Both the position numbers and the translations under genes were made by a program. This document shows, in pieces, positions 1 to 47,931 of a stretch of 47,931 nucleotides of DNA. The stretch comes from Bacteroidaceae bacterium (lineage in GTDB: Bacteria > Bacteroidota > Bacteroidia > Bacteroidales > Bacteroidaceae): contig JAFZPZ010000042.1 of the NCBI GenBank assembly GCA_017552435.1, forward strand, positions 1 through 47,931. Direction: 5' to 3'. Position 1 is the first letter of the stretch; each line of letters opens with the position of its first letter. Under the pieces are notes generated by a model. The model had not been told where the DNA came from. It made no database searches and saw only the letters and a list, made by a program, of their open reading frames with translations.

Positions 1-590
1 TCATATTGAAGGCCTCGCTCCAGCTCCATCTGCTCCAATATCTGACTCAGTTTGAGTTCGCCGAAGTTGCCCTGTATCTTGTTCTGACCCGTCAGCGCCT
101 GTGCCAGACGTTCTGTCTGCTCGCCCATCGCCCGCTCGCGTTCCATGTTTATCTGTATGGCGGCCTTTAGCTCGCGCAGGGAGTCGTCGTGGTCCTTCTG
201 CATCTTCTCCGTCTGGGTACGCATCAGCTGGAGGTTCTGCTGCAACGGGGTGAGTATCTTGGAAAGCTGTTCGCTGTTGACGGCAGAGAGTTCCACGGCA
301 CGTTCTTTGAGAACACGCTCCGAGGTGGTACTCATCTGCTCGCGCAGGAGCGCCATCTGTTGCTGCATCTGCTGTTGCTGCGATTCCTGCTGCGTCCGCA
401 TCTGCTGCTGCTGAGACTCCTGCAGAGCCTGCATCTGTTGCCGGAAAGTCTCCTGCTGGTCGCGCATCTGCTGCTCAGTCGAGGTGTTACGCTCCTTAGC
501 TGCCTGCACTTGCGACCGCATAGCAAAATAGACGCCCACCGCACCCAAGGCGATGCCGATAATGAGGAATAAGAGATAATATAGTTCCAT
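1..590 (-). CDS. rmuC: RmuC family protein, N-terminal part (runs off left edge)
   Basis: Read from an ATG at 590-588; the C-terminal part lies beyond base 1, so about 196 residues are visible. It opens with one membrane segment (about residues 4-23), continues as a long Gln/Glu-rich coiled coil (about 25-160, with several QQQM runs), and then enters the family core, where GNFGELKLSQILEQ matches the GNWGE-type signature of RmuC. RmuC proteins are membrane-anchored with a predicted nuclease-like domain and were named for limiting recombination at inverted repeats in E. coli. That role is of note here because the window is full of inverted repeats, but I see no direct link. The family assignment rests on the coiled coil plus signature; the catalytic part is not in view. 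Confidence 0.85.
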   Translation of the reverse strand, partial: MELYYLLFLIIGIALGAVGVYFAMRSQVQAAKERNTSTEQQMRDQQETFRQQMQALQESQQQQMRTQQESQQQQMQQQMALLREQMSTTSERVLKERAVELSAVNSEQLSKILTPLQQNLQLMRTQTEKMQKDHDDSLRELKAAIQINMERERAMGEQTERLAQALTGQNKIQGNFGELKLSQILEQMELERGLQY

Positions 591-641
591 ATTTAGTATT
601 TTAAGACGTACGATTTCTTTGATTCTTTGGCCACTGATCTA

Positions 642-1838
642 TTATTGGAACAGGATAGTGAAGCGTGTGAGGTGGTCTTCGGGGTCGGTGAGGAGGCTGA
701 AGGTGCAATGGTGGGCGGTCAGGATGTCGCGAATGAGCAGCAGCCCTATTCCCTGACCTTTAGGCTTCGTGGAGAAGAAGGGAGTGAAGAGGTTCTGGGC
801 TACGTCGGGAGATATGCCGCGTCCGTTGTCCGTGATACAGACCCCCCAGCCCCCTTTAGGGGGAGTTTCTATCCATATCGTCTTAGGCTCAGCTTCAATA
901 CTATTCTTGACAATGTTGATGAGCACCTGCTGGAAGAGGACGGTATCCAGATGAACGGGAATAGCCTCTTCTGTGAGTTGGAAGTTCAGACGAACACCTG
1001 CACGGGTGCACAGATTCTCCAGGAAGGGACGGCAGGCTTCCACCTCTTCGCTGAGGTCGCATAGCTGAAGCTGTGGCTGCGGGATCTTCACCACATTGGC
1101 AAATCGGGTGACGAATTCGGAAAGCGCCAGCAGACGGTGTGCCTCGTCCTCGGGCACTTTATTGACTATCCCCGCCACGCTATTGTTCACCTCGTGGGCT
1201 ATCATGCGGATGACACGCTCGTATGCGGCTTTCTCTGCAAGACGGACTTCCGACGTCAGCGATTCGATGAGGAAGAAAGGATGCCTGTAGCCTCTGTCGG
1301 GGAAGGACTGATGGCTGATGCGGAAAAGCTTGGCTTCACCCGGGATGCGGACGGTGGTTGTTTCACCCAGCGGCAAGGAGCGCATGGCTTCCTCTATGGT
1401 GGGAGAGAGTATCTGACGGGCAGCAGAGTTCATAGAGGTAATGTTACCGTCTATGTCGCATTGCACGATACCCATAGGCGAGGCTTCTATCAGAAGACTG
1501 AGGAAGGTATATTGTTCCTCCAAAGTGATGTGCTCGCTGCGCAGACGGTTCAGCAGGTCGTTGAAGGTGCGCACAATGACGTCTGTCTCATGCTGTCCCG
1601 ACGGGGCGAGCCTTGTTGTCAAATCCAGCTCCCGCACCAGTTCCATGCCTCCGATAAGTGTATCGTAGGGGCGTATGGTCTTATGGTAGAAGAGCCAGAG
1701 GTAAAGCGCCATCAGTACAACGCTTGCCTCCGTGATGTAGAACAGCGTCGGATGGCTGTGGAACGTGGCGTAGAGCGTTACTGCCATCAGTGCCACTATG
1801 CCCAGCGCGAGCAGAAAAAAGTAATACTTAAGTTTCAA
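642..1838 (-). CDS. NtrY-like sensor histidine kinase
   Basis: 398-residue membrane kinase. Two membrane segments (about 5-25 and 33-52), a HAMP-like stretch (53-105), a PAS-like domain (about 110-195), the phospho-acceptor box RMIAHEVNNS with His215, the N box around 308-316 (NIVKNSIEA), the G1 box DNGRGI (337-342), and the F/G2 region FTPFFSTKPKGQGIGL. It probably phosphorylates the adjacent sigma-54 response regulator. Two oddities. The stretch from the His box to the conserved VVKIPQPQLQ is only about 35 residues, so the dimerisation helices look shortened. TPPKGGWG (325-332), in the loop before the G1 box, is encoded by a palindromic repeat. The start is a TTG at 1838 inside a 7-bp tandem repeat; no ATG is available after the upstream stop. 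It follows the regulator by 23 bp, so the two are co-transcribed. Confidence 0.9.
   Translation of the reverse strand: MKLKYYFFLLALGIVALMAVTLYATFHSHPTLFYITEASVVLMALYLWLFYHKTIRPYDTLIGGMELVRELDLTTRLAPSGQHETDVIVRTFNDLLNRLRSEHITLEEQYTFLSLLIEASPMGIVQCDIDGNITSMNSAARQILSPTIEEAMRSLPLGETTTVRIPGEAKLFRISHQSFPDRGYRHPFFLIESLTSEVRLAEKAAYERVIRMIAHEVNNSVAGIVNKVPEDEAHRLLALSEFVTRFANVVKIPQPQLQLCDLSEEVEACRPFLENLCTRAGVRLNFQLTEEAIPVHLDTVLFQQVLINIVKNSIEAEPKTIWIETPPKGGWGVCITDNGRGISPDVAQNLFTPFFSTKPKGQGIGLLLIRDILTAHHCTFSLLTDPEDHLTRFTILFQ
839..865 (-). repeat. Palindromic repeat inside the kinase gene
   Basis: Tail of the GACCC type followed by a CCCCCTTTAGGGGG hairpin. It is translated in frame as TPPKGGWG within the ATP-binding domain of the histidine kinase. 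Single unit, no inverted partner nearby. Confidence 0.8.
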
Positions 1839-1861
1839 TTATCAATTGTCAATTATCAATT
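1836..1861. repeat. 7-bp tandem repeat (CAATTAT type)
   Basis: About 3.5 copies of a CAATTAT/CAATTGT heptamer fill the gap between the response regulator stop and the kinase start. The kinase TTG start codon lies in the last copy. Confidence 0.85.
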
Positions 1862-3277
1862 CTAAAGTCCATACTTTTCTATCTTACGGTAAAGGGCACC
1901 GCGACTGATGCCCAGCTCTTTTGCAACCAACGAAAGATTGCCGTTGTTCCTGGCAATGCAGGCAGCGACGGCAGAACGTTCCATCGAATCTAGGGAACCC
2001 CCCTCCCAGCTCCAAGCCTCACCCCCGACCCCTCTCCCGGGAGAGAGGGGAGTATTTATACTAGAAGTGGGCGAGTAGTTGCTTTGGAAATCATTACTAG
2101 TAAGTAAACACTCTCCTCTTTGGTTCCCCTCCCTCACGGGGGAGGGGTTAGGGGAGAGGCTTGCTTTCATCAGCAACGCCCGTTCCACCAGATTTTTCAG
2201 TTCACGGATGTTTCCGGTAAAGGGAAGCGTCTGCAGGTAGGCGATGGCATCTGCCGAGACTTTTACACGGGGAAGTTTGTTGGCAGCGCAGGCCAACTGC
2301 AGGAAATGGTCCACCAGCAACGGGATGTCCTCCCGACGTTCCCGCAAGGGTGGCAGATGTAGGTTGATGAGGTTGATGCGGAAGAACAAGTCTTCGCGGA
2401 AGGTGTGCTCCTCCACCATCTTCCTAAGGTCGGCATTCGTGGCACAGACTACACGGGCATCAGTACGGCGTGTGTGACTGTCACCCAACACTTCGTAGGT
2501 CTGGTCCTGCAACACACGCAGCAGCTTTACCTGACTGCTGGGTGATAGTTCCCCTATTTCATCCAGGAAGATGGTACCGCCCTTTGCCAACTCAAAACGG
2601 CCCACTCGGTCGGATGTGGCATCGGTGAAGGAACCTTTCTTGTGACCGAACATCTCACTCTCGAACAACGACGTTGAGATACCGCCAAGGTTCACTTTCA
2701 CAAACGGCCCGTTGGCTCTGTGGCTCTGGCGGTGAATGGCTTCGGCAATCAATTCCTTACCCGTTCCGCTCTCGCCTGTGATGAGAACGGGCGCATTGGT
2801 AGGAGCCACGCGAGTCACCGTTGAGTATATATCAGACAAAGAAGGCAGCCTCACCCCCAGCCCCTCTTCGAGAGAGTGGGGAGAATTTTGAATTTTGAAT
2901 TTTGAATTTTTAATTTGTGTTGCTGTCTCAATCCTGTCCAGCAGAACACCGTTGTCCCACGGCTTGGTGATGAAGTCGAAGGCACCGGCCCTCATACCCT
3001 GAACGGCCAGGTCTATGGTTCCCCATGCTGTCATCAGGATGCAAGGCACATCGGGACGGAACACCTTAATCTGCTTCAGCAACGTCAGCCCTTCCTCGCC
3101 ATCTGTGGAATTGCTGTAGTTCATATCCATCAGCACCAGCTCCACGGCAGGCACATCCCATATAACCTGCATGGCTGCTTTGGGGTTGTCGGCCAAAGCC
3201 ACCTCGTACCCGTTGCGCTCCAGTACAAGTTTCAGTGAGAGCCGTATGCTCTTATCGTCGTCAACTACGAGAATCAC
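1862..3277 (-). CDS. NtrC-family sigma-54-dependent response regulator
   Basis: 471 residues. Receiver domain (1-118) with acidic pocket DDD at 6-8 and phospho-acceptor Asp51. Sigma-54 activator AAA+ domain (about 145-370) with Walker A GESGTGKE, the sigma-54 contact loop GSFTDA (a variant of GAFTGA), Walker B GGTIFLDEIGE and the arginine-finger region. Fis-type helix-turn-helix at the C-terminus (about 445-467, ELGISRGALYRKIEKYG). It presumably binds the paired dyads upstream of the permease operon at 15254-15293 and activates the sigma-54 promoter there. Both linkers carry repeat DNA: residues 122-143 come from an ATTTTGA tandem array plus a palindromic unit, and residues 373-421 from two inverted palindromic units. 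The start is GTG at 3277, since the Asp pocket would otherwise be cut off; a TAccTTTG -7 box lies 35 bp upstream. Confidence 0.93.
   Translation of the reverse strand: MILVVDDDKSIRLSLKLVLERNGYEVALADNPKAAMQVIWDVPAVELVLMDMNYSNSTDGEEGLTLLKQIKVFRPDVPCILMTAWGTIDLAVQGMRAGAFDFITKPWDNGVLLDRIETATQIKNSKFKIQNSPHSLEEGLGVRLPSLSDIYSTVTRVAPTNAPVLITGESGTGKELIAEAIHRQSHRANGPFVKVNLGGISTSLFESEMFGHKKGSFTDATSDRVGRFELAKGGTIFLDEIGELSPSSQVKLLRVLQDQTYEVLGDSHTRRTDARVVCATNADLRKMVEEHTFREDLFFRINLINLHLPPLRERREDIPLLVDHFLQLACAANKLPRVKVSADAIAYLQTLPFTGNIRELKNLVERALLMKASLSPNPSPVREGNQRGECLLTSNDFQSNYSPTSSINTPLSPGRGVGGEAWSWEGGSLDSMERSAVAACIARNNGNLSLVAKELGISRGALYRKIEKYGL
2015..2161. repeat. Inverted pair of palindromic repeats in the regulator's second linker
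   Basis: Units at 2015-2052 and 2126-2161 in opposite orientation, each beginning with the AGCCTC-type tail at its outer end, separated by 73 bp. The whole block is translated as a Pro/Gly/Ser-rich linker between the AAA+ domain and the DNA-binding domain. Confidence 0.8.
2847..2912. repeat. Palindromic repeat joined to ATTTTGA tandem repeats
   Basis: A palindromic unit with the AGCCTC tail (2847-2883) directly abuts about four copies of an ATTTTGA heptamer (2884-2912). Both are translated in frame in the linker between receiver and AAA+ domains (the heptamers as NSKFKIQN). Confidence 0.85.
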
Positions 3278-3311
3278 CTCTTTTATTTATTATTTATTCC
3301 TCTTTCGGGTA

Positions 3312-3319
3312 CAAAGGTA
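3312..3319 (-). promoter_or_regulatory. Bacteroidetes -7 box for the regulator-kinase pair
   Basis: TACCTTTG on the minus strand, 35 bp upstream of the GTG start at 3277. It matches the TAnnTTTG -7 consensus of the primary Bacteroidetes sigma factor. No clear -33 element is seen. This suggests the two-component genes are expressed from a housekeeping promoter separately from the sigma-54 operon. Confidence 0.5.
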
Positions 3320-3353
3320 AGAAAAGTTTTTGTTATTTCCGCCTTTTTCCTTC

Positions 3354-4619
3354 TTATTCTTCTTTTATTGCTTCCGTTATCTTACTTCTGCAGATGCGCC
3401 ATGCTGGGATGGCGGTACCAATGAGAACGGTACATAATATATATAGATAGACGCAGAGGGAGACGATAGGGAAGTGCGTCTCGATGCTGTCGAACCAATG
3501 ATGGACGGCTGGATTGGTATAAATACCTGTCTCATAAAAATCGCCCGAAACCTGATATTGGAAGTAGATGATGCAACCAATCAGTACACTGACGGTGGTG
3601 AGTAACCAAGCCTCGCGGATGAAACCCCAGAACACGCTCCACCGTGTGGCACCGAAGGCGCGTCGCACTCCGGCTTCTTCTCTCCGCTGGCGCATGTACA
3701 TCAGCAGGGTGCCGAATACACCGAATGCCATGTTGATGGCGAAGAACGCTGCAATAAGTATGTTGCGGCCCATGAGACGTCCTTTGCTTCGTCTCATATT
3801 GAAACTGTTTTGTTCCCAGACGGTTTCTATCTTGCGAATATAGCAATGTTCGGTCATCAGGGTGTGCAGGAGCTCATGCTCACATTTCTCCCTGAATTGT
3901 TCCGCGCTGACACCTTCACGCAAGCGGACGATGATGGGCCTGTTGGTGAGTGTTTGTCCCTGTGTCGAGCATACGTAGCCAATGGTATTATCAGGGTACA
4001 TGCCGCCTTGTCGCACATCCTCCACAACGGCACGGATGCGGTATTCTTTAAATTCGTTTTGCGCCACATAATATAATTGAATTGTACGTCCTGCCACACC
4101 GGTCGTGCCGAAAGCAGCCATTGCGAAGGTGCGTGAAAGGATGATGGTCTTGTCTTCCTCGCAGTCATTTGTCAGTTCGCTGGTGGAAACTTCGGGTGTC
4201 AGCGACTGGATGCCGTATGCCTTGAATATAGGAGATTCCCGCTGGAAATAGATGGTCGGGAAACGAATCCAAGTGCTGTCTCCTATCTTGCAATGTAATA
4301 AATGTGAACTAAAACCAGGGGCAGTATAGACGGTACGGAAGGCAAGCTCGACATCATCTATCTCCTGAACTTTCCGAAGCAGCATTTCTTCCTCAGTACA
4401 TATCTCCTCTTGTCTGTTCATCCGTTCCGTACCGTTTAGGGTGCTTACCACTTCCATTCTGACCATTCTGTCGGCATCATAGCCATACGGAAGATACCAG
4501 AGGTACAGATTCTCCAATACAGGGGCGAATGTCCACCAGCAGATAACGGTAACGAGGATGAGTTCGAGTGCAAGCCAAAGGGACGTGCTTCGACTGAATA
4601 TATTTTTTAATGTTTTCAT
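3354..4619 (-). CDS. MacB/FtsX-type ABC permease, second member of pair 3
   Basis: 421 residues from the ATG at 4619, which overlaps the upstream permease stop by four bases (ATGA). The open frame continues further upstream, but that part is out of frame with the preceding gene and has no family resemblance. One N-terminal membrane helix (about 13-33), a large periplasmic domain of the MacB-PCD type (about 35-270), then three C-terminal helices with the cytoplasmic coupling motif EEAGVRRAFGATRWSVFW. It belongs to the second subtype in this locus (N-terminus like SLWLALELILVTVICWW), shared with the permeases at 8921 and 12432. It probably forms a heterodimer with the product of 4616-5911 and uses the ATPase at 11572. 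Substrate unknown. Confidence 0.85.
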   Translation of the reverse strand: MKTLKNIFSRSTSLWLALELILVTVICWWTFAPVLENLYLWYLPYGYDADRMVRMEVVSTLNGTERMNRQEEICTEEEMLLRKVQEIDDVELAFRTVYTAPGFSSHLLHCKIGDSTWIRFPTIYFQRESPIFKAYGIQSLTPEVSTSELTNDCEEDKTIILSRTFAMAAFGTTGVAGRTIQLYYVAQNEFKEYRIRAVVEDVRQGGMYPDNTIGYVCSTQGQTLTNRPIIVRLREGVSAEQFREKCEHELLHTLMTEHCYIRKIETVWEQNSFNMRRSKGRLMGRNILIAAFFAINMAFGVFGTLLMYMRQRREEAGVRRAFGATRWSVFWGFIREAWLLTTVSVLIGCIIYFQYQVSGDFYETGIYTNPAVHHWFDSIETHFPIVSLCVYLYILCTVLIGTAIPAWRICRSKITEAIKEE

Positions 4620-5911
4620 TTCTTTATCATCATAGATTCTACAATCGGTTTTCTTAGGCTCATCCATGCAGGTAATGTGGCTGCCAATACATTCAACAGC
4701 GTGCAGATGAGCAAGGTGATGAGGAAGATAATAGGGGCAAAGAACATTTCGCCCTCTATGATAGGTACACGGCCATAAAGCCCCCAACTGGTTAACGAGA
4801 AGAAGATGTAGAATACCCAGCTACGAAAGACGTAGAGAGCAGCCCAGGCCAGACAAAGACCCAGAAATCCGCCTATGAGTGTCAGCACCAGGTTCTCCAT
4901 CACAATCTGCCCGAGCAACGTGCGACGCTTGGCACCGAATGCCTTGCGGATAGCCATCTCTGGCAGGCGACGTTCCATCCGGCTCACCACCATGCCGCTC
5001 AGGTTCAGGGCTGGGACAAAGAGAAGCATGAAAATGGCTGTGATGATGTACCACCAATGCTCTTTATTGCTACTGGTGCTGAATACTTCGCCTGTATTAT
5101 TCCATACGTCATTGTAATAGGAACCAAGAGGGCTTAGCATATCTACAGGATTATCTTTGTGTACGGCATTGTAGCGGGCTTCCACTTCTTTCAGTTCCTT
5201 CTTGAACGCCTCGAGCTTTCCGGCAGGTATGCAGAAAGATAGTTCGTGTTTCTCCGTGCGGTAGTCACGGCCTTTATCCACCAACAGGCTGTCGGCAGAA
5301 TAGGGAAACCAAATATCGGCACAGCATCGTTCCGCCAGCATACTGGGTGTTTCCACCACGCCGCTAATGCGATAATCCCTGTTCTCCACCCGGACTGTCT
5401 TTCCTACGCCTTTCCCTTCCTTGCCGAAGAGCTGCTCGCGGACTTCTTCTGTAATCACCGCCACACGTCTTTCATTATCGAAATCGTCCTGGGTGAAGGG
5501 TGCCCCTTCTGTGAAGCTGAACTGATAGAAACGGAAGTAGTTCGGTTCGGTCAGTTTGACGATTACAGGGCGGTCATGTACGCCATCGGCCAGTTTCATG
5601 TACCAATCGCCCAGCATCCAATTCGAGATTTCTGCCTTTACACATTCGGGCGTCTTCATCTTTAGGAAGAGGGTTTCAAAATCTTCCTGTGTGATATCTG
5701 CCGGCAGGATATCATCATTGCTGCCCCACATAAATTCCAGATAGTACGTCTTACTCCTGTTCACCTCCGGTGCGATGTTGGCGGTCTTGATGTAATACAC
5801 TTCAGCGATGAGCATCGTGAAGGCAATGGCCAGAGCCGTGCCGCAGATGTACATTGCCGAGTAAAGTTTTTCCTCCCGCATCATGGCGAGAGCTTGTTTA
5901 ATGTACCCCAT
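4616..5911 (-). CDS. MacB/FtsX-type ABC permease, first member of pair 3
   Basis: 431 residues. One N-terminal helix (about 18-38), periplasmic MacB-PCD-like domain (about 40-275), three C-terminal helices with coupling motif EMAIRKAFGAKRRTLL. The N-terminus MGYIKQALAMMREEKLYSA is nearly the same as that of the permease at 13730 after its repeat-derived extension (KQALAMMREEKLFSA), which defines the first permease subtype. It follows the adaptor gene by 6 bp and overlaps the next permease by 4 bp, so it is translationally coupled. MacB-type systems act as mechanotransmitters, pulling substrates from the periplasm into a TolC channel rather than across the inner membrane; this follows from the family. 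Confidence 0.85.
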   Translation of the reverse strand: MGYIKQALAMMREEKLYSAMYICGTALAIAFTMLIAEVYYIKTANIAPEVNRSKTYYLEFMWGSNDDILPADITQEDFETLFLKMKTPECVKAEISNWMLGDWYMKLADGVHDRPVIVKLTEPNYFRFYQFSFTEGAPFTQDDFDNERRVAVITEEVREQLFGKEGKGVGKTVRVENRDYRISGVVETPSMLAERCCADIWFPYSADSLLVDKGRDYRTEKHELSFCIPAGKLEAFKKELKEVEARYNAVHKDNPVDMLSPLGSYYNDVWNNTGEVFSTSSNKEHWWYIITAIFMLLFVPALNLSGMVVSRMERRLPEMAIRKAFGAKRRTLLGQIVMENLVLTLIGGFLGLCLAWAALYVFRSWVFYIFFSLTSWGLYGRVPIIEGEMFFAPIIFLITLLICTLLNVLAATLPAWMSLRKPIVESMMIKK

Positions 5912-5917
5912 AGTTAT

Positions 5918-7273
5918 TCACTTTTTCACTTTTAGTTTCTCTTTCCCTTTGTACTTACTCATGTCGTTGACCACGACTTGTTCGCCTAATTCCAGTCCGC
6001 TTAGTACCTCTATGTAGTCATAGTTGCATTCACCCAGCTTGACCACGCGCGGCACAAGCAGGTTCCCCTCCTTGTCATTTTGAATTTTGAATTTTGAATT
6101 TTGAATTACAAATAAGGTATAGTCGCCGGGGCCACTGTAGAACGAGCCGTTCTTGATGCGGAGCACGTCGTCCTTGATGCTGGTGATGACAAAGACCTCT
6201 GCCCTGAGGCCGGAACGCAGACGCGGATGGCTCATATTGTCGGGCAAGGCGGTGAAGGTGATGGCTCCGCTCTGGCTGAGGGGTGTAACGGTATTGATGA
6301 TGCCCGTCAGACGTTCCTTGCCAATCTTCAGGATGACTGCACCGCCCACACGGACGCGCTCGCTATGACTGTCGGAAATCTCGCATTCGGCCTTGAAATG
6401 GCTGAGGTCGCTCACCACGGCTATCTTCTGCCCTGCGCTCACGGTGCTGCCTATGTCTGTGTTGATGTAGGTCAGCGTGGCACGTCTTGGCGAGCGTATC
6501 TTGGCATCGTCCAGGGTGCGGCGTTTCTCGCTCAGACCTTTCTCGAAGATGCTGTTCTGCAGCTGCTGCATCCGCAGGTCGGCCTGCTTTACCTTCTGCT
6601 CGTTGGCATACTGCTGGCGCAGTTGGTTCAGATGCAGTTGTGCCGTCTTCAGGGCAGTTTCTGCCTGCCGCACACGGTCGCGGGTGCCGGAGCCGAGGCT
6701 GTCCAAGTAGAGCTCGTTGCGGAGCTGGGCTTCCAGTCCGGCCAGCTTCATCTCCTCCACCTCTATCTGCATCTTGCGGTCGGAGAGTTGCGTCTCGGTA
6801 TTGGCTTTCAGTTGCGCCATCTGCTGACGCTTGATCTCGAGTTCGTCGAGAGCCTTGGCATAGTCCGTCTCTGCCGATTGCAGGTCTAACCGCAAGAGTG
6901 GCGTGCCTACATCCACGCTGTCGCCGCTGTGGGCATAGACCTCCAGTATTTGCGAACTGATGGGCGAGACGATGATTTCCTCAAAGGCCGGCACGATGCG
7001 TCCCGTAGCCGAGACACTCACATCGATGGTGCCCCTATCGACCTCGGAGATGATGAGCGACTTCCGTTCCACCGTTGTCATCATCTGTGTGCCGAGCCAT
7101 GCGGCTATGCCCAGTACGGCCAGGAAGCCGCCTGCCCACATTCCAGCTTTCTTTAGTTTGCGTTTGCGTTGTACACTGACAGGAATCTGTCTGTCCATAG
7201 CGGACCCTCCCCCTATCCCCTCCCTTGTAGGGCGGGGAGCAGATGGTTCTTGATTTATTACTTTCTTATCCAT
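5918..7273 (-). CDS. HlyD/MacA-type periplasmic adaptor (membrane fusion protein)
   Basis: 451 residues. A cytoplasmic N-terminal segment, one membrane helix (about 41-62), a split lipoyl domain around a coiled coil (about 140-240, rich in Gln/Leu/Arg), and beta-barrel plus membrane-proximal domains after it. It should connect the inner-membrane permeases with the TolC-type channel encoded just upstream. Residues 12-24 (SAPRPTREGIGGG) come from a palindromic repeat, and residues 389-399 (around NSKFKIQN) from an ATTTTGA tandem array in the membrane-proximal domain. The same peptide occurs in the response regulator. Because the unit is 7 bp, a change in copy number would shift the frame. The start at 7273 lies between the two units of an inverted repeat pair. 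Confidence 0.9.
   Translation of the reverse strand: MDKKVINQEPSAPRPTREGIGGGSAMDRQIPVSVQRKRKLKKAGMWAGGFLAVLGIAAWLGTQMMTTVERKSLIISEVDRGTIDVSVSATGRIVPAFEEIIVSPISSQILEVYAHSGDSVDVGTPLLRLDLQSAETDYAKALDELEIKRQQMAQLKANTETQLSDRKMQIEVEEMKLAGLEAQLRNELYLDSLGSGTRDRVRQAETALKTAQLHLNQLRQQYANEQKVKQADLRMQQLQNSIFEKGLSEKRRTLDDAKIRSPRRATLTYINTDIGSTVSAGQKIAVVSDLSHFKAECEISDSHSERVRVGGAVILKIGKERLTGIINTVTPLSQSGAITFTALPDNMSHPRLRSGLRAEVFVITSIKDDVLRIKNGSFYSGPGDYTLFVIQNSKFKIQNDKEGNLLVPRVVKLGECNYDYIEVLSGLELGEQVVVNDMSKYKGKEKLKVKK
6077..6107. repeat. ATTTTGA tandem repeat inside the adaptor gene
   Basis: About 4.4 copies of ATTTTGA, translated as part of the adaptor protein. Same heptamer as the arrays at 2884 and 47488. 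Confidence 0.9.
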
Positions 7274-7331
7274 ATTATATCTATTTATCTAAACAGTCTC
7301 CCTCCCTACAAGGGAGGGTCGGGGTGGGTCC
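7202..7331. repeat. Inverted pair of palindromic repeats around the adaptor start
   Basis: Units at 7202-7239 (inside the adaptor N-terminus) and 7299-7331 (gap between TolC and adaptor), in opposite orientation. Both have GGACCC tails and the same CCCTTGTAGGG hairpin core. The adaptor start codon lies between them. Confidence 0.82.
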
Positions 7332-7332
7332 C

Positions 7333-8928
7333 TTACTTTACTAACTTCTCTATGTCTGCTGTGATGTCACATCCTTTCTCGAAGTCCCAGAGGGCGATGC
7401 TGCGCAACTGGTAGTAGTAATACCAATACGAATGGAGCTGCGATATGCGATTCTGCCTTGCTTCGTCCTTGGCCCTGGTTGCGTCGGAGATGTCCAGCAT
7501 AGAGATACTTCCTATCTTAAAGGTCTCTATGTTTGTATTGTAACGCTTCTGGGCGATGGTGTCGGCTTCGCAGGCGATGCGCAGCTGTTCTGCCTGATTG
7601 TTGAACTGTTCCGTCAGGATGAAGATGTTCTGCCGGAACTCCTGTGCCTGCTGGCGGAGCTGCCCCTGCACAATCTCGCGGTTGCTCTCTGCCACCTTTC
7701 GCTGCCCCTTGCGCTTGCCCCAGTCCAGGATAGGTATGGAGAAGCCCACCTGTATTACCTCCTTGCTCAGCAGGTCGCGATAGGCACCGCCCAGCTTGTC
7801 TGCCATACCCGTATAACCCATCTGGGCATACAGGTTGATGCTGCGGCGGTTGGCCTTGGCAGAGGCTACACTGTAGTCTGCCTCCATCTGGCGGCGGCGC
7901 ATGGTGGTGGCAAAAGCATTGTTCTGGAGGGCGTGGCTGAGCACCTCCTCATAGTCGAGGTGAAGAGGCAGACCCACCCCCTGCCCCTCCCTTAAAGGGA
8001 GGGAGTCCTCCCCCTTTAAGGGGGAGTTAGAGAGGGTCTGGACCTCTGGCACTATTGGTTCAATCTCGGCCTCCACATCCAGGAAGGCACGCAGGGCAAA
8101 CTGGCGGGCCTGCCGGTTGCTCTCGCTGTCGGTCAGGGCGCTGTGGGCGTTCAGCACGTCTAATTTCAGTTGCAACACATCATTCTCGCTGATGGTACCC
8201 ATCTCCCGCTTGGCCTGTGCCACTTTATAGAGTTCCTCGGCCTTCTGCAGGTTCTGGCTGGCTATGCCCACCTGCTCGCCTGCCAGTATCAGGTTGAAGA
8301 AAAGGCTGATGGCCTTCATTGCCACCTGTTCCGTCTCGGTAAGGAAACGAGCCTGTGCCTCGCGGTATTTCAACGGCTCTATACGGCGGTTCCACTTCAG
8401 ATGGTTGATGCCGAAGATGGGCTGCGAGAGGGTCAGGGCTACAGGCATCGACATGAACTGATTGCCCCCGCCATTGCCCGACTGATGCAGGAAGTCCAGC
8501 GATGTCTCTACGGACAGCGTGCCGCCCGTTGGCCATATCTTCTGGCTGACATAGAGCGAGCCGTTCAAGCCTAAGTAGTCGTTGCGCACGTATGACACGC
8601 CGCCGTCGGCCTGCTGGTAGCTGGTGTAGCGTTTGTTGTAGCTGGGTGCTGTGGCAGAGAAGGATATCTCCGGCAACAGGTCGGCCTTATAGCTCCGCCA
8701 TTGCCAGTAGGCGGACTTCAACTCGCCCAAATCCACCGCCGCATCCACGCTCTGACTCCTGGCCATAGCAATACATTCGTCCAGGGACAAGCGAAGGGTC
8801 GGACCCTCCCCCATCCCCTCCCTTGTAGGGCGGGGAGTAGATTGCAAAGGAAGCGTGCAGACAAGCAGAAGTATCATTATTATCCCCGCCCTACAAGGGA
8901 GGGTTAGGGAGGGTCCTCTTTTATTCAT
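7333..8928 (-). CDS. TolC-family outer membrane efflux channel
   Basis: 531 residues from ATG 8928, which overlaps the upstream permease stop by 8 bp; an ATG at 8940 is also possible. It carries an N-terminal signal sequence and two long alpha-helical repeats of the outer-membrane efflux protein type (DECIAMARSQS near the start; QAEQLRIACEAD and NIETFKIGSISMLDISDA near the end, typical of the second repeat). It forms the outer-membrane exit of the exporter. Repeat DNA shapes it in three places: residues 5-15 of the signal sequence (GPSLTLPCRAG), residues 31-43 just after it (TPRPTREGMGEGP), and residues 297-320 (NSPLKGEDSLPLREGQG), which lie in the loop between the two halves. Confidence 0.88.
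   Translation of the reverse strand: MNKRGPSLTLPCRAGIIMILLLVCTLPLQSTPRPTREGMGEGPTLRLSLDECIAMARSQSVDAAVDLGELKSAYWQWRSYKADLLPEISFSATAPSYNKRYTSYQQADGGVSYVRNDYLGLNGSLYVSQKIWPTGGTLSVETSLDFLHQSGNGGGNQFMSMPVALTLSQPIFGINHLKWNRRIEPLKYREAQARFLTETEQVAMKAISLFFNLILAGEQVGIASQNLQKAEELYKVAQAKREMGTISENDVLQLKLDVLNAHSALTDSESNRQARQFALRAFLDVEAEIEPIVPEVQTLSNSPLKGEDSLPLREGQGVGLPLHLDYEEVLSHALQNNAFATTMRRRQMEADYSVASAKANRRSINLYAQMGYTGMADKLGGAYRDLLSKEVIQVGFSIPILDWGKRKGQRKVAESNREIVQGQLRQQAQEFRQNIFILTEQFNNQAEQLRIACEADTIAQKRYNTNIETFKIGSISMLDISDATRAKDEARQNRISQLHSYWYYYYQLRSIALWDFEKGCDITADIEKLVK
7970..8039. repeat. Back-to-back inverted pair of palindromic repeats in the TolC gene
   Basis: Units at 7970-8005 and 8006-8039 abut head to head; both have AGACC tails and a CCCTTAAAGGG-type core. 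The right unit is almost identical to the right unit of the pair in cca (24533-24564). Translated in frame. Confidence 0.85.
8801..8916. repeat. Inverted pair of palindromic repeats around the TolC signal sequence
   Basis: Units at 8801-8837 and 8884-8916, opposite orientation, both with GGACCC tails and CCCTTGTAGGG cores. The hydrophobic signal-peptide core of the TolC protein is encoded between them. Confidence 0.83.
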
Positions 8929-10204
8929 AACGTAACGCATCTACAGGTTTCTTGTACATGGCAATTAGGGAAGGAATCAGTATGCCAAGGGTGACGATGG
9001 CGAGCATGAGGAGGTACTGGATGCCGCTGACAATGAGGAAGTGCGGCCAGAACTGCATCACCCAATCCGTCTCATGCCCGGATGCCGCAGCATACTGCCC
9101 GCCCTTGTAAATGAGGTCGTTCATGGCAAATTGGAGCCAGATGGCTTGTCCGACGAAACATGCCACGAAGGTGAGCAAGGCTGCCTCCCGCCATATCATC
9201 TTGAAGATGTCGCGCCGCTTGGCTCCGAAGCTGCGCATGATGCCGATGTCCTCCGTCCGCTTGCGTATCTGCAGCCAGAAGGTACCCAGCGTGCCGAGCA
9301 TGACATTGAGGAAAAGGATGCTAAGGAAGAGTCCGAACATCGATGAGAGCATGTGCCCTTCGCTCATTTTGCTAAGCCTCTTTGTGTAGTCCTTGTACGT
9401 CTCCAGTGTCGTCAACTGATATGCGCCTTCCTGCGGACGCAGGTCCGGCATGTTGTACCGTGCCACGAATGCCTTCCAGTCTGCATTGGACTTCAGTCGG
9501 ATGAACATGAACGGACTGTTGTCCCACAATCCTATGGGGATGAATACGCTGTAGAAGTAGCGTTGGCTCTCCACGGACTTCACATCCTCCACCACGCCGC
9601 AGACGGTGAGGTACTTCTGGTCCTCCTCATGATGGTACTTCCCGCCCCACACGAGGCGTCTGCCCACTGCCTGCTCGGTGCCGAACAGCCTGGCGGCCAG
9701 GCTGCGACTGATGACACAGTTGTCTTCTCCTCTCACCTCCGACAGGTCCTCAGCCGAAGGGCTGCCGGGGGAAGGTGTCAGGCCGAGTGTCTCGAAGAAA
9801 TGCTCGCCGGAAACAAATCTATGCTCATAGGCCGTCATGCACGACGTGTCCGTCTCAGTACGCACGCTGTCCCATTCACTCTGCTGATAGCGACCGAGAA
9901 AGACTTCATTAAGCAGGCTCACGGACTGCACCTCGGGCAGGTGCTGTACATGGTCGCGCAAGGCATAGATGGGGGCAAAGATGGAGTCGCGGCTCATGTC
10001 GCCAGACAAGGCTACGGTGTTCTTCACCTCTCCTACCAGCAGGTGCTCCTTTTCGAACTCGCCGTCGGCACGGGCGATGTAGGTGCTGTATGCCGTGACA
10101 ATAATAGCATCGAGGGCAAAGAAACTGAGGGTGGCGGTGAGAAGAATCTCCACGAAGATAAAGGCGTTCTGCCCTCGGTGCGTCCAAAAGTTTTTAAGAG
10201 TCAT
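8921..10204 (-). CDS. MacB/FtsX-type ABC permease, second member of pair 2
   Basis: 427 residues, start ATG overlapping the preceding permease stop by 4 bp. N-terminal helix (about 13-36), periplasmic domain (about 40-280) with an ERHFxETxGLxPxPGSPSAE-like region shared with the permease at 12432, and three C-terminal helices with coupling motif IGIMRSFGAKRRDIFK. It ends in LRYE, a common end for this family. It belongs to the same subtype as the permeases at 3354 and 12432, and is presumably the partner of the protein encoded at 10201. Confidence 0.85.
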   Translation of the reverse strand: MTLKNFWTHRGQNAFIFVEILLTATLSFFALDAIIVTAYSTYIARADGEFEKEHLLVGEVKNTVALSGDMSRDSIFAPIYALRDHVQHLPEVQSVSLLNEVFLGRYQQSEWDSVRTETDTSCMTAYEHRFVSGEHFFETLGLTPSPGSPSAEDLSEVRGEDNCVISRSLAARLFGTEQAVGRRLVWGGKYHHEEDQKYLTVCGVVEDVKSVESQRYFYSVFIPIGLWDNSPFMFIRLKSNADWKAFVARYNMPDLRPQEGAYQLTTLETYKDYTKRLSKMSEGHMLSSMFGLFLSILFLNVMLGTLGTFWLQIRKRTEDIGIMRSFGAKRRDIFKMIWREAALLTFVACFVGQAIWLQFAMNDLIYKGGQYAAASGHETDWVMQFWPHFLIVSGIQYLLMLAIVTLGILIPSLIAMYKKPVDALRYE

Positions 10205-11538
10205 CTTTTCTGGTTTAAGGATTCAACAATTGGTTTGCGGAGCGAACGCCATGAAGGGATGAGAGCAGCCATGAGGTTGAGCACGACACAGCAGAGGAAG
10301 GCAATGAGAAAGAGCGTGGGCGTGAAGAACATGGCGGGGTCGAGACTGAAATCATAGCTCTTGGAGTCCTCGCTGATGAACATTGCTTGCAACTCTCTCG
10401 TATGGCGCATCAGGCTGATGAAGAGCCACGCAAGCAGCCAGCCTGCAGCTCCGCCAAGAAGCGTCAAGATTAGGTTCTCGTTGATAACCTCATTCAGTAA
10501 CCACCGCCGCTTGGCTCCGAAAGCTTTCCGTATGCCCATCTCGGCACGCCGCGCCTCCATGCGGTTGCTGACGAGGCCACTCAGGTTGACGGCTGGCAGC
10601 AGCAGGAAGAGCAACATGAGCAGGGCAATAGGCATGAGGTTCATGGCCTTGAGCGTTGTGCTCTCCTCCCCTCCGCGACTGTGGAAGAAGGTAATATATC
10701 TGAAGAAGTGACTGTCTGAAAACACCCGCCAGCCTGTTTCCTCACCCGTTTGACTGCTCGCCACGGCTTCAAACCTCTGGCGTAGAGGCTCCAGCTCTCG
10801 GACGAAGTCCTGATGTGTGAAACCTTTCCGCAGGAGGATACAGACATCCAGATTGCCGCTGTATGGAATGTTGGTTTGCCTCTCTGGATAAAGCCCGATG
10901 CCTTCCACCTTGTAGGGAAGATAAATGTCTGCCGCTGCATTCATAAGCATGTAGCTTACCGTCTTGATTACACCCACGATGCGGAATGGCTTGTCCGACA
11001 GGAGAAGAGAAGACCCTGTCTCCACAGAAAGAGCCTTTGCCATTCTCTCCGTAATGACGCAGACACGCTCGCCTTCCTGGAACTCCTGCTCGGAGAAAGG
11101 GCGGCCGCTGAGGAACGTGAAGTCATAGAGACGGAAGAAGTCGGTGTTAGTAGGAGTGAAGCTGGCAGGCATCTCGTGCTGTCCGTCCATGTCGCTGACT
11201 TTATAGTCCAGATAGTGAAGGTACGACATGAAGCCGGTAACGGCCTCCACGCACTCCATCTTGCGAAAGCACGAGTCGATGGCCATGGTAGAAAACTGCG
11301 TGTAGAGCCATTCTCCGTTACTCATTGATGCTTTGCGGTAGTAACTGGTGAGGTAGAGTGTACGGCTGCGATTCGACTCGGGCGAGATGTCGGCCACAAG
11401 GATGTTCACAAAGATCGCCACCACCATCACCGACGCTATCGCCACGGCCGTTCCCGCAATGTATATCGTCGAGAACAGCTTGTTAGCACGGATAAGAGCG
11501 AAGGCGTGCTTAATGAAACGAAAGAATCTACTCAGCAT
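10201..11538 (-). CDS. MacB/FtsX-type ABC permease, first member of pair 2
   Basis: 445 residues. N-terminal helix (about 19-45), MacB-PCD-like periplasmic domain (to about 285), three C-terminal helices, coupling motif EMGIRKAFGAKRRWLL. The N-terminus FIKHAFALIRANKLFSTIYI aligns with the IKQALAMMREEKL start of the permeases at 4616 and 13730. It follows the ATPase gene, separated by 33 bp filled with a 7-bp tandem repeat, and overlaps the next permease by ATGA. It is likely energised by that ATPase. Confidence 0.85.
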   Translation of the reverse strand: MLSRFFRFIKHAFALIRANKLFSTIYIAGTAVAIASVMVVAIFVNILVADISPESNRSRTLYLTSYYRKASMSNGEWLYTQFSTMAIDSCFRKMECVEAVTGFMSYLHYLDYKVSDMDGQHEMPASFTPTNTDFFRLYDFTFLSGRPFSEQEFQEGERVCVITERMAKALSVETGSSLLLSDKPFRIVGVIKTVSYMLMNAAADIYLPYKVEGIGLYPERQTNIPYSGNLDVCILLRKGFTHQDFVRELEPLRQRFEAVASSQTGEETGWRVFSDSHFFRYITFFHSRGGEESTTLKAMNLMPIALLMLLFLLLPAVNLSGLVSNRMEARRAEMGIRKAFGAKRRWLLNEVINENLILTLLGGAAGWLLAWLFISLMRHTRELQAMFISEDSKSYDFSLDPAMFFTPTLFLIAFLCCVVLNLMAALIPSWRSLRKPIVESLNQKR

Positions 11539-11540
11539 AA

Positions 11541-11572
11541 AATGGTAAATCGTAAATGGTTAAATGGTAAAT
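11541..11572. repeat. 7-bp tandem repeat (TAAATGG type)
   Basis: Imperfect 7- to 8-bp units reading TAAATGG/TAAATCG fill the gap between the ATPase and the following permease, reaching the ATPase stop region. Confidence 0.75.
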
Positions 11573-12330
11573 TACATGATTTGCCTTCCGTCCAGGAACT
11601 TGATAATCCTGTCGGTCTGTGCCGCCTGCTGCTCGTTGTGCGTTACCATGACGATGGTGCGGCCGTCCTCGCGGTTCAGCTTGTGCAGCAGATCCATAAT
11701 CTCGGCACCCATCTTGGAGTCCAAGTTGCCTGTCGGCTCGTCGGCAAGGAGTATCTCGGGGTTGCCGATGATGGCACGGGCAATTGCTACACGCTGGCAT
11801 TGACCGCCAGAGAGCTGCGAGGGGCGATGCTTCATGCGGTGGCTGAGTCCCACACGCTCTATCACCTCCTTGGCCAGTTGCAGACGCTTGGCACTGCGTA
11901 CACCGCGATAGATGAGGGGAATCTGCACGTTGTCAAGTACGTTCAGGGTGCTAATCAAGTGGAAGCTCTGGAACACGAAACCCAGCGTGCGGTTGCGCAG
12001 CTCTGCCAGTTTGTTGTCACTCATGTGCGTGTCTATAACTTGTCCGCACAGCTCTATCTGTCCGCTTGTAGGTTCGTCCAGCAGGCCCATGATGTTCAGC
12101 AGCGTGGATTTGCCACAGCCGGAGGGTCCCATGATGCTCAGGAACTCACCCCGCTTTACTTCGATGTTCACATTCTCCAACGCCTGTGTCTCCACTTCGT
12201 CAGTACGATAAATCTTGTTGATCTCTGTCAGTTTGATTACGGACTCACCCCCCGCCCTCTCTTGTAGAGAGGGAGCAGATTGTTCTTGACTTGTTTGATT
12301 CAGGTTGTTTACATTCTGTTCAGTGTTCAT
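11572..12330 (-). CDS. ABC transporter ATPase of the MacB/LolD type
   Basis: 252 residues with all motifs: Walker [10 protein letters not shown] (about 62-70), Q-loop in GFVFQSFHL, signature LSGGQCQR, Walker [14 protein letters not shown], and the switch His in VTHNEQ. It is the only ATPase in the locus and therefore the probable motor for all three permease pairs. The usual family N-terminus begins near [11 protein letters not shown]; the preceding 30 residues are an Asn/Gln-rich extension followed by a peptide from a palindromic repeat ([12 protein letters not shown]). The extension resembles the adaptor N-terminus (QEQSAP against QEPSAP). About 100 bp without a gene separates it from the permease at 12432; no sigma-54 promoter is visible in that gap. 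Confidence 0.93.
12241..12275. repeat. Palindromic repeat in the ATPase N-terminal extension
   Basis: Single unit with a GGACTC tail and CTCTTGTAGAG core, translated in frame. The bases following the hairpin (GAGCAGAT then GTTCTTGA) are shared with the unit at 7202-7239, so homology extends beyond the hairpin there. Confidence 0.78.
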
Positions 12331-12431
12331 AATCGTATTATTTTATATGTTTGACGTTATTTTCGTTATTTACGTTTGGCCGCCTTTTCGATATATCGTT
12401 ATAACGTTATTACGATATTATTTCTGGCGGC

Positions 12432-13727
12432 CTACTCCCTCAGGGAGTTGGTTATCCTCGTATTAATTATCTTTATGGCAGGGATGGCTGTTCCTATCAG
12501 GACGGTACATAATATAATAATGTAAACCACGCCAGAGACGATGAGGAAGTGCGGCCAGAAGTGATCCACCCAGGTCTTGTCGGTAGGCAAGTCAATCCCC
12601 GAACCGGTGGTGTAGAGCGTTTCGTAGTACTCTTCTCCGTTATACACCTGAATGCCGCTGTGAGCATAGTTCAAGTAGATGATGAGACCCACAGTGACGG
12701 CAACAGTGGCAAGCAGGGCGTTGCGCCAAAGGAAACTCCAGAGTATGCGCCGACGGGTCGCTCCGAAGGCTCGGCGCACACCGCATTCCTCCGTATGCCG
12801 TTTGGCATGCAGCCATACGGTGCCTACCACGGCAAGCATCACATTTATGAGGAAGAACAAGGCAAGTGCCAGACTGCGGTTCACCTCTTGCGTACGGCCT
12901 CTGTCAAGTTCCTGCTTCTGGAGCCAGTCGTTGAAGGTTATGAGACGGCTGATACGGTTGAAGTCGGTCTTGCCGCTGCGTATGATGTTCTGGCCATGCT
13001 CCTCCACGAAGCGATGGGCATCGATGCCTTCCCGCAGGCGGATGAAGTAGCGGCCCTGAGTGCTGCTCAGTTCACCGGGCGTCATGATGAGCGAGCGCAG
13101 GGTGCTGCTCACCGACTTGCGGAAGTCCTCCACCACGCCGGCCACCGTCACCTCGCATGGTTCGTCGCGGTCGCAGGTGAAGCGACGCCCCACCACGTCG
13201 GCGGTGCCAAACAACGCGATGGCTCCCGAGCGCGTCAGCACCACCTGTTTGTCCTGCTCCGTAATCTGCGACAACTGTTCTGCCGACGGACTGCCTGGCA
13301 TGGGCTTGATGCCGTAGGTCTCAAAGAAGCGGGAGTCAGGGATGAAGCTGAGATGAGACAAATACAGCGTATCGCCCCTGTTGAGACATTCGCAATAAAC
13401 ATTGTAGTCGAACCCGACGGAAGAGTATTCTCTGTCGTAGAGATATACCGAAGCTATGCCCTCTACATCCGAGAGTTGGCGCAACATCTGCTGGCGACGC
13501 CTCTCCGTAATCACGTGGGGAGAAATTGGACCATATCCTTCTTCATCGCTGAAATCACTCGAAATTGTACACTCGGCATATAGCAGACGGTCGCTGTCAT
13601 AGCCCAGCGGCAGCAATCGGTAGTAAAGATTTACTACAGCAGGGTCGAGCACTGCCCATGCCACAACGGTGATGATGACTAACTCTATAAACAGCCAACT
13701 TTTGGCATTGATGATATTCAATTTCAT
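12432..13727 (-). CDS. MacB/FtsX-type ABC permease, second member of pair 1
   Basis: 431 residues from ATG 13727, two bases after the upstream permease stop. N-terminal helix (about 10-32; SWLFIELVIITVVAWAV), periplasmic domain with the PGSPSAEQLS region shared with the permease at 8921, three C-terminal helices, coupling motif ECGVRRAFGATRRRILW. Same subtype as the permeases at 3354 and 8921. It would pair with the product of 13730-15121. Confidence 0.85.
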   Translation of the reverse strand: MKLNIINAKSWLFIELVIITVVAWAVLDPAVVNLYYRLLPLGYDSDRLLYAECTISSDFSDEEGYGPISPHVITERRRQQMLRQLSDVEGIASVYLYDREYSSVGFDYNVYCECLNRGDTLYLSHLSFIPDSRFFETYGIKPMPGSPSAEQLSQITEQDKQVVLTRSGAIALFGTADVVGRRFTCDRDEPCEVTVAGVVEDFRKSVSSTLRSLIMTPGELSSTQGRYFIRLREGIDAHRFVEEHGQNIIRSGKTDFNRISRLITFNDWLQKQELDRGRTQEVNRSLALALFFLINVMLAVVGTVWLHAKRHTEECGVRRAFGATRRRILWSFLWRNALLATVAVTVGLIIYLNYAHSGIQVYNGEEYYETLYTTGSGIDLPTDKTWVDHFWPHFLIVSGVVYIIILCTVLIGTAIPAIKIINTRITNSLRE

Positions 13728-13729
13728 TT

Positions 13730-15121
13730 CTATCTCTTTTCCATCATTGATTCTACAATTTGTTTTCTCAGGCTCCACCATGCAGGCACCACGGTGGCCA
13801 ACATATTAAGCAGAATTATAGCTGCAAAGGCTCCGACGAAGAGTGTGGGGGCGAAGAGCATTTCGCCCTCCACGATGGGAGCCGTGGCGAGCGTGCTGTT
13901 GTCGAAGAACATGCCGAGAATTTCCCTGCGCAACGCGTAGATGGCCGTCCATGCAAGAGCAAGGCCGATGAGTCCGCCGATGGTGGTCTGCACAAGGTTT
14001 TCTATTACCACTTGGTTTAGCAGCGTGCTTCGTCGTGCTCCGAAGGTCTTGCGCACGGCCATCTCTGCGCTGCGCCGCTCCATGCGTCCGGCAACGATGC
14101 CGCAGAGGTTCAGCGCAGGCACGAAGAGCAGCACGAACAGGATGCCTGCATAGTGGCGCACGAGTTCCCATACAGAGAGTTCACCGAACACACCGGCACG
14201 GTTCTCTGTTTGCAACACATGCATCGGGTGCGTCTCTAAGTTCCGGGTCAGCACCATCTTCGATTTCACACCCTCACCGAAGCCGAAGTGTGGCAATTTC
14301 TCGGGATGCGATTGCTGTAGCCGTGCCGCCAACTCGTCCAATTCCTGCTTCAGTGCTTGCAGTTGCTCATTGTCGCGCACGGTGGCTACAATGGAATACA
14401 TGCCTTGATATTCAGCATCGAAAGAAATCAGAGAGTAGGGGGTGATGATGTCGGCATAGCTGTCGGGTGTGAGCTGGCTGGCACTACGCACCATGCCCAC
14501 CACACGCACGTCCCCACGGTTCTCAATCTCCACCATACGCCCTACGGCCTTTTTGCCTTTGCCGAAATAACGCTCGGCAAAAGCATCACTGATGACGCAG
14601 ACCTCCTCGCGTCCCTCAACCTCCTTACTTGTGAAAGGGCGCCCCTCGAGGAAGTCGTACTCATAAATCTTGAAGTAGTCGGCGCTTACCTCGTTGGGAG
14701 TGACCTCGAGGAAGTCGTCCTTGCCACGCACGGCACAAGCACGGCTGCGGCCCAGCAGCTTCCCCGTTCCTGCTGCCAGCAGTGTGGGTGAGCAGTACTC
14801 GATGTTCTTACTCTTCTGGAACCAATCCTCAAAGGCCTTGCCGCTGAAACTCGTCATTCCCATGCCGTGGTTCTCGGCCTCAATACGGATACCCTCAAAA
14901 TAGATTGTCCTTGGGCGGTTCACCTCTGGATAGATAGGTGCGAGCTTGATGTAATAAACCACCGCCATCACCATCGTGAAGGCAATTGCCATTGCCGTTC
15001 CCGTTATGTGTATCGCAGAGAACAGCTTTTCCTCCCGCATCATGGCGAGAGCTTGTTTAAGAGACCCCCCAACCCCCTTTAGGGGGAGGAGGGATGATGT
15101 TATGGATGTTTGTTTTTCCAT
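13730..15121 (-). CDS. MacB/FtsX-type ABC permease, first member of pair 1, first gene of the export operon
   Basis: 463 residues. After a repeat-derived N-terminus (about residues 11-20, LLPLKGVGGS) the protein reads KQALAMMREEKLFSA, as in the permease at 4616, whose N-terminus is simply MGYI. N-terminal helix (about 38-60), periplasmic domain, three C-terminal helices with coupling motif EMAVRKTFGARRSTLL. It is the first gene downstream of the sigma-54 promoter at 15196-15211, so expression of the whole leftward operon probably begins here. The start ATG at 15121 lies between two inverted palindromic units. Confidence 0.87.
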   Translation of the reverse strand: MEKQTSITSSLLPLKGVGGSLKQALAMMREEKLFSAIHITGTAMAIAFTMVMAVVYYIKLAPIYPEVNRPRTIYFEGIRIEAENHGMGMTSFSGKAFEDWFQKSKNIEYCSPTLLAAGTGKLLGRSRACAVRGKDDFLEVTPNEVSADYFKIYEYDFLEGRPFTSKEVEGREEVCVISDAFAERYFGKGKKAVGRMVEIENRGDVRVVGMVRSASQLTPDSYADIITPYSLISFDAEYQGMYSIVATVRDNEQLQALKQELDELAARLQQSHPEKLPHFGFGEGVKSKMVLTRNLETHPMHVLQTENRAGVFGELSVWELVRHYAGILFVLLFVPALNLCGIVAGRMERRSAEMAVRKTFGARRSTLLNQVVIENLVQTTIGGLIGLALAWTAIYALRREILGMFFDNSTLATAPIVEGEMLFAPTLFVGAFAAIILLNMLATVVPAWWSLRKQIVESMMEKR

Positions 15122-15184
15122 GCTGTATTTGTTTTAATTATTTATTTCATTCTTATTATTCACCCTAAAGGGGGCTAGGGGGTC
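15062..15184. repeat. Inverted pair of palindromic repeats around the operon start
   Basis: Units at 15062-15087 (inside the permease N-terminus) and 15163-15184 (in the leader), opposite orientation, with GACCCC tails and matching CCCTTTAGGG cores. The second unit lies at or just after the predicted sigma-54 transcription start, so it would be in the 5' leader of the mRNA. Confidence 0.83.
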
Positions 15185-15195
15185 GTCTATATATT

Positions 15196-15211
15196 AGCAA
15201 TAACCGTGCCA
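15196..15211 (-). promoter_or_regulatory. Sigma-54 (-24/-12) promoter of the export operon
   Basis: Minus strand reads TGGCAC (15211-15206), five bases, TTGCT (15200-15196). It matches the TGGCAC-N5-TTGC(A/T) consensus in every conserved position. Transcription should start near 15185 and run left into the permease at 15121. The match is seen directly; use by the neighbouring NtrC-type regulator and the sigma-54 encoded at 22463 is inferred. Confidence 0.85.
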
Positions 15212-15253
15212 AACTCGTAACTTGCTGAAAGCCAGATATGGGCTTAAAAAGAA

Positions 15254-15293
15254 GTGTCCATTTCCGGACACTTCACTGTTCGGAAACGGACAC
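15254..15293. promoter_or_regulatory. Paired enhancer sites for the sigma-54 activator
   Basis: 15254-15271 is a perfect dyad GTGTCC-N6-GGACAC. 15276-15293, read on the minus strand, is GTGTCC-N6-GAACAG with a nearly identical spacer (GTTTCC against ATTTCC). The sites begin 22 bp apart, close to two helical turns, and lie about 45-85 bp upstream of the -24 element, the usual place for NtrC-type upstream activating sequences. Binding by the regulator at 1862-3277 is inferred. Confidence 0.75.
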
Positions 15294-15351
15294 TTGGAAT
15301 CGCATACATTACATCATCTGTATGCGAATGAATTATGTAACTATCTACTGA

Positions 15352-16524
15352 CTACTTAACTAAATCTTTCTCTATAAACGCGATGAGGCGTTCTACGGCT
15401 TCTGCCTCGGGGATGTTCTTCTCGATGCACTCCTTGTTCTTGTAGAGCGAGACCTTGCCTCGGGCTGCACCGACGTAACCATAGTCGGCATCGGCCATTT
15501 CGCCAGGGCCGTTCACGATGCAGCCCATGATACCAATCTTGAGGGTGCGGTAGCGGGCATCGGTCTTGGCTTTCTCCTCGACAGCAGCCTTGATGCGACG
15601 AATGGTGTCCTGCAGGTCGTAGAGCGTGCGTCCGCAACCCGGGCAGGAGATGTACTCTGTCTTGTGCATCTGCACACGGGCTGCCTGCAAAATGCTTTGT
15701 GCCACAGGAATCTCGCATTCAGGCTCTTCGCTGAGGCTGACGCGGATCGTGTCACCAATGCCGTCGATGAGTAAAGCACCGATGCCGACAGCACTCTTCA
15801 GCCTGCCGTCTTCGCCCTCGCCGGCTTCTGTAACACCCAAGTGCAGAGGATAGTCCATGCCCTCCTTCTCCATCTGCTGACAGAGCAGGCGCACGCTCTG
15901 CACCATGATGACTGTGTTAGATGCCTTGATGCTGACCACCACATCGCGGAACTTCTCACGCTCGGCAATACGAAGGAACTCCATGCAACTTTCCACAATG
16001 CCTTCGGGTGTATCGCCGTAGCGGGACATGATGCGGTCGGAGAGGCTGCCGTGATTCACACCGATGCGAATGGCTGTGCCGTGCTCCTTACATATATTGA
16101 GGAAGCGGCAGAAGCGTTCATCCAGTCGGGCGAGCTCCTGCTGGTACTCCTCGTCGGTGTATTCCAGCGTCTTGAACTGGCGGGCTGGATCGACATAGTT
16201 GCCCGGATTGATGCGTACCTTCTCCACAATCGTCGCAGCCACATCGGCCACATTGGGATTGAAGTGAACGTCGGCACAAAGGGGAACATCCCCATAGCCG
16301 CGTGCTGCAAGGCCTGCCTTGATGTTGCGCAGGTTCTCGGCTTCGCGAGTGCCCTGAGTGGTGAGGCGAACAAGTTGTCCGCCTGCCTCGATGATGCGGA
16401 TGGCTTGCTCGATGCAACCCTCTGTGTCGAGTGTGGAACAGGTCGTCATACTCTGCACCGCCACGCGGTTCTCGCCGCCAATGCGCAGCTTGCCTATCTT
16501 AACTTCGTGAGTCTTTCGTCGCAT
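15352..16524 (-). CDS. ispG: 4-hydroxy-3-methylbut-2-enyl diphosphate synthase (flavodoxin)
   Basis: 390 residues; penultimate step of the MEP isoprenoid pathway, converting methylerythritol cyclodiphosphate to HMBPP with a [4Fe-4S] cluster. TIM-barrel part from RIGGENRVAVQSMT to DTIRVSLSEEPE; cluster domain with Cys ligands in ISCPGCGRTLYD and GIMGCIVNGPGEM. The sequence resembles the long Bacteroidetes/Chlamydia type of IspG in both halves, but those proteins carry a large extra domain between the barrel and the cluster domain (over 600 residues in total). Here the two halves are joined by only about 20 residues. The start at 16524 lies one base beyond the purE stop, so the two form an operon. 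dxr of the same pathway is at 27366. Confidence 0.95.
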   Translation of the reverse strand: MRRKTHEVKIGKLRIGGENRVAVQSMTTCSTLDTEGCIEQAIRIIEAGGQLVRLTTQGTREAENLRNIKAGLAARGYGDVPLCADVHFNPNVADVAATIVEKVRINPGNYVDPARQFKTLEYTDEEYQQELARLDERFCRFLNICKEHGTAIRIGVNHGSLSDRIMSRYGDTPEGIVESCMEFLRIAEREKFRDVVVSIKASNTVIMVQSVRLLCQQMEKEGMDYPLHLGVTEAGEGEDGRLKSAVGIGALLIDGIGDTIRVSLSEEPECEIPVAQSILQAARVQMHKTEYISCPGCGRTLYDLQDTIRRIKAAVEEKAKTDARYRTLKIGIMGCIVNGPGEMADADYGYVGAARGKVSLYKNKECIEKNIPEAEAVERLIAFIEKDLVK

Positions 16525-16525
16525 T

Positions 16526-17032
16526 TCAGTTTGTCTTAAAATTATATTTCACCTCTTTCAGTTCCGCATTTGCCTTGACAATCTTCTCTTTGAGGCCCAG
16601 CTTGTAGTCGCGGAGCTTCTGGGCAAGTGTCTCGTCGCTCAAAGCAAGCATTTCTGCAGCGAGGATGGCTGCGTTCTGTGCGCCATTCACGCCGACGGTG
16701 GCAACGGGAATGCCGGGAGGCATCTGGATGATGCTCAGCATCGCGTCCAAGCCGTCGAGCATACCCTTGATGGGTACACCGATAACGGGCAGCGTCGTGC
16801 TTGCAGCCACAACGCCAGGCAGGGCAGCAGCCATACCGGCACCGGCAATGATGACTTTCAATCCGCGTTCTTCAGCGGTACGGGCGAATGTTTCCACTTC
16901 CTGCGGCGTACGATGAGCGGAGAAGGCATTCATCTCGAAAGGAATGCCCATTTCATCGAGAAATTTGGCTGCTTTCTCCATAACGGGCAGGTCGCTGGTG
17001 CTGCCCATGATGATGCTAACGATAGGGGACAT
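16526..17032 (-). CDS. purE: N5-carboxyaminoimidazole ribonucleotide mutase
   Basis: 168 residues from ATG 17032 (a GTG two codons upstream is also in frame). Converts N5-CAIR to CAIR in purine synthesis. Family motifs: GSTSDLPVMEKA near the start (phosphate binding), FSAHRTP with the active-site His, IAGAGMAAALPGVVA, and PVIGVPIKG. A flavodoxin-like single-domain enzyme of normal class I length. First gene of a two-gene unit with ispG, driven by a promoter 26-56 bp upstream. Confidence 0.96.
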   Translation of the reverse strand: MSPIVSIIMGSTSDLPVMEKAAKFLDEMGIPFEMNAFSAHRTPQEVETFARTAEERGLKVIIAGAGMAAALPGVVAASTTLPVIGVPIKGMLDGLDAMLSIIQMPPGIPVATVGVNGAQNAAILAAEMLALSDETLAQKLRDYKLGLKEKIVKANAELKEVKYNFKTN

Positions 17033-17057
17033 AATCACAAAAATTATAAATTTTAGA

Positions 17058-17088
17058 CAAAATTAGGGAATTATAACGTATATAGCAA
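17058..17088 (-). promoter_or_regulatory. Promoter for purE-ispG
   Basis: Minus strand: TAATTTTG (-7 box, 17065-17058) with TTG 20 bp upstream (17088-17086). Fits the Bacteroidetes primary promoter pattern and lies 26 bp from the purE start. Confidence 0.55.
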
Positions 17089-17251
17089 GAGAAAACCGGT
17101 ATTTTTCCCTCATTCTCTATAAATTAGTGTCTTTTAAGCTAAAATGCATTTGGTTCCAATTCTGGAATTAGAGATCAACATGAGATGAATTAGAGTTCAA
17201 TTGGAGTTCTTTACACAGAAAGCTTTAATGTTAAAACTACTTAAAGATTCA

Positions 17252-17281
17252 TTTGGTTATGCAATATCTTTCGTAGTTTTG
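17252..17281 (+). promoter_or_regulatory. Promoter for the two S41-type peptidase genes
   Basis: TTTG (17252-17255), 18 bp, TAGTTTTG (17274-17281). Good match to the Bacteroidetes consensus. Predicted start near 17288, giving a leader of about 48 nt. Confidence 0.6.
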
Positions 17282-17335
17282 CGTATATAATATTAGAAAG
17301 GTATTAATTTTAAGCTAAAAAACAAACACACATTC

Positions 17336-18475
17336 ATGAAGCAAACCATCATCACCATCATGCTCGCCCTTGTTGCGTTCGCCGCAAATGCTGCCGTTCC
17401 CGACAGTCTGAGGAAAGACCTGGAGGACTATGACTATCTGGTTAGTTTTGTAGAAAACAACTATGTTCCCTTTGATGCCATCATGCAGAAAGGCTATAAG
17501 CGGGAATACAAATCCCTGAAGAAGCAGATCCGAGCGCAGTTGTGCAAAGGAGAATCAGATTTGGAAAAAGCAGCCACCGATTATATCATCTGGTTCTATA
17601 GTCAGTTCGACAGGCACATTGCCGTTGGGACAACAGCATTTGAAATGGCAGCCGACAAAATTATGTATGAAGCATTTCTGAAAATGGATAGTACTTTGGC
17701 GACTGTGGGGCCTGACGGCATCGAATACGCCCCCAAGCCCGTTTCCTGCAAAGTGGATTCCCTAACCTGGCTCATCCGCGTCCCTTCGTGCCATCCTGAT
17801 TACTATGAGTGGACAATAAATGCTTTGCAGCAGTTTGACGAATCGGACTGTGTGAACCTGATTATAGATGTCCGTGGTAATGAAGGCGGCGGCGATACCG
17901 TATGGCACGGGTATTATGATATGCTGTACGACCATCCCGGCAAGCCTTCTGCCTGTTGGTTTCGCAATACCCCTGAAAACTTAAAGTATTGGAAAGACAT
18001 AGTAGCGAATTTGCAAACCCCTGAAGTGCACACAAGGAACCTTATCAAAGAGTGCGAATCTTCAAAGAAGAAATTTATGAAATGGGGGGAAGATTCAGGT
18101 GATACAGGACGTAAGCCAACAACACGCATCAGACGGGCTGCCGTATTAATCGACATCATGACGGCGAGTGCAGGGGAAAGTATTGTTGATTTTGTCAAAA
18201 ATCATAGCGACCGCGCCAAAGTATATGGAATAAGTAACACCCATGGGAGCAATTTAACCGGCAATTGCTGGGATGGGGGAGTATTGCCCAACAGCAAGAT
18301 TAGGGTAGGTTATGCCACAACCATAGATTCCGGTTTTTACGAGAAAGACTTCTCTGAAGGTATTGGCATTGTTCCCGACGTTATCATCCCATTGCCTTAT
18401 CCTAGAAAGCTCACAGACAACATAGACGAGTGGGTGCTGTGGGTAGCAGAGGACTTGAAGAAATCATCAAAATAA
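17336..18475 (+). CDS. Secreted S41-family (C-terminal processing) peptidase homologue
   Basis: 379 residues. Signal peptide at 1-19 (MKQTIITIMLALVAFAANA). Around residues 173-186, NLIIDVRGNEGGG is the characteristic S41 strand-loop; TASAGES (276-282) supplies the expected catalytic Ser278 after a hydrophobic strand. No PDZ domain is apparent, and the N-terminal 150 residues are helical and unassigned. It sits 7 bp before a second, larger S41 homologue with a nearly identical signal peptide, so the two were probably duplicated or assembled together and are co-transcribed. Periplasmic or cell-surface location expected; substrate unknown. Confidence 0.75.
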   Translation: MKQTIITIMLALVAFAANAAVPDSLRKDLEDYDYLVSFVENNYVPFDAIMQKGYKREYKSLKKQIRAQLCKGESDLEKAATDYIIWFYSQFDRHIAVGTTAFEMAADKIMYEAFLKMDSTLATVGPDGIEYAPKPVSCKVDSLTWLIRVPSCHPDYYEWTINALQQFDESDCVNLIIDVRGNEGGGDTVWHGYYDMLYDHPGKPSACWFRNTPENLKYWKDIVANLQTPEVHTRNLIKECESSKKKFMKWGEDSGDTGRKPTTRIRRAAVLIDIMTASAGESIVDFVKNHSDRAKVYGISNTHGSNLTGNCWDGGVLPNSKIRVGYATTIDSGFYEKDFSEGIGIVPDVIIPLPYPRKLTDNIDEWVLWVAEDLKKSSK

Positions 18476-18482
18476 AAGAACA

Positions 18483-20633
18483 ATGAAGCAAACCATCATC
18501 ACCGCAATGCTTGTTTTTGTAGCATTAGCGGTAAAGGCTGAGAATGTCTGGCTTTGGCCCATCGAGGGACAGAAAGCTGGCGAAGGAATACTCTATCGTC
18601 CGCAGGACTACATTGGGGAGGAATTTAACTTCGAAAATCTCTTCATTACCGCTCCTGAAGGCACACAGGTACTTTGTCCTGCCGATGCCGCTGTAGAGAA
18701 CTACAAATACACCTATTTAATATCGCTCTATACCTCGTCCGGAGAAGGAAATCCCAATAAGACATACAACGAGGTTGTAGCCGATAATAAGGCAGAGTTC
18801 CGCACAAAAGGCTGGGACATCCGTTGCCTATCCATAATGGTAGGGCTAAGAATAGGTAAGAAAAAATTATGGATTTGCGGTCTTCGTCGCGACAAGGCAA
18901 TCCCAACCGGTACCCGCCTGAAGCGGGGCGACGTACTTGGCACCATAGGTTACTGCTATCATGCTATCAGTGAGCCAAGCATCCGCTTAAATATTTCAGA
19001 TGATATTGAAAGTGGTGGAGACCCTATGACACCTTTCGGACTGCGCACTACCTTCCGCCGCTTTGAGCCGCAACCCACCAAGTTCCACCTTACCCACGAA
19101 GAGGCTGTGGCCGACTATCACCAATTGGCCAGCAGCATAAAGGAGATTTATCCCTCGCTGGAGGACTTTATGACAGACGACGAGTACGATGCGTTTGTCG
19201 AAGAGCAGATTGAGCGCATTCCTGCCGACGGCATTGAACTGAAGGACTTTGCCAAACTTATTGGGGACTACAACAATGTCATCCACGATTCGCATCTTAG
19301 CATCAACTGCCCAGTACCCGATAATCCGAAGAAGCAGAAAAAGGGCTTGGACATTTACTTTTCGCCCCTTCACTTCGGCCATGTAGCCGTAGGCGACTCC
19401 TTGAATGAACGTGCCTGTGTGGTGCTGGTTGCCGATAGTGACCATGCCAAATATGTTGGCCGCCGCATTGCACGCATTGACGGAAAGCCTGCCAGCGATC
19501 TGTTTGACATTAGCAGACGGAGATTTTGGCTCTACGATGCACACGTCACCTCTGTGGGAGATTACCAAGCCTGCTACCACAACGCTTTGGACTATGCCTT
19601 CGAATCAGGCCCCCAACCCCAAGGCGGGACAATGGTTTATGACTTTGAAGACGGGGAACACTTGGAACTTCCCTTGGTAAGTTGGTTCGTGGGGAATGAA
19701 AAAGACCGTAAGAAGTTCTTTCACCAGCATTCTCTTAATCGGCATAAGGACAGTCCCATTGGCATCCGTCAACTAAACGACAGCGTCCTCTATATCGGTA
19801 TCAGCACCTTCAGTCTCAGCCAAGTGGACTGCGACAGCGTTGTTTCTGCCATCCATGCAGCCGAGCGCAATGGCATGCCCAATCTCATCTTCGATGTCCG
19901 TAACAACGGAGGAGGTGATGCCGGAGTGGAGGAACGTATCACCCGCGCCCTGATGGGACGTACCCCAGACCGCCCGCATACGGGATACCTGAAGGTCAAC
20001 GCAGCCTCTTTCAACAGCCCCACTTTGAACTGGATTGCAGGTGACACCATCTTCGGCGATTTCAAACCCGTAGAAGGACAAAAGGGACTCTACCTGATGC
20101 CTACTGAGGAAGATAAGGCCAAGACTCCTACCGTCGATTCTTTGGGTTATAATGGCAGACTCTATGTTCTTACCGACTGTTGGTCCGCTTCTGCCTCCGC
20201 CTTCTTAGCAGGAACCGTCAAGCGTAACTACCGAGGCTATATCGTTGGACGTGAGACGAAGAGCGCCTACCACCATGAGACCTGCATGAAGTTCGCTAGC
20301 ATCTGCCTCGCCAACAGCCAATTTACCGCTAAAATCCCGATGGTGCGTATTGTCATAGACGAGACCGTCAACGACCGCTTGCCAGCCTTGCGTGGTGTAA
20401 TGCCAGATTGTAACATCCCTCTCACCGAAGAAGAGTTCCACTACGATGGTGACTATATTCTGGACCGCACCCTACAACTCATTGCCGACGGTACATACAT
20501 AGAAGCCCCCACTGACAATTCCGTTAAGAAATGTAAGATTCTCCCTATCGTTCTGACAGCACTTGGTATCATTACCCTACTGCTTATATTGCTATTCTTC
20601 CGCTCTCGCAAAGGGCAAAAGGGAATGACTTGA
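18483..20633 (+). CDS. Secreted protein with M23-like and S41 peptidase domains and C-terminal anchor
   Basis: 716 residues. Signal peptide MKQTIITAMLVFVALAVKA (1-19). Residues about 25-190 resemble an M23 (LytM) fold: APEGTQVLCPADAAV, later TGTRLKRGDVLGTIGY. The usual HxH metal ligand motif is replaced near PSIRLNISDD, so it is probably not an active metallopeptidase. The C-terminal half is S41-like: NLIFDVRNNGGGDAG near 470, and WSASASAFLAG near 566 with the catalytic Ser position. A membrane helix near 680-702 followed by Arg/Lys-rich residues suggests anchoring. Follows the smaller S41 homologue by 7 bp. The domain combination is not one I can name. Confidence 0.72.
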   Translation: MKQTIITAMLVFVALAVKAENVWLWPIEGQKAGEGILYRPQDYIGEEFNFENLFITAPEGTQVLCPADAAVENYKYTYLISLYTSSGEGNPNKTYNEVVADNKAEFRTKGWDIRCLSIMVGLRIGKKKLWICGLRRDKAIPTGTRLKRGDVLGTIGYCYHAISEPSIRLNISDDIESGGDPMTPFGLRTTFRRFEPQPTKFHLTHEEAVADYHQLASSIKEIYPSLEDFMTDDEYDAFVEEQIERIPADGIELKDFAKLIGDYNNVIHDSHLSINCPVPDNPKKQKKGLDIYFSPLHFGHVAVGDSLNERACVVLVADSDHAKYVGRRIARIDGKPASDLFDISRRRFWLYDAHVTSVGDYQACYHNALDYAFESGPQPQGGTMVYDFEDGEHLELPLVSWFVGNEKDRKKFFHQHSLNRHKDSPIGIRQLNDSVLYIGISTFSLSQVDCDSVVSAIHAAERNGMPNLIFDVRNNGGGDAGVEERITRALMGRTPDRPHTGYLKVNAASFNSPTLNWIAGDTIFGDFKPVEGQKGLYLMPTEEDKAKTPTVDSLGYNGRLYVLTDCWSASASAFLAGTVKRNYRGYIVGRETKSAYHHETCMKFASICLANSQFTAKIPMVRIVIDETVNDRLPALRGVMPDCNIPLTEEEFHYDGDYILDRTLQLIADGTYIEAPTDNSVKKCKILPIVLTALGIITLLLILLFFRSRKGQKGMT

Positions 20634-20658
20634 TACTAAGCGGAAAATAGGGTTTTTC

Positions 20659-20690
20659 TTTGGAATGTAACGCAAAAAGAATTATCTTTG
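20659..20690 (+). promoter_or_regulatory. Promoter for the CarboxypepD_reg protein
   Basis: TTTG (20659-20662), 20 bp, TATCTTTG (20683-20690), followed by a short leader of about 14 nt to the ATG at 20711. Confidence 0.6.
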
Positions 20691-20710
20691 TCCCCAGAAT
20701 CAAGCAAATC

Positions 20711-21877
20711 ATGCACAGAACCCTGTTACCTATATTATTCCTGTTGTTTTCTGTTTCTGTTTGGGCACAGGAACTGACCCTTCAGGGGCGTGTGGTGGAT
20801 GCAGAGACGGGAGAACATCTGCCGTATGTAAACATCTATTCGGCAAAAGGGGAAAGAACCCTGAGCAACAATAAGGGGGATTTTAAGTTGACGACAGAAG
20901 AGAACTGTCTCGTGACCTTCAGTTGTATCGGCTACGAAAAGAAGACAATCAAGGCAACCGAAGAGCCTCGCATTGTCCGGCTCAAGCCCTTAACTGTCGT
21001 AATGAAAGAAGTCAACGTCGGGCCTGTAAACTACGACGAGATTCTGAAACGCACGATAGAGAACCTGAAACAGGATTTCCGCAACCAGGGCCAGATGGCA
21101 AGAAAGTATTTCTTTCGCACTCTGATGGAGAAAACCGAGGGCACATACATAGCGGAGGCTTTCATGAATGCATATTCTGTGGTGAACATCCGATCGGCAA
21201 ATATAATAAGTGGATTGCAGAACAGCGATACGCAGGGAAACGGGAAAACTCTGAACGTGAATGCTTCGAACATCCACAGACTCATAGAAGTCGGCCCGAT
21301 GACAGTCAACAGCCGTTTCTGGTCGAGTGCACAAAAGCCTTTGCAGCACTATTCCTACACACGCGAACATTACGACAGGAAGTTCCAACACTTGTTCGGC
21401 GAGAATGGGGAGTCATACTATAGGATTGACTTCTCACTGAAAGAGAAATTGCAATCGGAATTTACGACCAAGCCCTACATCGTCGGAACGGCATACGTGG
21501 ATACCGAGACTTGTCGGCTGTTGCGCTTCGACGGCTCATGCATCAACTACTTTATGAGGAACGAACTGATCCAATACCCTACCAGCATTGACTTCCATCT
21601 GGAATATGACTATAGCCAGGGGTATGCTTCTGTGTCGAACTTGGCCATCAGCGGCGGCAACGCTCTTATGCTTTATCATGCCCTGCTGTTCGCTTTGGAG
21701 GAAGACAAGCTACAAACAGAACAAATAATAGGAAGCGGCTCTAACATCGTAACGGCCCTGAAGGATGCAGGTTTCGATGCCAAACTATGGGACGAATACG
21801 ACATAGTGAAGCGTACGAAGGAAGAAGAAAGGGTGGCTTTTGGAGATTCGGTACTTACATCAACACGGTCCCAATGA
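20711..21877 (+). CDS. Secreted CarboxypepD_reg-like domain protein
   Basis: 388 residues from ATG 20711; an upstream in-frame start at 20660 is ruled out because it would lie before the promoter. Signal peptide MHRTLLPILFLLFSVSVWAQ (cleaved near 20), then a beta-sandwich of the CarboxypepD_reg type at about 22-105: GRVVDAETGEHLPYVNIY and ISCIGYEK-like strands, the same domain that opens many SusC/TonB proteins. The rest (about 115-370) is beta-rich with no catalytic motif I recognise. Such proteins are common Bacteroidetes envelope proteins of unknown function. The 3' end overlaps the convergent membrane-protein gene by 23 bp. Confidence 0.75.
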   Translation: MHRTLLPILFLLFSVSVWAQELTLQGRVVDAETGEHLPYVNIYSAKGERTLSNNKGDFKLTTEENCLVTFSCIGYEKKTIKATEEPRIVRLKPLTVVMKEVNVGPVNYDEILKRTIENLKQDFRNQGQMARKYFFRTLMEKTEGTYIAEAFMNAYSVVNIRSANIISGLQNSDTQGNGKTLNVNASNIHRLIEVGPMTVNSRFWSSAQKPLQHYSYTREHYDRKFQHLFGENGESYYRIDFSLKEKLQSEFTTKPYIVGTAYVDTETCRLLRFDGSCINYFMRNELIQYPTSIDFHLEYDYSQGYASVSNLAISGGNALMLYHALLFALEEDKLQTEQIIGSGSNIVTALKDAGFDAKLWDEYDIVKRTKEEERVAFGDSVLTSTRSQ

Positions 21878-22466
21878 TGCCGCAGGCGATGCCGATGAGG
21901 GTGCCTCCGAGTACTTGCGCCAAGGTATGCTGGCGCAGTACCATTCGGCTTGTCATGACACAACCCGAAACGAAGATGGCGAGGGATAGCCACCAGATGG
22001 GGTTGAAGCCGAAGATGGCTGCATAGGCTATCAAAGCTCCGATGACTCCGCCAGATCCAGCCGAGTGCATACTCACTTTCCACCAAAGATTGACTATGAC
22101 ACAGGTGCACTGTATGAGCAGCGATATGCCAATAATCGCCATCAGGAAGTGAGGCATGTGCGTGACGGCAAAGATGTGCATGAGGCAGAGATAACAACAG
22201 ATGTTGATAATATAGGGTACGGCTCGCTTATGGCGCTTGCGCAACTCGGAAGCGCTCCATCCATGAACGCGACGGTAAATGAAGACACCCAGGGCAGGGA
22301 AGCAGAAGGTGAAGAGATAGACAAGCACGAGCAACCATAGCTTGAAGACCCACGGGAACAGATTCAGGTAGGTGAAGCTGAGCAGGATGAATGTCCCGAC
22401 TGTCGGATAGTACGATGGCCGGAAGACTGTGGAGAGGATGCGGGCTATGAGAATGGCTTGTTTCAT
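21855..22466 (-). CDS. PAP2-like integral membrane protein
   Basis: 203 residues with about six membrane helices. The stretches WWKVSMHSAGSGGVIG and SRMVLRQHTLAQVLGG correspond to the second and third PAP2 phosphatase motifs (xSGH and SRxxxxxHxxxD), with the final Asp replaced by Gln. It may therefore be a weakly related or inactive phosphatase, perhaps for undecaprenyl or lipid phosphates. Start ATG overlaps the rpoN stop by 4 bp, making it the last gene of the long leftward operon. Confidence 0.65.
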   Translation of the reverse strand: MKQAILIARILSTVFRPSYYPTVGTFILLSFTYLNLFPWVFKLWLLVLVYLFTFCFPALGVFIYRRVHGWSASELRKRHKRAVPYIINICCYLCLMHIFAVTHMPHFLMAIIGISLLIQCTCVIVNLWWKVSMHSAGSGGVIGALIAYAAIFGFNPIWWLSLAIFVSGCVMTSRMVLRQHTLAQVLGGTLIGIACGIIGTVLM

Positions 22467-23887
22467 TTTCTCATTCTTGCTACGGGAATGCCCATCTGTT
22501 CGCGATACTTGGCTATGGTGCGGCGGGCGATATTAAAGCCGTCTGCATGAAGCATCTGTGCCAGGCGTTCGTCACTGAGTGGCTGGGCTTTGTCTTCTTG
22601 TTCTATATAGCGTCGCAGGGCAGCCATAACCTGGCGTGCTGTGACATCATCGCCCTCATCGCTCTGTGCAGCCCGATGCGTGAAGAACCATTTCAGCGGA
22701 TAGGTGCCAAAGGAGGTCTCGACATATTTGCTGTTCGAAACACGGCTGATGGTACTGATGTCATACCCTGTCGCAGTAGCTACATCTTCGAGTCTCATTG
22801 GTCGCAGCAGAGTTTCGTCGCCTTCCTGGAAGAATGGCTTTTGGAGGGTGACAATCGCTTGCATGGTGCGCATCATTGTTTCCGAGCGTTGCTTGAGGGC
22901 GTTGATGAACATCTGTCCGCGTTCCACATATTGACGAACGAAGGCGTTTTGCTCTCCTTCGGCATCGGGACTGATGATGAGCGAGGGCTGGTTTCCACGA
23001 CTCAGGGTAACGGTTATGGTGCCATTCTCGTCGGTATCGACAAGGAAATCGGGCTGGATGCTCTGTGCTCTGTCGGCACTCTTGGCACCGAGTGTACCGC
23101 CAGGCCTGGGATTGAGTTTCAGTATCTCCCTTTGCAGCTGTTCGATTTGTGCCTGATTGATGTGGAGGCGTTGCTGCAACCGTTGCCAACGTTTGTGTAT
23201 GAAGTCATCGAAATACTTACTCAACATCTTGATGAGCAGTTCGCGGCAGGGGTTCTTCTCGTCGCGCTGAACCTGTATGAGCAGGCATTCCTGCAGCGAG
23301 CGTGCTCCGATGCCTGGCGGGTCGAACTGCCACAGCACTTTCAGGACGCGCTCCAACTCCTCGGCATTGGTGTTGAGACCCTGGTAGATTTCCGCCTCGT
23401 CGGCGAGTATCGTAAGTGATTTCTTGAGCAGTCCGTCCTCGTCGAGCGACCCAATGAGGTACTCCATGAGTTCCTTCTCGTGGTCGGTGAGGTCGAAGTC
23501 GGCCATTTGCTCCCTCAGACGATCTGTGAGCGAGAGCGTATCGTCATAGGACATGAATTCGGCAGCATTGTTGCTGTGGCTGGCACCGGTCAGGAAGTCG
23601 GGCATATCCTCCTCCGAGCGGTAATCGTAAGTGGCATCATCAAGCCTCTCCTCATCCCTCTCCAAAGGAGAGGATGTCCCTTCTCCGTTCTCTCCTCCTT
23701 CGGAGGGGTCGGGAGAGGCTTCGAGCCAGGGATTCTCCATGCATTCAAGTTCCACACGATGCTGCAGAGCTTCGACAGGCATCTCCGTCAGACGTACCAG
23801 CATGACCTGCTGCGGCAACATTTGCTGTACTTGCACTTGTTGCTGTGTCTGCGTCTGTTCTTGTATCTGTATGTTCCTCTGGCTCAT
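22463..23887 (-). CDS. rpoN: RNA polymerase sigma-54 factor
   Basis: 474 residues. Region I is Gln-rich (1-50; QTQTQQQVQVQQMLPQQ...), followed by acidic region II, the core-binding domain, and the C-terminal DNA-binding part with the RpoN box ARRTIAKYREQ near 455-465. It directs transcription from -24/-12 promoters with NtrC-type activators, one of which, with a matching promoter, lies in this window. Residues 56-82 (DPSEGGENGEGTSSPLERDE) are encoded by an inverted pair of palindromic repeats in the variable region II, where extra sequence should be tolerated. Start ATG overlaps the cca stop by 4 bp. Confidence 0.96.
   Translation of the reverse strand: MSQRNIQIQEQTQTQQQVQVQQMLPQQVMLVRLTEMPVEALQHRVELECMENPWLEASPDPSEGGENGEGTSSPLERDEERLDDATYDYRSEEDMPDFLTGASHSNNAAEFMSYDDTLSLTDRLREQMADFDLTDHEKELMEYLIGSLDEDGLLKKSLTILADEAEIYQGLNTNAEELERVLKVLWQFDPPGIGARSLQECLLIQVQRDEKNPCRELLIKMLSKYFDDFIHKRWQRLQQRLHINQAQIEQLQREILKLNPRPGGTLGAKSADRAQSIQPDFLVDTDENGTITVTLSRGNQPSLIISPDAEGEQNAFVRQYVERGQMFINALKQRSETMMRTMQAIVTLQKPFFQEGDETLLRPMRLEDVATATGYDISTISRVSNSKYVETSFGTYPLKWFFTHRAAQSDEGDDVTARQVMAALRRYIEQEDKAQPLSDERLAQMLHADGFNIARRTIAKYREQMGIPVARMRK
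23643..23720. repeat. Inverted pair of palindromic repeats in rpoN
   Basis: Units at 23643-23674 and 23691-23720, opposite orientation, AGCCTC tails outward, CTCC(A/G)AAGGAG-type cores. The right unit on the minus strand is very close to the terminal repeat of the DUF559 element at 35685. Translated in frame. Confidence 0.85.
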
Positions 23888-25443
23888 GTTTTGGATACTG
23901 GTTTGAGACCCATTTCTGCCGCTTTCCCCAGCATGAACTGGAAGGCTGCATCGTGGTCGTTCGGGATGACCGAGTCCCAGATGGCATCTTTGACGGCCTG
24001 CTTCAGAATGCCTATCTTATAACAGGGCTTCAGGTCGAAGGTTTCCATGATTTCTTCGCCTGTTATGGGGTTGTGCCAAGTGCGGTAGTTGTCGCGGGCC
24101 TGGAGGTCGATGAGTTTCTCGCGGACGAGTTGGAAGTTCTGCAGGAAGCGTTGTTTCTTCTCGCGGTTTTTGCTCGTGATGTCTGCCTCGCAAAGGCGCA
24201 TCAGGTCGTCGATATCCTCACCTGCCTCGAAGAGCAGACGGCGCACAGCACTATCGGTTACTTCATCGTCGGCAATAGCGATGGGACGCATGTGTAGCCC
24301 TACCAACTTCTGGACGTATGCCATGCGTTCGTCTAGCGGGAGCTTCATCCGACGAAAGAGTGGCGCCACCATCTTCTGCCCGATGTAGTTGTGATTGTGA
24401 AAAGTCCAACCGGTCAAATTGTCCCATCGTTTGCTGCGTGGCTTTCCAATATCGTGCAGAAGGGCAGCCCAACGAAGCCAAAGAGACCCTTCCCAACCTC
24501 CCCTTAAAGGGGAGGCTTTTTGTCCTGTGTTCTCCCCCTTTAAGGGGGAGTTAGAGAGGGTCTGGCTTGCCACATTATCCAGCACCTCGAGGGTATGGTA
24601 AAAGTTATCTTTATGGGCGCGACCATTGCGTGTCTCTACGCCTTCCAGTGCGGCTACCTCGGGCAAAATGAGAGCGAGCAATCCGCTACGGCTCAGTTCA
24701 ATGAAGCCGATACTGGGAACAGGCGCCATCATAATCTTGTTCAGTTCATCGATAATGCGTTCCTGCGATATAATCTTGATGCGCTCTGCATTTCGCTGTA
24801 GTGCTTTCTGAGTCTCGTCCTCTATATTGAAATTGAGTTGTGTTGCAAAACGAATGCAACGCAACATGCGCAACGGGTCGTCGCTGAAAGTAATGTCGGG
24901 ATCTAGCGGAGTGGCAATAATGCCGTCCTCCAGATCAAGCAGACCCTCGAAGAGGTCGATGAGTTCGCCATATCGGTTTTCATTGAGACATACAGCCAAC
25001 GCATTGATGGTGAAATCGCGGCGGTGCAGATCGTCATCGAGTGTGCCCTCCTCTACAATCGGCTTACGACTTTCGCGATGATAACTCTCCTTTCGTGCTC
25101 CCACAAATTCCACCTCCTGGTCATGCCATTTGAGTTGTGCAGTGCCAAAGTTGCGGAAAATACTGACATGAGCACCGCGTCCCAGGTCCTTAGCCAATGC
25201 GTTTGCCAATTGGATGCCGGCCCCATCGCCAATCACTACCACATCAATATCCTTCGATGGACGTTCCAGGATGATGTCGCGTACATAGCCGCCTACTACA
25301 TAACACTCCAACCCCAAGGCATCAGCGGTTTTGCCAATGCGGTGCAGGATTCCCTGACCCTGTGGAGAATCAAAGGGAGATGCCGTCTGCCGTGTTCGCT
25401 GACGGAAGTTGTCGTATTCCTGTATGGCGTCCTGTATGGTCAT
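23884..25443 (-). CDS. cca: CCA tRNA nucleotidyltransferase / poly(A) polymerase family with HD domain
   Basis: 519 residues. Class II nucleotidyltransferase head with GGYVRDIILERPSKDIDVVV (about 51-70; metal-binding DxD at the end), the RRDFTINAL motif, neck domain, then an HD phosphohydrolase-like domain with LLHDIGKPRSKRWDN. It adds or repairs CCA at tRNA 3' ends; the tRNA-Lys in this window lacks an encoded CCA, in keeping with a need for it. Residues 294-320 (NSPLKGENTGQKASPLRGGW) come from an inverted pair of palindromic repeats just before LWLRWAALLHDIGK, where homologues I recall have only a short loop. Confidence 0.92.
   Translation of the reverse strand: MTIQDAIQEYDNFRQRTRQTASPFDSPQGQGILHRIGKTADALGLECYVVGGYVRDIILERPSKDIDVVVIGDGAGIQLANALAKDLGRGAHVSIFRNFGTAQLKWHDQEVEFVGARKESYHRESRKPIVEEGTLDDDLHRRDFTINALAVCLNENRYGELIDLFEGLLDLEDGIIATPLDPDITFSDDPLRMLRCIRFATQLNFNIEDETQKALQRNAERIKIISQERIIDELNKIMMAPVPSIGFIELSRSGLLALILPEVAALEGVETRNGRAHKDNFYHTLEVLDNVASQTLSNSPLKGENTGQKASPLRGGWEGSLWLRWAALLHDIGKPRSKRWDNLTGWTFHNHNYIGQKMVAPLFRRMKLPLDERMAYVQKLVGLHMRPIAIADDEVTDSAVRRLLFEAGEDIDDLMRLCEADITSKNREKKQRFLQNFQLVREKLIDLQARDNYRTWHNPITGEEIMETFDLKPCYKIGILKQAVKDAIWDSVIPNDHDAAFQFMLGKAAEMGLKPVSKT
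24483..24564. repeat. Inverted pair of palindromic repeats in cca
   Basis: Units at 24483-24516 and 24533-24564, opposite orientation, AGACCC tails outward, matching CCCTTAAAGGG cores, only 16 bp apart. Translated in frame. Confidence 0.87.
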
Positions 25444-25444
25444 C

Positions 25445-25480
25445 TAATCCTTAATCTTTAATCTTTAATTTTTAATCCTT
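25445..25480. repeat. 7-bp tandem repeat (TTAATCT type)
   Basis: About four to five TTAATCT/TTAATTT/TTAATCC heptamers between the lipoprotein gene and cca, ending in the lipoprotein stop region. Confidence 0.82.
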
Positions 25481-25810
25481 TTTCTTCAGGTCTTCCTGCA
25501 GTTTGCGCTCGAAGAATTGTTTCTTTACGTTGAGGCGTTTCCATTCTTCGCCAGTAACTAAACGAAGGCTATCAGCAGCCGCATTCATCTCGATGCTGTC
25601 GAGAAGCAGGATGGCCTGTTTGCGTGCTTCGATGGCAGTCGGACAGTTGCGTCGGAGAGAGAAGATGGTATCGCGTGCCTCGTCGTAGAGGTGATGATGC
25701 AGAGCATAGCGAGCTTCTTTCAGCATGTTAGCCGCACGCTCATCCGGCGTTTCTTGAGAGCAGGCTACCAACAAGGCCACCATAAGGAAAAATATTGTTG
25801 AGTGTTTCAT
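25472..25810 (-). CDS. Small lipoprotein of unknown function
   Basis: 112 residues from ATG 25810, chosen because it gives a clean lipoprotein signal (MKHSTIFFLMVALLVACSQE) with lipobox LVAC and Cys17; a longer frame upstream overlaps rseP and has no signal. The mature part is helical and charged (EARYALHHHLYDEARDTIFS, then a Lys-rich end), like a short TPR-type pair of helices. Four bases separate it from rseP, so it is co-transcribed with envelope and isoprenoid genes. I do not recognise the family. Confidence 0.75.
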   Translation of the reverse strand: MKHSTIFFLMVALLVACSQETPDERAANMLKEARYALHHHLYDEARDTIFSLRRNCPTAIEARKQAILLLDSIEMNAAADSLRLVTGEEWKRLNVKKQFFERKLQEDLKKKD

Positions 25811-25814
25811 AGGA

Positions 25815-27353
25815 CTAAAATCCAAAGAGGGGTAAGATGAAGTTGCGTATATCGTTGCTAAAGGCGAGAAGCATGAGTGCAATAATGATGCCGAGGCCAA
25901 TCTTCTCTATCACTGCCATCACCTTTTCAGAGGGCTGGCGGCCCGTGATTCCTTCGTAGAAGAGCAGCGCGATGTGTCCGCCGTCCAGACCCGGAATGGG
26001 GAGAATGTTCATCACTGCCAGAATGATACTGATGAAGGCTGTGAGTATCCAGAATTGTTGCCAATCCCATGCTGAGGGGAAAATGTTACCAATGGTGATG
26101 AACGAGCCGACGCTCTTTGCTCCGTCAGCGCTGGCAACATACTTCAGGTCGCTGACGTAGCTTTTGAGTACGCGCCAACCATAACTTAAACCCGCAGGGA
26201 TGCAAGATGCGATATTGTAGTCCAAATGCACCTTTTCGAAGTCGGGAATGTGCCGCGTGACGCCCATCATGTATTTCTCATCCAGAAACAGTTGCAGGGT
26301 ATCTGTGTGACTTTGGTCTGCAGTCGCAACGACGACATCGAGTGTGCGCCATTTTAGACTGTCGGCAGCGGTACAGTCGGGAGAGCTGAGCACATCTTGG
26401 CGGCGCAGCGTAACCTCATAATCGAAGTCTGCCCATGTATTAATCTCTTTTCCGTTGACAGTAACCAGTCGCATACCGGCTTCTATTCCGGCCTTGGCTG
26501 CAGCAGATCCAGGTATGACAGAATCGATGTATGCTTCTGCCAGAGGTGTCAGGAACTGCGGCTGTGACTGTATCATCCGCAACAGGGAAAGGTCTTTTTT
26601 CGGCATTGTCAGCTCTATTTCCTCACCTTGCCGCAGTACGGTGACTGTGGCGGCATTGGCGATGGTGCGCATCACGGCAACAATGTTGAATTCCACAATT
26701 TCTTTATTGTCGGCACTGATAGGAATGTCACCATCGCGGAATCCGATAGCATGTGCCTGCTCGTTATACTGGAAGCCGTCCTCAATGCTTGTCATAGGAA
26801 CATAATCACGTCCCCAGGCCAAAAGCACGAGGGAATAGATGACCCAAGCCGTAATGAGGTTCATCAGCACGCCACCGAACATGATGAGGAAGCGCTGCCA
26901 GATTTTCTTTGAGCGGAATTCCCAAGGCTTCGCTTCGCCAGAAAGAGTCTGATGTGTCTCGTCTATCATACCGTCGATAGCCACATAGCCACCTATGGGA
27001 AGCCAACCTATACCATATTCTGTACCGGCCTTCTCGTCGTATTCCTTGTTGCCGATGTTTTCTGTCACAACCTTTTCTTTCTGTCCGGTCAACATGTAGT
27101 ACTGGTTGCGGAGCCAAGCGAAGAAGTTCTTGCCCTCGTTTCCACGCTTTGTGACGAGGGGCTTGCCGATGAGACGACGGAACCAGTTGTCGTAGGAACT
27201 GAACAGATGGAAGCCATAGTTGGCAAACATGTAGAAGCGTGTGACACGTGTCTTGAACAGCTTGGCAAAGCCGAAGTGACCGCCCTCGTGCAAAACAACG
27301 AGTAGTGAGAGGCAGAGTAAAAGTTGAAGCGTCTTGATTAGAACTATATTCAT
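25815..27353 (-). CDS. rseP: RseP-type site-2 intramembrane zinc protease
   Basis: 512 residues. HEGGH (22-26) in the first membrane helix is the HExxH zinc motif; NILPIPGLDGGH in the C-terminal part supplies the third ligand (LDG motif). PDZ-like region around GSAAAKAGIEAGMRLVTVNG. Four membrane helices are visible. Compared with E. coli RseP (about 450 residues) there are extra segments after the first helix (about 50-110), typical of Bacteroidetes members. It cleaves membrane-bound anti-sigma factors and signal peptides. Its place next to dxr and rimM-murA fits the usual envelope cluster. Confidence 0.95.
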   Translation of the reverse strand: MNIVLIKTLQLLLCLSLLVVLHEGGHFGFAKLFKTRVTRFYMFANYGFHLFSSYDNWFRRLIGKPLVTKRGNEGKNFFAWLRNQYYMLTGQKEKVVTENIGNKEYDEKAGTEYGIGWLPIGGYVAIDGMIDETHQTLSGEAKPWEFRSKKIWQRFLIMFGGVLMNLITAWVIYSLVLLAWGRDYVPMTSIEDGFQYNEQAHAIGFRDGDIPISADNKEIVEFNIVAVMRTIANAATVTVLRQGEEIELTMPKKDLSLLRMIQSQPQFLTPLAEAYIDSVIPGSAAAKAGIEAGMRLVTVNGKEINTWADFDYEVTLRRQDVLSSPDCTAADSLKWRTLDVVVATADQSHTDTLQLFLDEKYMMGVTRHIPDFEKVHLDYNIASCIPAGLSYGWRVLKSYVSDLKYVASADGAKSVGSFITIGNIFPSAWDWQQFWILTAFISIILAVMNILPIPGLDGGHIALLFYEGITGRQPSEKVMAVIEKIGLGIIIALMLLAFSNDIRNFILPLFGF

Positions 27354-27365
27354 TTTGGTTTTTGA

Positions 27366-28511
27366 TTATTTTAGAATTTCATTGGCTATGATGCGCGACT
27401 CGCGGTCGCAATCGAGATAATCCTGCAGGGAAGACTTGTCCTGATGGGGAACTCGCTGAAGCGTTTGCTCGATGATGTCTGCCATTTGCAGGAACCCACA
27501 ACGCTCCTGACGGAAGGCGAGATTAACCACCTCGTTGGCTGCATTCACGATGCAGGCAGCATTGCCTCCCATACGAATAGCTTCGTAAGCCATCTGGAGG
27601 CAACGGAACTTTTCCGGATCAGGCTTCTCGAAGGTCAGGTCTTTGAGGTTCCACCAGTCAATCCGGGGGAAAGAGCTCTTCAAACGCTCGGGGTAGGAGA
27701 GAGCCAACTGGATGGGTACCCTCATATCTGGTGCACCAAGTTGCCCCTTTACGGCTCCATCCTCGAACTGCACGGCGCTGTGCAGGATGCTTTGTGGATG
27801 CACGACAACTTGAATTTTTTCGGGTGTGACATCGAAAAGCCACCTTGCTTCGATGACCTCGAAACCCTTGTTCATCATTGAGGCGCTGTCGATGGTAATC
27901 TTCGCGCCCATATCCCAATTGGGATGCTTCAGAGCCTGTGCGGGAGTCACGTCGCGGAGTTGGTCGAGCGTGAAAGTACGGAAGGGACCTCCACTTGCCG
28001 TGAGGATAATCTTCTCGATGGGACTCACTTCCCCCATCAAGCTCTGGAAGATGGCGCTGTGTTCGCTATCAACTGGTAGCAGAGGCACCTTGTGTTCCAA
28101 GCAGAGTTGGGTGATGAGTTCGCCCGCCACTACGAGGGTTTCCTTATTTGCCAAAGCGATGGGCTTGCCTGCCTTGATGGCGCTGATGGTGGGGCGAAGG
28201 CCGCTGAAGCCTACGAGGGCTGTCAGTACAATGTCTATCGGTTCCATCTGTACCACTTGGCAGAGGGCATCCTCTCCGGCATAAACCTGAATCGGCTCGT
28301 CCTTCAAAGCCTCTTGCACATAGTCGTATTTGCTTTCGTCGGCAATGACAACACAACAAGGTTGGTATTGCTTTGCTTGCTGGATAAGAAGGTCGGCTCT
28401 GGTGTTGGCGGTCAGCACATACGCCTCGAAGAGGTCAGGATGTTCGGCGATGACTTGCAGCGTCTGAGTGCCGATGCTCCCTGTGGAGCCTAATATGCAG
28501 ATTTTTTTCAT
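27366..28511 (-). CDS. dxr: 1-deoxy-D-xylulose 5-phosphate reductoisomerase
   Basis: 381 residues; first committed step of the MEP pathway (DXP to MEP, NADPH-dependent). N-terminal nucleotide motif LGSTGSIGTQTL; ANKETLVVAGE; metal-binding PVDSEHSAIFQSL; TASGGPFR; and the MNKGFEVIEA motif of the catalytic domain. Full length. It overlaps rimM by 4 bp upstream and precedes rseP by 12 bp. With ispG it shows that this organism makes isoprenoids by the MEP route. Confidence 0.97.
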   Translation of the reverse strand: MKKICILGSTGSIGTQTLQVIAEHPDLFEAYVLTANTRADLLIQQAKQYQPCCVVIADESKYDYVQEALKDEPIQVYAGEDALCQVVQMEPIDIVLTALVGFSGLRPTISAIKAGKPIALANKETLVVAGELITQLCLEHKVPLLPVDSEHSAIFQSLMGEVSPIEKIILTASGGPFRTFTLDQLRDVTPAQALKHPNWDMGAKITIDSASMMNKGFEVIEARWLFDVTPEKIQVVVHPQSILHSAVQFEDGAVKGQLGAPDMRVPIQLALSYPERLKSSFPRIDWWNLKDLTFEKPDPEKFRCLQMAYEAIRMGGNAACIVNAANEVVNLAFRQERCGFLQMADIIEQTLQRVPHQDKSSLQDYLDCDRESRIIANEILK

Positions 28512-29014
28512 AGGTCAAGTAATCCTTCGGGCAGCGCCATATGAATGGAGCGCTCTTTATGGTTGATGTCTTTTATCCATTCTTCGGTAGCAGGGATGAG
28601 TCGCTCGCCAACCTGGAAGAGGATGTTCTGTGTGCTTTCATCGATACGGTCAATCGTACCAATGAGACCCGCTTTCTCATCGTAGAGGCTGAATCCCGTG
28701 AAGTATCGCCAGGTATATTCCGCCTCCTCGTCGGCTTCGGGTGTCAGGGAGTGTGGGAAGAATACCTCGCATCCCACAAGGAACTGAACGTCTTCGGCTG
28801 TATCGTAATCCAGGAATTTGACAAGAGCCGTGCTGTCGCTTCGGAAGCGGTATTCTTCTATGAAGAAAGGCACAAGGATGCCTTCCACGCGGAGGAACAG
28901 ATATTCGCTCTCGGCACGATCCCACACATCGTCGGTGAAGTTGAATGTCACTTCGCCCTTCACGCCGTGTGTGCGTCCTATCTGTCCGATTCTATAGACT
29001 TCCGATTCGTTCAT
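28508..29014 (-). CDS. rimM: Ribosome maturation factor RimM
   Basis: 168 residues; helps assemble the 30S head by binding S19. N-terminal beta-barrel with RIGQIGRTHGVKGEV (the GKI.kthGlkGel signature), linker, then a PRC-barrel domain (YTWRYFTGFSLYDE, later LIPATEEWIKDIN). One base separates its start from the murA stop; it ends in a 4-bp overlap with dxr. Confidence 0.95.
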   Translation of the reverse strand: MNESEVYRIGQIGRTHGVKGEVTFNFTDDVWDRAESEYLFLRVEGILVPFFIEEYRFRSDSTALVKFLDYDTAEDVQFLVGCEVFFPHSLTPEADEEAEYTWRYFTGFSLYDEKAGLIGTIDRIDESTQNILFQVGERLIPATEEWIKDINHKERSIHMALPEGLLDL

Positions 29015-29015
29015 A

Positions 29016-30320
29016 TTAGACCCTTGTTATCTTTGCTCCTAATGCGCAGAGTCGTCCTTCTATGTTTTCGTAGCCGCGGTCTATCTGACCGATGTTGTCG
29101 ATGCGGCTGGTGCCTTGCGCACTCATGGCGGCAATAAGTAGGGCAATACCGGCACGGATGTCGGGACTCGTCATGCGTCCAGCATGTAACTGGCGCTGGT
29201 GATCATGTCCCACTACAACGGCTCTGTGGGGGTCGCAGAGGATAATCTGTGCACCCATATCGATGAGTTTATCCACGAAGAAGAGTCGGCTTTCGAACAT
29301 CTTTTGGTGAATGAGTACAGAACCCTTTGCCTGCGTGCTGACGACGAGTAGGACGCTCAGCAGGTCGGGTGTCAATCCTGGCCAAGGGGCATCGCTGATG
29401 GTCATGAACGAGCCGTCGATGAAGCTTTCTATCTCGTAATGTTTCTGCTTGGGGACGAAGAGGTCTTCGCCGTCCGTCTCAATGCGGATGCCTAAGCGTC
29501 GGAAGGTTGCGGGGATGATGCCCAGATGTTCGGGAGCGACCTGTCGGATGTATACTCCGTCGCCCACCATTGCGGCCATTCCGATGAAGGAACCTACTTC
29601 AATCATGTCGGGCAGGATGGTGTGCTCCGTGCCGTGCAGAGAAGAGACACCCTCGATGGTGAGCAGGTTGCTGCCGATGCCGGAGATGCGTGCTCCCATC
29701 GAGCATAGCATGCGGCAAAGTTGCTGAATATACGGTTCACAGGCAGCATTATAGATGGTGGTCGTTCCCTCGGCCAGTACTGCCGTCATGATGATATTGG
29801 CTGTACCCGTCACCGAGGCTTCATCTAGGAGCATGTAGGAACCTATGAGCCTCTTTGCCGTCACAATGTATAGATGCTTTGTTTCGTCGTAGGTGAAGTG
29901 CCCGCCGAGTTTCTGTATGCCGTGAAAGTGTGTGTCGAGCCTACGACGGCCAATCTGGTCGCCGCCGGGTTTGGCAACGACGGCATGTCCGCGCCGAGCC
30001 AACAGCGGACCGAGCATCATCACACTGCCGCGTAACTGCTGGCTGCGTTGGATGAAGGCTTCGCTGGAAAGGTATTGGCCATCAAGATGAGTGGCAGAGA
30101 AGGTATAGTCGTGTGTGTCGTTCTGTGTCACCTCCACACCCATATCGCGAAGCAACTGTATCTGGTTGTTCACATCGACGATATTGGGGATGTTCTTGAT
30201 GCGTACCGGTTCTTTGGTCAATAGTACAGCACAGAGCACCTGCAGGGCTTCGTTTTTAGCGCCCTGCGGTGTAATATCGCCTTTCAGCCGATGTCCGCCC
30301 TCGATAATGAATGATGCCAT
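29016..30320 (-). CDS. murA: UDP-N-acetylglucosamine 1-carboxyvinyltransferase (Asp-type active site)
   Basis: 434 residues; first committed step of peptidoglycan synthesis (transfer of enolpyruvate from PEP). Family landmarks: GAKNEALQVLCAVLL with the substrate Lys-Asn pair, the LRGSVMMLGPLLARRG stretch, SVTGTANIIM, and the C-terminal RGYENIEGRL. The catalytic loop reads PGGDQIG where E. coli has PGGCTIG, so the usual Cys115 is Asp. In known MurA enzymes this change keeps activity and gives resistance to fosfomycin. Full length, in the Bacteroidetes order DUF4290-murA-rimM. Confidence 0.96.
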   Translation of the reverse strand: MASFIIEGGHRLKGDITPQGAKNEALQVLCAVLLTKEPVRIKNIPNIVDVNNQIQLLRDMGVEVTQNDTHDYTFSATHLDGQYLSSEAFIQRSQQLRGSVMMLGPLLARRGHAVVAKPGGDQIGRRRLDTHFHGIQKLGGHFTYDETKHLYIVTAKRLIGSYMLLDEASVTGTANIIMTAVLAEGTTTIYNAACEPYIQQLCRMLCSMGARISGIGSNLLTIEGVSSLHGTEHTILPDMIEVGSFIGMAAMVGDGVYIRQVAPEHLGIIPATFRRLGIRIETDGEDLFVPKQKHYEIESFIDGSFMTISDAPWPGLTPDLLSVLLVVSTQAKGSVLIHQKMFESRLFFVDKLIDMGAQIILCDPHRAVVVGHDHQRQLHAGRMTSPDIRAGIALLIAAMSAQGTSRIDNIGQIDRGYENIEGRLCALGAKITRV

Positions 30321-30323
30321 TAC

Positions 30324-30920
30324 CTACTTCTTTTTCTTACGTTTCTTACCACCCTCTGTCTGTTGCAGTGGAGATTCTCCGACGGCCTCGAAGGTGAAGT
30401 TGTCCAAATCCAAATGGAGTGTTCCGCCGGAGTAGCGTTCGATGTCCTGTGCGACGAGTTCGTTGTCCATCGAGTCGCGGTTCCAAATGAAGAGGTCTTG
30501 CTTCATTTGGTTGGCGATACACTCGGTAATGAGGCGGCGCTGCTCTTCGTCTTCCACCGTTTTGGCATAGTCGAGGACTTGCTCCACAAGGTAGCCATAA
30601 TGGCGGCGCTTGATGTGTTTCATGGGGTAGGGGAGCGGAGCAGGATGCGCCTGAACCTCTTCCTGAGGCACGATGTTGACGGGATAGTCAATATCGAGCT
30701 TGTAATGGGCAATGCGTGCCAAATGATTCCAAAGGCGGTGCTCATCGTCGTCCCTGCTGGCTGTGGAAGGAAGCAGTCCCGACATAATCTTGACAATAGT
30801 TTGGGCACAGCGCTGACGCTCTTCGCGGTCTTCTATCTGTACGGCCATATCGACCATCATCTGCACGCCACGACCATATTCTGGCATTACAAGCTGTTCT
30901 CTTTGTGTGTTGTATTGCAT
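30324..30920 (-). CDS. DUF4290 family protein
   Basis: 198 residues, mostly helical and acidic, ending in a Lys-rich tail (GGKKRKKKK). It starts MQYNTQREQLVMPEYGRGVQ, which I recognise as the DUF4290 family found next to murA in Bacteroidetes. No enzymatic motif and no signal peptide, so probably cytoplasmic; the basic tail could bind nucleic acid or membrane. Function unknown. Three bases from murA. Confidence 0.85.
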   Translation of the reverse strand: MQYNTQREQLVMPEYGRGVQMMVDMAVQIEDREERQRCAQTIVKIMSGLLPSTASRDDDEHRLWNHLARIAHYKLDIDYPVNIVPQEEVQAHPAPLPYPMKHIKRRHYGYLVEQVLDYAKTVEDEEQRRLITECIANQMKQDLFIWNRDSMDNELVAQDIERYSGGTLHLDLDNFTFEAVGESPLQQTEGGKKRKKKK

Positions 30921-30930
30921 CTTTTATTTC

Positions 30931-30977
30931 ACAATTTACTATTTATTTAATTCCCCCTAAAGGGGGACAGGGGGTCT
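30931..30977. repeat. 7-bp tandem repeat joined to a palindromic repeat at the tsaB end
   Basis: A TTTACTA/TTTATTT heptamer-like tract (30931-30950) runs into a palindromic unit (30953-30977; CCCCCTAAAGGGGG core, GGGGGTCT tail). The palindromic unit encodes the last residues and stop of TsaB. Confidence 0.75.
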
Positions 30978-31647
30978 TTGCTACGTATTCCTTCAGGTAG
31001 AAGGGCTCAAAGTAGGCCACATCCTGTTTCTCTCCGAGGTGCAAAGCACGTTCGGCCAGGGGGAACATCCATTTCGCCAGCGGTACGATGCCTTCTATGA
31101 AATGGGCATTGGGATGTTGGATGACGCTTTTGCACTTTGTGGAGCCGTCTCCGAAGAAATAGACGGGATGCTCTTCGAGGTAAGGCAGATAGGTGTCGGC
31201 ATCCACGATATCGGCTCCGATGGGACGAACCTCGTGAAGAGCGCGGTCATAGACGGCACTATAGACCTCCATCCTTCGGGCGTCTATCATCGGAACGAGC
31301 AGAGCCTCCTCTGGAAGCTGTTCTTTGCCAAGCAGCACAGGCACGCACAGCAGTTTCAGCGTCGGTACGCTCAAAAGCGGCAGATCGCGTCCGTAGCAGA
31401 CACCTTTTGCCAGCGAGACACCGATGCGCAAACCTGTATAGCTGCCGGGACCTTCGCTCACTGCCACCGCATCAACGGGGATAGCGTGGGAGTTGGCAAA
31501 GGACAGGGCTTCATCCACAAAGACACCGCAGACGACGGCATGGTTCGGTCCCTCCAGATCTTCCTTATGGAAGATGAGGCTGCCATTCTCGCTCAGAGCC
31601 ACGGAACAAGCCTTTGTACTCGTCTCAATATGTAGGATACAACTCAT
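30943..31647 (-). CDS. tsaB: tRNA threonylcarbamoyladenosine biosynthesis protein TsaB
   Basis: 234 residues. Actin-like ASKHA fold with ILHIETSTKACSVALSENG at the start, GPGSYTGLRIGVSLAKG (the TsaB signature) near 67-83, and PMIDARRMEVYSAVYD. It acts with TsaC, TsaD and TsaE to form t6A37 in ANN-decoding tRNAs. The last residues (TPCPPLGGIK) are encoded by a palindromic repeat, so the native C-terminus has been replaced or extended. First gene of the long leftward operon, downstream of the promoter at 31709-31716. Confidence 0.94.
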   Translation of the reverse strand: MSCILHIETSTKACSVALSENGSLIFHKEDLEGPNHAVVCGVFVDEALSFANSHAIPVDAVAVSEGPGSYTGLRIGVSLAKGVCYGRDLPLLSVPTLKLLCVPVLLGKEQLPEEALLVPMIDARRMEVYSAVYDRALHEVRPIGADIVDADTYLPYLEEHPVYFFGDGSTKCKSVIQHPNAHFIEGIVPLAKWMFPLAERALHLGEKQDVAYFEPFYLKEYVAKTPCPPLGGIK

Positions 31648-31662
31648 TTACTTTACTATCAG

Positions 31663-31693
31663 TCCTTAATCTCTAATCCCTAATCCTTAATCC
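31663..31693. repeat. 7-bp tandem repeat (TAATCCC type)
   Basis: About 4.5 TAATCTC/TAATCCC/TAATCCT heptamers upstream of tsaB, close to its promoter. Same sequence type as the array at 44866. Confidence 0.82.
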
Positions 31694-31708
31694 ATATATT
31701 TCGCGCTG

Positions 31709-31716
31709 CAAAGGTA
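31709..31716 (-). promoter_or_regulatory. -7 box for the tsaB-murA-rseP-rpoN operon
   Basis: TACCTTTG on the minus strand followed by CAGCGC, the typical Bacteroidetes TAccTTTGCA form, 62 bp upstream of tsaB. The -33 position falls in a 7-bp tandem array and shows no clear TTTG. Confidence 0.55.
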
Positions 31717-31725
31717 CGAAAAAAA

Positions 31726-31840
31726 AGTGAAGAGTGAAGAATGAAGAATGAAGAATTTGCTGCCGCCCTCGAAAAAACGAAAGGAAGTAGGTTCCTCCGG
31801 CTTTCTAAAATTCTTCACTCTTCACTTTTCACTCTTCACT
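31726..31840. repeat. Inverted arms of a 7-bp tandem repeat (AGTGAAG type)
   Basis: 31726-31756 carries AGTGAAG/AATGAAG heptamers; 31810-31840 is its reverse complement at 28 of 31 positions, 53 bp away. The right arm encodes the C-terminus (GVKSEK) and stop of the D,D-carboxypeptidase. The transcript could fold into a long hairpin and act as a terminator or stabiliser. Confidence 0.8.
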
Positions 31841-32757
31841 CCGAGGGCTTTCATCACGTTGAAACCATAATCGAGGAGGATTGCCGTCTCTTTGAATCTG
31901 GATGCCCTGTTGCGGCTGCCCAGAAGTACGAGGTAGAGGGTTGTTCCATCGCGTGTGGCGGCAGATGCCAGGCAGCCAGCAGCCTGGCGGGTATAGCCTG
32001 TCTTGATGCCTATACAGCCCTCGTAGGAGGAGAGCAACAGATTGGTGTTGTAGCAAGGCAAGTGACGTCCGTCAATCAACGGGATGTCTGCTTCCTCTGT
32101 TCCCACAATCTCCGCGAAGACGCTGTCGCACATGCAGTACCGCGCCAACCTGATGAGGTCGCTTGCGCTACTATAGTTGCTGTCGTTCGGCATTCCGTTG
32201 GGGTTGGCGAAGTGCGTGCTGTCCATCCCCAGATACTGAGCTTTCTGGTTCATCATGTCATAGAAAATCAGGGTGTCGCCTCCTATGTGTTTGGCTATGG
32301 AGTATGCTGCATCGTTGTCGCTCACCAGCATCATTTCATAGATGAGGTCGCCCAATTGATAACTGTCGCCAGACCTTACAATAGCGTCCTTGGTGACACA
32401 GTCTTCGGTGGTAATGAGCAGGGTGTCGTCCATGTTTCCGTTCTCAATAGCCAGCAGACAACTCATCATCTTTGTGATGGAAGCAATGAAGCGCTTCTTG
32501 TCAGCATTTTTCTGACTAATGATAAACCCTGTTGAGTCATCGACAAGCATCCACGCCTCCGCCGTAAGGTTTGCGAGAAGGTCATAGCCCTCAACAGAAT
32601 CGAGCTGCACAAAGTCTTGCAGAGTGGAATCTATCCGGGCAATCTTCTGCAGCCGCAGCTGCTCTGGGGTAAGTTGGGGTTCTCCGCTTCCGCAAGCAAA
32701 GCAGCACAAAAGCAGCAGAAACATCCCGCAAGTCAAAAATGAAATCGTCTTTTTCAT
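31822..32757 (-). CDS. D-alanyl-D-alanine carboxypeptidase lipoprotein (PBP5-like, S11)
   Basis: 311 residues from ATG 32757, which gives a lipoprotein signal (MKKTISFLTCGMFLLLLCC, then FAC lipobox); the longer frame upstream would pass through the promoter. All three active-site motifs of S11 peptidases are present: SITK (SxxK), SDN (SxN in VSDNDAAYSIAKHIGG) and KTG (GIKTGYTRQAAGCLAS). It trims peptidoglycan pentapeptides in the periplasm. It lacks the long C-terminal domain of E. coli PBP5. The C-terminal residues come from a 7-bp tandem repeat arm. Confidence 0.92.
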   Translation of the reverse strand: MKKTISFLTCGMFLLLLCCFACGSGEPQLTPEQLRLQKIARIDSTLQDFVQLDSVEGYDLLANLTAEAWMLVDDSTGFIISQKNADKKRFIASITKMMSCLLAIENGNMDDTLLITTEDCVTKDAIVRSGDSYQLGDLIYEMMLVSDNDAAYSIAKHIGGDTLIFYDMMNQKAQYLGMDSTHFANPNGMPNDSNYSSASDLIRLARYCMCDSVFAEIVGTEEADIPLIDGRHLPCYNTNLLLSSYEGCIGIKTGYTRQAAGCLASAATRDGTTLYLVLLGSRNRASRFKETAILLDYGFNVMKALGVKSEK

Positions 32758-33189
32758 GCTGCAAAGGTACGAAAAAAAATCATACTTCACAATTCTTTGC
32801 TCCAAAGAGTCCAGGAATCGCGCTTTCTGTATAAAGTTCCTTAGTCCTAGGGACAAAACAACTTACTTCTGGGTATAAAAGTCCGTAATACGGCAGATAA
32901 AACTTTTTTCAAAGTTTGGAAATATATTTTCACGGTTTGAAAATCTATTTTCACACTTTGGAAATAGATTTTCTCAGTTTGAAAATAATTTTAGAACCCG
33001 TATAAATATATTTTTCTCCCTGTATCTCGGCTTTTTGTTCCCCGTATCCCGACTTTTTGTTCCCGAGTAGTTGGAGGATCTGTCCCTAAAGTTGTTTTTT
33101 TCGCGGATTTAAGAATAATTAACACGTTTTACCTTTACATTTCGGCAGTTCAAACGTTATATATAATAAAAGGTATAACTATAACGAAA
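32758..33189. other. 432-bp gene-free region with direct repeats
   Basis: Left end: minus-strand promoter TACCTTTGC (32769-32761) for the carboxypeptidase. Middle: about four imperfect 21-bp direct repeats (roughly 32910-32993) built on TTTGGAAAT and ATTTTCA. Right: two 21-bp near-copies at 33022-33042 and 33044-33064, starting GTATC and ending TTTTTGTTCCC. Right end: TACCTTTA at 33130-33137 may be the -7 box for the gene at 33190. No coding frame of note. Confidence 0.65.
32762..32769 (-). promoter_or_regulatory. -7 box for the D,D-carboxypeptidase gene
   Basis: TACCTTTG followed by CAGCATG on the minus strand; a TTG lies 20 bp further upstream. The start codon follows so closely that the transcript would have little or no leader. 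Confidence 0.5.
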
Positions 33190-34071
33190 ATGAAGCAAAC
33201 CATCATTACCGTACTGTTAGCCCTCGTCGCAATGGTGGGGCGGGGACAGACTCGCGGCATCGGGCTGTCGGAGTACACAAGGGTCAAGAACCATTACTGC
33301 TATGAGACATCTTCCCGCCAGCGGGAAATAGGGAAGACCGACGATTTGACCTTCCTGCTGGATTACTTGCCAGAGCTGAAGATAGACAGGAAATACATCC
33401 TGTCCGATTTCAGGAAACCCTTTTCGTTCAGGCCTCCCAAGGATTGGTCATCATTGCGTTTTTACGTGAGGAAAAAGTCGCAGCAACGCCCGGAAGATGA
33501 GTATTTCGACAAGGAATACCACCGTTATCAAAAAAGCAAAAGGGAGAACACGCCGTATAAAGTCAGTAAGAACCTGGTGCCATTCATAGATCCCTTCGAA
33601 AAGATTTCCCTGACAGGCACTGAGATGAGCATCTGGCAGGCTTACCTCCTGCAATTCTCCAGACTCCTATACGGCATGAGAAACGAAGCCAATTACGACA
33701 AGACATATATCATAACGTCGGCTGAAGACGTGGATTCCGTGACTTCCCTTCTCAAGAACGAGTGGGAGGATGATCTTTTCAAGGAAGGCTTTGACCCCAG
33801 TTCAGTAGAGAAAAAGTGGGAGAAACATATGAATGAGACGTTTGCCGCAGTGGATTCCCTGCAAAACATAAAAAGCCGGAGTCTGGAGCCTGTGTTTACA
33901 TACGATGCAGATTCCGTCACTATCGAACATTATGCTTTTGCGGAGTTTCATGGTCTCGTAAGATTCAAGACCACGATGTTTTTCACGAATCGTCACCACC
34001 GTCATGTGAAGAGAATCAAGCAGAAGTCTGTTAATGTGCTGGCAGCATATAGCCGTACAGTTTGGTACTGA
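33190..34071 (+). CDS. Secreted protein of unknown function
   Basis: 293 residues. The signal peptide MKQTIITVLLALVAMVGRG is almost the same as those of the two S41 homologues at 17336 and 18483, including at DNA level. The mature part is charged and probably alpha/beta, with many Tyr, Lys and Asp residues (YRYQKSKREN-like stretch, KNEWEDDLFKEGFDPSSVEK) and a basic end (HHRHVKRIKQKS). No catalytic or binding motif that I recognise. Followed by another secreted unknown after 27 bp; the two may be co-transcribed. Confidence 0.6.
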   Translation: MKQTIITVLLALVAMVGRGQTRGIGLSEYTRVKNHYCYETSSRQREIGKTDDLTFLLDYLPELKIDRKYILSDFRKPFSFRPPKDWSSLRFYVRKKSQQRPEDEYFDKEYHRYQKSKRENTPYKVSKNLVPFIDPFEKISLTGTEMSIWQAYLLQFSRLLYGMRNEANYDKTYIITSAEDVDSVTSLLKNEWEDDLFKEGFDPSSVEKKWEKHMNETFAAVDSLQNIKSRSLEPVFTYDADSVTIEHYAFAEFHGLVRFKTTMFFTNRHHRHVKRIKQKSVNVLAAYSRTVWY

Positions 34072-34098
34072 TTGCTTTTTAATAAACATTTGAAAACA

Positions 34099-34689
34099 AT
34101 GAACAAGAAAATTATTACATTGGTAATGTTGCTGATGGCGGCAGCCTTTAGCGCACAGGCTCAGAGCAGACTGGAACCCATGACACAACTTCATCAGAAG
34201 TCGTGGGGAGAAAAGGAATTTGGAACATGGCTTTCTGAAACGGCAATACAGCAGATGCTCAAGTTCCCTACACCTATGGAAGACTTCCCCTCAGCATTGT
34301 ACATCTATTATGGTTATGGGGAAATAGAACGGTTGCAGGTGAAGTGGTGCGTGGGGTATAATAAGGGTGTGATGCTGGACTCTATGGAAGTCAGAACAGA
34401 CAAGACCACAGCTGTGAAGTTTTCCGACTTAATTGAACATGCAGTCAAGACATGTATGTTCAATGATGAACGACTGGGATTCGACGGAACCACATACTTC
34501 TTTGGGAATAGTATTCGTGTTGCCACAATATGGTCGCCAGATAGAGGAAGCAACTGCAAGAGGCTGACGGATGTGTTGGAAAAAGCCATGACTGCCGTCA
34601 AAAACCAGAACGAGGATGAACTGAAAAGTCTGCTTCCCGAGGTTGAGTCCCTGACAAAAGTGTTCAAGGGCCTTTATCCAAAGGACTAA
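34099..34689 (+). CDS. Secreted protein of unknown function
   Basis: 196 residues from ATG 34099, chosen because MNKKIITLVMLLMAAAFSAQ forms a clean signal peptide cleaved near AQAQ. The mature part (about 175 residues) has a YIYYGYGEIERLQVKWCVGY strand region and a helical C-terminus ending LKSLLPEVESLTKVFKGLYP. I do not recognise the family. It lies between the unknown at 33190 and yicC. Confidence 0.6.
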   Translation: MNKKIITLVMLLMAAAFSAQAQSRLEPMTQLHQKSWGEKEFGTWLSETAIQQMLKFPTPMEDFPSALYIYYGYGEIERLQVKWCVGYNKGVMLDSMEVRTDKTTAVKFSDLIEHAVKTCMFNDERLGFDGTTYFFGNSIRVATIWSPDRGSNCKRLTDVLEKAMTAVKNQNEDELKSLLPEVESLTKVFKGLYPKD

Positions 34690-34750
34690 TTTACAAATGT
34701 AGCGAAACAGTTTGCCGTTTTCTTTTTATTCAAAGAAAACTGCACAAATC

Positions 34751-34782
34751 TTTGGTGTTCTCGGAAACAAAGTGTAATTTTG
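34751..34782 (+). promoter_or_regulatory. Promoter for yicC
   Basis: TTTG (34751-34754), 20 bp, TAATTTTG (34775-34782), then CAGC; predicted leader about 15 nt. Good Bacteroidetes match. Confidence 0.62.
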
Positions 34783-34803
34783 CAGCAAAATTGTTCTGCA
34801 ATT

Positions 34804-35682
34804 ATGATATTGTCGATGACTGGATACGGCAAAGCCTCGGCCGAATTCCAGGGAAAGAAGATTACAGCAGAGGTAAAATCGCTTAACAGTAAGGCACTCG
34901 ACCTTTCTACGCGTGTGGCGCCCATCTATCGGGAAAAGGAGATGGAGGTACGCGCTATGATAACTCAGAGTCTGGAACGTGGTAAAGTGGAATTCAGCCT
35001 TTGGATAGAGCAACTGGAACAAGTGGATGCCTGTCCTATCAATGGTGAATTGGCAGCTGCGTACTATCGTCAGATGCTGGATATTTCAAACAAATATGAT
35101 ATTCCCGAACCAGACGACTATTGGCATACGATAATCCGTATGCCCGATGTCCTTTCGCGAAATGAGATGTCTCAGGAACTTTCTGAAGATGAGTGGATTG
35201 TGGCACGAGGAGTGGTACAGCAATCCATCGACCAGCTTATCGCTTTCCGCCGTCAGGAGGGAGAAGCGTTGCAGCATAAGTTTGAAGAGAAACTGGATAA
35301 TATCGCTACTTTGCTTGCCAGTATCGAGCCTTACGAGAAACTCCGCGTTGAAAAGATTCGTCAGCGCATCATAGAAGGATTGGCTGCCATTCCCGATGCA
35401 CAATACGATAAGAATCGCCTGGAGCAGGAGATGATTTACTACATCGAGAAGCTTGACATCAATGAGGAGAAGCAGCGCCTTGCCAACCATCTGCAGTATT
35501 TCCGCAAGACGATGGAAGAGGGACACGGACAGGGCAAAAAGCTCGGTTTCATCGCTCAGGAGATGGGTCGCGAAATCAACACGACAGGCAGCAAAAGCAA
35601 CCTTGCCGAGATGCAGAACATCGTGGTGAAGATGAAGGACGAGTTGGAGCAAATAAAGGAACAAGTATTAAATGTGATGTAA
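34804..35682 (+). CDS. yicC: YicC/YloC-family endoribonuclease
   Basis: 292 residues from ATG 34804 (MILSMTGYGKA is the family start; a TTG upstream at 34780 falls in the promoter). YicC-like N-terminal domain to about 155, DUF1732 C-terminal domain ending in HGQGKKLGFIAQEMGREINT and TGSKSNLAEMQNIVVKMKDE, the conserved family end. Members are reported to be endoribonucleases and are usually encoded just before gmk. Here the gmk partner is still downstream but separated from it by an inserted DUF559 element that begins 2 bp after the yicC stop. Confidence 0.93.
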   Translation: MILSMTGYGKASAEFQGKKITAEVKSLNSKALDLSTRVAPIYREKEMEVRAMITQSLERGKVEFSLWIEQLEQVDACPINGELAAAYYRQMLDISNKYDIPEPDDYWHTIIRMPDVLSRNEMSQELSEDEWIVARGVVQQSIDQLIAFRRQEGEALQHKFEEKLDNIATLLASIEPYEKLRVEKIRQRIIEGLAAIPDAQYDKNRLEQEMIYYIEKLDINEEKQRLANHLQYFRKTMEEGHGQGKKLGFIAQEMGREINTTGSKSNLAEMQNIVVKMKDELEQIKEQVLNVM

Positions 35683-35684
35683 GG

Positions 35685-35713
35685 AGCCTCCCCCGACCCC
35701 TCCAAAGGAGGGG
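35685..35713. repeat. Left terminal repeat of the DUF559 element
   Basis: AGCCTC tail followed by CCCCTCC-AAA-GGAGGGG hairpin. Starts 2 bp after the yicC stop. Confidence 0.85.
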
Positions 35714-35742
35714 GGAACGTAGGATGCTCAAATACGGATAAA

Positions 35743-36723
35743 GTGAAGCGAGGATACGAAACAGCAAACTGTGCGGCTTATGATTTGTTGCGTCAGTTCT
35801 CGCAAGAGAATCGCAAAAAACCTACCGAAGCAGAGAGTATATTGTGGAGTGCCCTGCGAGCTTCTCAGTGTGGAGTACGATTTAGAAGACAACATATTAT
35901 AGGTGACTATATTGCAGACTTTGTATGTTTGTCGCGGAAACTGATTATCGAAGTAGATGGAGCATACCACAACAGGGCTGCACAAATGATTTCAGATGAG
36001 CAACGAACCGAAGACTTGAAACGACTTGGCTTTAGGGTTCTGCGATTACAAAATGAAGAAATAATAGCAAATATCGATAAAGTTGTGGATAAAATAGAAA
36101 AGGAAATCAATTTAGAACCGTTCACCCCTCCTTTGGAGGGGACGGGGGAGGCTGGACGTTTGTTAATCGTATCAGCTCCTTCGGGGAGCGGGAAGAGCAC
36201 TATCGTTCATTACTTGATGGATGAGCATCCTGAGTTTCGTCTGGCTTTTAGCGTGAGTGCTACCAACAGGCCACCAAGAGGTCAGGAACAGGATGGTGTA
36301 GATTACTATTTCCTCTCTGAAGAAGACTTCCGTCGTCACATCGAGGCTGGCGATTTTCTGGAATATGAGGAGGTCTATGAAGGTCGCTTCTATGGAACCC
36401 TCAAAAGTCAGGTGGAGGAGAAACTGGCTGCCGGCAAGAATGTTGTGTTCGACGTGGATGTCAAGGGAGGCATCAATATCAAACATTACTATGGTGACAA
36501 GGCTCTAAGTATCTTCATTCAGCCCCCTTCTTTGGAAGTGTTGCGAGAGCGTCTGATAGGCAGAGCGACCGATGAAATGGGACAAATTGAACAACGTCTG
36601 GCAAAAGCAGAATATGAAATGTCGTTCGCTCCGCAGTTCGATCGCATCCTCATCAACGACGATCTTGAGACAGCCAAACAAGAGGCTGTAGCGCTGCTGA
36701 ACGAGTTTTTGAGGACCCCCTAA
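35743..36723 (+). CDS. gmk: DUF559 endonuclease-like domain fused to guanylate kinase
   Basis: 326 residues from GTG 35743, the first usable start after the in-frame yicC stop. Residues about 12-118 are a DUF559 domain (PD-(D/E)xK fold related to Vsr): PTEAESILWSALR, FRRQHIIGDYIADFVC, KLIIEVDGAYH with E70, D72 and H76, and GFRVLRLQNEEI, so the likely catalytic residues are kept. Residues 125-138 (PFTPPLEGTGEAG) are encoded by the right terminal repeat. Residues 139-326 are a complete guanylate kinase: P-loop SAPSGSGKS, GMP-binding region SVSATNRPPRGQEQDGVDY and YEEVYEGRFYGTLK. No ATG is available at the kinase boundary, only a TTG near 36160. This enzyme is normally essential, so it is made as the fusion or from the TTG. 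The last residues (LRTP) come from another palindromic unit. Confidence 0.9.
   Translation: MKRGYETANCAAYDLLRQFSQENRKKPTEAESILWSALRASQCGVRFRRQHIIGDYIADFVCLSRKLIIEVDGAYHNRAAQMISDEQRTEDLKRLGFRVLRLQNEEIIANIDKVVDKIEKEINLEPFTPPLEGTGEAGRLLIVSAPSGSGKSTIVHYLMDEHPEFRLAFSVSATNRPPRGQEQDGVDYYFLSEEDFRRHIEAGDFLEYEEVYEGRFYGTLKSQVEEKLAAGKNVVFDVDVKGGINIKHYYGDKALSIFIQPPSLEVLRERLIGRATDEMGQIEQRLAKAEYEMSFAPQFDRILINDDLETAKQEAVALLNEFLRTP
36125..36153. repeat. Right terminal repeat of the DUF559 element
   Basis: Inverted copy of 35685-35713 with one mismatch; translated in frame as the linker into guanylate kinase. Confidence 0.85.
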
Positions 36724-36772
36724 CCCCCATTAAGGGGGAATAATGTTCAATGTTCAATGTTCAATGTTCAAT
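36713..36772. repeat. Palindromic repeat joined to 7-bp tandem repeat between gmk and nadD
   Basis: Palindromic unit 36713-36740 (GGACCCCC tail, CCCCCATTAAGGGGG core) holds the gmk stop. It is followed by four ATGTTCA heptamers (36743-36772) that provide the nadD start codon. Confidence 0.85.
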
Positions 36773-37346
36773 AAAGACAGGAATCTACGGAGGTAGTTTC
36801 AATCCCATTCATTTGGGGCACGTCTGCTTGGCAAAGGCTTTGGCGGACAGGGGCCTTGTCGATGAGATGTGGCTGGTGGTTTCTCCGCAGAATCCCTTCA
36901 AGGTAGATGAGCATCTTCTTAATGACGAGAAGCGGCTGCATTTGGCACGTCTTGCTGTAGCTGATGTGCCAGGTGTCGAGGTCTGTGACCGTGAGTTCTA
37001 CTTGCCTCGTCCTTCATATATGTACAATACGCTCCAGCTATTGAGCACTGAACATCCTGACCGTGAGTTTGTGCTTGTCATTGGTGCCGACAACTGGGAG
37101 CGTTTCCCCAACTGGTATCGTAGTCAGGATATCCTCTCTGCCTATCGTGTCATCATATATCCTCGTCCCGGCTATACCCTTCAGGATATACCTCAAAATG
37201 TTACAGTTGCCGATACGCCTTTGCTCGATATCAGCAGTACAGAGATACGCCACCGTATTGCTTCCGACCCCAATTACGATGGGGAGGGTCTTTGTTCTGC
37301 TGTCTGGGAGGAAATTAAGCAGGAAGGTTTGTATTTTGAACATTGA
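36750..37346 (+). CDS. nadD: Nicotinate-nucleotide adenylyltransferase
   Basis: 198 residues. GIYGGSFNPIHLGHVCLAKA near the start is the nucleotidyltransferase GxFxPxHxGH motif; LDISSTEIRHRI near 165 is the ISSTxIR motif. It makes deamido-NAD from nicotinate mononucleotide. The first residues (MFNVQCSI) are encoded by the 7-bp ATGTTCA array, which offers two ATGs: 36750 is in frame, 36743 is not in frame with it. The true N-terminus of the family is close to KTGIYGG. It follows gmk after 26 bp, a usual neighbourhood (yicC-gmk-nadD). Confidence 0.94.
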   Translation: MFNVQCSIKTGIYGGSFNPIHLGHVCLAKALADRGLVDEMWLVVSPQNPFKVDEHLLNDEKRLHLARLAVADVPGVEVCDREFYLPRPSYMYNTLQLLSTEHPDREFVLVIGADNWERFPNWYRSQDILSAYRVIIYPRPGYTLQDIPQNVTVADTPLLDISSTEIRHRIASDPNYDGEGLCSAVWEEIKQEGLYFEH

Positions 37347-37422
37347 AGAGATCAAACAAGTGTTTGTACCGTATTTTTTGTTGAATAAACCGTTTTTTGT
37401 TTATTAAGTCGCAAAAAGCCAG

Positions 37423-37430
37423 TACCTTTG
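37423..37430 (+). promoter_or_regulatory. -7 box for the PCMD protein-nspC pair
   Basis: TACCTTTG followed by CCCGC, 27 bp before the ATG at 37458. A TTTG lies about 23 bp upstream, somewhat farther than usual. Confidence 0.5.
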
Positions 37431-37457
37431 CCCGCAAAAAGCAAGATTTGTTAGATA

Positions 37458-38423
37458 ATGAAGTCTCCAAAAGCGTTTTCTGCTGTCATTTTTATAGCAA
37501 TCTATTCTCTTTTTCCCACTAATTTGTTGGCTGAAGAAGAGTTGATAAAGTATGGTAACTTCGATACGTGGATTACGCGTTCTATCAAAGAGAGTGTGCT
37601 TGTTGGTGGCAATACGCAGACCCTTTATGAAATTGGGCCGAAGGGAACCTTCGATGGTGCCCAAGCTTATACCAATCAGGGAGGTTCGCCTTGGAGAACC
37701 AGTAACGTTTATGCAAAGGTATATGGCGTAGTGAAGACCAATGTCAGTGTATATCCGGATACGCATCGAGATGGTCAGTGTGCCAAACTTTGCACACATA
37801 TCGTCAACTGTAAGGCTATTGGTGTGGTCAACATCAGCGTTCTTGCTTCCGGCAGTATCTTCCTCGGCACTTTGACAGAGCCGATTACCAGTTCGAATGA
37901 CCCCATGAGTAAAATGAATGCGGGCGTTCCTTTTACCAAGAAGCCGAAGGCCTTGAAGTTCGACTACAAGTACTATTTTCCCGGTGGTGATCGCATTCGT
38001 GAGACGGGTTTCAGCCGCCGCCAGACGGTGAGCGGAAGGGATATGGGACAATGCCTTCTCTTGCTGCAGAAGCGTTGGGAGGATGCCAACGGTAACATTC
38101 ATGCTTTGCGAGTTGGCACGATGCAACACTATTTCAATCAGAACACTTCCAATTGGAAGGAGGACCAGGTTTTCACCATTCATTATGGCGACATCAGTAG
38201 CGAGAGCTTCTTTAAGAAAGAGATGAATCTTATGTCTGGCAACAATGCCTTCCACGCCATTAACAGCAAGGGCGTGAATGTGCCTATTCAGGAAGAAGGT
38301 TGGGCAGGGCTGGACGAGACCCCCACACATATCGTCCTCAAGTTTGATAGCAGTTCTGGCGGTGCCTACGTAGGTACAGTCGGCAGTACGCTTTGGTTGG
38401 ATAATGTCAGATTAGTATATTGA
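37458..38423 (+). CDS. Secreted PCMD-domain protein
   Basis: 321 residues. Signal peptide MKSPKAFSAVIFIAIYSLFP followed by a cleavage region near NLLAEE. The rest matches the putative carbohydrate metabolism domain (PCMD): NVSVYPDTHRDGQCAKLCT, GTLTEPITSSNDP, GVPFTKKPKALKFDYKYYFP, and a closing beta-sandwich end GSTLWLDNVRLVY. These are secreted Bacteroidetes proteins thought to bind glycans. The stop overlaps the nspC start (TGATG), so the two are translationally coupled, although their functions have no obvious link. Confidence 0.8.
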   Translation: MKSPKAFSAVIFIAIYSLFPTNLLAEEELIKYGNFDTWITRSIKESVLVGGNTQTLYEIGPKGTFDGAQAYTNQGGSPWRTSNVYAKVYGVVKTNVSVYPDTHRDGQCAKLCTHIVNCKAIGVVNISVLASGSIFLGTLTEPITSSNDPMSKMNAGVPFTKKPKALKFDYKYYFPGGDRIRETGFSRRQTVSGRDMGQCLLLLQKRWEDANGNIHALRVGTMQHYFNQNTSNWKEDQVFTIHYGDISSESFFKKEMNLMSGNNAFHAINSKGVNVPIQEEGWAGLDETPTHIVLKFDSSSGGAYVGTVGSTLWLDNVRLVY

Positions 38424-39571
38424 TGCGTCCTTATTATCTCGTTCAGGAGTCCTTGCTTCGTCGGAACCTGCAACTCATACGGAGCGTTGCAGAGAGAGCA
38501 GATGTGGAGATAATCCTTGCCTTCAAGGCCTTTGCTTTGTGGCGCACATTTCCTATTTTCCGCGATTTCATCGGTCATACTACGGCCAGCAGTCTCAGCG
38601 AAGCGCGCCTTTCGTTGGAGGAGTTTGGCTCTCTTGCGCACACCTACAGCCCTGCTTACGAGGAAGAGGAGTTCGAGGAAATACTGCATTGCAGCGGTCA
38701 TGTGACTTTCAATTCCCTCTCGCAATACGAGCGCATGTTGCCCAAAATTGCCCATTTCATCGAGCATTCTGTCTCTTATGGACTTCGTGTCAACCCTGAA
38801 TACAGTGAGATAGAAACTGAACTTTATAATCCCTGCGCTCCGGGCAGCCGATTCGGCGTGCTTGCCGAGCAGTTGCCCGAACAGCTTCCTGCCGGTATTG
38901 AGGGTTTCCATTGTCATTGCCATTGCGAAAGTCCTGCTTCTGCTTTGGAGCATACCCTGGAGCACCTTGAGGCGAAGTTCGGCAAGTGGTTCCCGCAATT
39001 GAAGTGGCTGAATCTGGGTGGCGGGCACTTAATGACGCGTAAGGGTTATGATGTAGAACACCTTATTAATATACTGCAGGGACTTCATCGTCGCTATTCC
39101 CATCTGCATATCATCCTGGAGCCAGGAAGTGCTTTCGCTTGGCAGACAGGTCCGTTGGTATCTCAGGTGGTCGATATCGTCGAGAATCACGGCATCCAGA
39201 CCGCCATTCTCAATGTCTCTTTCACCTGTCACATGCCCGACTGCCTGGAGATGCCCTATCAACCAGAGGTGCGAGGCGCTGAGAGCCTTCCTTTTGAAGC
39301 TGCCTCAATGCCCGGTGCGAAAGAACGGAACATTTATCGTTTGGGTGGAAACAGTTGCCTAAGTGGCGACTATATGGGCAGTTGGCGTTTCCCTAAACCG
39401 TTGGAAGTGGGACAGGAGATTATCTTCGAAGACATGATACATTATACTACCGTCAAAACCACGATGTTCAACGGTATCATGCATCCTTCCATCGTTCTTG
39501 AACACGAGGATGGTACTCGCGAGCTTTTGCGCGAGTTTACATACGAAGATTATAGAGATCGGATGGATTAA
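38423..39571 (+). CDS. nspC: Carboxynorspermidine decarboxylase
   Basis: 382 residues. PLP-dependent alanine-racemase-fold (fold III) decarboxylase: LAFKAFALW carries the PLP lysine, GFHCHCHCESPAS and LNLGGGHLMT bind phosphate, and SFTCHMPDCLEMPYQPE and GGNSCLSGDYMG contain the active-site Cys/Asp region. It converts carboxynorspermidine or carboxyspermidine to the polyamine. Normal length. The partner dehydrogenase gene is not in this window. Confidence 0.93.
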   Translation: MRPYYLVQESLLRRNLQLIRSVAERADVEIILAFKAFALWRTFPIFRDFIGHTTASSLSEARLSLEEFGSLAHTYSPAYEEEEFEEILHCSGHVTFNSLSQYERMLPKIAHFIEHSVSYGLRVNPEYSEIETELYNPCAPGSRFGVLAEQLPEQLPAGIEGFHCHCHCESPASALEHTLEHLEAKFGKWFPQLKWLNLGGGHLMTRKGYDVEHLINILQGLHRRYSHLHIILEPGSAFAWQTGPLVSQVVDIVENHGIQTAILNVSFTCHMPDCLEMPYQPEVRGAESLPFEAASMPGAKERNIYRLGGNSCLSGDYMGSWRFPKPLEVGQEIIFEDMIHYTTVKTTMFNGIMHPSIVLEHEDGTRELLREFTYEDYRDRMD

Positions 39572-39665
39572 CCCCGGGGAGTTTTCAATATACGCGTAAC
39601 GCAACCATAGGACTTTTCCCCGTTTGTTTAGGGAAAATCCTCACTTCTCCTTTCATTTTTGTGCG

Positions 39666-39673
39666 TACCTTTG
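39666..39673 (+). promoter_or_regulatory. -7 box for the Gly/Ser-rich secreted protein
   Basis: TACCTTTG followed by CGGTG, 40 bp before the ATG at 39714. No good -33 element. Confidence 0.5.
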
Positions 39674-39713
39674 CGGTGTGAATCAGAATTATGAACGCAA
39701 AAACGATACGACT

Positions 39714-40721
39714 ATGAAAAAGTTTATCCTTTCTTTCGTAATCATGATGGCAGCCTGGATGGGTGCCAAGGCAATGAGTTTCGAACGTGCACAGGCAGAG
39801 GCTCTCTACCTGACCGACAAGATGGCCTATGAGCTCAATCTCAACAGCCAGCAGTATAATGATGCCTATGAGATCAACCTCGATTACTTCCTCAGTATCG
39901 GGTCTCCTTCCGATCTCTATGGTGTTTATTATAACCACAGAATCAACGACCTGCGTTGCATCCTGTATGACTGGCAGTACAGTTTGCTCTTCGCTGCCGA
40001 TTATTTCCTGCGTCCGATTGTCTGGCGTGCTGGACATTGGTTCTTCCCCATCTATGGGCACTACAATCGCGGGTTCTTCTATTACAGCTATCCTAGCGTT
40101 TATATTTCCTATCGTGGAGGACACAGCCGTTATTACCATCATGGGGGCTTCTACGGAGATCGTCGGCCTGTATGGAATGGTGGAATGCGTGGTCACGACA
40201 TGCATCGTCCTTCGCCCGGAATGGGTGGTCGCGTAGGAGGTCCTCGTCCTGGCGGTGCCCGTCCTGGTGCAGGCAGAGGCTATAGTATTGACCTTGGCGG
40301 ACGTGGCGGACGCAGCGGTGGAAACAATGGAGGTTCCATGAATCCTGGCGGACACAGTGGTGGAAACAATGGAGGTTCCATGAATCCTGGCGGACACAGT
40401 GGTGGGAACCGTGGTAACTCCTTTGATGGCAGTAGCAGCAGAGTGGGTGGTGGCAGAAGCGTAGGAAGCCCCAGCGGTTCTGGCGGTTCCAGCTTTGGCA
40501 GCGGAAGCCGTGGTGCTTCAAGCTATGGCAGTCATAATAGTGGCAGCAGTCGCAGTGGTAGTTCCAGTTTTGGTGGTCATAGCGGCGGAGGTACTCGCAG
40601 CGGAGGCTCCAATGGCGGTTTCAGTGGTGGTAGTCGCGGTGGCGGTTTCAGTGGTGGTAGTCGCGGTGGCGGTTTCAGTGGTGGTAGTCGTGGTGGTAGC
40701 AGCCGCGGAGGCAGAAGGTAG
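39714..40721 (+). CDS. Secreted Gly/Ser-rich repeat protein
   Basis: 335 residues from ATG 39714 (signal peptide MKKFILSFVIMMAAWMGAKA). Residues about 21-150 form a Tyr/Trp-rich domain (ALYLTDKMAYELNLNSQQYN, then YRGGHSRYYHHGG). Residues 150-335 are low-complexity Gly/Ser/Arg: two 42- to 45-bp direct repeats encode GGNNGGSMNPGGHS, and three 30-bp repeats near the end encode GGFSGGSRGG. Such tails suggest a surface or matrix protein; the first domain resembles DUF-type Bacteroidales proteins with a helix that senses metal or heme, but I cannot name it. Followed by a strong terminator. Confidence 0.7.
   Translation: MKKFILSFVIMMAAWMGAKAMSFERAQAEALYLTDKMAYELNLNSQQYNDAYEINLDYFLSIGSPSDLYGVYYNHRINDLRCILYDWQYSLLFAADYFLRPIVWRAGHWFFPIYGHYNRGFFYYSYPSVYISYRGGHSRYYHHGGFYGDRRPVWNGGMRGHDMHRPSPGMGGRVGGPRPGGARPGAGRGYSIDLGGRGGRSGGNNGGSMNPGGHSGGNNGGSMNPGGHSGGNRGNSFDGSSSRVGGGRSVGSPSGSGGSSFGSGSRGASSYGSHNSGSSRSGSSSFGGHSGGGTRSGGSNGGFSGGSRGGGFSGGSRGGGFSGGSRGGSSRGGRR
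40310..40401. repeat. Direct coding repeats (about 42-45 bp)
   Basis: Two near-identical copies encoding GGNNGGSMNPGGHS in the Gly-rich tail; adjacent region continues with a third, diverged copy. Confidence 0.7.
40610..40705. repeat. Direct coding repeats (30 bp, three copies)
   Basis: Three consecutive near-identical 30-bp units, each encoding GGFSGGSRGG, at the C-terminal end of the Gly-rich protein. Confidence 0.75.
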
Positions 40722-40742
40722 TTTTTTAAGGTTATAATAAAA

Positions 40743-40784
40743 CAGCGGCAGCTGCTCATTCAGAGTTACTGCCGCTTCTTTTTA
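40743..40784 (+). terminator. Intrinsic terminator after the Gly/Ser-rich gene
   Basis: AGCGGCAG (40744-40751) pairs with CTGCCGCT (40769-40776), followed by TCTTTTTAT. Confidence 0.7.
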
Positions 40785-40792
40785 TAGAAAGA

Positions 40793-40818
40793 AAAAGCCC
40801 CTCCCTACGGAGAGGCTG
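40793..40818 (-). terminator. Intrinsic terminator after fumarase
   Basis: On the minus strand, AGCCTCTCC, a short loop and GGAGGGGCT, then TTTTTCTTTC. Its composition also resembles the dispersed palindromic family, so it may be a unit that serves as terminator. Confidence 0.6.
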
Positions 40819-40831
40819 GAGAAGAGATTTA

Positions 40832-42472
40832 TTACTTGCAGCTTGGGCACCAGGGCTTCAGCTGCTTGAAGAAGTCGTTGCCCTTGTCATCGACGAGGAT
40901 GAAAGCGGGGAAGTCTTCCACGTCGATCTTCCAGATGGCTTCCATACCGAGCTCGGGATACTCGACGCACTCGATGCTCTTGATGCTGCTCTGCGACAGG
41001 ACTGCTGCTACGCCGCCAATCGTGCCGAGGTAGAAACCGCCGTGCTTCTTGCAGGCATCGGTAACTTGCTGCGTGCGGTTGCCCTTGGCAATCATTACCA
41101 GTGAAGCGCCGTTGGCCTGGAACTCATCTACGTAGGGATCCATACGGTTGGCTGTTGTGGGACCCATAGAGCCGCAGGGATAACCCTCTGGCGTCTTGGC
41201 AGGACCAGCATACAGCACAGGATAATCCTTGAAGTACTGAGGCATACCTTCGCCGGCATCCAGACGAGCCTTCAGCTTGGCGTGAGCAATATCGCGAGCT
41301 ACAATGATGGTACCCTTCAGGTTCACACGGGTGCTGACGGGATACTTGGTCAGTTCGGCACGAACGGCATCGATACCTTTGTTCAGGTCAATCTCGATAC
41401 CCTTGGGACCTTCGCCCGGCTTGCGCAGTTCTTCGGGGATGAGCTCTGATGGGTTGCTGTCCATCTTCTCAATCCAGATACCGTCCTCGTTGATCTTGGC
41501 CTTGATGTTGCGGTCGGCAGAGCAGCTAACGCCCATACCAACGGGCAGAGAAGCACCGTGGCGAGGCAGACGAATGACGCGGATGTCGTGAGCCAGATAC
41601 TTGCCACCGAACTGAGCACCCAGGCCAATCTTCTGAGCTTCCTTCAGCAGCTTCTCTTCCAGGTCGATATCGCGGAAGGCACGACCCGTCTCGTCACCTG
41701 TAGTAGGCAGATTGTCGTAGTACTTGATAGAGCCCAGCTTCACGGTCAGCAGGTTCTTCTCGGCACTGGTACCACCAATAACAAAGCAGATGTGGTAAGG
41801 AGGACAAGCAGCTGTTCCCAGGTGCTTCATCTCCTCAACGAGCCAAGGAAGTAAGGTCTTCTCGTTCTGAATCAATGCTTTCGTCATGGGGTAGAAGTAG
41901 GTCTTGTTGGCAGAGCCACCACCCTTGGCAACGCAGATGAAGCGGTACTCAGCACCCTCGACAGCCTCGATGTCAATCTGAGCAGGAAGGTTGCACTTGG
42001 TGTTCACCTCGTCGTACATATTCAGAGGTGCGTTCTGAGAGTAGCGCAGATTGTCCTGTGTGAAGGTATTGAAGACACCACGTGAGAGTGCTTCCTCGTC
42101 CTCGAAGCCTGTCCAAACTTGCTGGCCTTTCTCGCCATGAATGATGGCAGTACCGGTATCCTGGCAGAAGGGCAGCACACCCTTGGCTGCTACGTCGGCA
42201 TTGCGGAGGAACTGCAAAGCCACATACTTGTCGTTTTCACTTGCTTCAGGGTCAGTCAGCACCTTAGCTACCTGCAGATTGTGCTCGCGACGCAGCATGA
42301 ATTCTACATCGTGGAAACACTGTTGTGCCAGCAGGGTCAGAGCCTCCTTGCTTACCTTCAGAATCTTGTGACCCTCAAATTCGCTTACGCTTACCCCCTC
42401 CTTCGTCAGGAGACGGTATTCGGTTTTGTCCTCGCCCATCTGGAACATTGGGGCATACTTGAAATCAGCCAT
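40832..42472 (-). CDS. fum: Class I (iron-sulfur) fumarate hydratase
   Basis: 546 residues, the length of FumA/FumB-type single-chain enzymes. N-terminal alpha domain with [17 protein letters not shown] (first cluster Cys), [15 protein letters not shown], and C-terminal beta domain with [20 protein letters not shown] and the final WCPSC. It reversibly hydrates fumarate to malate; in anaerobic Bacteroidales it works mostly in the reductive branch to succinate. The upstream side holds a palindromic unit (42478-42518), 6 bp from the start codon. A terminator-like hairpin follows the gene. Confidence 0.95.
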
Positions 42473-42477
42473 ATAGG

Positions 42478-42518
42478 GGACCCTCTCCCTAACCCTCTCC
42501 CATATAAGGGCGAGGGAA
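42478..42518. repeat. Palindromic repeat upstream of fumarase
   Basis: GGACCCTC tail with CCTCTCCCATATAAGGGCGAGGG hairpin between the fumarase start and hflX. Being 6 bp from the start codon it lies in the fumarase leader and could influence translation. Confidence 0.7.
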
Positions 42519-42555
42519 CTGCTTCGCAGGGTCGTGGGCAGTTTATATTATTGTA

Positions 42556-43831
42556 TTATTTTTCTGTGTCAGTATCTTCGTAGTGATCGAACAGGAAGTC
42601 GTTGTAGGGATACTTTTGGACATGCAGCTCGCGCACTTTGTTGTAGAGCACCTGCTTGAGGGTTTCGAAGCCCGTTCGCTCCTGGGCAGAGATGAAGAGG
42701 CACTGGCCGCCGAGCTTCGACATCCAGGTATGGATGAGTTCGTCGAGTGAAACATTGCGGCTCGTTGCTGGCGTCAGGTCGTCGGCATCCTTCTCTTCCC
42801 AGGTGTAGGCGTCTATCTTGTTGAAGACAATCATCTGCGGCTTCTCGCTGCAACCCAGGTCGGCAAGCGTCTTATCAACCACCTTTATCTGCTCCTCGAA
42901 ATCAGGGTGACTGATATCGACGATGTGTAGCAGGAGGTCGGCCTCGCGTACCTCATCGAGAGTGCTCTTGAAGGAATCGACGAGGTCGGTGGGAAGCTTG
43001 CGAATGAACCCGACGGTATCGGAGAGCAGGAAGGGCAGGTTATCGACGATGACCTTACGTACTGTCGTATCAAGCGTGGCAAAGAGTTTGTTCTCGGCGA
43101 ACACCTCGCTCTTGGAGAGTAGGTTCATCAGGGTGCTTTTGCCCACGTTTGTATAGCCCACCAAAGCCACACGAATCATGCGACCTCGGTTGCTGCGCTG
43201 GGTCGTTTTCTGCTTGTCGATTTCGGCCAGGCGTTGTTTGAGCAGGCTGATGCGGTTCAGGATGATTCGGCGGTCCATCTCGAGCTGTGTTTCACCTGGT
43301 CCTCTCAAACCGACAGAGCCTTTGCCACCGCCGCTTCCGGAGCCGCCGCCTTGTCGTTCAAGGTGTGTCCAGAGTCGTTGCAGTCGGGGCAACATGTAGC
43401 GGTACTGAGCCAGTTCGACCTGGGTCTTTGCGTTTGCTGTTTGTGCCCGCATGGCGAAAATGTCGAGGATGAGGTTCGTGCGATCCAGAATCTTGACCTT
43501 CAGTTCGTTCTCGATGTTGCGGAGTTGCTTGGCGGAGAGTTCGTCGTCGAAGATAACCATCGAGACTTCGCGTTCGGCATCCTCCTCGGCTTGTATGTAT
43601 GCACGAATCTCCTGCAGTTTGCCGATACCGAGATAGGTGACGCTGTTGGGGCCGTTCATGCGCTGAGTGAAGCGACGGATGGTTTTTGCACCAGCTGTCT
43701 CGGCAAGAAACTCCAGCTCGTCGAGGTATTCCGTTGTCTTGCGCTCGTCCTGATTGGGTGTGATGAGGCCCACCAGCACAGCGGTCTCGGGGCTGTCATC
43801 CACCACATTGTGGAACTTGACACTCGTCATG
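42556..43831 (-). CDS. hflX: GTPase HflX
   Basis: 424 residues from ATG 43831; the frame is open up to a GTG at 43893, but those 21 residues (rich in Ser/Arg) are poorly family-like and the GTG lies in a 7-bp tandem array. HflX N-domain (AVLVGLITPNQDE, GPNSVTYLGIGKLQEI), glycine-rich GGGSGSGGGKGSVGLRGPGE with the ETQLE continuation, then the G domain: ALVGYTNVGKSTLMNLL (G1), DTVGFIRKLP (G3), NKID (G4). HflX is a ribosome-binding GTPase that splits stalled or heat-damaged ribosomes. Confidence 0.94.
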
Positions 43832-43890
43832 CCGTCCTCGAAGGGCAGCGATGAGCGCGAGGAATTATAATGTTTACTCCGGGAAGTCCT

Positions 43891-43954
43891 CACAATTTAC
43901 AATTTGACAATTTACAATTTACCATTTATTCCCCCTAAAGGGGGTTAGGGGGTC
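43891..43954. repeat. 7-bp tandem repeat joined to a palindromic repeat
   Basis: ACAATTT-type heptamers (43891-43928) run into a palindromic unit (43931-43954; CCCCCTAAAGGGGG core, GGGGGTCC tail) immediately before the stop of the lipoprotein gene. Same arrangement as at 30931-30977. Confidence 0.85.
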
Positions 43955-43955
43955 C

Positions 43956-44807
43956 TTACTTTACTTGTACTACAAGGTATTTGCTGACGCTCCAGAACTT
44001 TTGGGGGTCAGTGATGTGGATTTCATACAAGCCCTGCTTGTCCTTCGCCAACTGGTAAGAGCCGGCGGGATGCGTGGAGAGCAGCTGGGCACTCTTGCTG
44101 TAGAACTTAAGGTCCTTGTCGTAACGAATATCAATCTTCGTGAAGTAGTCCTTGTTGAAGTCTCCACTCTTGAGGACATCGCCCTTCGTCAGGATCTTCT
44201 GTTCTTTCAGTTCGCTCTTTGTGCCAAAGACGAACCAAGCCGTGTTCAGCTCTTTATCTTGAGCCTGCACCTTTTCTGCTTTGGCGCGATTGTCTTCGGT
44301 CAGAGCAGCCACATCGTTACTGAGTCCGGCGATGGCATCACCCTGTGCCTCAATGAGAGCATCCTTTTCTGCCAGGCTTGCCTCAAGTTCCTGGATGCGA
44401 GCTGCTTGAACATCAATTTGGGCTTGCAGGTTCTCGATGGTCTTCTGCATCTTGGTTCCCTTGATACTGCTGTTCTTGAGTTTCTCTTGCAGCTGGGCAA
44501 TCATTTCGCGATTCTGCTGCATAGCCTGTTGGATGAACTCCATGTTTTCGCGAATCACGTCACGACTGCTGGCACTTTCGGGACTACCGTCTGCAATCGT
44601 CACACGGCCTTCTGCTTCGTTGATGCGGCGAATGCCTTCCTGCACCTCGTTGAAGGTGCCCAGAATGTCATCCAATTCCATATCTTTCTCGTTGATAATG
44701 CGTTGCAAGGAGTCTCGTTCCTGCTGAGCAGCGTCCGATTTCCCGCCTGTCAGGTTGCAAGCACCCAAACTCAGGGCACAAGCTACCATAAAAAGAATCT
44801 TTTTCAT
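43956..44807 (-). CDS. Coiled-coil lipoprotein of unknown function
   Basis: 283 residues. Lipoprotein signal MKKILFMVACALSLGACNLT (lipobox LGAC, Cys17). Residues about 30-185 are a long coiled coil (EKLKNSSIKGTKMQKTIENL and EASLAEKDALIEAQGDAIAG regions). A compact C-terminal domain follows (NTAWFVFGTKSELKEQKIL, then SAQLLSTHPAGSYQLAKD). Related lipoproteins occur widely in Bacteroidetes, but I know of no assigned role; a periplasmic spacer or envelope-linking function is possible. The gene is flanked on both sides by 7-bp repeats. Confidence 0.75.
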   Translation of the reverse strand: MKKILFMVACALSLGACNLTGGKSDAAQQERDSLQRIINEKDMELDDILGTFNEVQEGIRRINEAEGRVTIADGSPESASSRDVIRENMEFIQQAMQQNREMIAQLQEKLKNSSIKGTKMQKTIENLQAQIDVQAARIQELEASLAEKDALIEAQGDAIAGLSNDVAALTEDNRAKAEKVQAQDKELNTAWFVFGTKSELKEQKILTKGDVLKSGDFNKDYFTKIDIRYDKDLKFYSKSAQLLSTHPAGSYQLAKDKQGLYEIHITDPQKFWSVSKYLVVQVK

Positions 44808-44808
44808 T

Positions 44809-44850
44809 TACGATTTGACTATTTACGATTTACTATTTATTTACGATTTA
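44809..44850. repeat. 7- to 8-bp tandem repeat (TTTACGA type)
   Basis: TTTACGA/TTTGACT/TTTACTA units just upstream of the coiled-coil lipoprotein start. Confidence 0.7.
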
Positions 44851-44865
44851 ATGAATTGCAATCAA

Positions 44866-44897
44866 TCCATAATCTCTAATCCCTAATCTCTAATCCA
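44866..44897. repeat. 7-bp tandem repeat (TAATCTC type)
   Basis: TAATCTC/TAATCCC heptamers, about four copies, overlapping the rsmI stop (44890). The last residues of RsmI may be repeat-derived. Confidence 0.82.
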
Positions 44898-45561
44898 ATC
44901 CGCCCACCACTATCACGAATTCGCCGCGAGGTTCGTTTCCTGTGAAGTGCTGCAGGACTTCCTGAAGTGTGCCGCGAACACTTTCCTCGTGAATCTTGCT
45001 TATCTCGCGGCAGACGCTCACTTGCCGTTCAGGACCGAATACCTCGATGAATTGTGTTAAGGCTTTCACAATCCTGTGTGGCGATTCGTAGAATATCATC
45101 GTCCGTGTCTCTTCGGCGAGCGCTTGCAGCCGTGTCTGACGCCCTTTCTTCTGCGGCAGGAAGCCCTCGAAGCAGAAACGGTCGCAAGGCAAACCGCTAC
45201 TCACCAGTGCCGGCACAAAAGCCGTTGCTCCGGGCAGGGTGATGACCTCTATACCGGCACGGATGGCTTCGCGAGCCACCAGAAAGCCTGGGTCGCTGAT
45301 ACCTGGCGTTCCTGCATCACTCACGACGGCTATTGTCTGTCCGCCGAGCAAGCGCTCCACAATGCTTTCCACCGTTTTGTGCTCGTTGAACTTGTGGTAC
45401 GAGAGCATCGCATTCTTGATGTCGAAATGCTTGAGCAGGTTGCCACTTGTGCGCGTGTCTTCGGCCAGGATGAGGTCAGCCTCGCGTAGCACTTTGAGTG
45501 CCCGCATCGTGATGTCCTCGAGATTGCCTACCGGAGTCGGCACCAAGTAGAGAGTTCCCAT
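44890..45561 (-). CDS. rsmI: 16S rRNA (cytidine1402-2'-O)-methyltransferase
   Basis: 223 residues; SAM-dependent tetrapyrrole-methylase fold. TLYLVPTPVGNLEDITMRAL at the start, EDTRTSGNLLKHFDI, VSDAGTPGISDPGFLV (SAM-binding), and the YESPHRI motif. It methylates C1402 in the ribosomal decoding centre together with RsmH. Slightly shorter than E. coli RsmI, as in many Bacteroidetes. Confidence 0.95.
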   Translation of the reverse strand: MGTLYLVPTPVGNLEDITMRALKVLREADLILAEDTRTSGNLLKHFDIKNAMLSYHKFNEHKTVESIVERLLGGQTIAVVSDAGTPGISDPGFLVAREAIRAGIEVITLPGATAFVPALVSSGLPCDRFCFEGFLPQKKGRQTRLQALAEETRTMIFYESPHRIVKALTQFIEVFGPERQVSVCREISKIHEESVRGTLQEVLQHFTGNEPRGEFVIVVGGLD

Positions 45562-45589
45562 ACCTTATTTATATAGCTAGTCGCAGGTG

Positions 45590-45597
45590 CAAAGATA
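45590..45597 (-). promoter_or_regulatory. -7 box for rsmI
   Basis: TATCTTTG followed by CACC on the minus strand, 29 bp upstream of the rsmI start; the -33 region falls in the AGTTCAT array and shows no clear TTTG. Confidence 0.5.
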
Positions 45598-45604
45598 CAA
45601 AAAA

Positions 45605-45634
45605 AGTTCATAGTTCATAGTTCATAGTTCATAG
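45605..45634. repeat. 7-bp tandem repeat (AGTTCAT)
   Basis: Four perfect AGTTCAT copies in the divergent region between rsmI and tdk. Confidence 0.9.
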
Positions 45635-45657
45635 TTTTTTGGTTTATTAGTATTTTT

Positions 45658-45686
45658 CTTAACTCTTAACTCTTAATTCTTAATTT
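45658..45686. repeat. 7-bp tandem repeat (CTTAACT type)
   Basis: Four CTTAACT/CTTAATT heptamers directly upstream of the tdk -7 box. Confidence 0.85.
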
Positions 45687-45691
45687 CTTCG

Positions 45692-45699
45692 TATATTTG
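45692..45699 (+). promoter_or_regulatory. -7 box for tdk
   Basis: TATATTTG followed by TGGC, 23 bp before the ATG at 45722. The upstream -33 region is occupied by a 7-bp array. Confidence 0.5.
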
Positions 45700-45721
45700 T
45701 GGCTGCAAAATGTAAATCAAA

Positions 45722-46330
45722 ATGAAAGATGTGGGTTCAAGCAATGGCGAGATGATGCGTCGTGGCCGTGTGGAAGTCGTGTGCGGCTCTATGTTTTCCG
45801 GTAAGACGGAGGAACTCATCCGCCGACTCCGCCGTGCTCAGTTTGCTAAGCAACGCGTGGAAATATTCAAGCCCGCCATCGATGTTCGCTACAGCGAAGA
45901 AGAAGTGGTGAGTCACGAGGGCAACAGCATCCTATCTACGCCTGTCGATTCTTCTGCCAGCATCTTACTCCTGGGGCAGGAAAGCGATGTAGTGGGCATT
46001 GACGAGGCACAATTCTTCGACGAACATATCGTGGAGGTATGCAACGAATTGGCTGCCAAGGGTATCCGCGTCATTGTGGCAGGCCTCGACCTCGACTTCA
46101 AGGGACAGCCTTTTGGCCCGATGCCTCAACTCTGCGCCATTGCCGACGATGTGACAAAAGTGCATGCTATCTGCGTCCGTTGCGGTGCTCTTGCCTATGT
46201 TAGCCACCGTATCGTAGCAGGCGAGAAGCAGGTGATGCTTGGCGAGAAGCACGAGTATGAACCCCTTTGTCGGGAATGCTATGCAAAAGCCTCAACCCAG
46301 CCCTTTCCAAAGGAGAGGGAGAGTAAATAG
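45722..46330 (+). CDS. tdk: Thymidine kinase
   Basis: 202 residues, type II (TK1-like). P-loop [28 protein letters not shown] (Walker B/lasso), [15 protein letters not shown], and four zinc Cys in CVRCG and CREC. It salvages thymidine. The C-terminal residues ([11 protein letters not shown]) are encoded by a palindromic repeat unit (46288-46322), followed at once by a 7-bp array, so the native C-terminus was replaced or extended. Confidence 0.95.
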
Positions 46331-46360
46331 CAAATTGTAAATGATTAAATGGTAAATGAA
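46288..46360. repeat. Palindromic repeat joined to 7-bp tandem repeat at the tdk end
   Basis: Palindromic unit 46288-46322 (AGCCTC tail, CCCTTTCCAAAGGAGAGGG hairpin) then TAAATGx-type heptamers to about 46360, ending at the start of the next gene. Confidence 0.8.
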
Positions 46361-46363
46361 TAG

Positions 46364-47476
46364 ATGTTAGACCGTGAAATTACCTTCGACCGCGTTATTC
46401 GCTGGGTTCTCATAGCACTCGGTGCAACTGCTGCCGTGCTGCTCATCAACCGCCTTTCTAAAGTTCTGCTGCCGTTTTTCATCGCTTGGATATTGGCGTA
46501 CATGATATATCCCTTTGTTCTTTTCCTGCAGAACAAATGTCGTCTTCACTTTCGCGTCGTCAGCATAGTGGTTGCTTTGCTCATTGTTCTTGCTATTCTC
46601 ACTCTGACAGCCTTTCTTGTCGTGCCGCCAATTATCGAGGAGAGCATCCGTATGGCAGGACTCATCTCCGTCTATTTCCACGACACACTTGCGTCTTCAG
46701 AACTCTTTGCGAGTATTCAGAAAACCCTGCAGAGCTATGCCAATGACGACTCCCTGATGCAGCTCATCCAACAAAGCAGCGTCGTGGATCTCGCCCAGAG
46801 TCTCATGTTGGAGGTTTGGAAATTCCTTTCGGGCACGATAAACTTTGCCATCGGTGTGCTGGGTAGTGTCGTTGTATTGCTCTATCTGTTTTTCATTCTT
46901 CTGGATTACGAGAAGATATCAGATGGATGGCTTCGCTTCATTCCTGCAAGCAAACGTGACTTCACCGGAATGGTTGTGCAGGATGTCCAGAACGGTATGA
47001 ATGCTTATTTCCGCGGCCAGTCTCTCATCGCGCTCTGTGTCGGAATCCTTTTCAGCATCGGCTTCCTCATCATCGATTTCCCAATGGCAATAGGCCTGGG
47101 ACTCTTCATCGGATTGCTCAATCTCATTCCCTATTTGCAACTTGTCGGATTCATTCCCACGATCCTGTTGGCTTTGGTTAAGGCTGCCGATACGGGCCAG
47201 AGTTTCTGGATTATCATACTCTCTGCTTTAGTTGTCTTTGCTGTCGTACAAGCCATCCAGGACGTATTTCTCACGCCTCGCATCATGGGTCATGTCATGG
47301 GACTGCACCCTGCCGTCATCCTGCTGAGCCTTTCTATCTGGGGAAGTTTACTGGGCATCATCGGGCTTATCATCGCCTTGCCGCTCACAACCCTGCTTAT
47401 CTCCTATTATCGACGTTTTATCCTTCGGGAGACGAGCGAAGATGTTCAAAATGAACCTGAAAAAGGGAAAAAGTAA
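46364..47476 (+). CDS. AI-2E/PerM-family membrane transporter
   Basis: 370 residues with about seven to eight membrane segments. Two N-terminal helices (about 10-60), a helix near 65-85, an amphipathic region (90-150), and C-terminal helices. The conserved family stretch GLFIGLLNLIPYLQLVGFIP, then QDVFLTPRIMGHVMGLHPAV, identifies it as AI-2E transporter-like (PF01594). Members include a quorum-signal exporter and Na+/H+ antiporters, so the substrate cannot be assigned. The charged C-terminal tail ends with many Glu/Lys. Confidence 0.9.
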   Translation: MLDREITFDRVIRWVLIALGATAAVLLINRLSKVLLPFFIAWILAYMIYPFVLFLQNKCRLHFRVVSIVVALLIVLAILTLTAFLVVPPIIEESIRMAGLISVYFHDTLASSELFASIQKTLQSYANDDSLMQLIQQSSVVDLAQSLMLEVWKFLSGTINFAIGVLGSVVVLLYLFFILLDYEKISDGWLRFIPASKRDFTGMVVQDVQNGMNAYFRGQSLIALCVGILFSIGFLIIDFPMAIGLGLFIGLLNLIPYLQLVGFIPTILLALVKAADTGQSFWIIILSALVVFAVVQAIQDVFLTPRIMGHVMGLHPAVILLSLSIWGSLLGIIGLIIALPLTTLLISYYRRFILRETSEDVQNEPEKGKK

Positions 47477-47487
47477 AGGAAAACAAA

Positions 47488-47517
47488 TAATTTTGAATTT
47501 TGAATTTTGAATTTTGA
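47488..47517. repeat. ATTTTGA tandem repeat before tRNA-Lys
   Basis: About four ATTTTGA copies. One TTTG (47506-47509) lies 19 bp from the tRNA -7 box, the correct place for a -33 element. Confidence 0.88.
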
Positions 47518-47536
47518 AGTATATGTTGTACCTTTG
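47506..47536 (+). promoter_or_regulatory. Promoter for tRNA-Lys
   Basis: TTTG (47506-47509, within the ATTTTGA array), 19 bp, TACCTTTG (47529-47536). A full Bacteroidetes match; predicted start about 25 bp before the tRNA. Confidence 0.65.
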
Positions 47537-47567
47537 CACCCGCAATTTCAAAAATTGCAATTAGGTT

Positions 47568-47640
47568 GACTCGCTAGCTCAGTTGGTAGAGCATCACACT
47601 TTTAATGTGGGGGTCTTGGGTTCGAGCCCCAAGCGGGTTA
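47568..47640 (+). tRNA. tRNA-Lys (anticodon TTT)
   Basis: 73 nt. Acceptor stem GACTCGC with GCGGGTT, D-arm GCTCAGTTGGTAGAGC, anticodon stem ATCACAC / GTGTG-like with loop containing TTT, T-arm with GGTTCGAGCC. Discriminator A; no encoded CCA. First pair is G-U. Confidence 0.95.
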
Positions 47641-47771
47641 CAAAAAACCCCAAGCGGGTTACCAAAAAGAGAGGCATAACCGCCTCTCTTTTGCTTTTTA
47701 TGGGGCTCTCACCCAAGGGTTTTTCGCATACGCTCAAGCGGCAGAGCCGGAACGAGCCCCAAGCGGGTTAC
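47623..47771. repeat. Repeated copies of the tRNA-Lys 3' end (att-like)
   Basis: The 19 bp CGAGCCCCAAGCGGGTTAC at the tRNA 3' end (47623-47641) recur exactly at 47753-47771; a shorter copy (CCCCAAGCGGGTTACC) lies at 47648-47663. The latter two share further bases after the copy (CAAAAAGAG / CAGAAAAGAG). tRNA 3' ends are common integration sites, and such copies are left by integrated elements. No integrase gene is visible in the window. Confidence 0.7.
47667..47699 (+). terminator. Intrinsic terminator after tRNA-Lys
   Basis: AGAGAGGC, loop ATAACC, GCCTCTCT, then TTTTGCTTTTT. It lies between the second and third copies of the tRNA 3' end. Confidence 0.75.
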
Positions 47772-47838
47772 CAGAAAAGAGGAGCTTTAGGGGAGGGCAC
47801 TGAAAAAGTCCCGTTAGGCTCTTTTTAACAAATTAGTT

Positions 47839-47883
47839 CTGCACATAGTCACTTAAAAGTTTGGCTATGTGCAGATTTTTTTG
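47839..47883 (+). terminator. Hairpin near the proposed insertion-sequence end
   Basis: CTGCACATAG (47839-47848) pairs perfectly with CTATGTGCAG (47865-47874), followed by a run of T. It would stop transcription entering the element from outside. Confidence 0.65.
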
Positions 47884-47911
47884 TACCTTTACAGCATAAA
47901 GGAATCTATTT

Positions 47912-47931
47912 ATGCTGTCACAACAACAAAA
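47912..47931 (+). CDS. Possible transposase, first codons only
   Basis: ATG followed by codons for L S Q Q Q at the right edge of the window; the assignment depends on the flanking IS-like features and is weak. Confidence 0.25.

Follow-up and report, generated by a model that had tools for sequence, protein, structure and literature searches.

A DUF559 Nuclease Gene Bounded by Inverted Hairpin Repeats: A Candidate REPtron-Like Mobile Element in a Bacteroidaceae Bacterium

Results and Discussion

A Nuclease Gene between yicC and gmk

The DNA analyzed in this study, termed the window throughout, is a stretch of 47,931 nucleotides from a Bacteroidaceae bacterium. At the locus of interest, yicC (34780..35682, forward strand) ends with its stop codon 2 nt before a left repeat arm (35685..35719, +), which is followed by the coding part of a DUF559 nuclease gene (35743..36117, +), a right arm (36119..36153, −) and the coding part of gmk, encoding guanylate kinase (36154..36723, +). 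An earlier note on this DNA had described inverted ends of 29 bp around the block 35685-36153. The ends were confirmed and proved to be longer, as the right arm is an inverted copy of the left one over 35 nt with 94% complementarity. From the outside inwards, the left arm is composed of the C-rich tag AGCCTCCCCC, a 2-nt linker, the hairpin CCCCTCC-AAA-GGAGGGG and an inner tail; it matches the arms of locus L025. Each arm follows this order, with pyrimidines on the 5' side of its hairpin and purines on the 3' side, and closes with a short tail.

The nuclease part, the right arm and gmk constitute one open frame of 326 aa (35743..36723, +), for which GTG is the likely start codon. PF04480 (DUF559) matches residues 17-122 of this frame with an E-value of 7e-33, and the frame continues without a stop into a guanylate kinase domain (PF00625, E 5.3e-43), the right arm forming a translated in-frame linker between the two. 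gmk is devoid of an ATG where relatives have one; the element has taken the place of the usual gmk start. Guanylate kinase is probably produced either fused to DUF559 or by initiation at a start close by.

The nuclease part is of the Vsr-like PD-(D/E)XK / EDxHD type, with conserved D59, E70, D72 and H76. The domain call of the earlier note and the three residues it had singled out stood up to comparison: E70 and H76 show no variation across alignments of 38 and 34 sequences, in which D72 is at least 90% conserved. The DUF559 profile matches the PDB entries 3hrl (E 2.8e-33) and 3r3p (E 1.3e-7), the latter a mobile-intron protein and presumably I-Bth0305I. A homing endonuclease model of PADLOC also matches (E 1e-7), and the cut-offs of the Vsr families are missed (TIGR00632, 21.7 bits versus 97.85; Pfam Vsr, 12.6 versus 27). 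The structure model has a mean pLDDT of 83.6. DUF559 is under purifying selection, with dN/dS of 0.04-0.25 where dS is unsaturated and pN/pS of 0.11-0.20 otherwise. In a 2022 paper, a DUF559 gene is placed in the EDxHD homing family (PMC9403480). In Caulobacter, the DUF559 protein VsrA is reported to cause an SOS response in cells lacking a cytosine methyltransferase (PMC12907096). DUF559 proteins can thus have cellular roles.

Repeats Dispersed in the Window

The ends of the block had been ascribed to the same family as about two dozen units elsewhere in the window. This holds for both arms and for the 18 dispersed units scored, a part of the claimed total: each of them matches an arm of a DUF559 element of another genome with a score of 34-70, while 139 control windows reach 25 at most.

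Several of these units form inverted pairs. In the pair 7202..7332 (7202-7244 and 7296-7332), the unit 7202-7244 contributes in frame to the N-terminal region of an HlyD-family ORF. The pairs 7970..8041 and 8801..8917 belong to a single outer membrane efflux (OEP) ORF, in frame in its interior and at its 5' end, respectively. The pair 15060..15186 (15060-15090 and 15155-15186) is of the arm type of L126. Two further pairs are located in frame inside rpoN, encoding sigma-54 (23641..23721, peptide SPDPSEGGENGEGTSSPLER), and inside an ORF of the CCA-adding/poly(A) polymerase type (24482..24565, peptide NSPLKGENTGQKASPLRGGWEG). The pairs in rpoN, the CCA-adding-type gene and the OEP gene carry no DUF559, and those in the first two genes are best read as in-frame, repeat-only derivatives of the DUF559 element. 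Solitary repeats matching DUF559-element arms are found at 839..867 (+), 30947..30980 (−), 43925..43957 (−) and 46287..46322 (+), together with one that overlaps the 3' end of gmk (36711..36742, +) and one that gives the weakest match among those scored, 34 (42478..42518, +).

Only 11 repeats of the window were recovered by a strict detector, which overlooked the arm pair of the DUF559 block. An Rfam search returned one tRNA and no match to any of the repeats. The window contains other repetitive features besides: short tandem AT-rich, heptamer-like repeats of the ATTTTGA and TCAATTA types (1824-1869, 2871-2930, 6077-6122, 47476-47535), 27- and 42-nt tandem repeats that are glycine-rich if translated (40304-40708), and near-identical GCTGCAAAGGTACGAAAAAA elements at 31699-31726 and 32752-32779.

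DUF559 Genes Are Commonly Flanked by Inverted Repeats

The survey of flanks drew on 113 loci (3 from the own genome, 30 from the genus and 80 named); 4 with short flanks were removed, leaving 109, and L004 was dropped as well. Identity or resemblance of named loci to those of the genus suggests a rumen-type Prevotellaceae and, as the phylum, Bacteroidota. At a score of at least 28, inverted flanking repeats occur at 101 of the 109 DUF559 loci and at 3 of 436 same-locus control windows; at a score of at least 40, the numbers are 69/109 and 0/436. Restriction to non-redundant loci gives 97/105 and 66/105 at the two cut-offs. The eight loci below the cut are L016, L033, L081, L083, L087, L099, L107 and L118. 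In the own genome, each of the three full-length DUF559 genes has flanking repeats; the fourth match, which is partial and lies within a very long frame, lacks them. Further genus loci, drawn from multi-copy genomes, are flanked in 32 of 36 cases and unflanked in four (4 of 40 without the motif were left out). A phylum-wide draw, a set without control windows, yielded 19 flanked and 8 unflanked loci among 27 (3 of 30 without the motif were left out). DUF559 genes of relatives thus do carry flanking repeats, as the earlier proposal expected (101/109 and, among the further loci, 32/36).

Flanking arms were detected at none of 30 GIY-YIG genes, a weak control given that these domains mostly lie inside long genes, and at none of 23 gmk genes without DUF559. 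With 3/436 same-locus windows and 0/30 and 0/23 control genes carrying such arms, a mere chance neighbourhood was rejected. The same figures bear on the reading that an ordinary Vsr-like repair gene just happens to lie where repeats are abundant. The Vsr-like fold family, the density of repeats in the window and the chromosomal, unflanked ycjD of E. coli are compatible with it; however, same-locus windows and gene controls are devoid of flanking arms, and the arms match within a locus and track the nuclease lineage (see below), so that we regard an accident as hardly credible.

Of 69 DUF559 frames in the genus, 14 have at least 200 aa. In-frame elements are located inside or next to gmk and, judging from a reading of the sequences, a phosphoglycerate mutase, a sugar reductase, metH and restriction genes. 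In the leuS-like genes of L147 and L150, DUF559 is likewise in frame, with arm scores of 24 and 18, below the cut. In L139 (3001-3470), the right arm is located in frame inside the next gene, which is lipoprotein-like, just after the signal peptide; arms may therefore also insert singly.

Arms Follow the Nuclease Lineage

Arm similarity and protein similarity were compared over 61 loci, 8 of 69 having been removed beforehand because their arms scored under 28, a stop was present or the protein was a duplicate. The correlation is modest (Mantel rho 0.235, with 40 pairs with homologous flanks left out) and was reached by none of 2000 permutations. Among the 66 same-genome pairs alone it is weak (rho 0.20, p 0.10). 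Several DUF559 lineages often share one genome, each with its own arm type. Arms are no more alike within one genome (0.331) than between genomes (0.336, p 0.87), and genome-specific repeats were rejected on this ground.

In the two best-sampled lineages, near-constant arms are combined with a drifting gene. In six pairs of elements at unrelated sites (from L221/L226/L237 and L207/L210/L244), the arms are 95-100% identical, third codon positions 42-52% and spacers 23-76%; in two more distant pairs, arm identity is 83-95%. The hairpin is a general property of the arms: 226 of 239 distinct arms fold at a hairpin score of at least 5, with a median of 8 compared to 3 for shuffled arms. For 62 distinct stems, complementarity is 0.973 with the own partner strand and 0.593 after swapping, the former value being inflated by the choice of stems for best pairing.

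Occupied and Empty Sites

The elements of L221, L226 and L237 are one and the same element of about 500 bp, 75-77% identical, in three genomes and without homology of the flanks. Sites can also be compared in their occupied and empty states. The site of L111, at the start of an argG-like gene, is empty in L101 and L117. That of L012, in the interior of an epimerase-like gene, is empty in five loci, and about 56 bp of native sequence are missing from the occupied version. A Deinococcus paaD/paaZ junction carries the element in L205 and is without it in L286. Visual inspection revealed no target duplication.

At the yicC-gmk junction, relatives without the element have their gmk start within a few bases of the yicC stop. 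Labelling of 31 rows by eye gave 20 empty junctions, 6 with DUF559 (one with a stop), 2 with a remnant and 3 with the tag only. The DUF559 label requires four changes on the host tree, and at least three on its well-supported branches. All six gmk-linked DUF559 proteins included in the comparison fall into a single clade (100/99). Given this single clade, the gmk-linked copy may be an old insertion that was often lost, or else a lineage returning to its site, rather than a recent jump.

These observations are the place to weigh a homing-type explanation, in which DUF559 would be a free-standing homing endonuclease of the EDxHD type. Cleavage would take place at allelic sites or at sites with repeats, and a DUF559-bearing copy would be the template for repair of the gap, with the arms serving as homology; spread would proceed site by site and without transposition. 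The kinship with the mobile-intron protein and with the PADLOC homing model points in this direction, and the single gmk-linked clade with its patchy site occupancy is compatible with allelic spread. So are two sites that hold repeats in one locus and the nuclease gene in another: one junction carries a DUF559 element in L104 but a repeat pair in L126, and at an interior site of aminotransferase-like type, L131 has DUF559 where L144 has only repeats. On the other hand, the same element resides at unrelated sites without flank homology, several empty sites hold no repeat, and near-constant end sequences are not required by allelic homing. We consider homing unlikely, and favor an element that moves together with its ends.

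Repeat Abundance and the RAYT Question

In 247 genomes of the phylum, a hairpin pattern was compared with its reversed control. Its excess is higher where a full DUF559 is present (102 genomes) than where there is none (145 genomes; Mann-Whitney p 1.1e-19, a value that is not that of independent samples, since the genomes are related). Here, a full DUF559 denotes a best E-value below 1e-15, and 36 of the 145 genomes counted as without have a weaker match. The medians of the pattern are 15 and 5 in genomes with and without DUF559, those of the reversed control 2 and 5. DUF559 copy number correlates with repeat excess (rho 0.63). An excess of at least 20 is found in 32/102 genomes with and 4/145 without the gene, so the repeats are not equally abundant in the two groups. 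Counter-cases exist on both sides: the excess is below 10 in 47 of the 102 genomes with full DUF559, and is at least 10 in 18 and at least 15 in 12 of the 145 genomes without, for a hairpin pattern that captures only some repeat families.

In other bacteria, REP repeats are mobilized by RAYT transposases. No RAYT match (PF01797) was obtained in the own genome, the assembly of which is 88% complete; in the genus, 51 of 121 genomes have one at E ≤ 1e-3. Among the best 25 RAYT loci of the genus, 20 show inverted arms scoring at least 28, and their repeats are other than those of DUF559, several with GTAG- or ATAG-like tags. These loci indicate two separate systems in one genus and also serve as a positive control for the method. 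RAYT as the mover of the repeats studied here was rejected on both grounds, the missing PF01797 match in the own genome and the different repeats at the RAYT loci of the genus.

More generally, the repeats might be moved by another enzyme, and DUF559, as a nuclease of repair or defence, might be cargo trapped between two of them. The presence of RAYTs in the genus speaks for this, as does the cellular role reported for VsrA of Caulobacter, a DUF559 protein (PMC12907096). In loci found through DUF559, 85 of 88 facing repeat pairs with a spacing of 300-900 bp contain a DUF559 motif, as scanned with the strict detector that misses the window's own pair; nearly all loci were found in this way, which limits any inference about other cargo. 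Yet in gmk, RAYT and GIY-YIG loci, which were not found through DUF559, 4 of 4 facing pairs in this distance range enclose the motif as well. The RAYT results given above and the tracking of the DUF559 lineage by the arm type also argue against a passenger, which we judge distinctly improbable; the nuclease as a partner of its own repeats is the reading followed below.

Flanked DUF559 Genes in Other Phyla

Flanked DUF559 genes were also found in Cyanobacteriota, Alphaproteobacteria and Deinococcota. DUF559 is matched in 38 plasmid records, and the flanks were examined in 16 of them: 8 are counted as flanked, 1 is borderline and 7 are unflanked, with shuffle controls covering ten loci only. The flanked genes are those of Pseudanabaena (twice), Azospirillum lipoferum, Deinococcus, Sphingomonas, Picosynechococcus, Novosphingobium and Sphingobium, whereof Picosynechococcus is barely above its shuffles. 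L250, at a score of 34, barely exceeds its own shuffles (maximum 33), and L253, which reached 28 within its shuffles, was not counted. The borderline locus is L201 of Synechocystis with a score of 27. Unflanked genes come from E. coli, Thermoactinomyces, one Synechocystis (L246), Sinorhizobium, Methylobacterium, A. brasilense and Photobacterium. In three cyanobacterial plasmids (L201, L250, L287), DUF559 adjoins DUF1156 genes.

On the E. coli chromosome, ycjD (L200) is an unflanked DUF559 gene beside sapF. Of 5426 E. coli genomes, 3321 match the ycjD-sapF stretch over at least 80%. Thirty rows were sampled down this ranking; in 11 of them the match is confined to the sapF side, so ycjD may vary between strains.

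A Candidate Mobile Element and Its Proposed Mode of Spread

Taken together, we regard it as probable that the block is a compact mobile element of about 470 bp resembling a REPtron, in which a DUF559 nuclease gene is bounded by its own cognate hairpin repeats and of which the dispersed repeats are derivatives. Solitary repeats and inverted pairs would be its non-autonomous forms, as are the REPs and REPINs of RAYT elements. The sequence comparisons support the association, the cognate ends and mobility. The earlier suggestion that DUF559 is an analogue of the REP partner with a different fold thus gains support from the flanking, the repeat abundance, the arms tracking the protein lineage and the different repeats of RAYTs; that the protein itself cuts or moves the repeats is what we infer. 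Points that speak against the reading are the absence of a recognised target duplication, the native sequence missing from some occupied sites, the loci and plasmid genes without scoring arms, the counter-cases in repeat excess, the right arm of L139 inside the next gene, the single clade of gmk-linked genes and the weak same-genome correlation.

Mechanistically, the Vsr/EDxHD-type, metal-dependent endonuclease may recognize the tag together with the hairpin and cut adjacent to it, probably in a single-stranded or extruded form. PD-(D/E)XK-type folds hydrolyze DNA and, to our knowledge, are not known to join strands; for this reason, we propose that new copies would arise via host break repair or template switching during replication. 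Cutting plus host repair is the weakest step of the scheme. Since the repeats are free of stops in the frames seen, in-frame copies inside genes or at gene starts would be tolerated.

In its broadest form, the proposal places DUF559 nucleases at the head of a class of mobile elements with hairpin ends, present in at least four bacterial phyla. These elements would spread by hydrolytic cutting at cognate hairpins with subsequent host repair, scatter derivatives made of repeats only and alter host proteins by inserting in frame. The altered proteins would include nuclease-bearing essential enzymes, gmk here and metH- and leuS-like genes in relatives, leuS without scoring arms. To this broad form we give a slightly better than even chance.

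We know of no enzyme that spreads REP-like repeats in genomes without RAYT. DUF559 offers a testable enzyme partner for one large group of such repeats, and the family, still listed as of unknown function, would gain a possible role. If the proposal is true, such elements can lodge in frame inside essential genes.

Comparison with Known Systems

In the open-access literature, we found no description of a link between DUF559 and palindromic repeats; one may exist elsewhere. The text of the RepRanger paper (PMC12306157) has no occurrence of RAYT, endonuclease, Prevotella or DUF.

A classical insertion sequence shares the inverted ends; a DDE or HUH transposase and a recognised target duplication are absent here. 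The palindromic elements of Rickettsia (RPE) are selfish palindromic repeats inserted in frame in coding genes, and we know of no nuclease partner for them. They resemble the in-frame repeats of this study, which differ in having a DUF559-bearing form.

With the EDxHD homing endonucleases represented by 3r3p, the elements share a related catalytic domain and membership in a mobile element. In contrast, DUF559 elements are bounded by hairpin repeats and located at unrelated sites, and no intron or intein was seen. The published description of I-Bth0305I is that of a long, multi-domain dimer (PMC3943268); the DUF559 protein here has about 125 aa.

Vsr, YcjD and the Caulobacter VsrA belong to the same superfamily, and VsrA itself contains DUF559 (PMC12907096). 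They differ in being described as chromosomal repair-type genes, and ycjD of E. coli is without flanking repeats.

The closest parallel is given by the RAYT or TnpA-REP systems. In the literature, REPtrons and REPINs are characterized by a small enzyme gene between inverted cognate palindromes, by co-variation of enzyme and repeats, and by non-autonomous pairs dispersed genome-wide (PMC8266576, PMC3116915; further described in PMC6006769 and PMC3733652). The DUF559 gene is also flanked by inverted cognate palindromes with dispersed copies. The tags differ, being GTAG/CGTC for RAYTs and C-rich, of the AGCCTC/AGACCC type, in the arms read here, which are combined with pyrimidine/purine hairpins. 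The enzymes differ as well: RAYTs are tyrosine HUH proteins (Y1, PF01797) related to IS200/IS605, whereas PF04480 belongs to the PD-(D/E)XK superfamily. If our reading is true, the plan of the REPtron arose with an unrelated enzyme chemistry.
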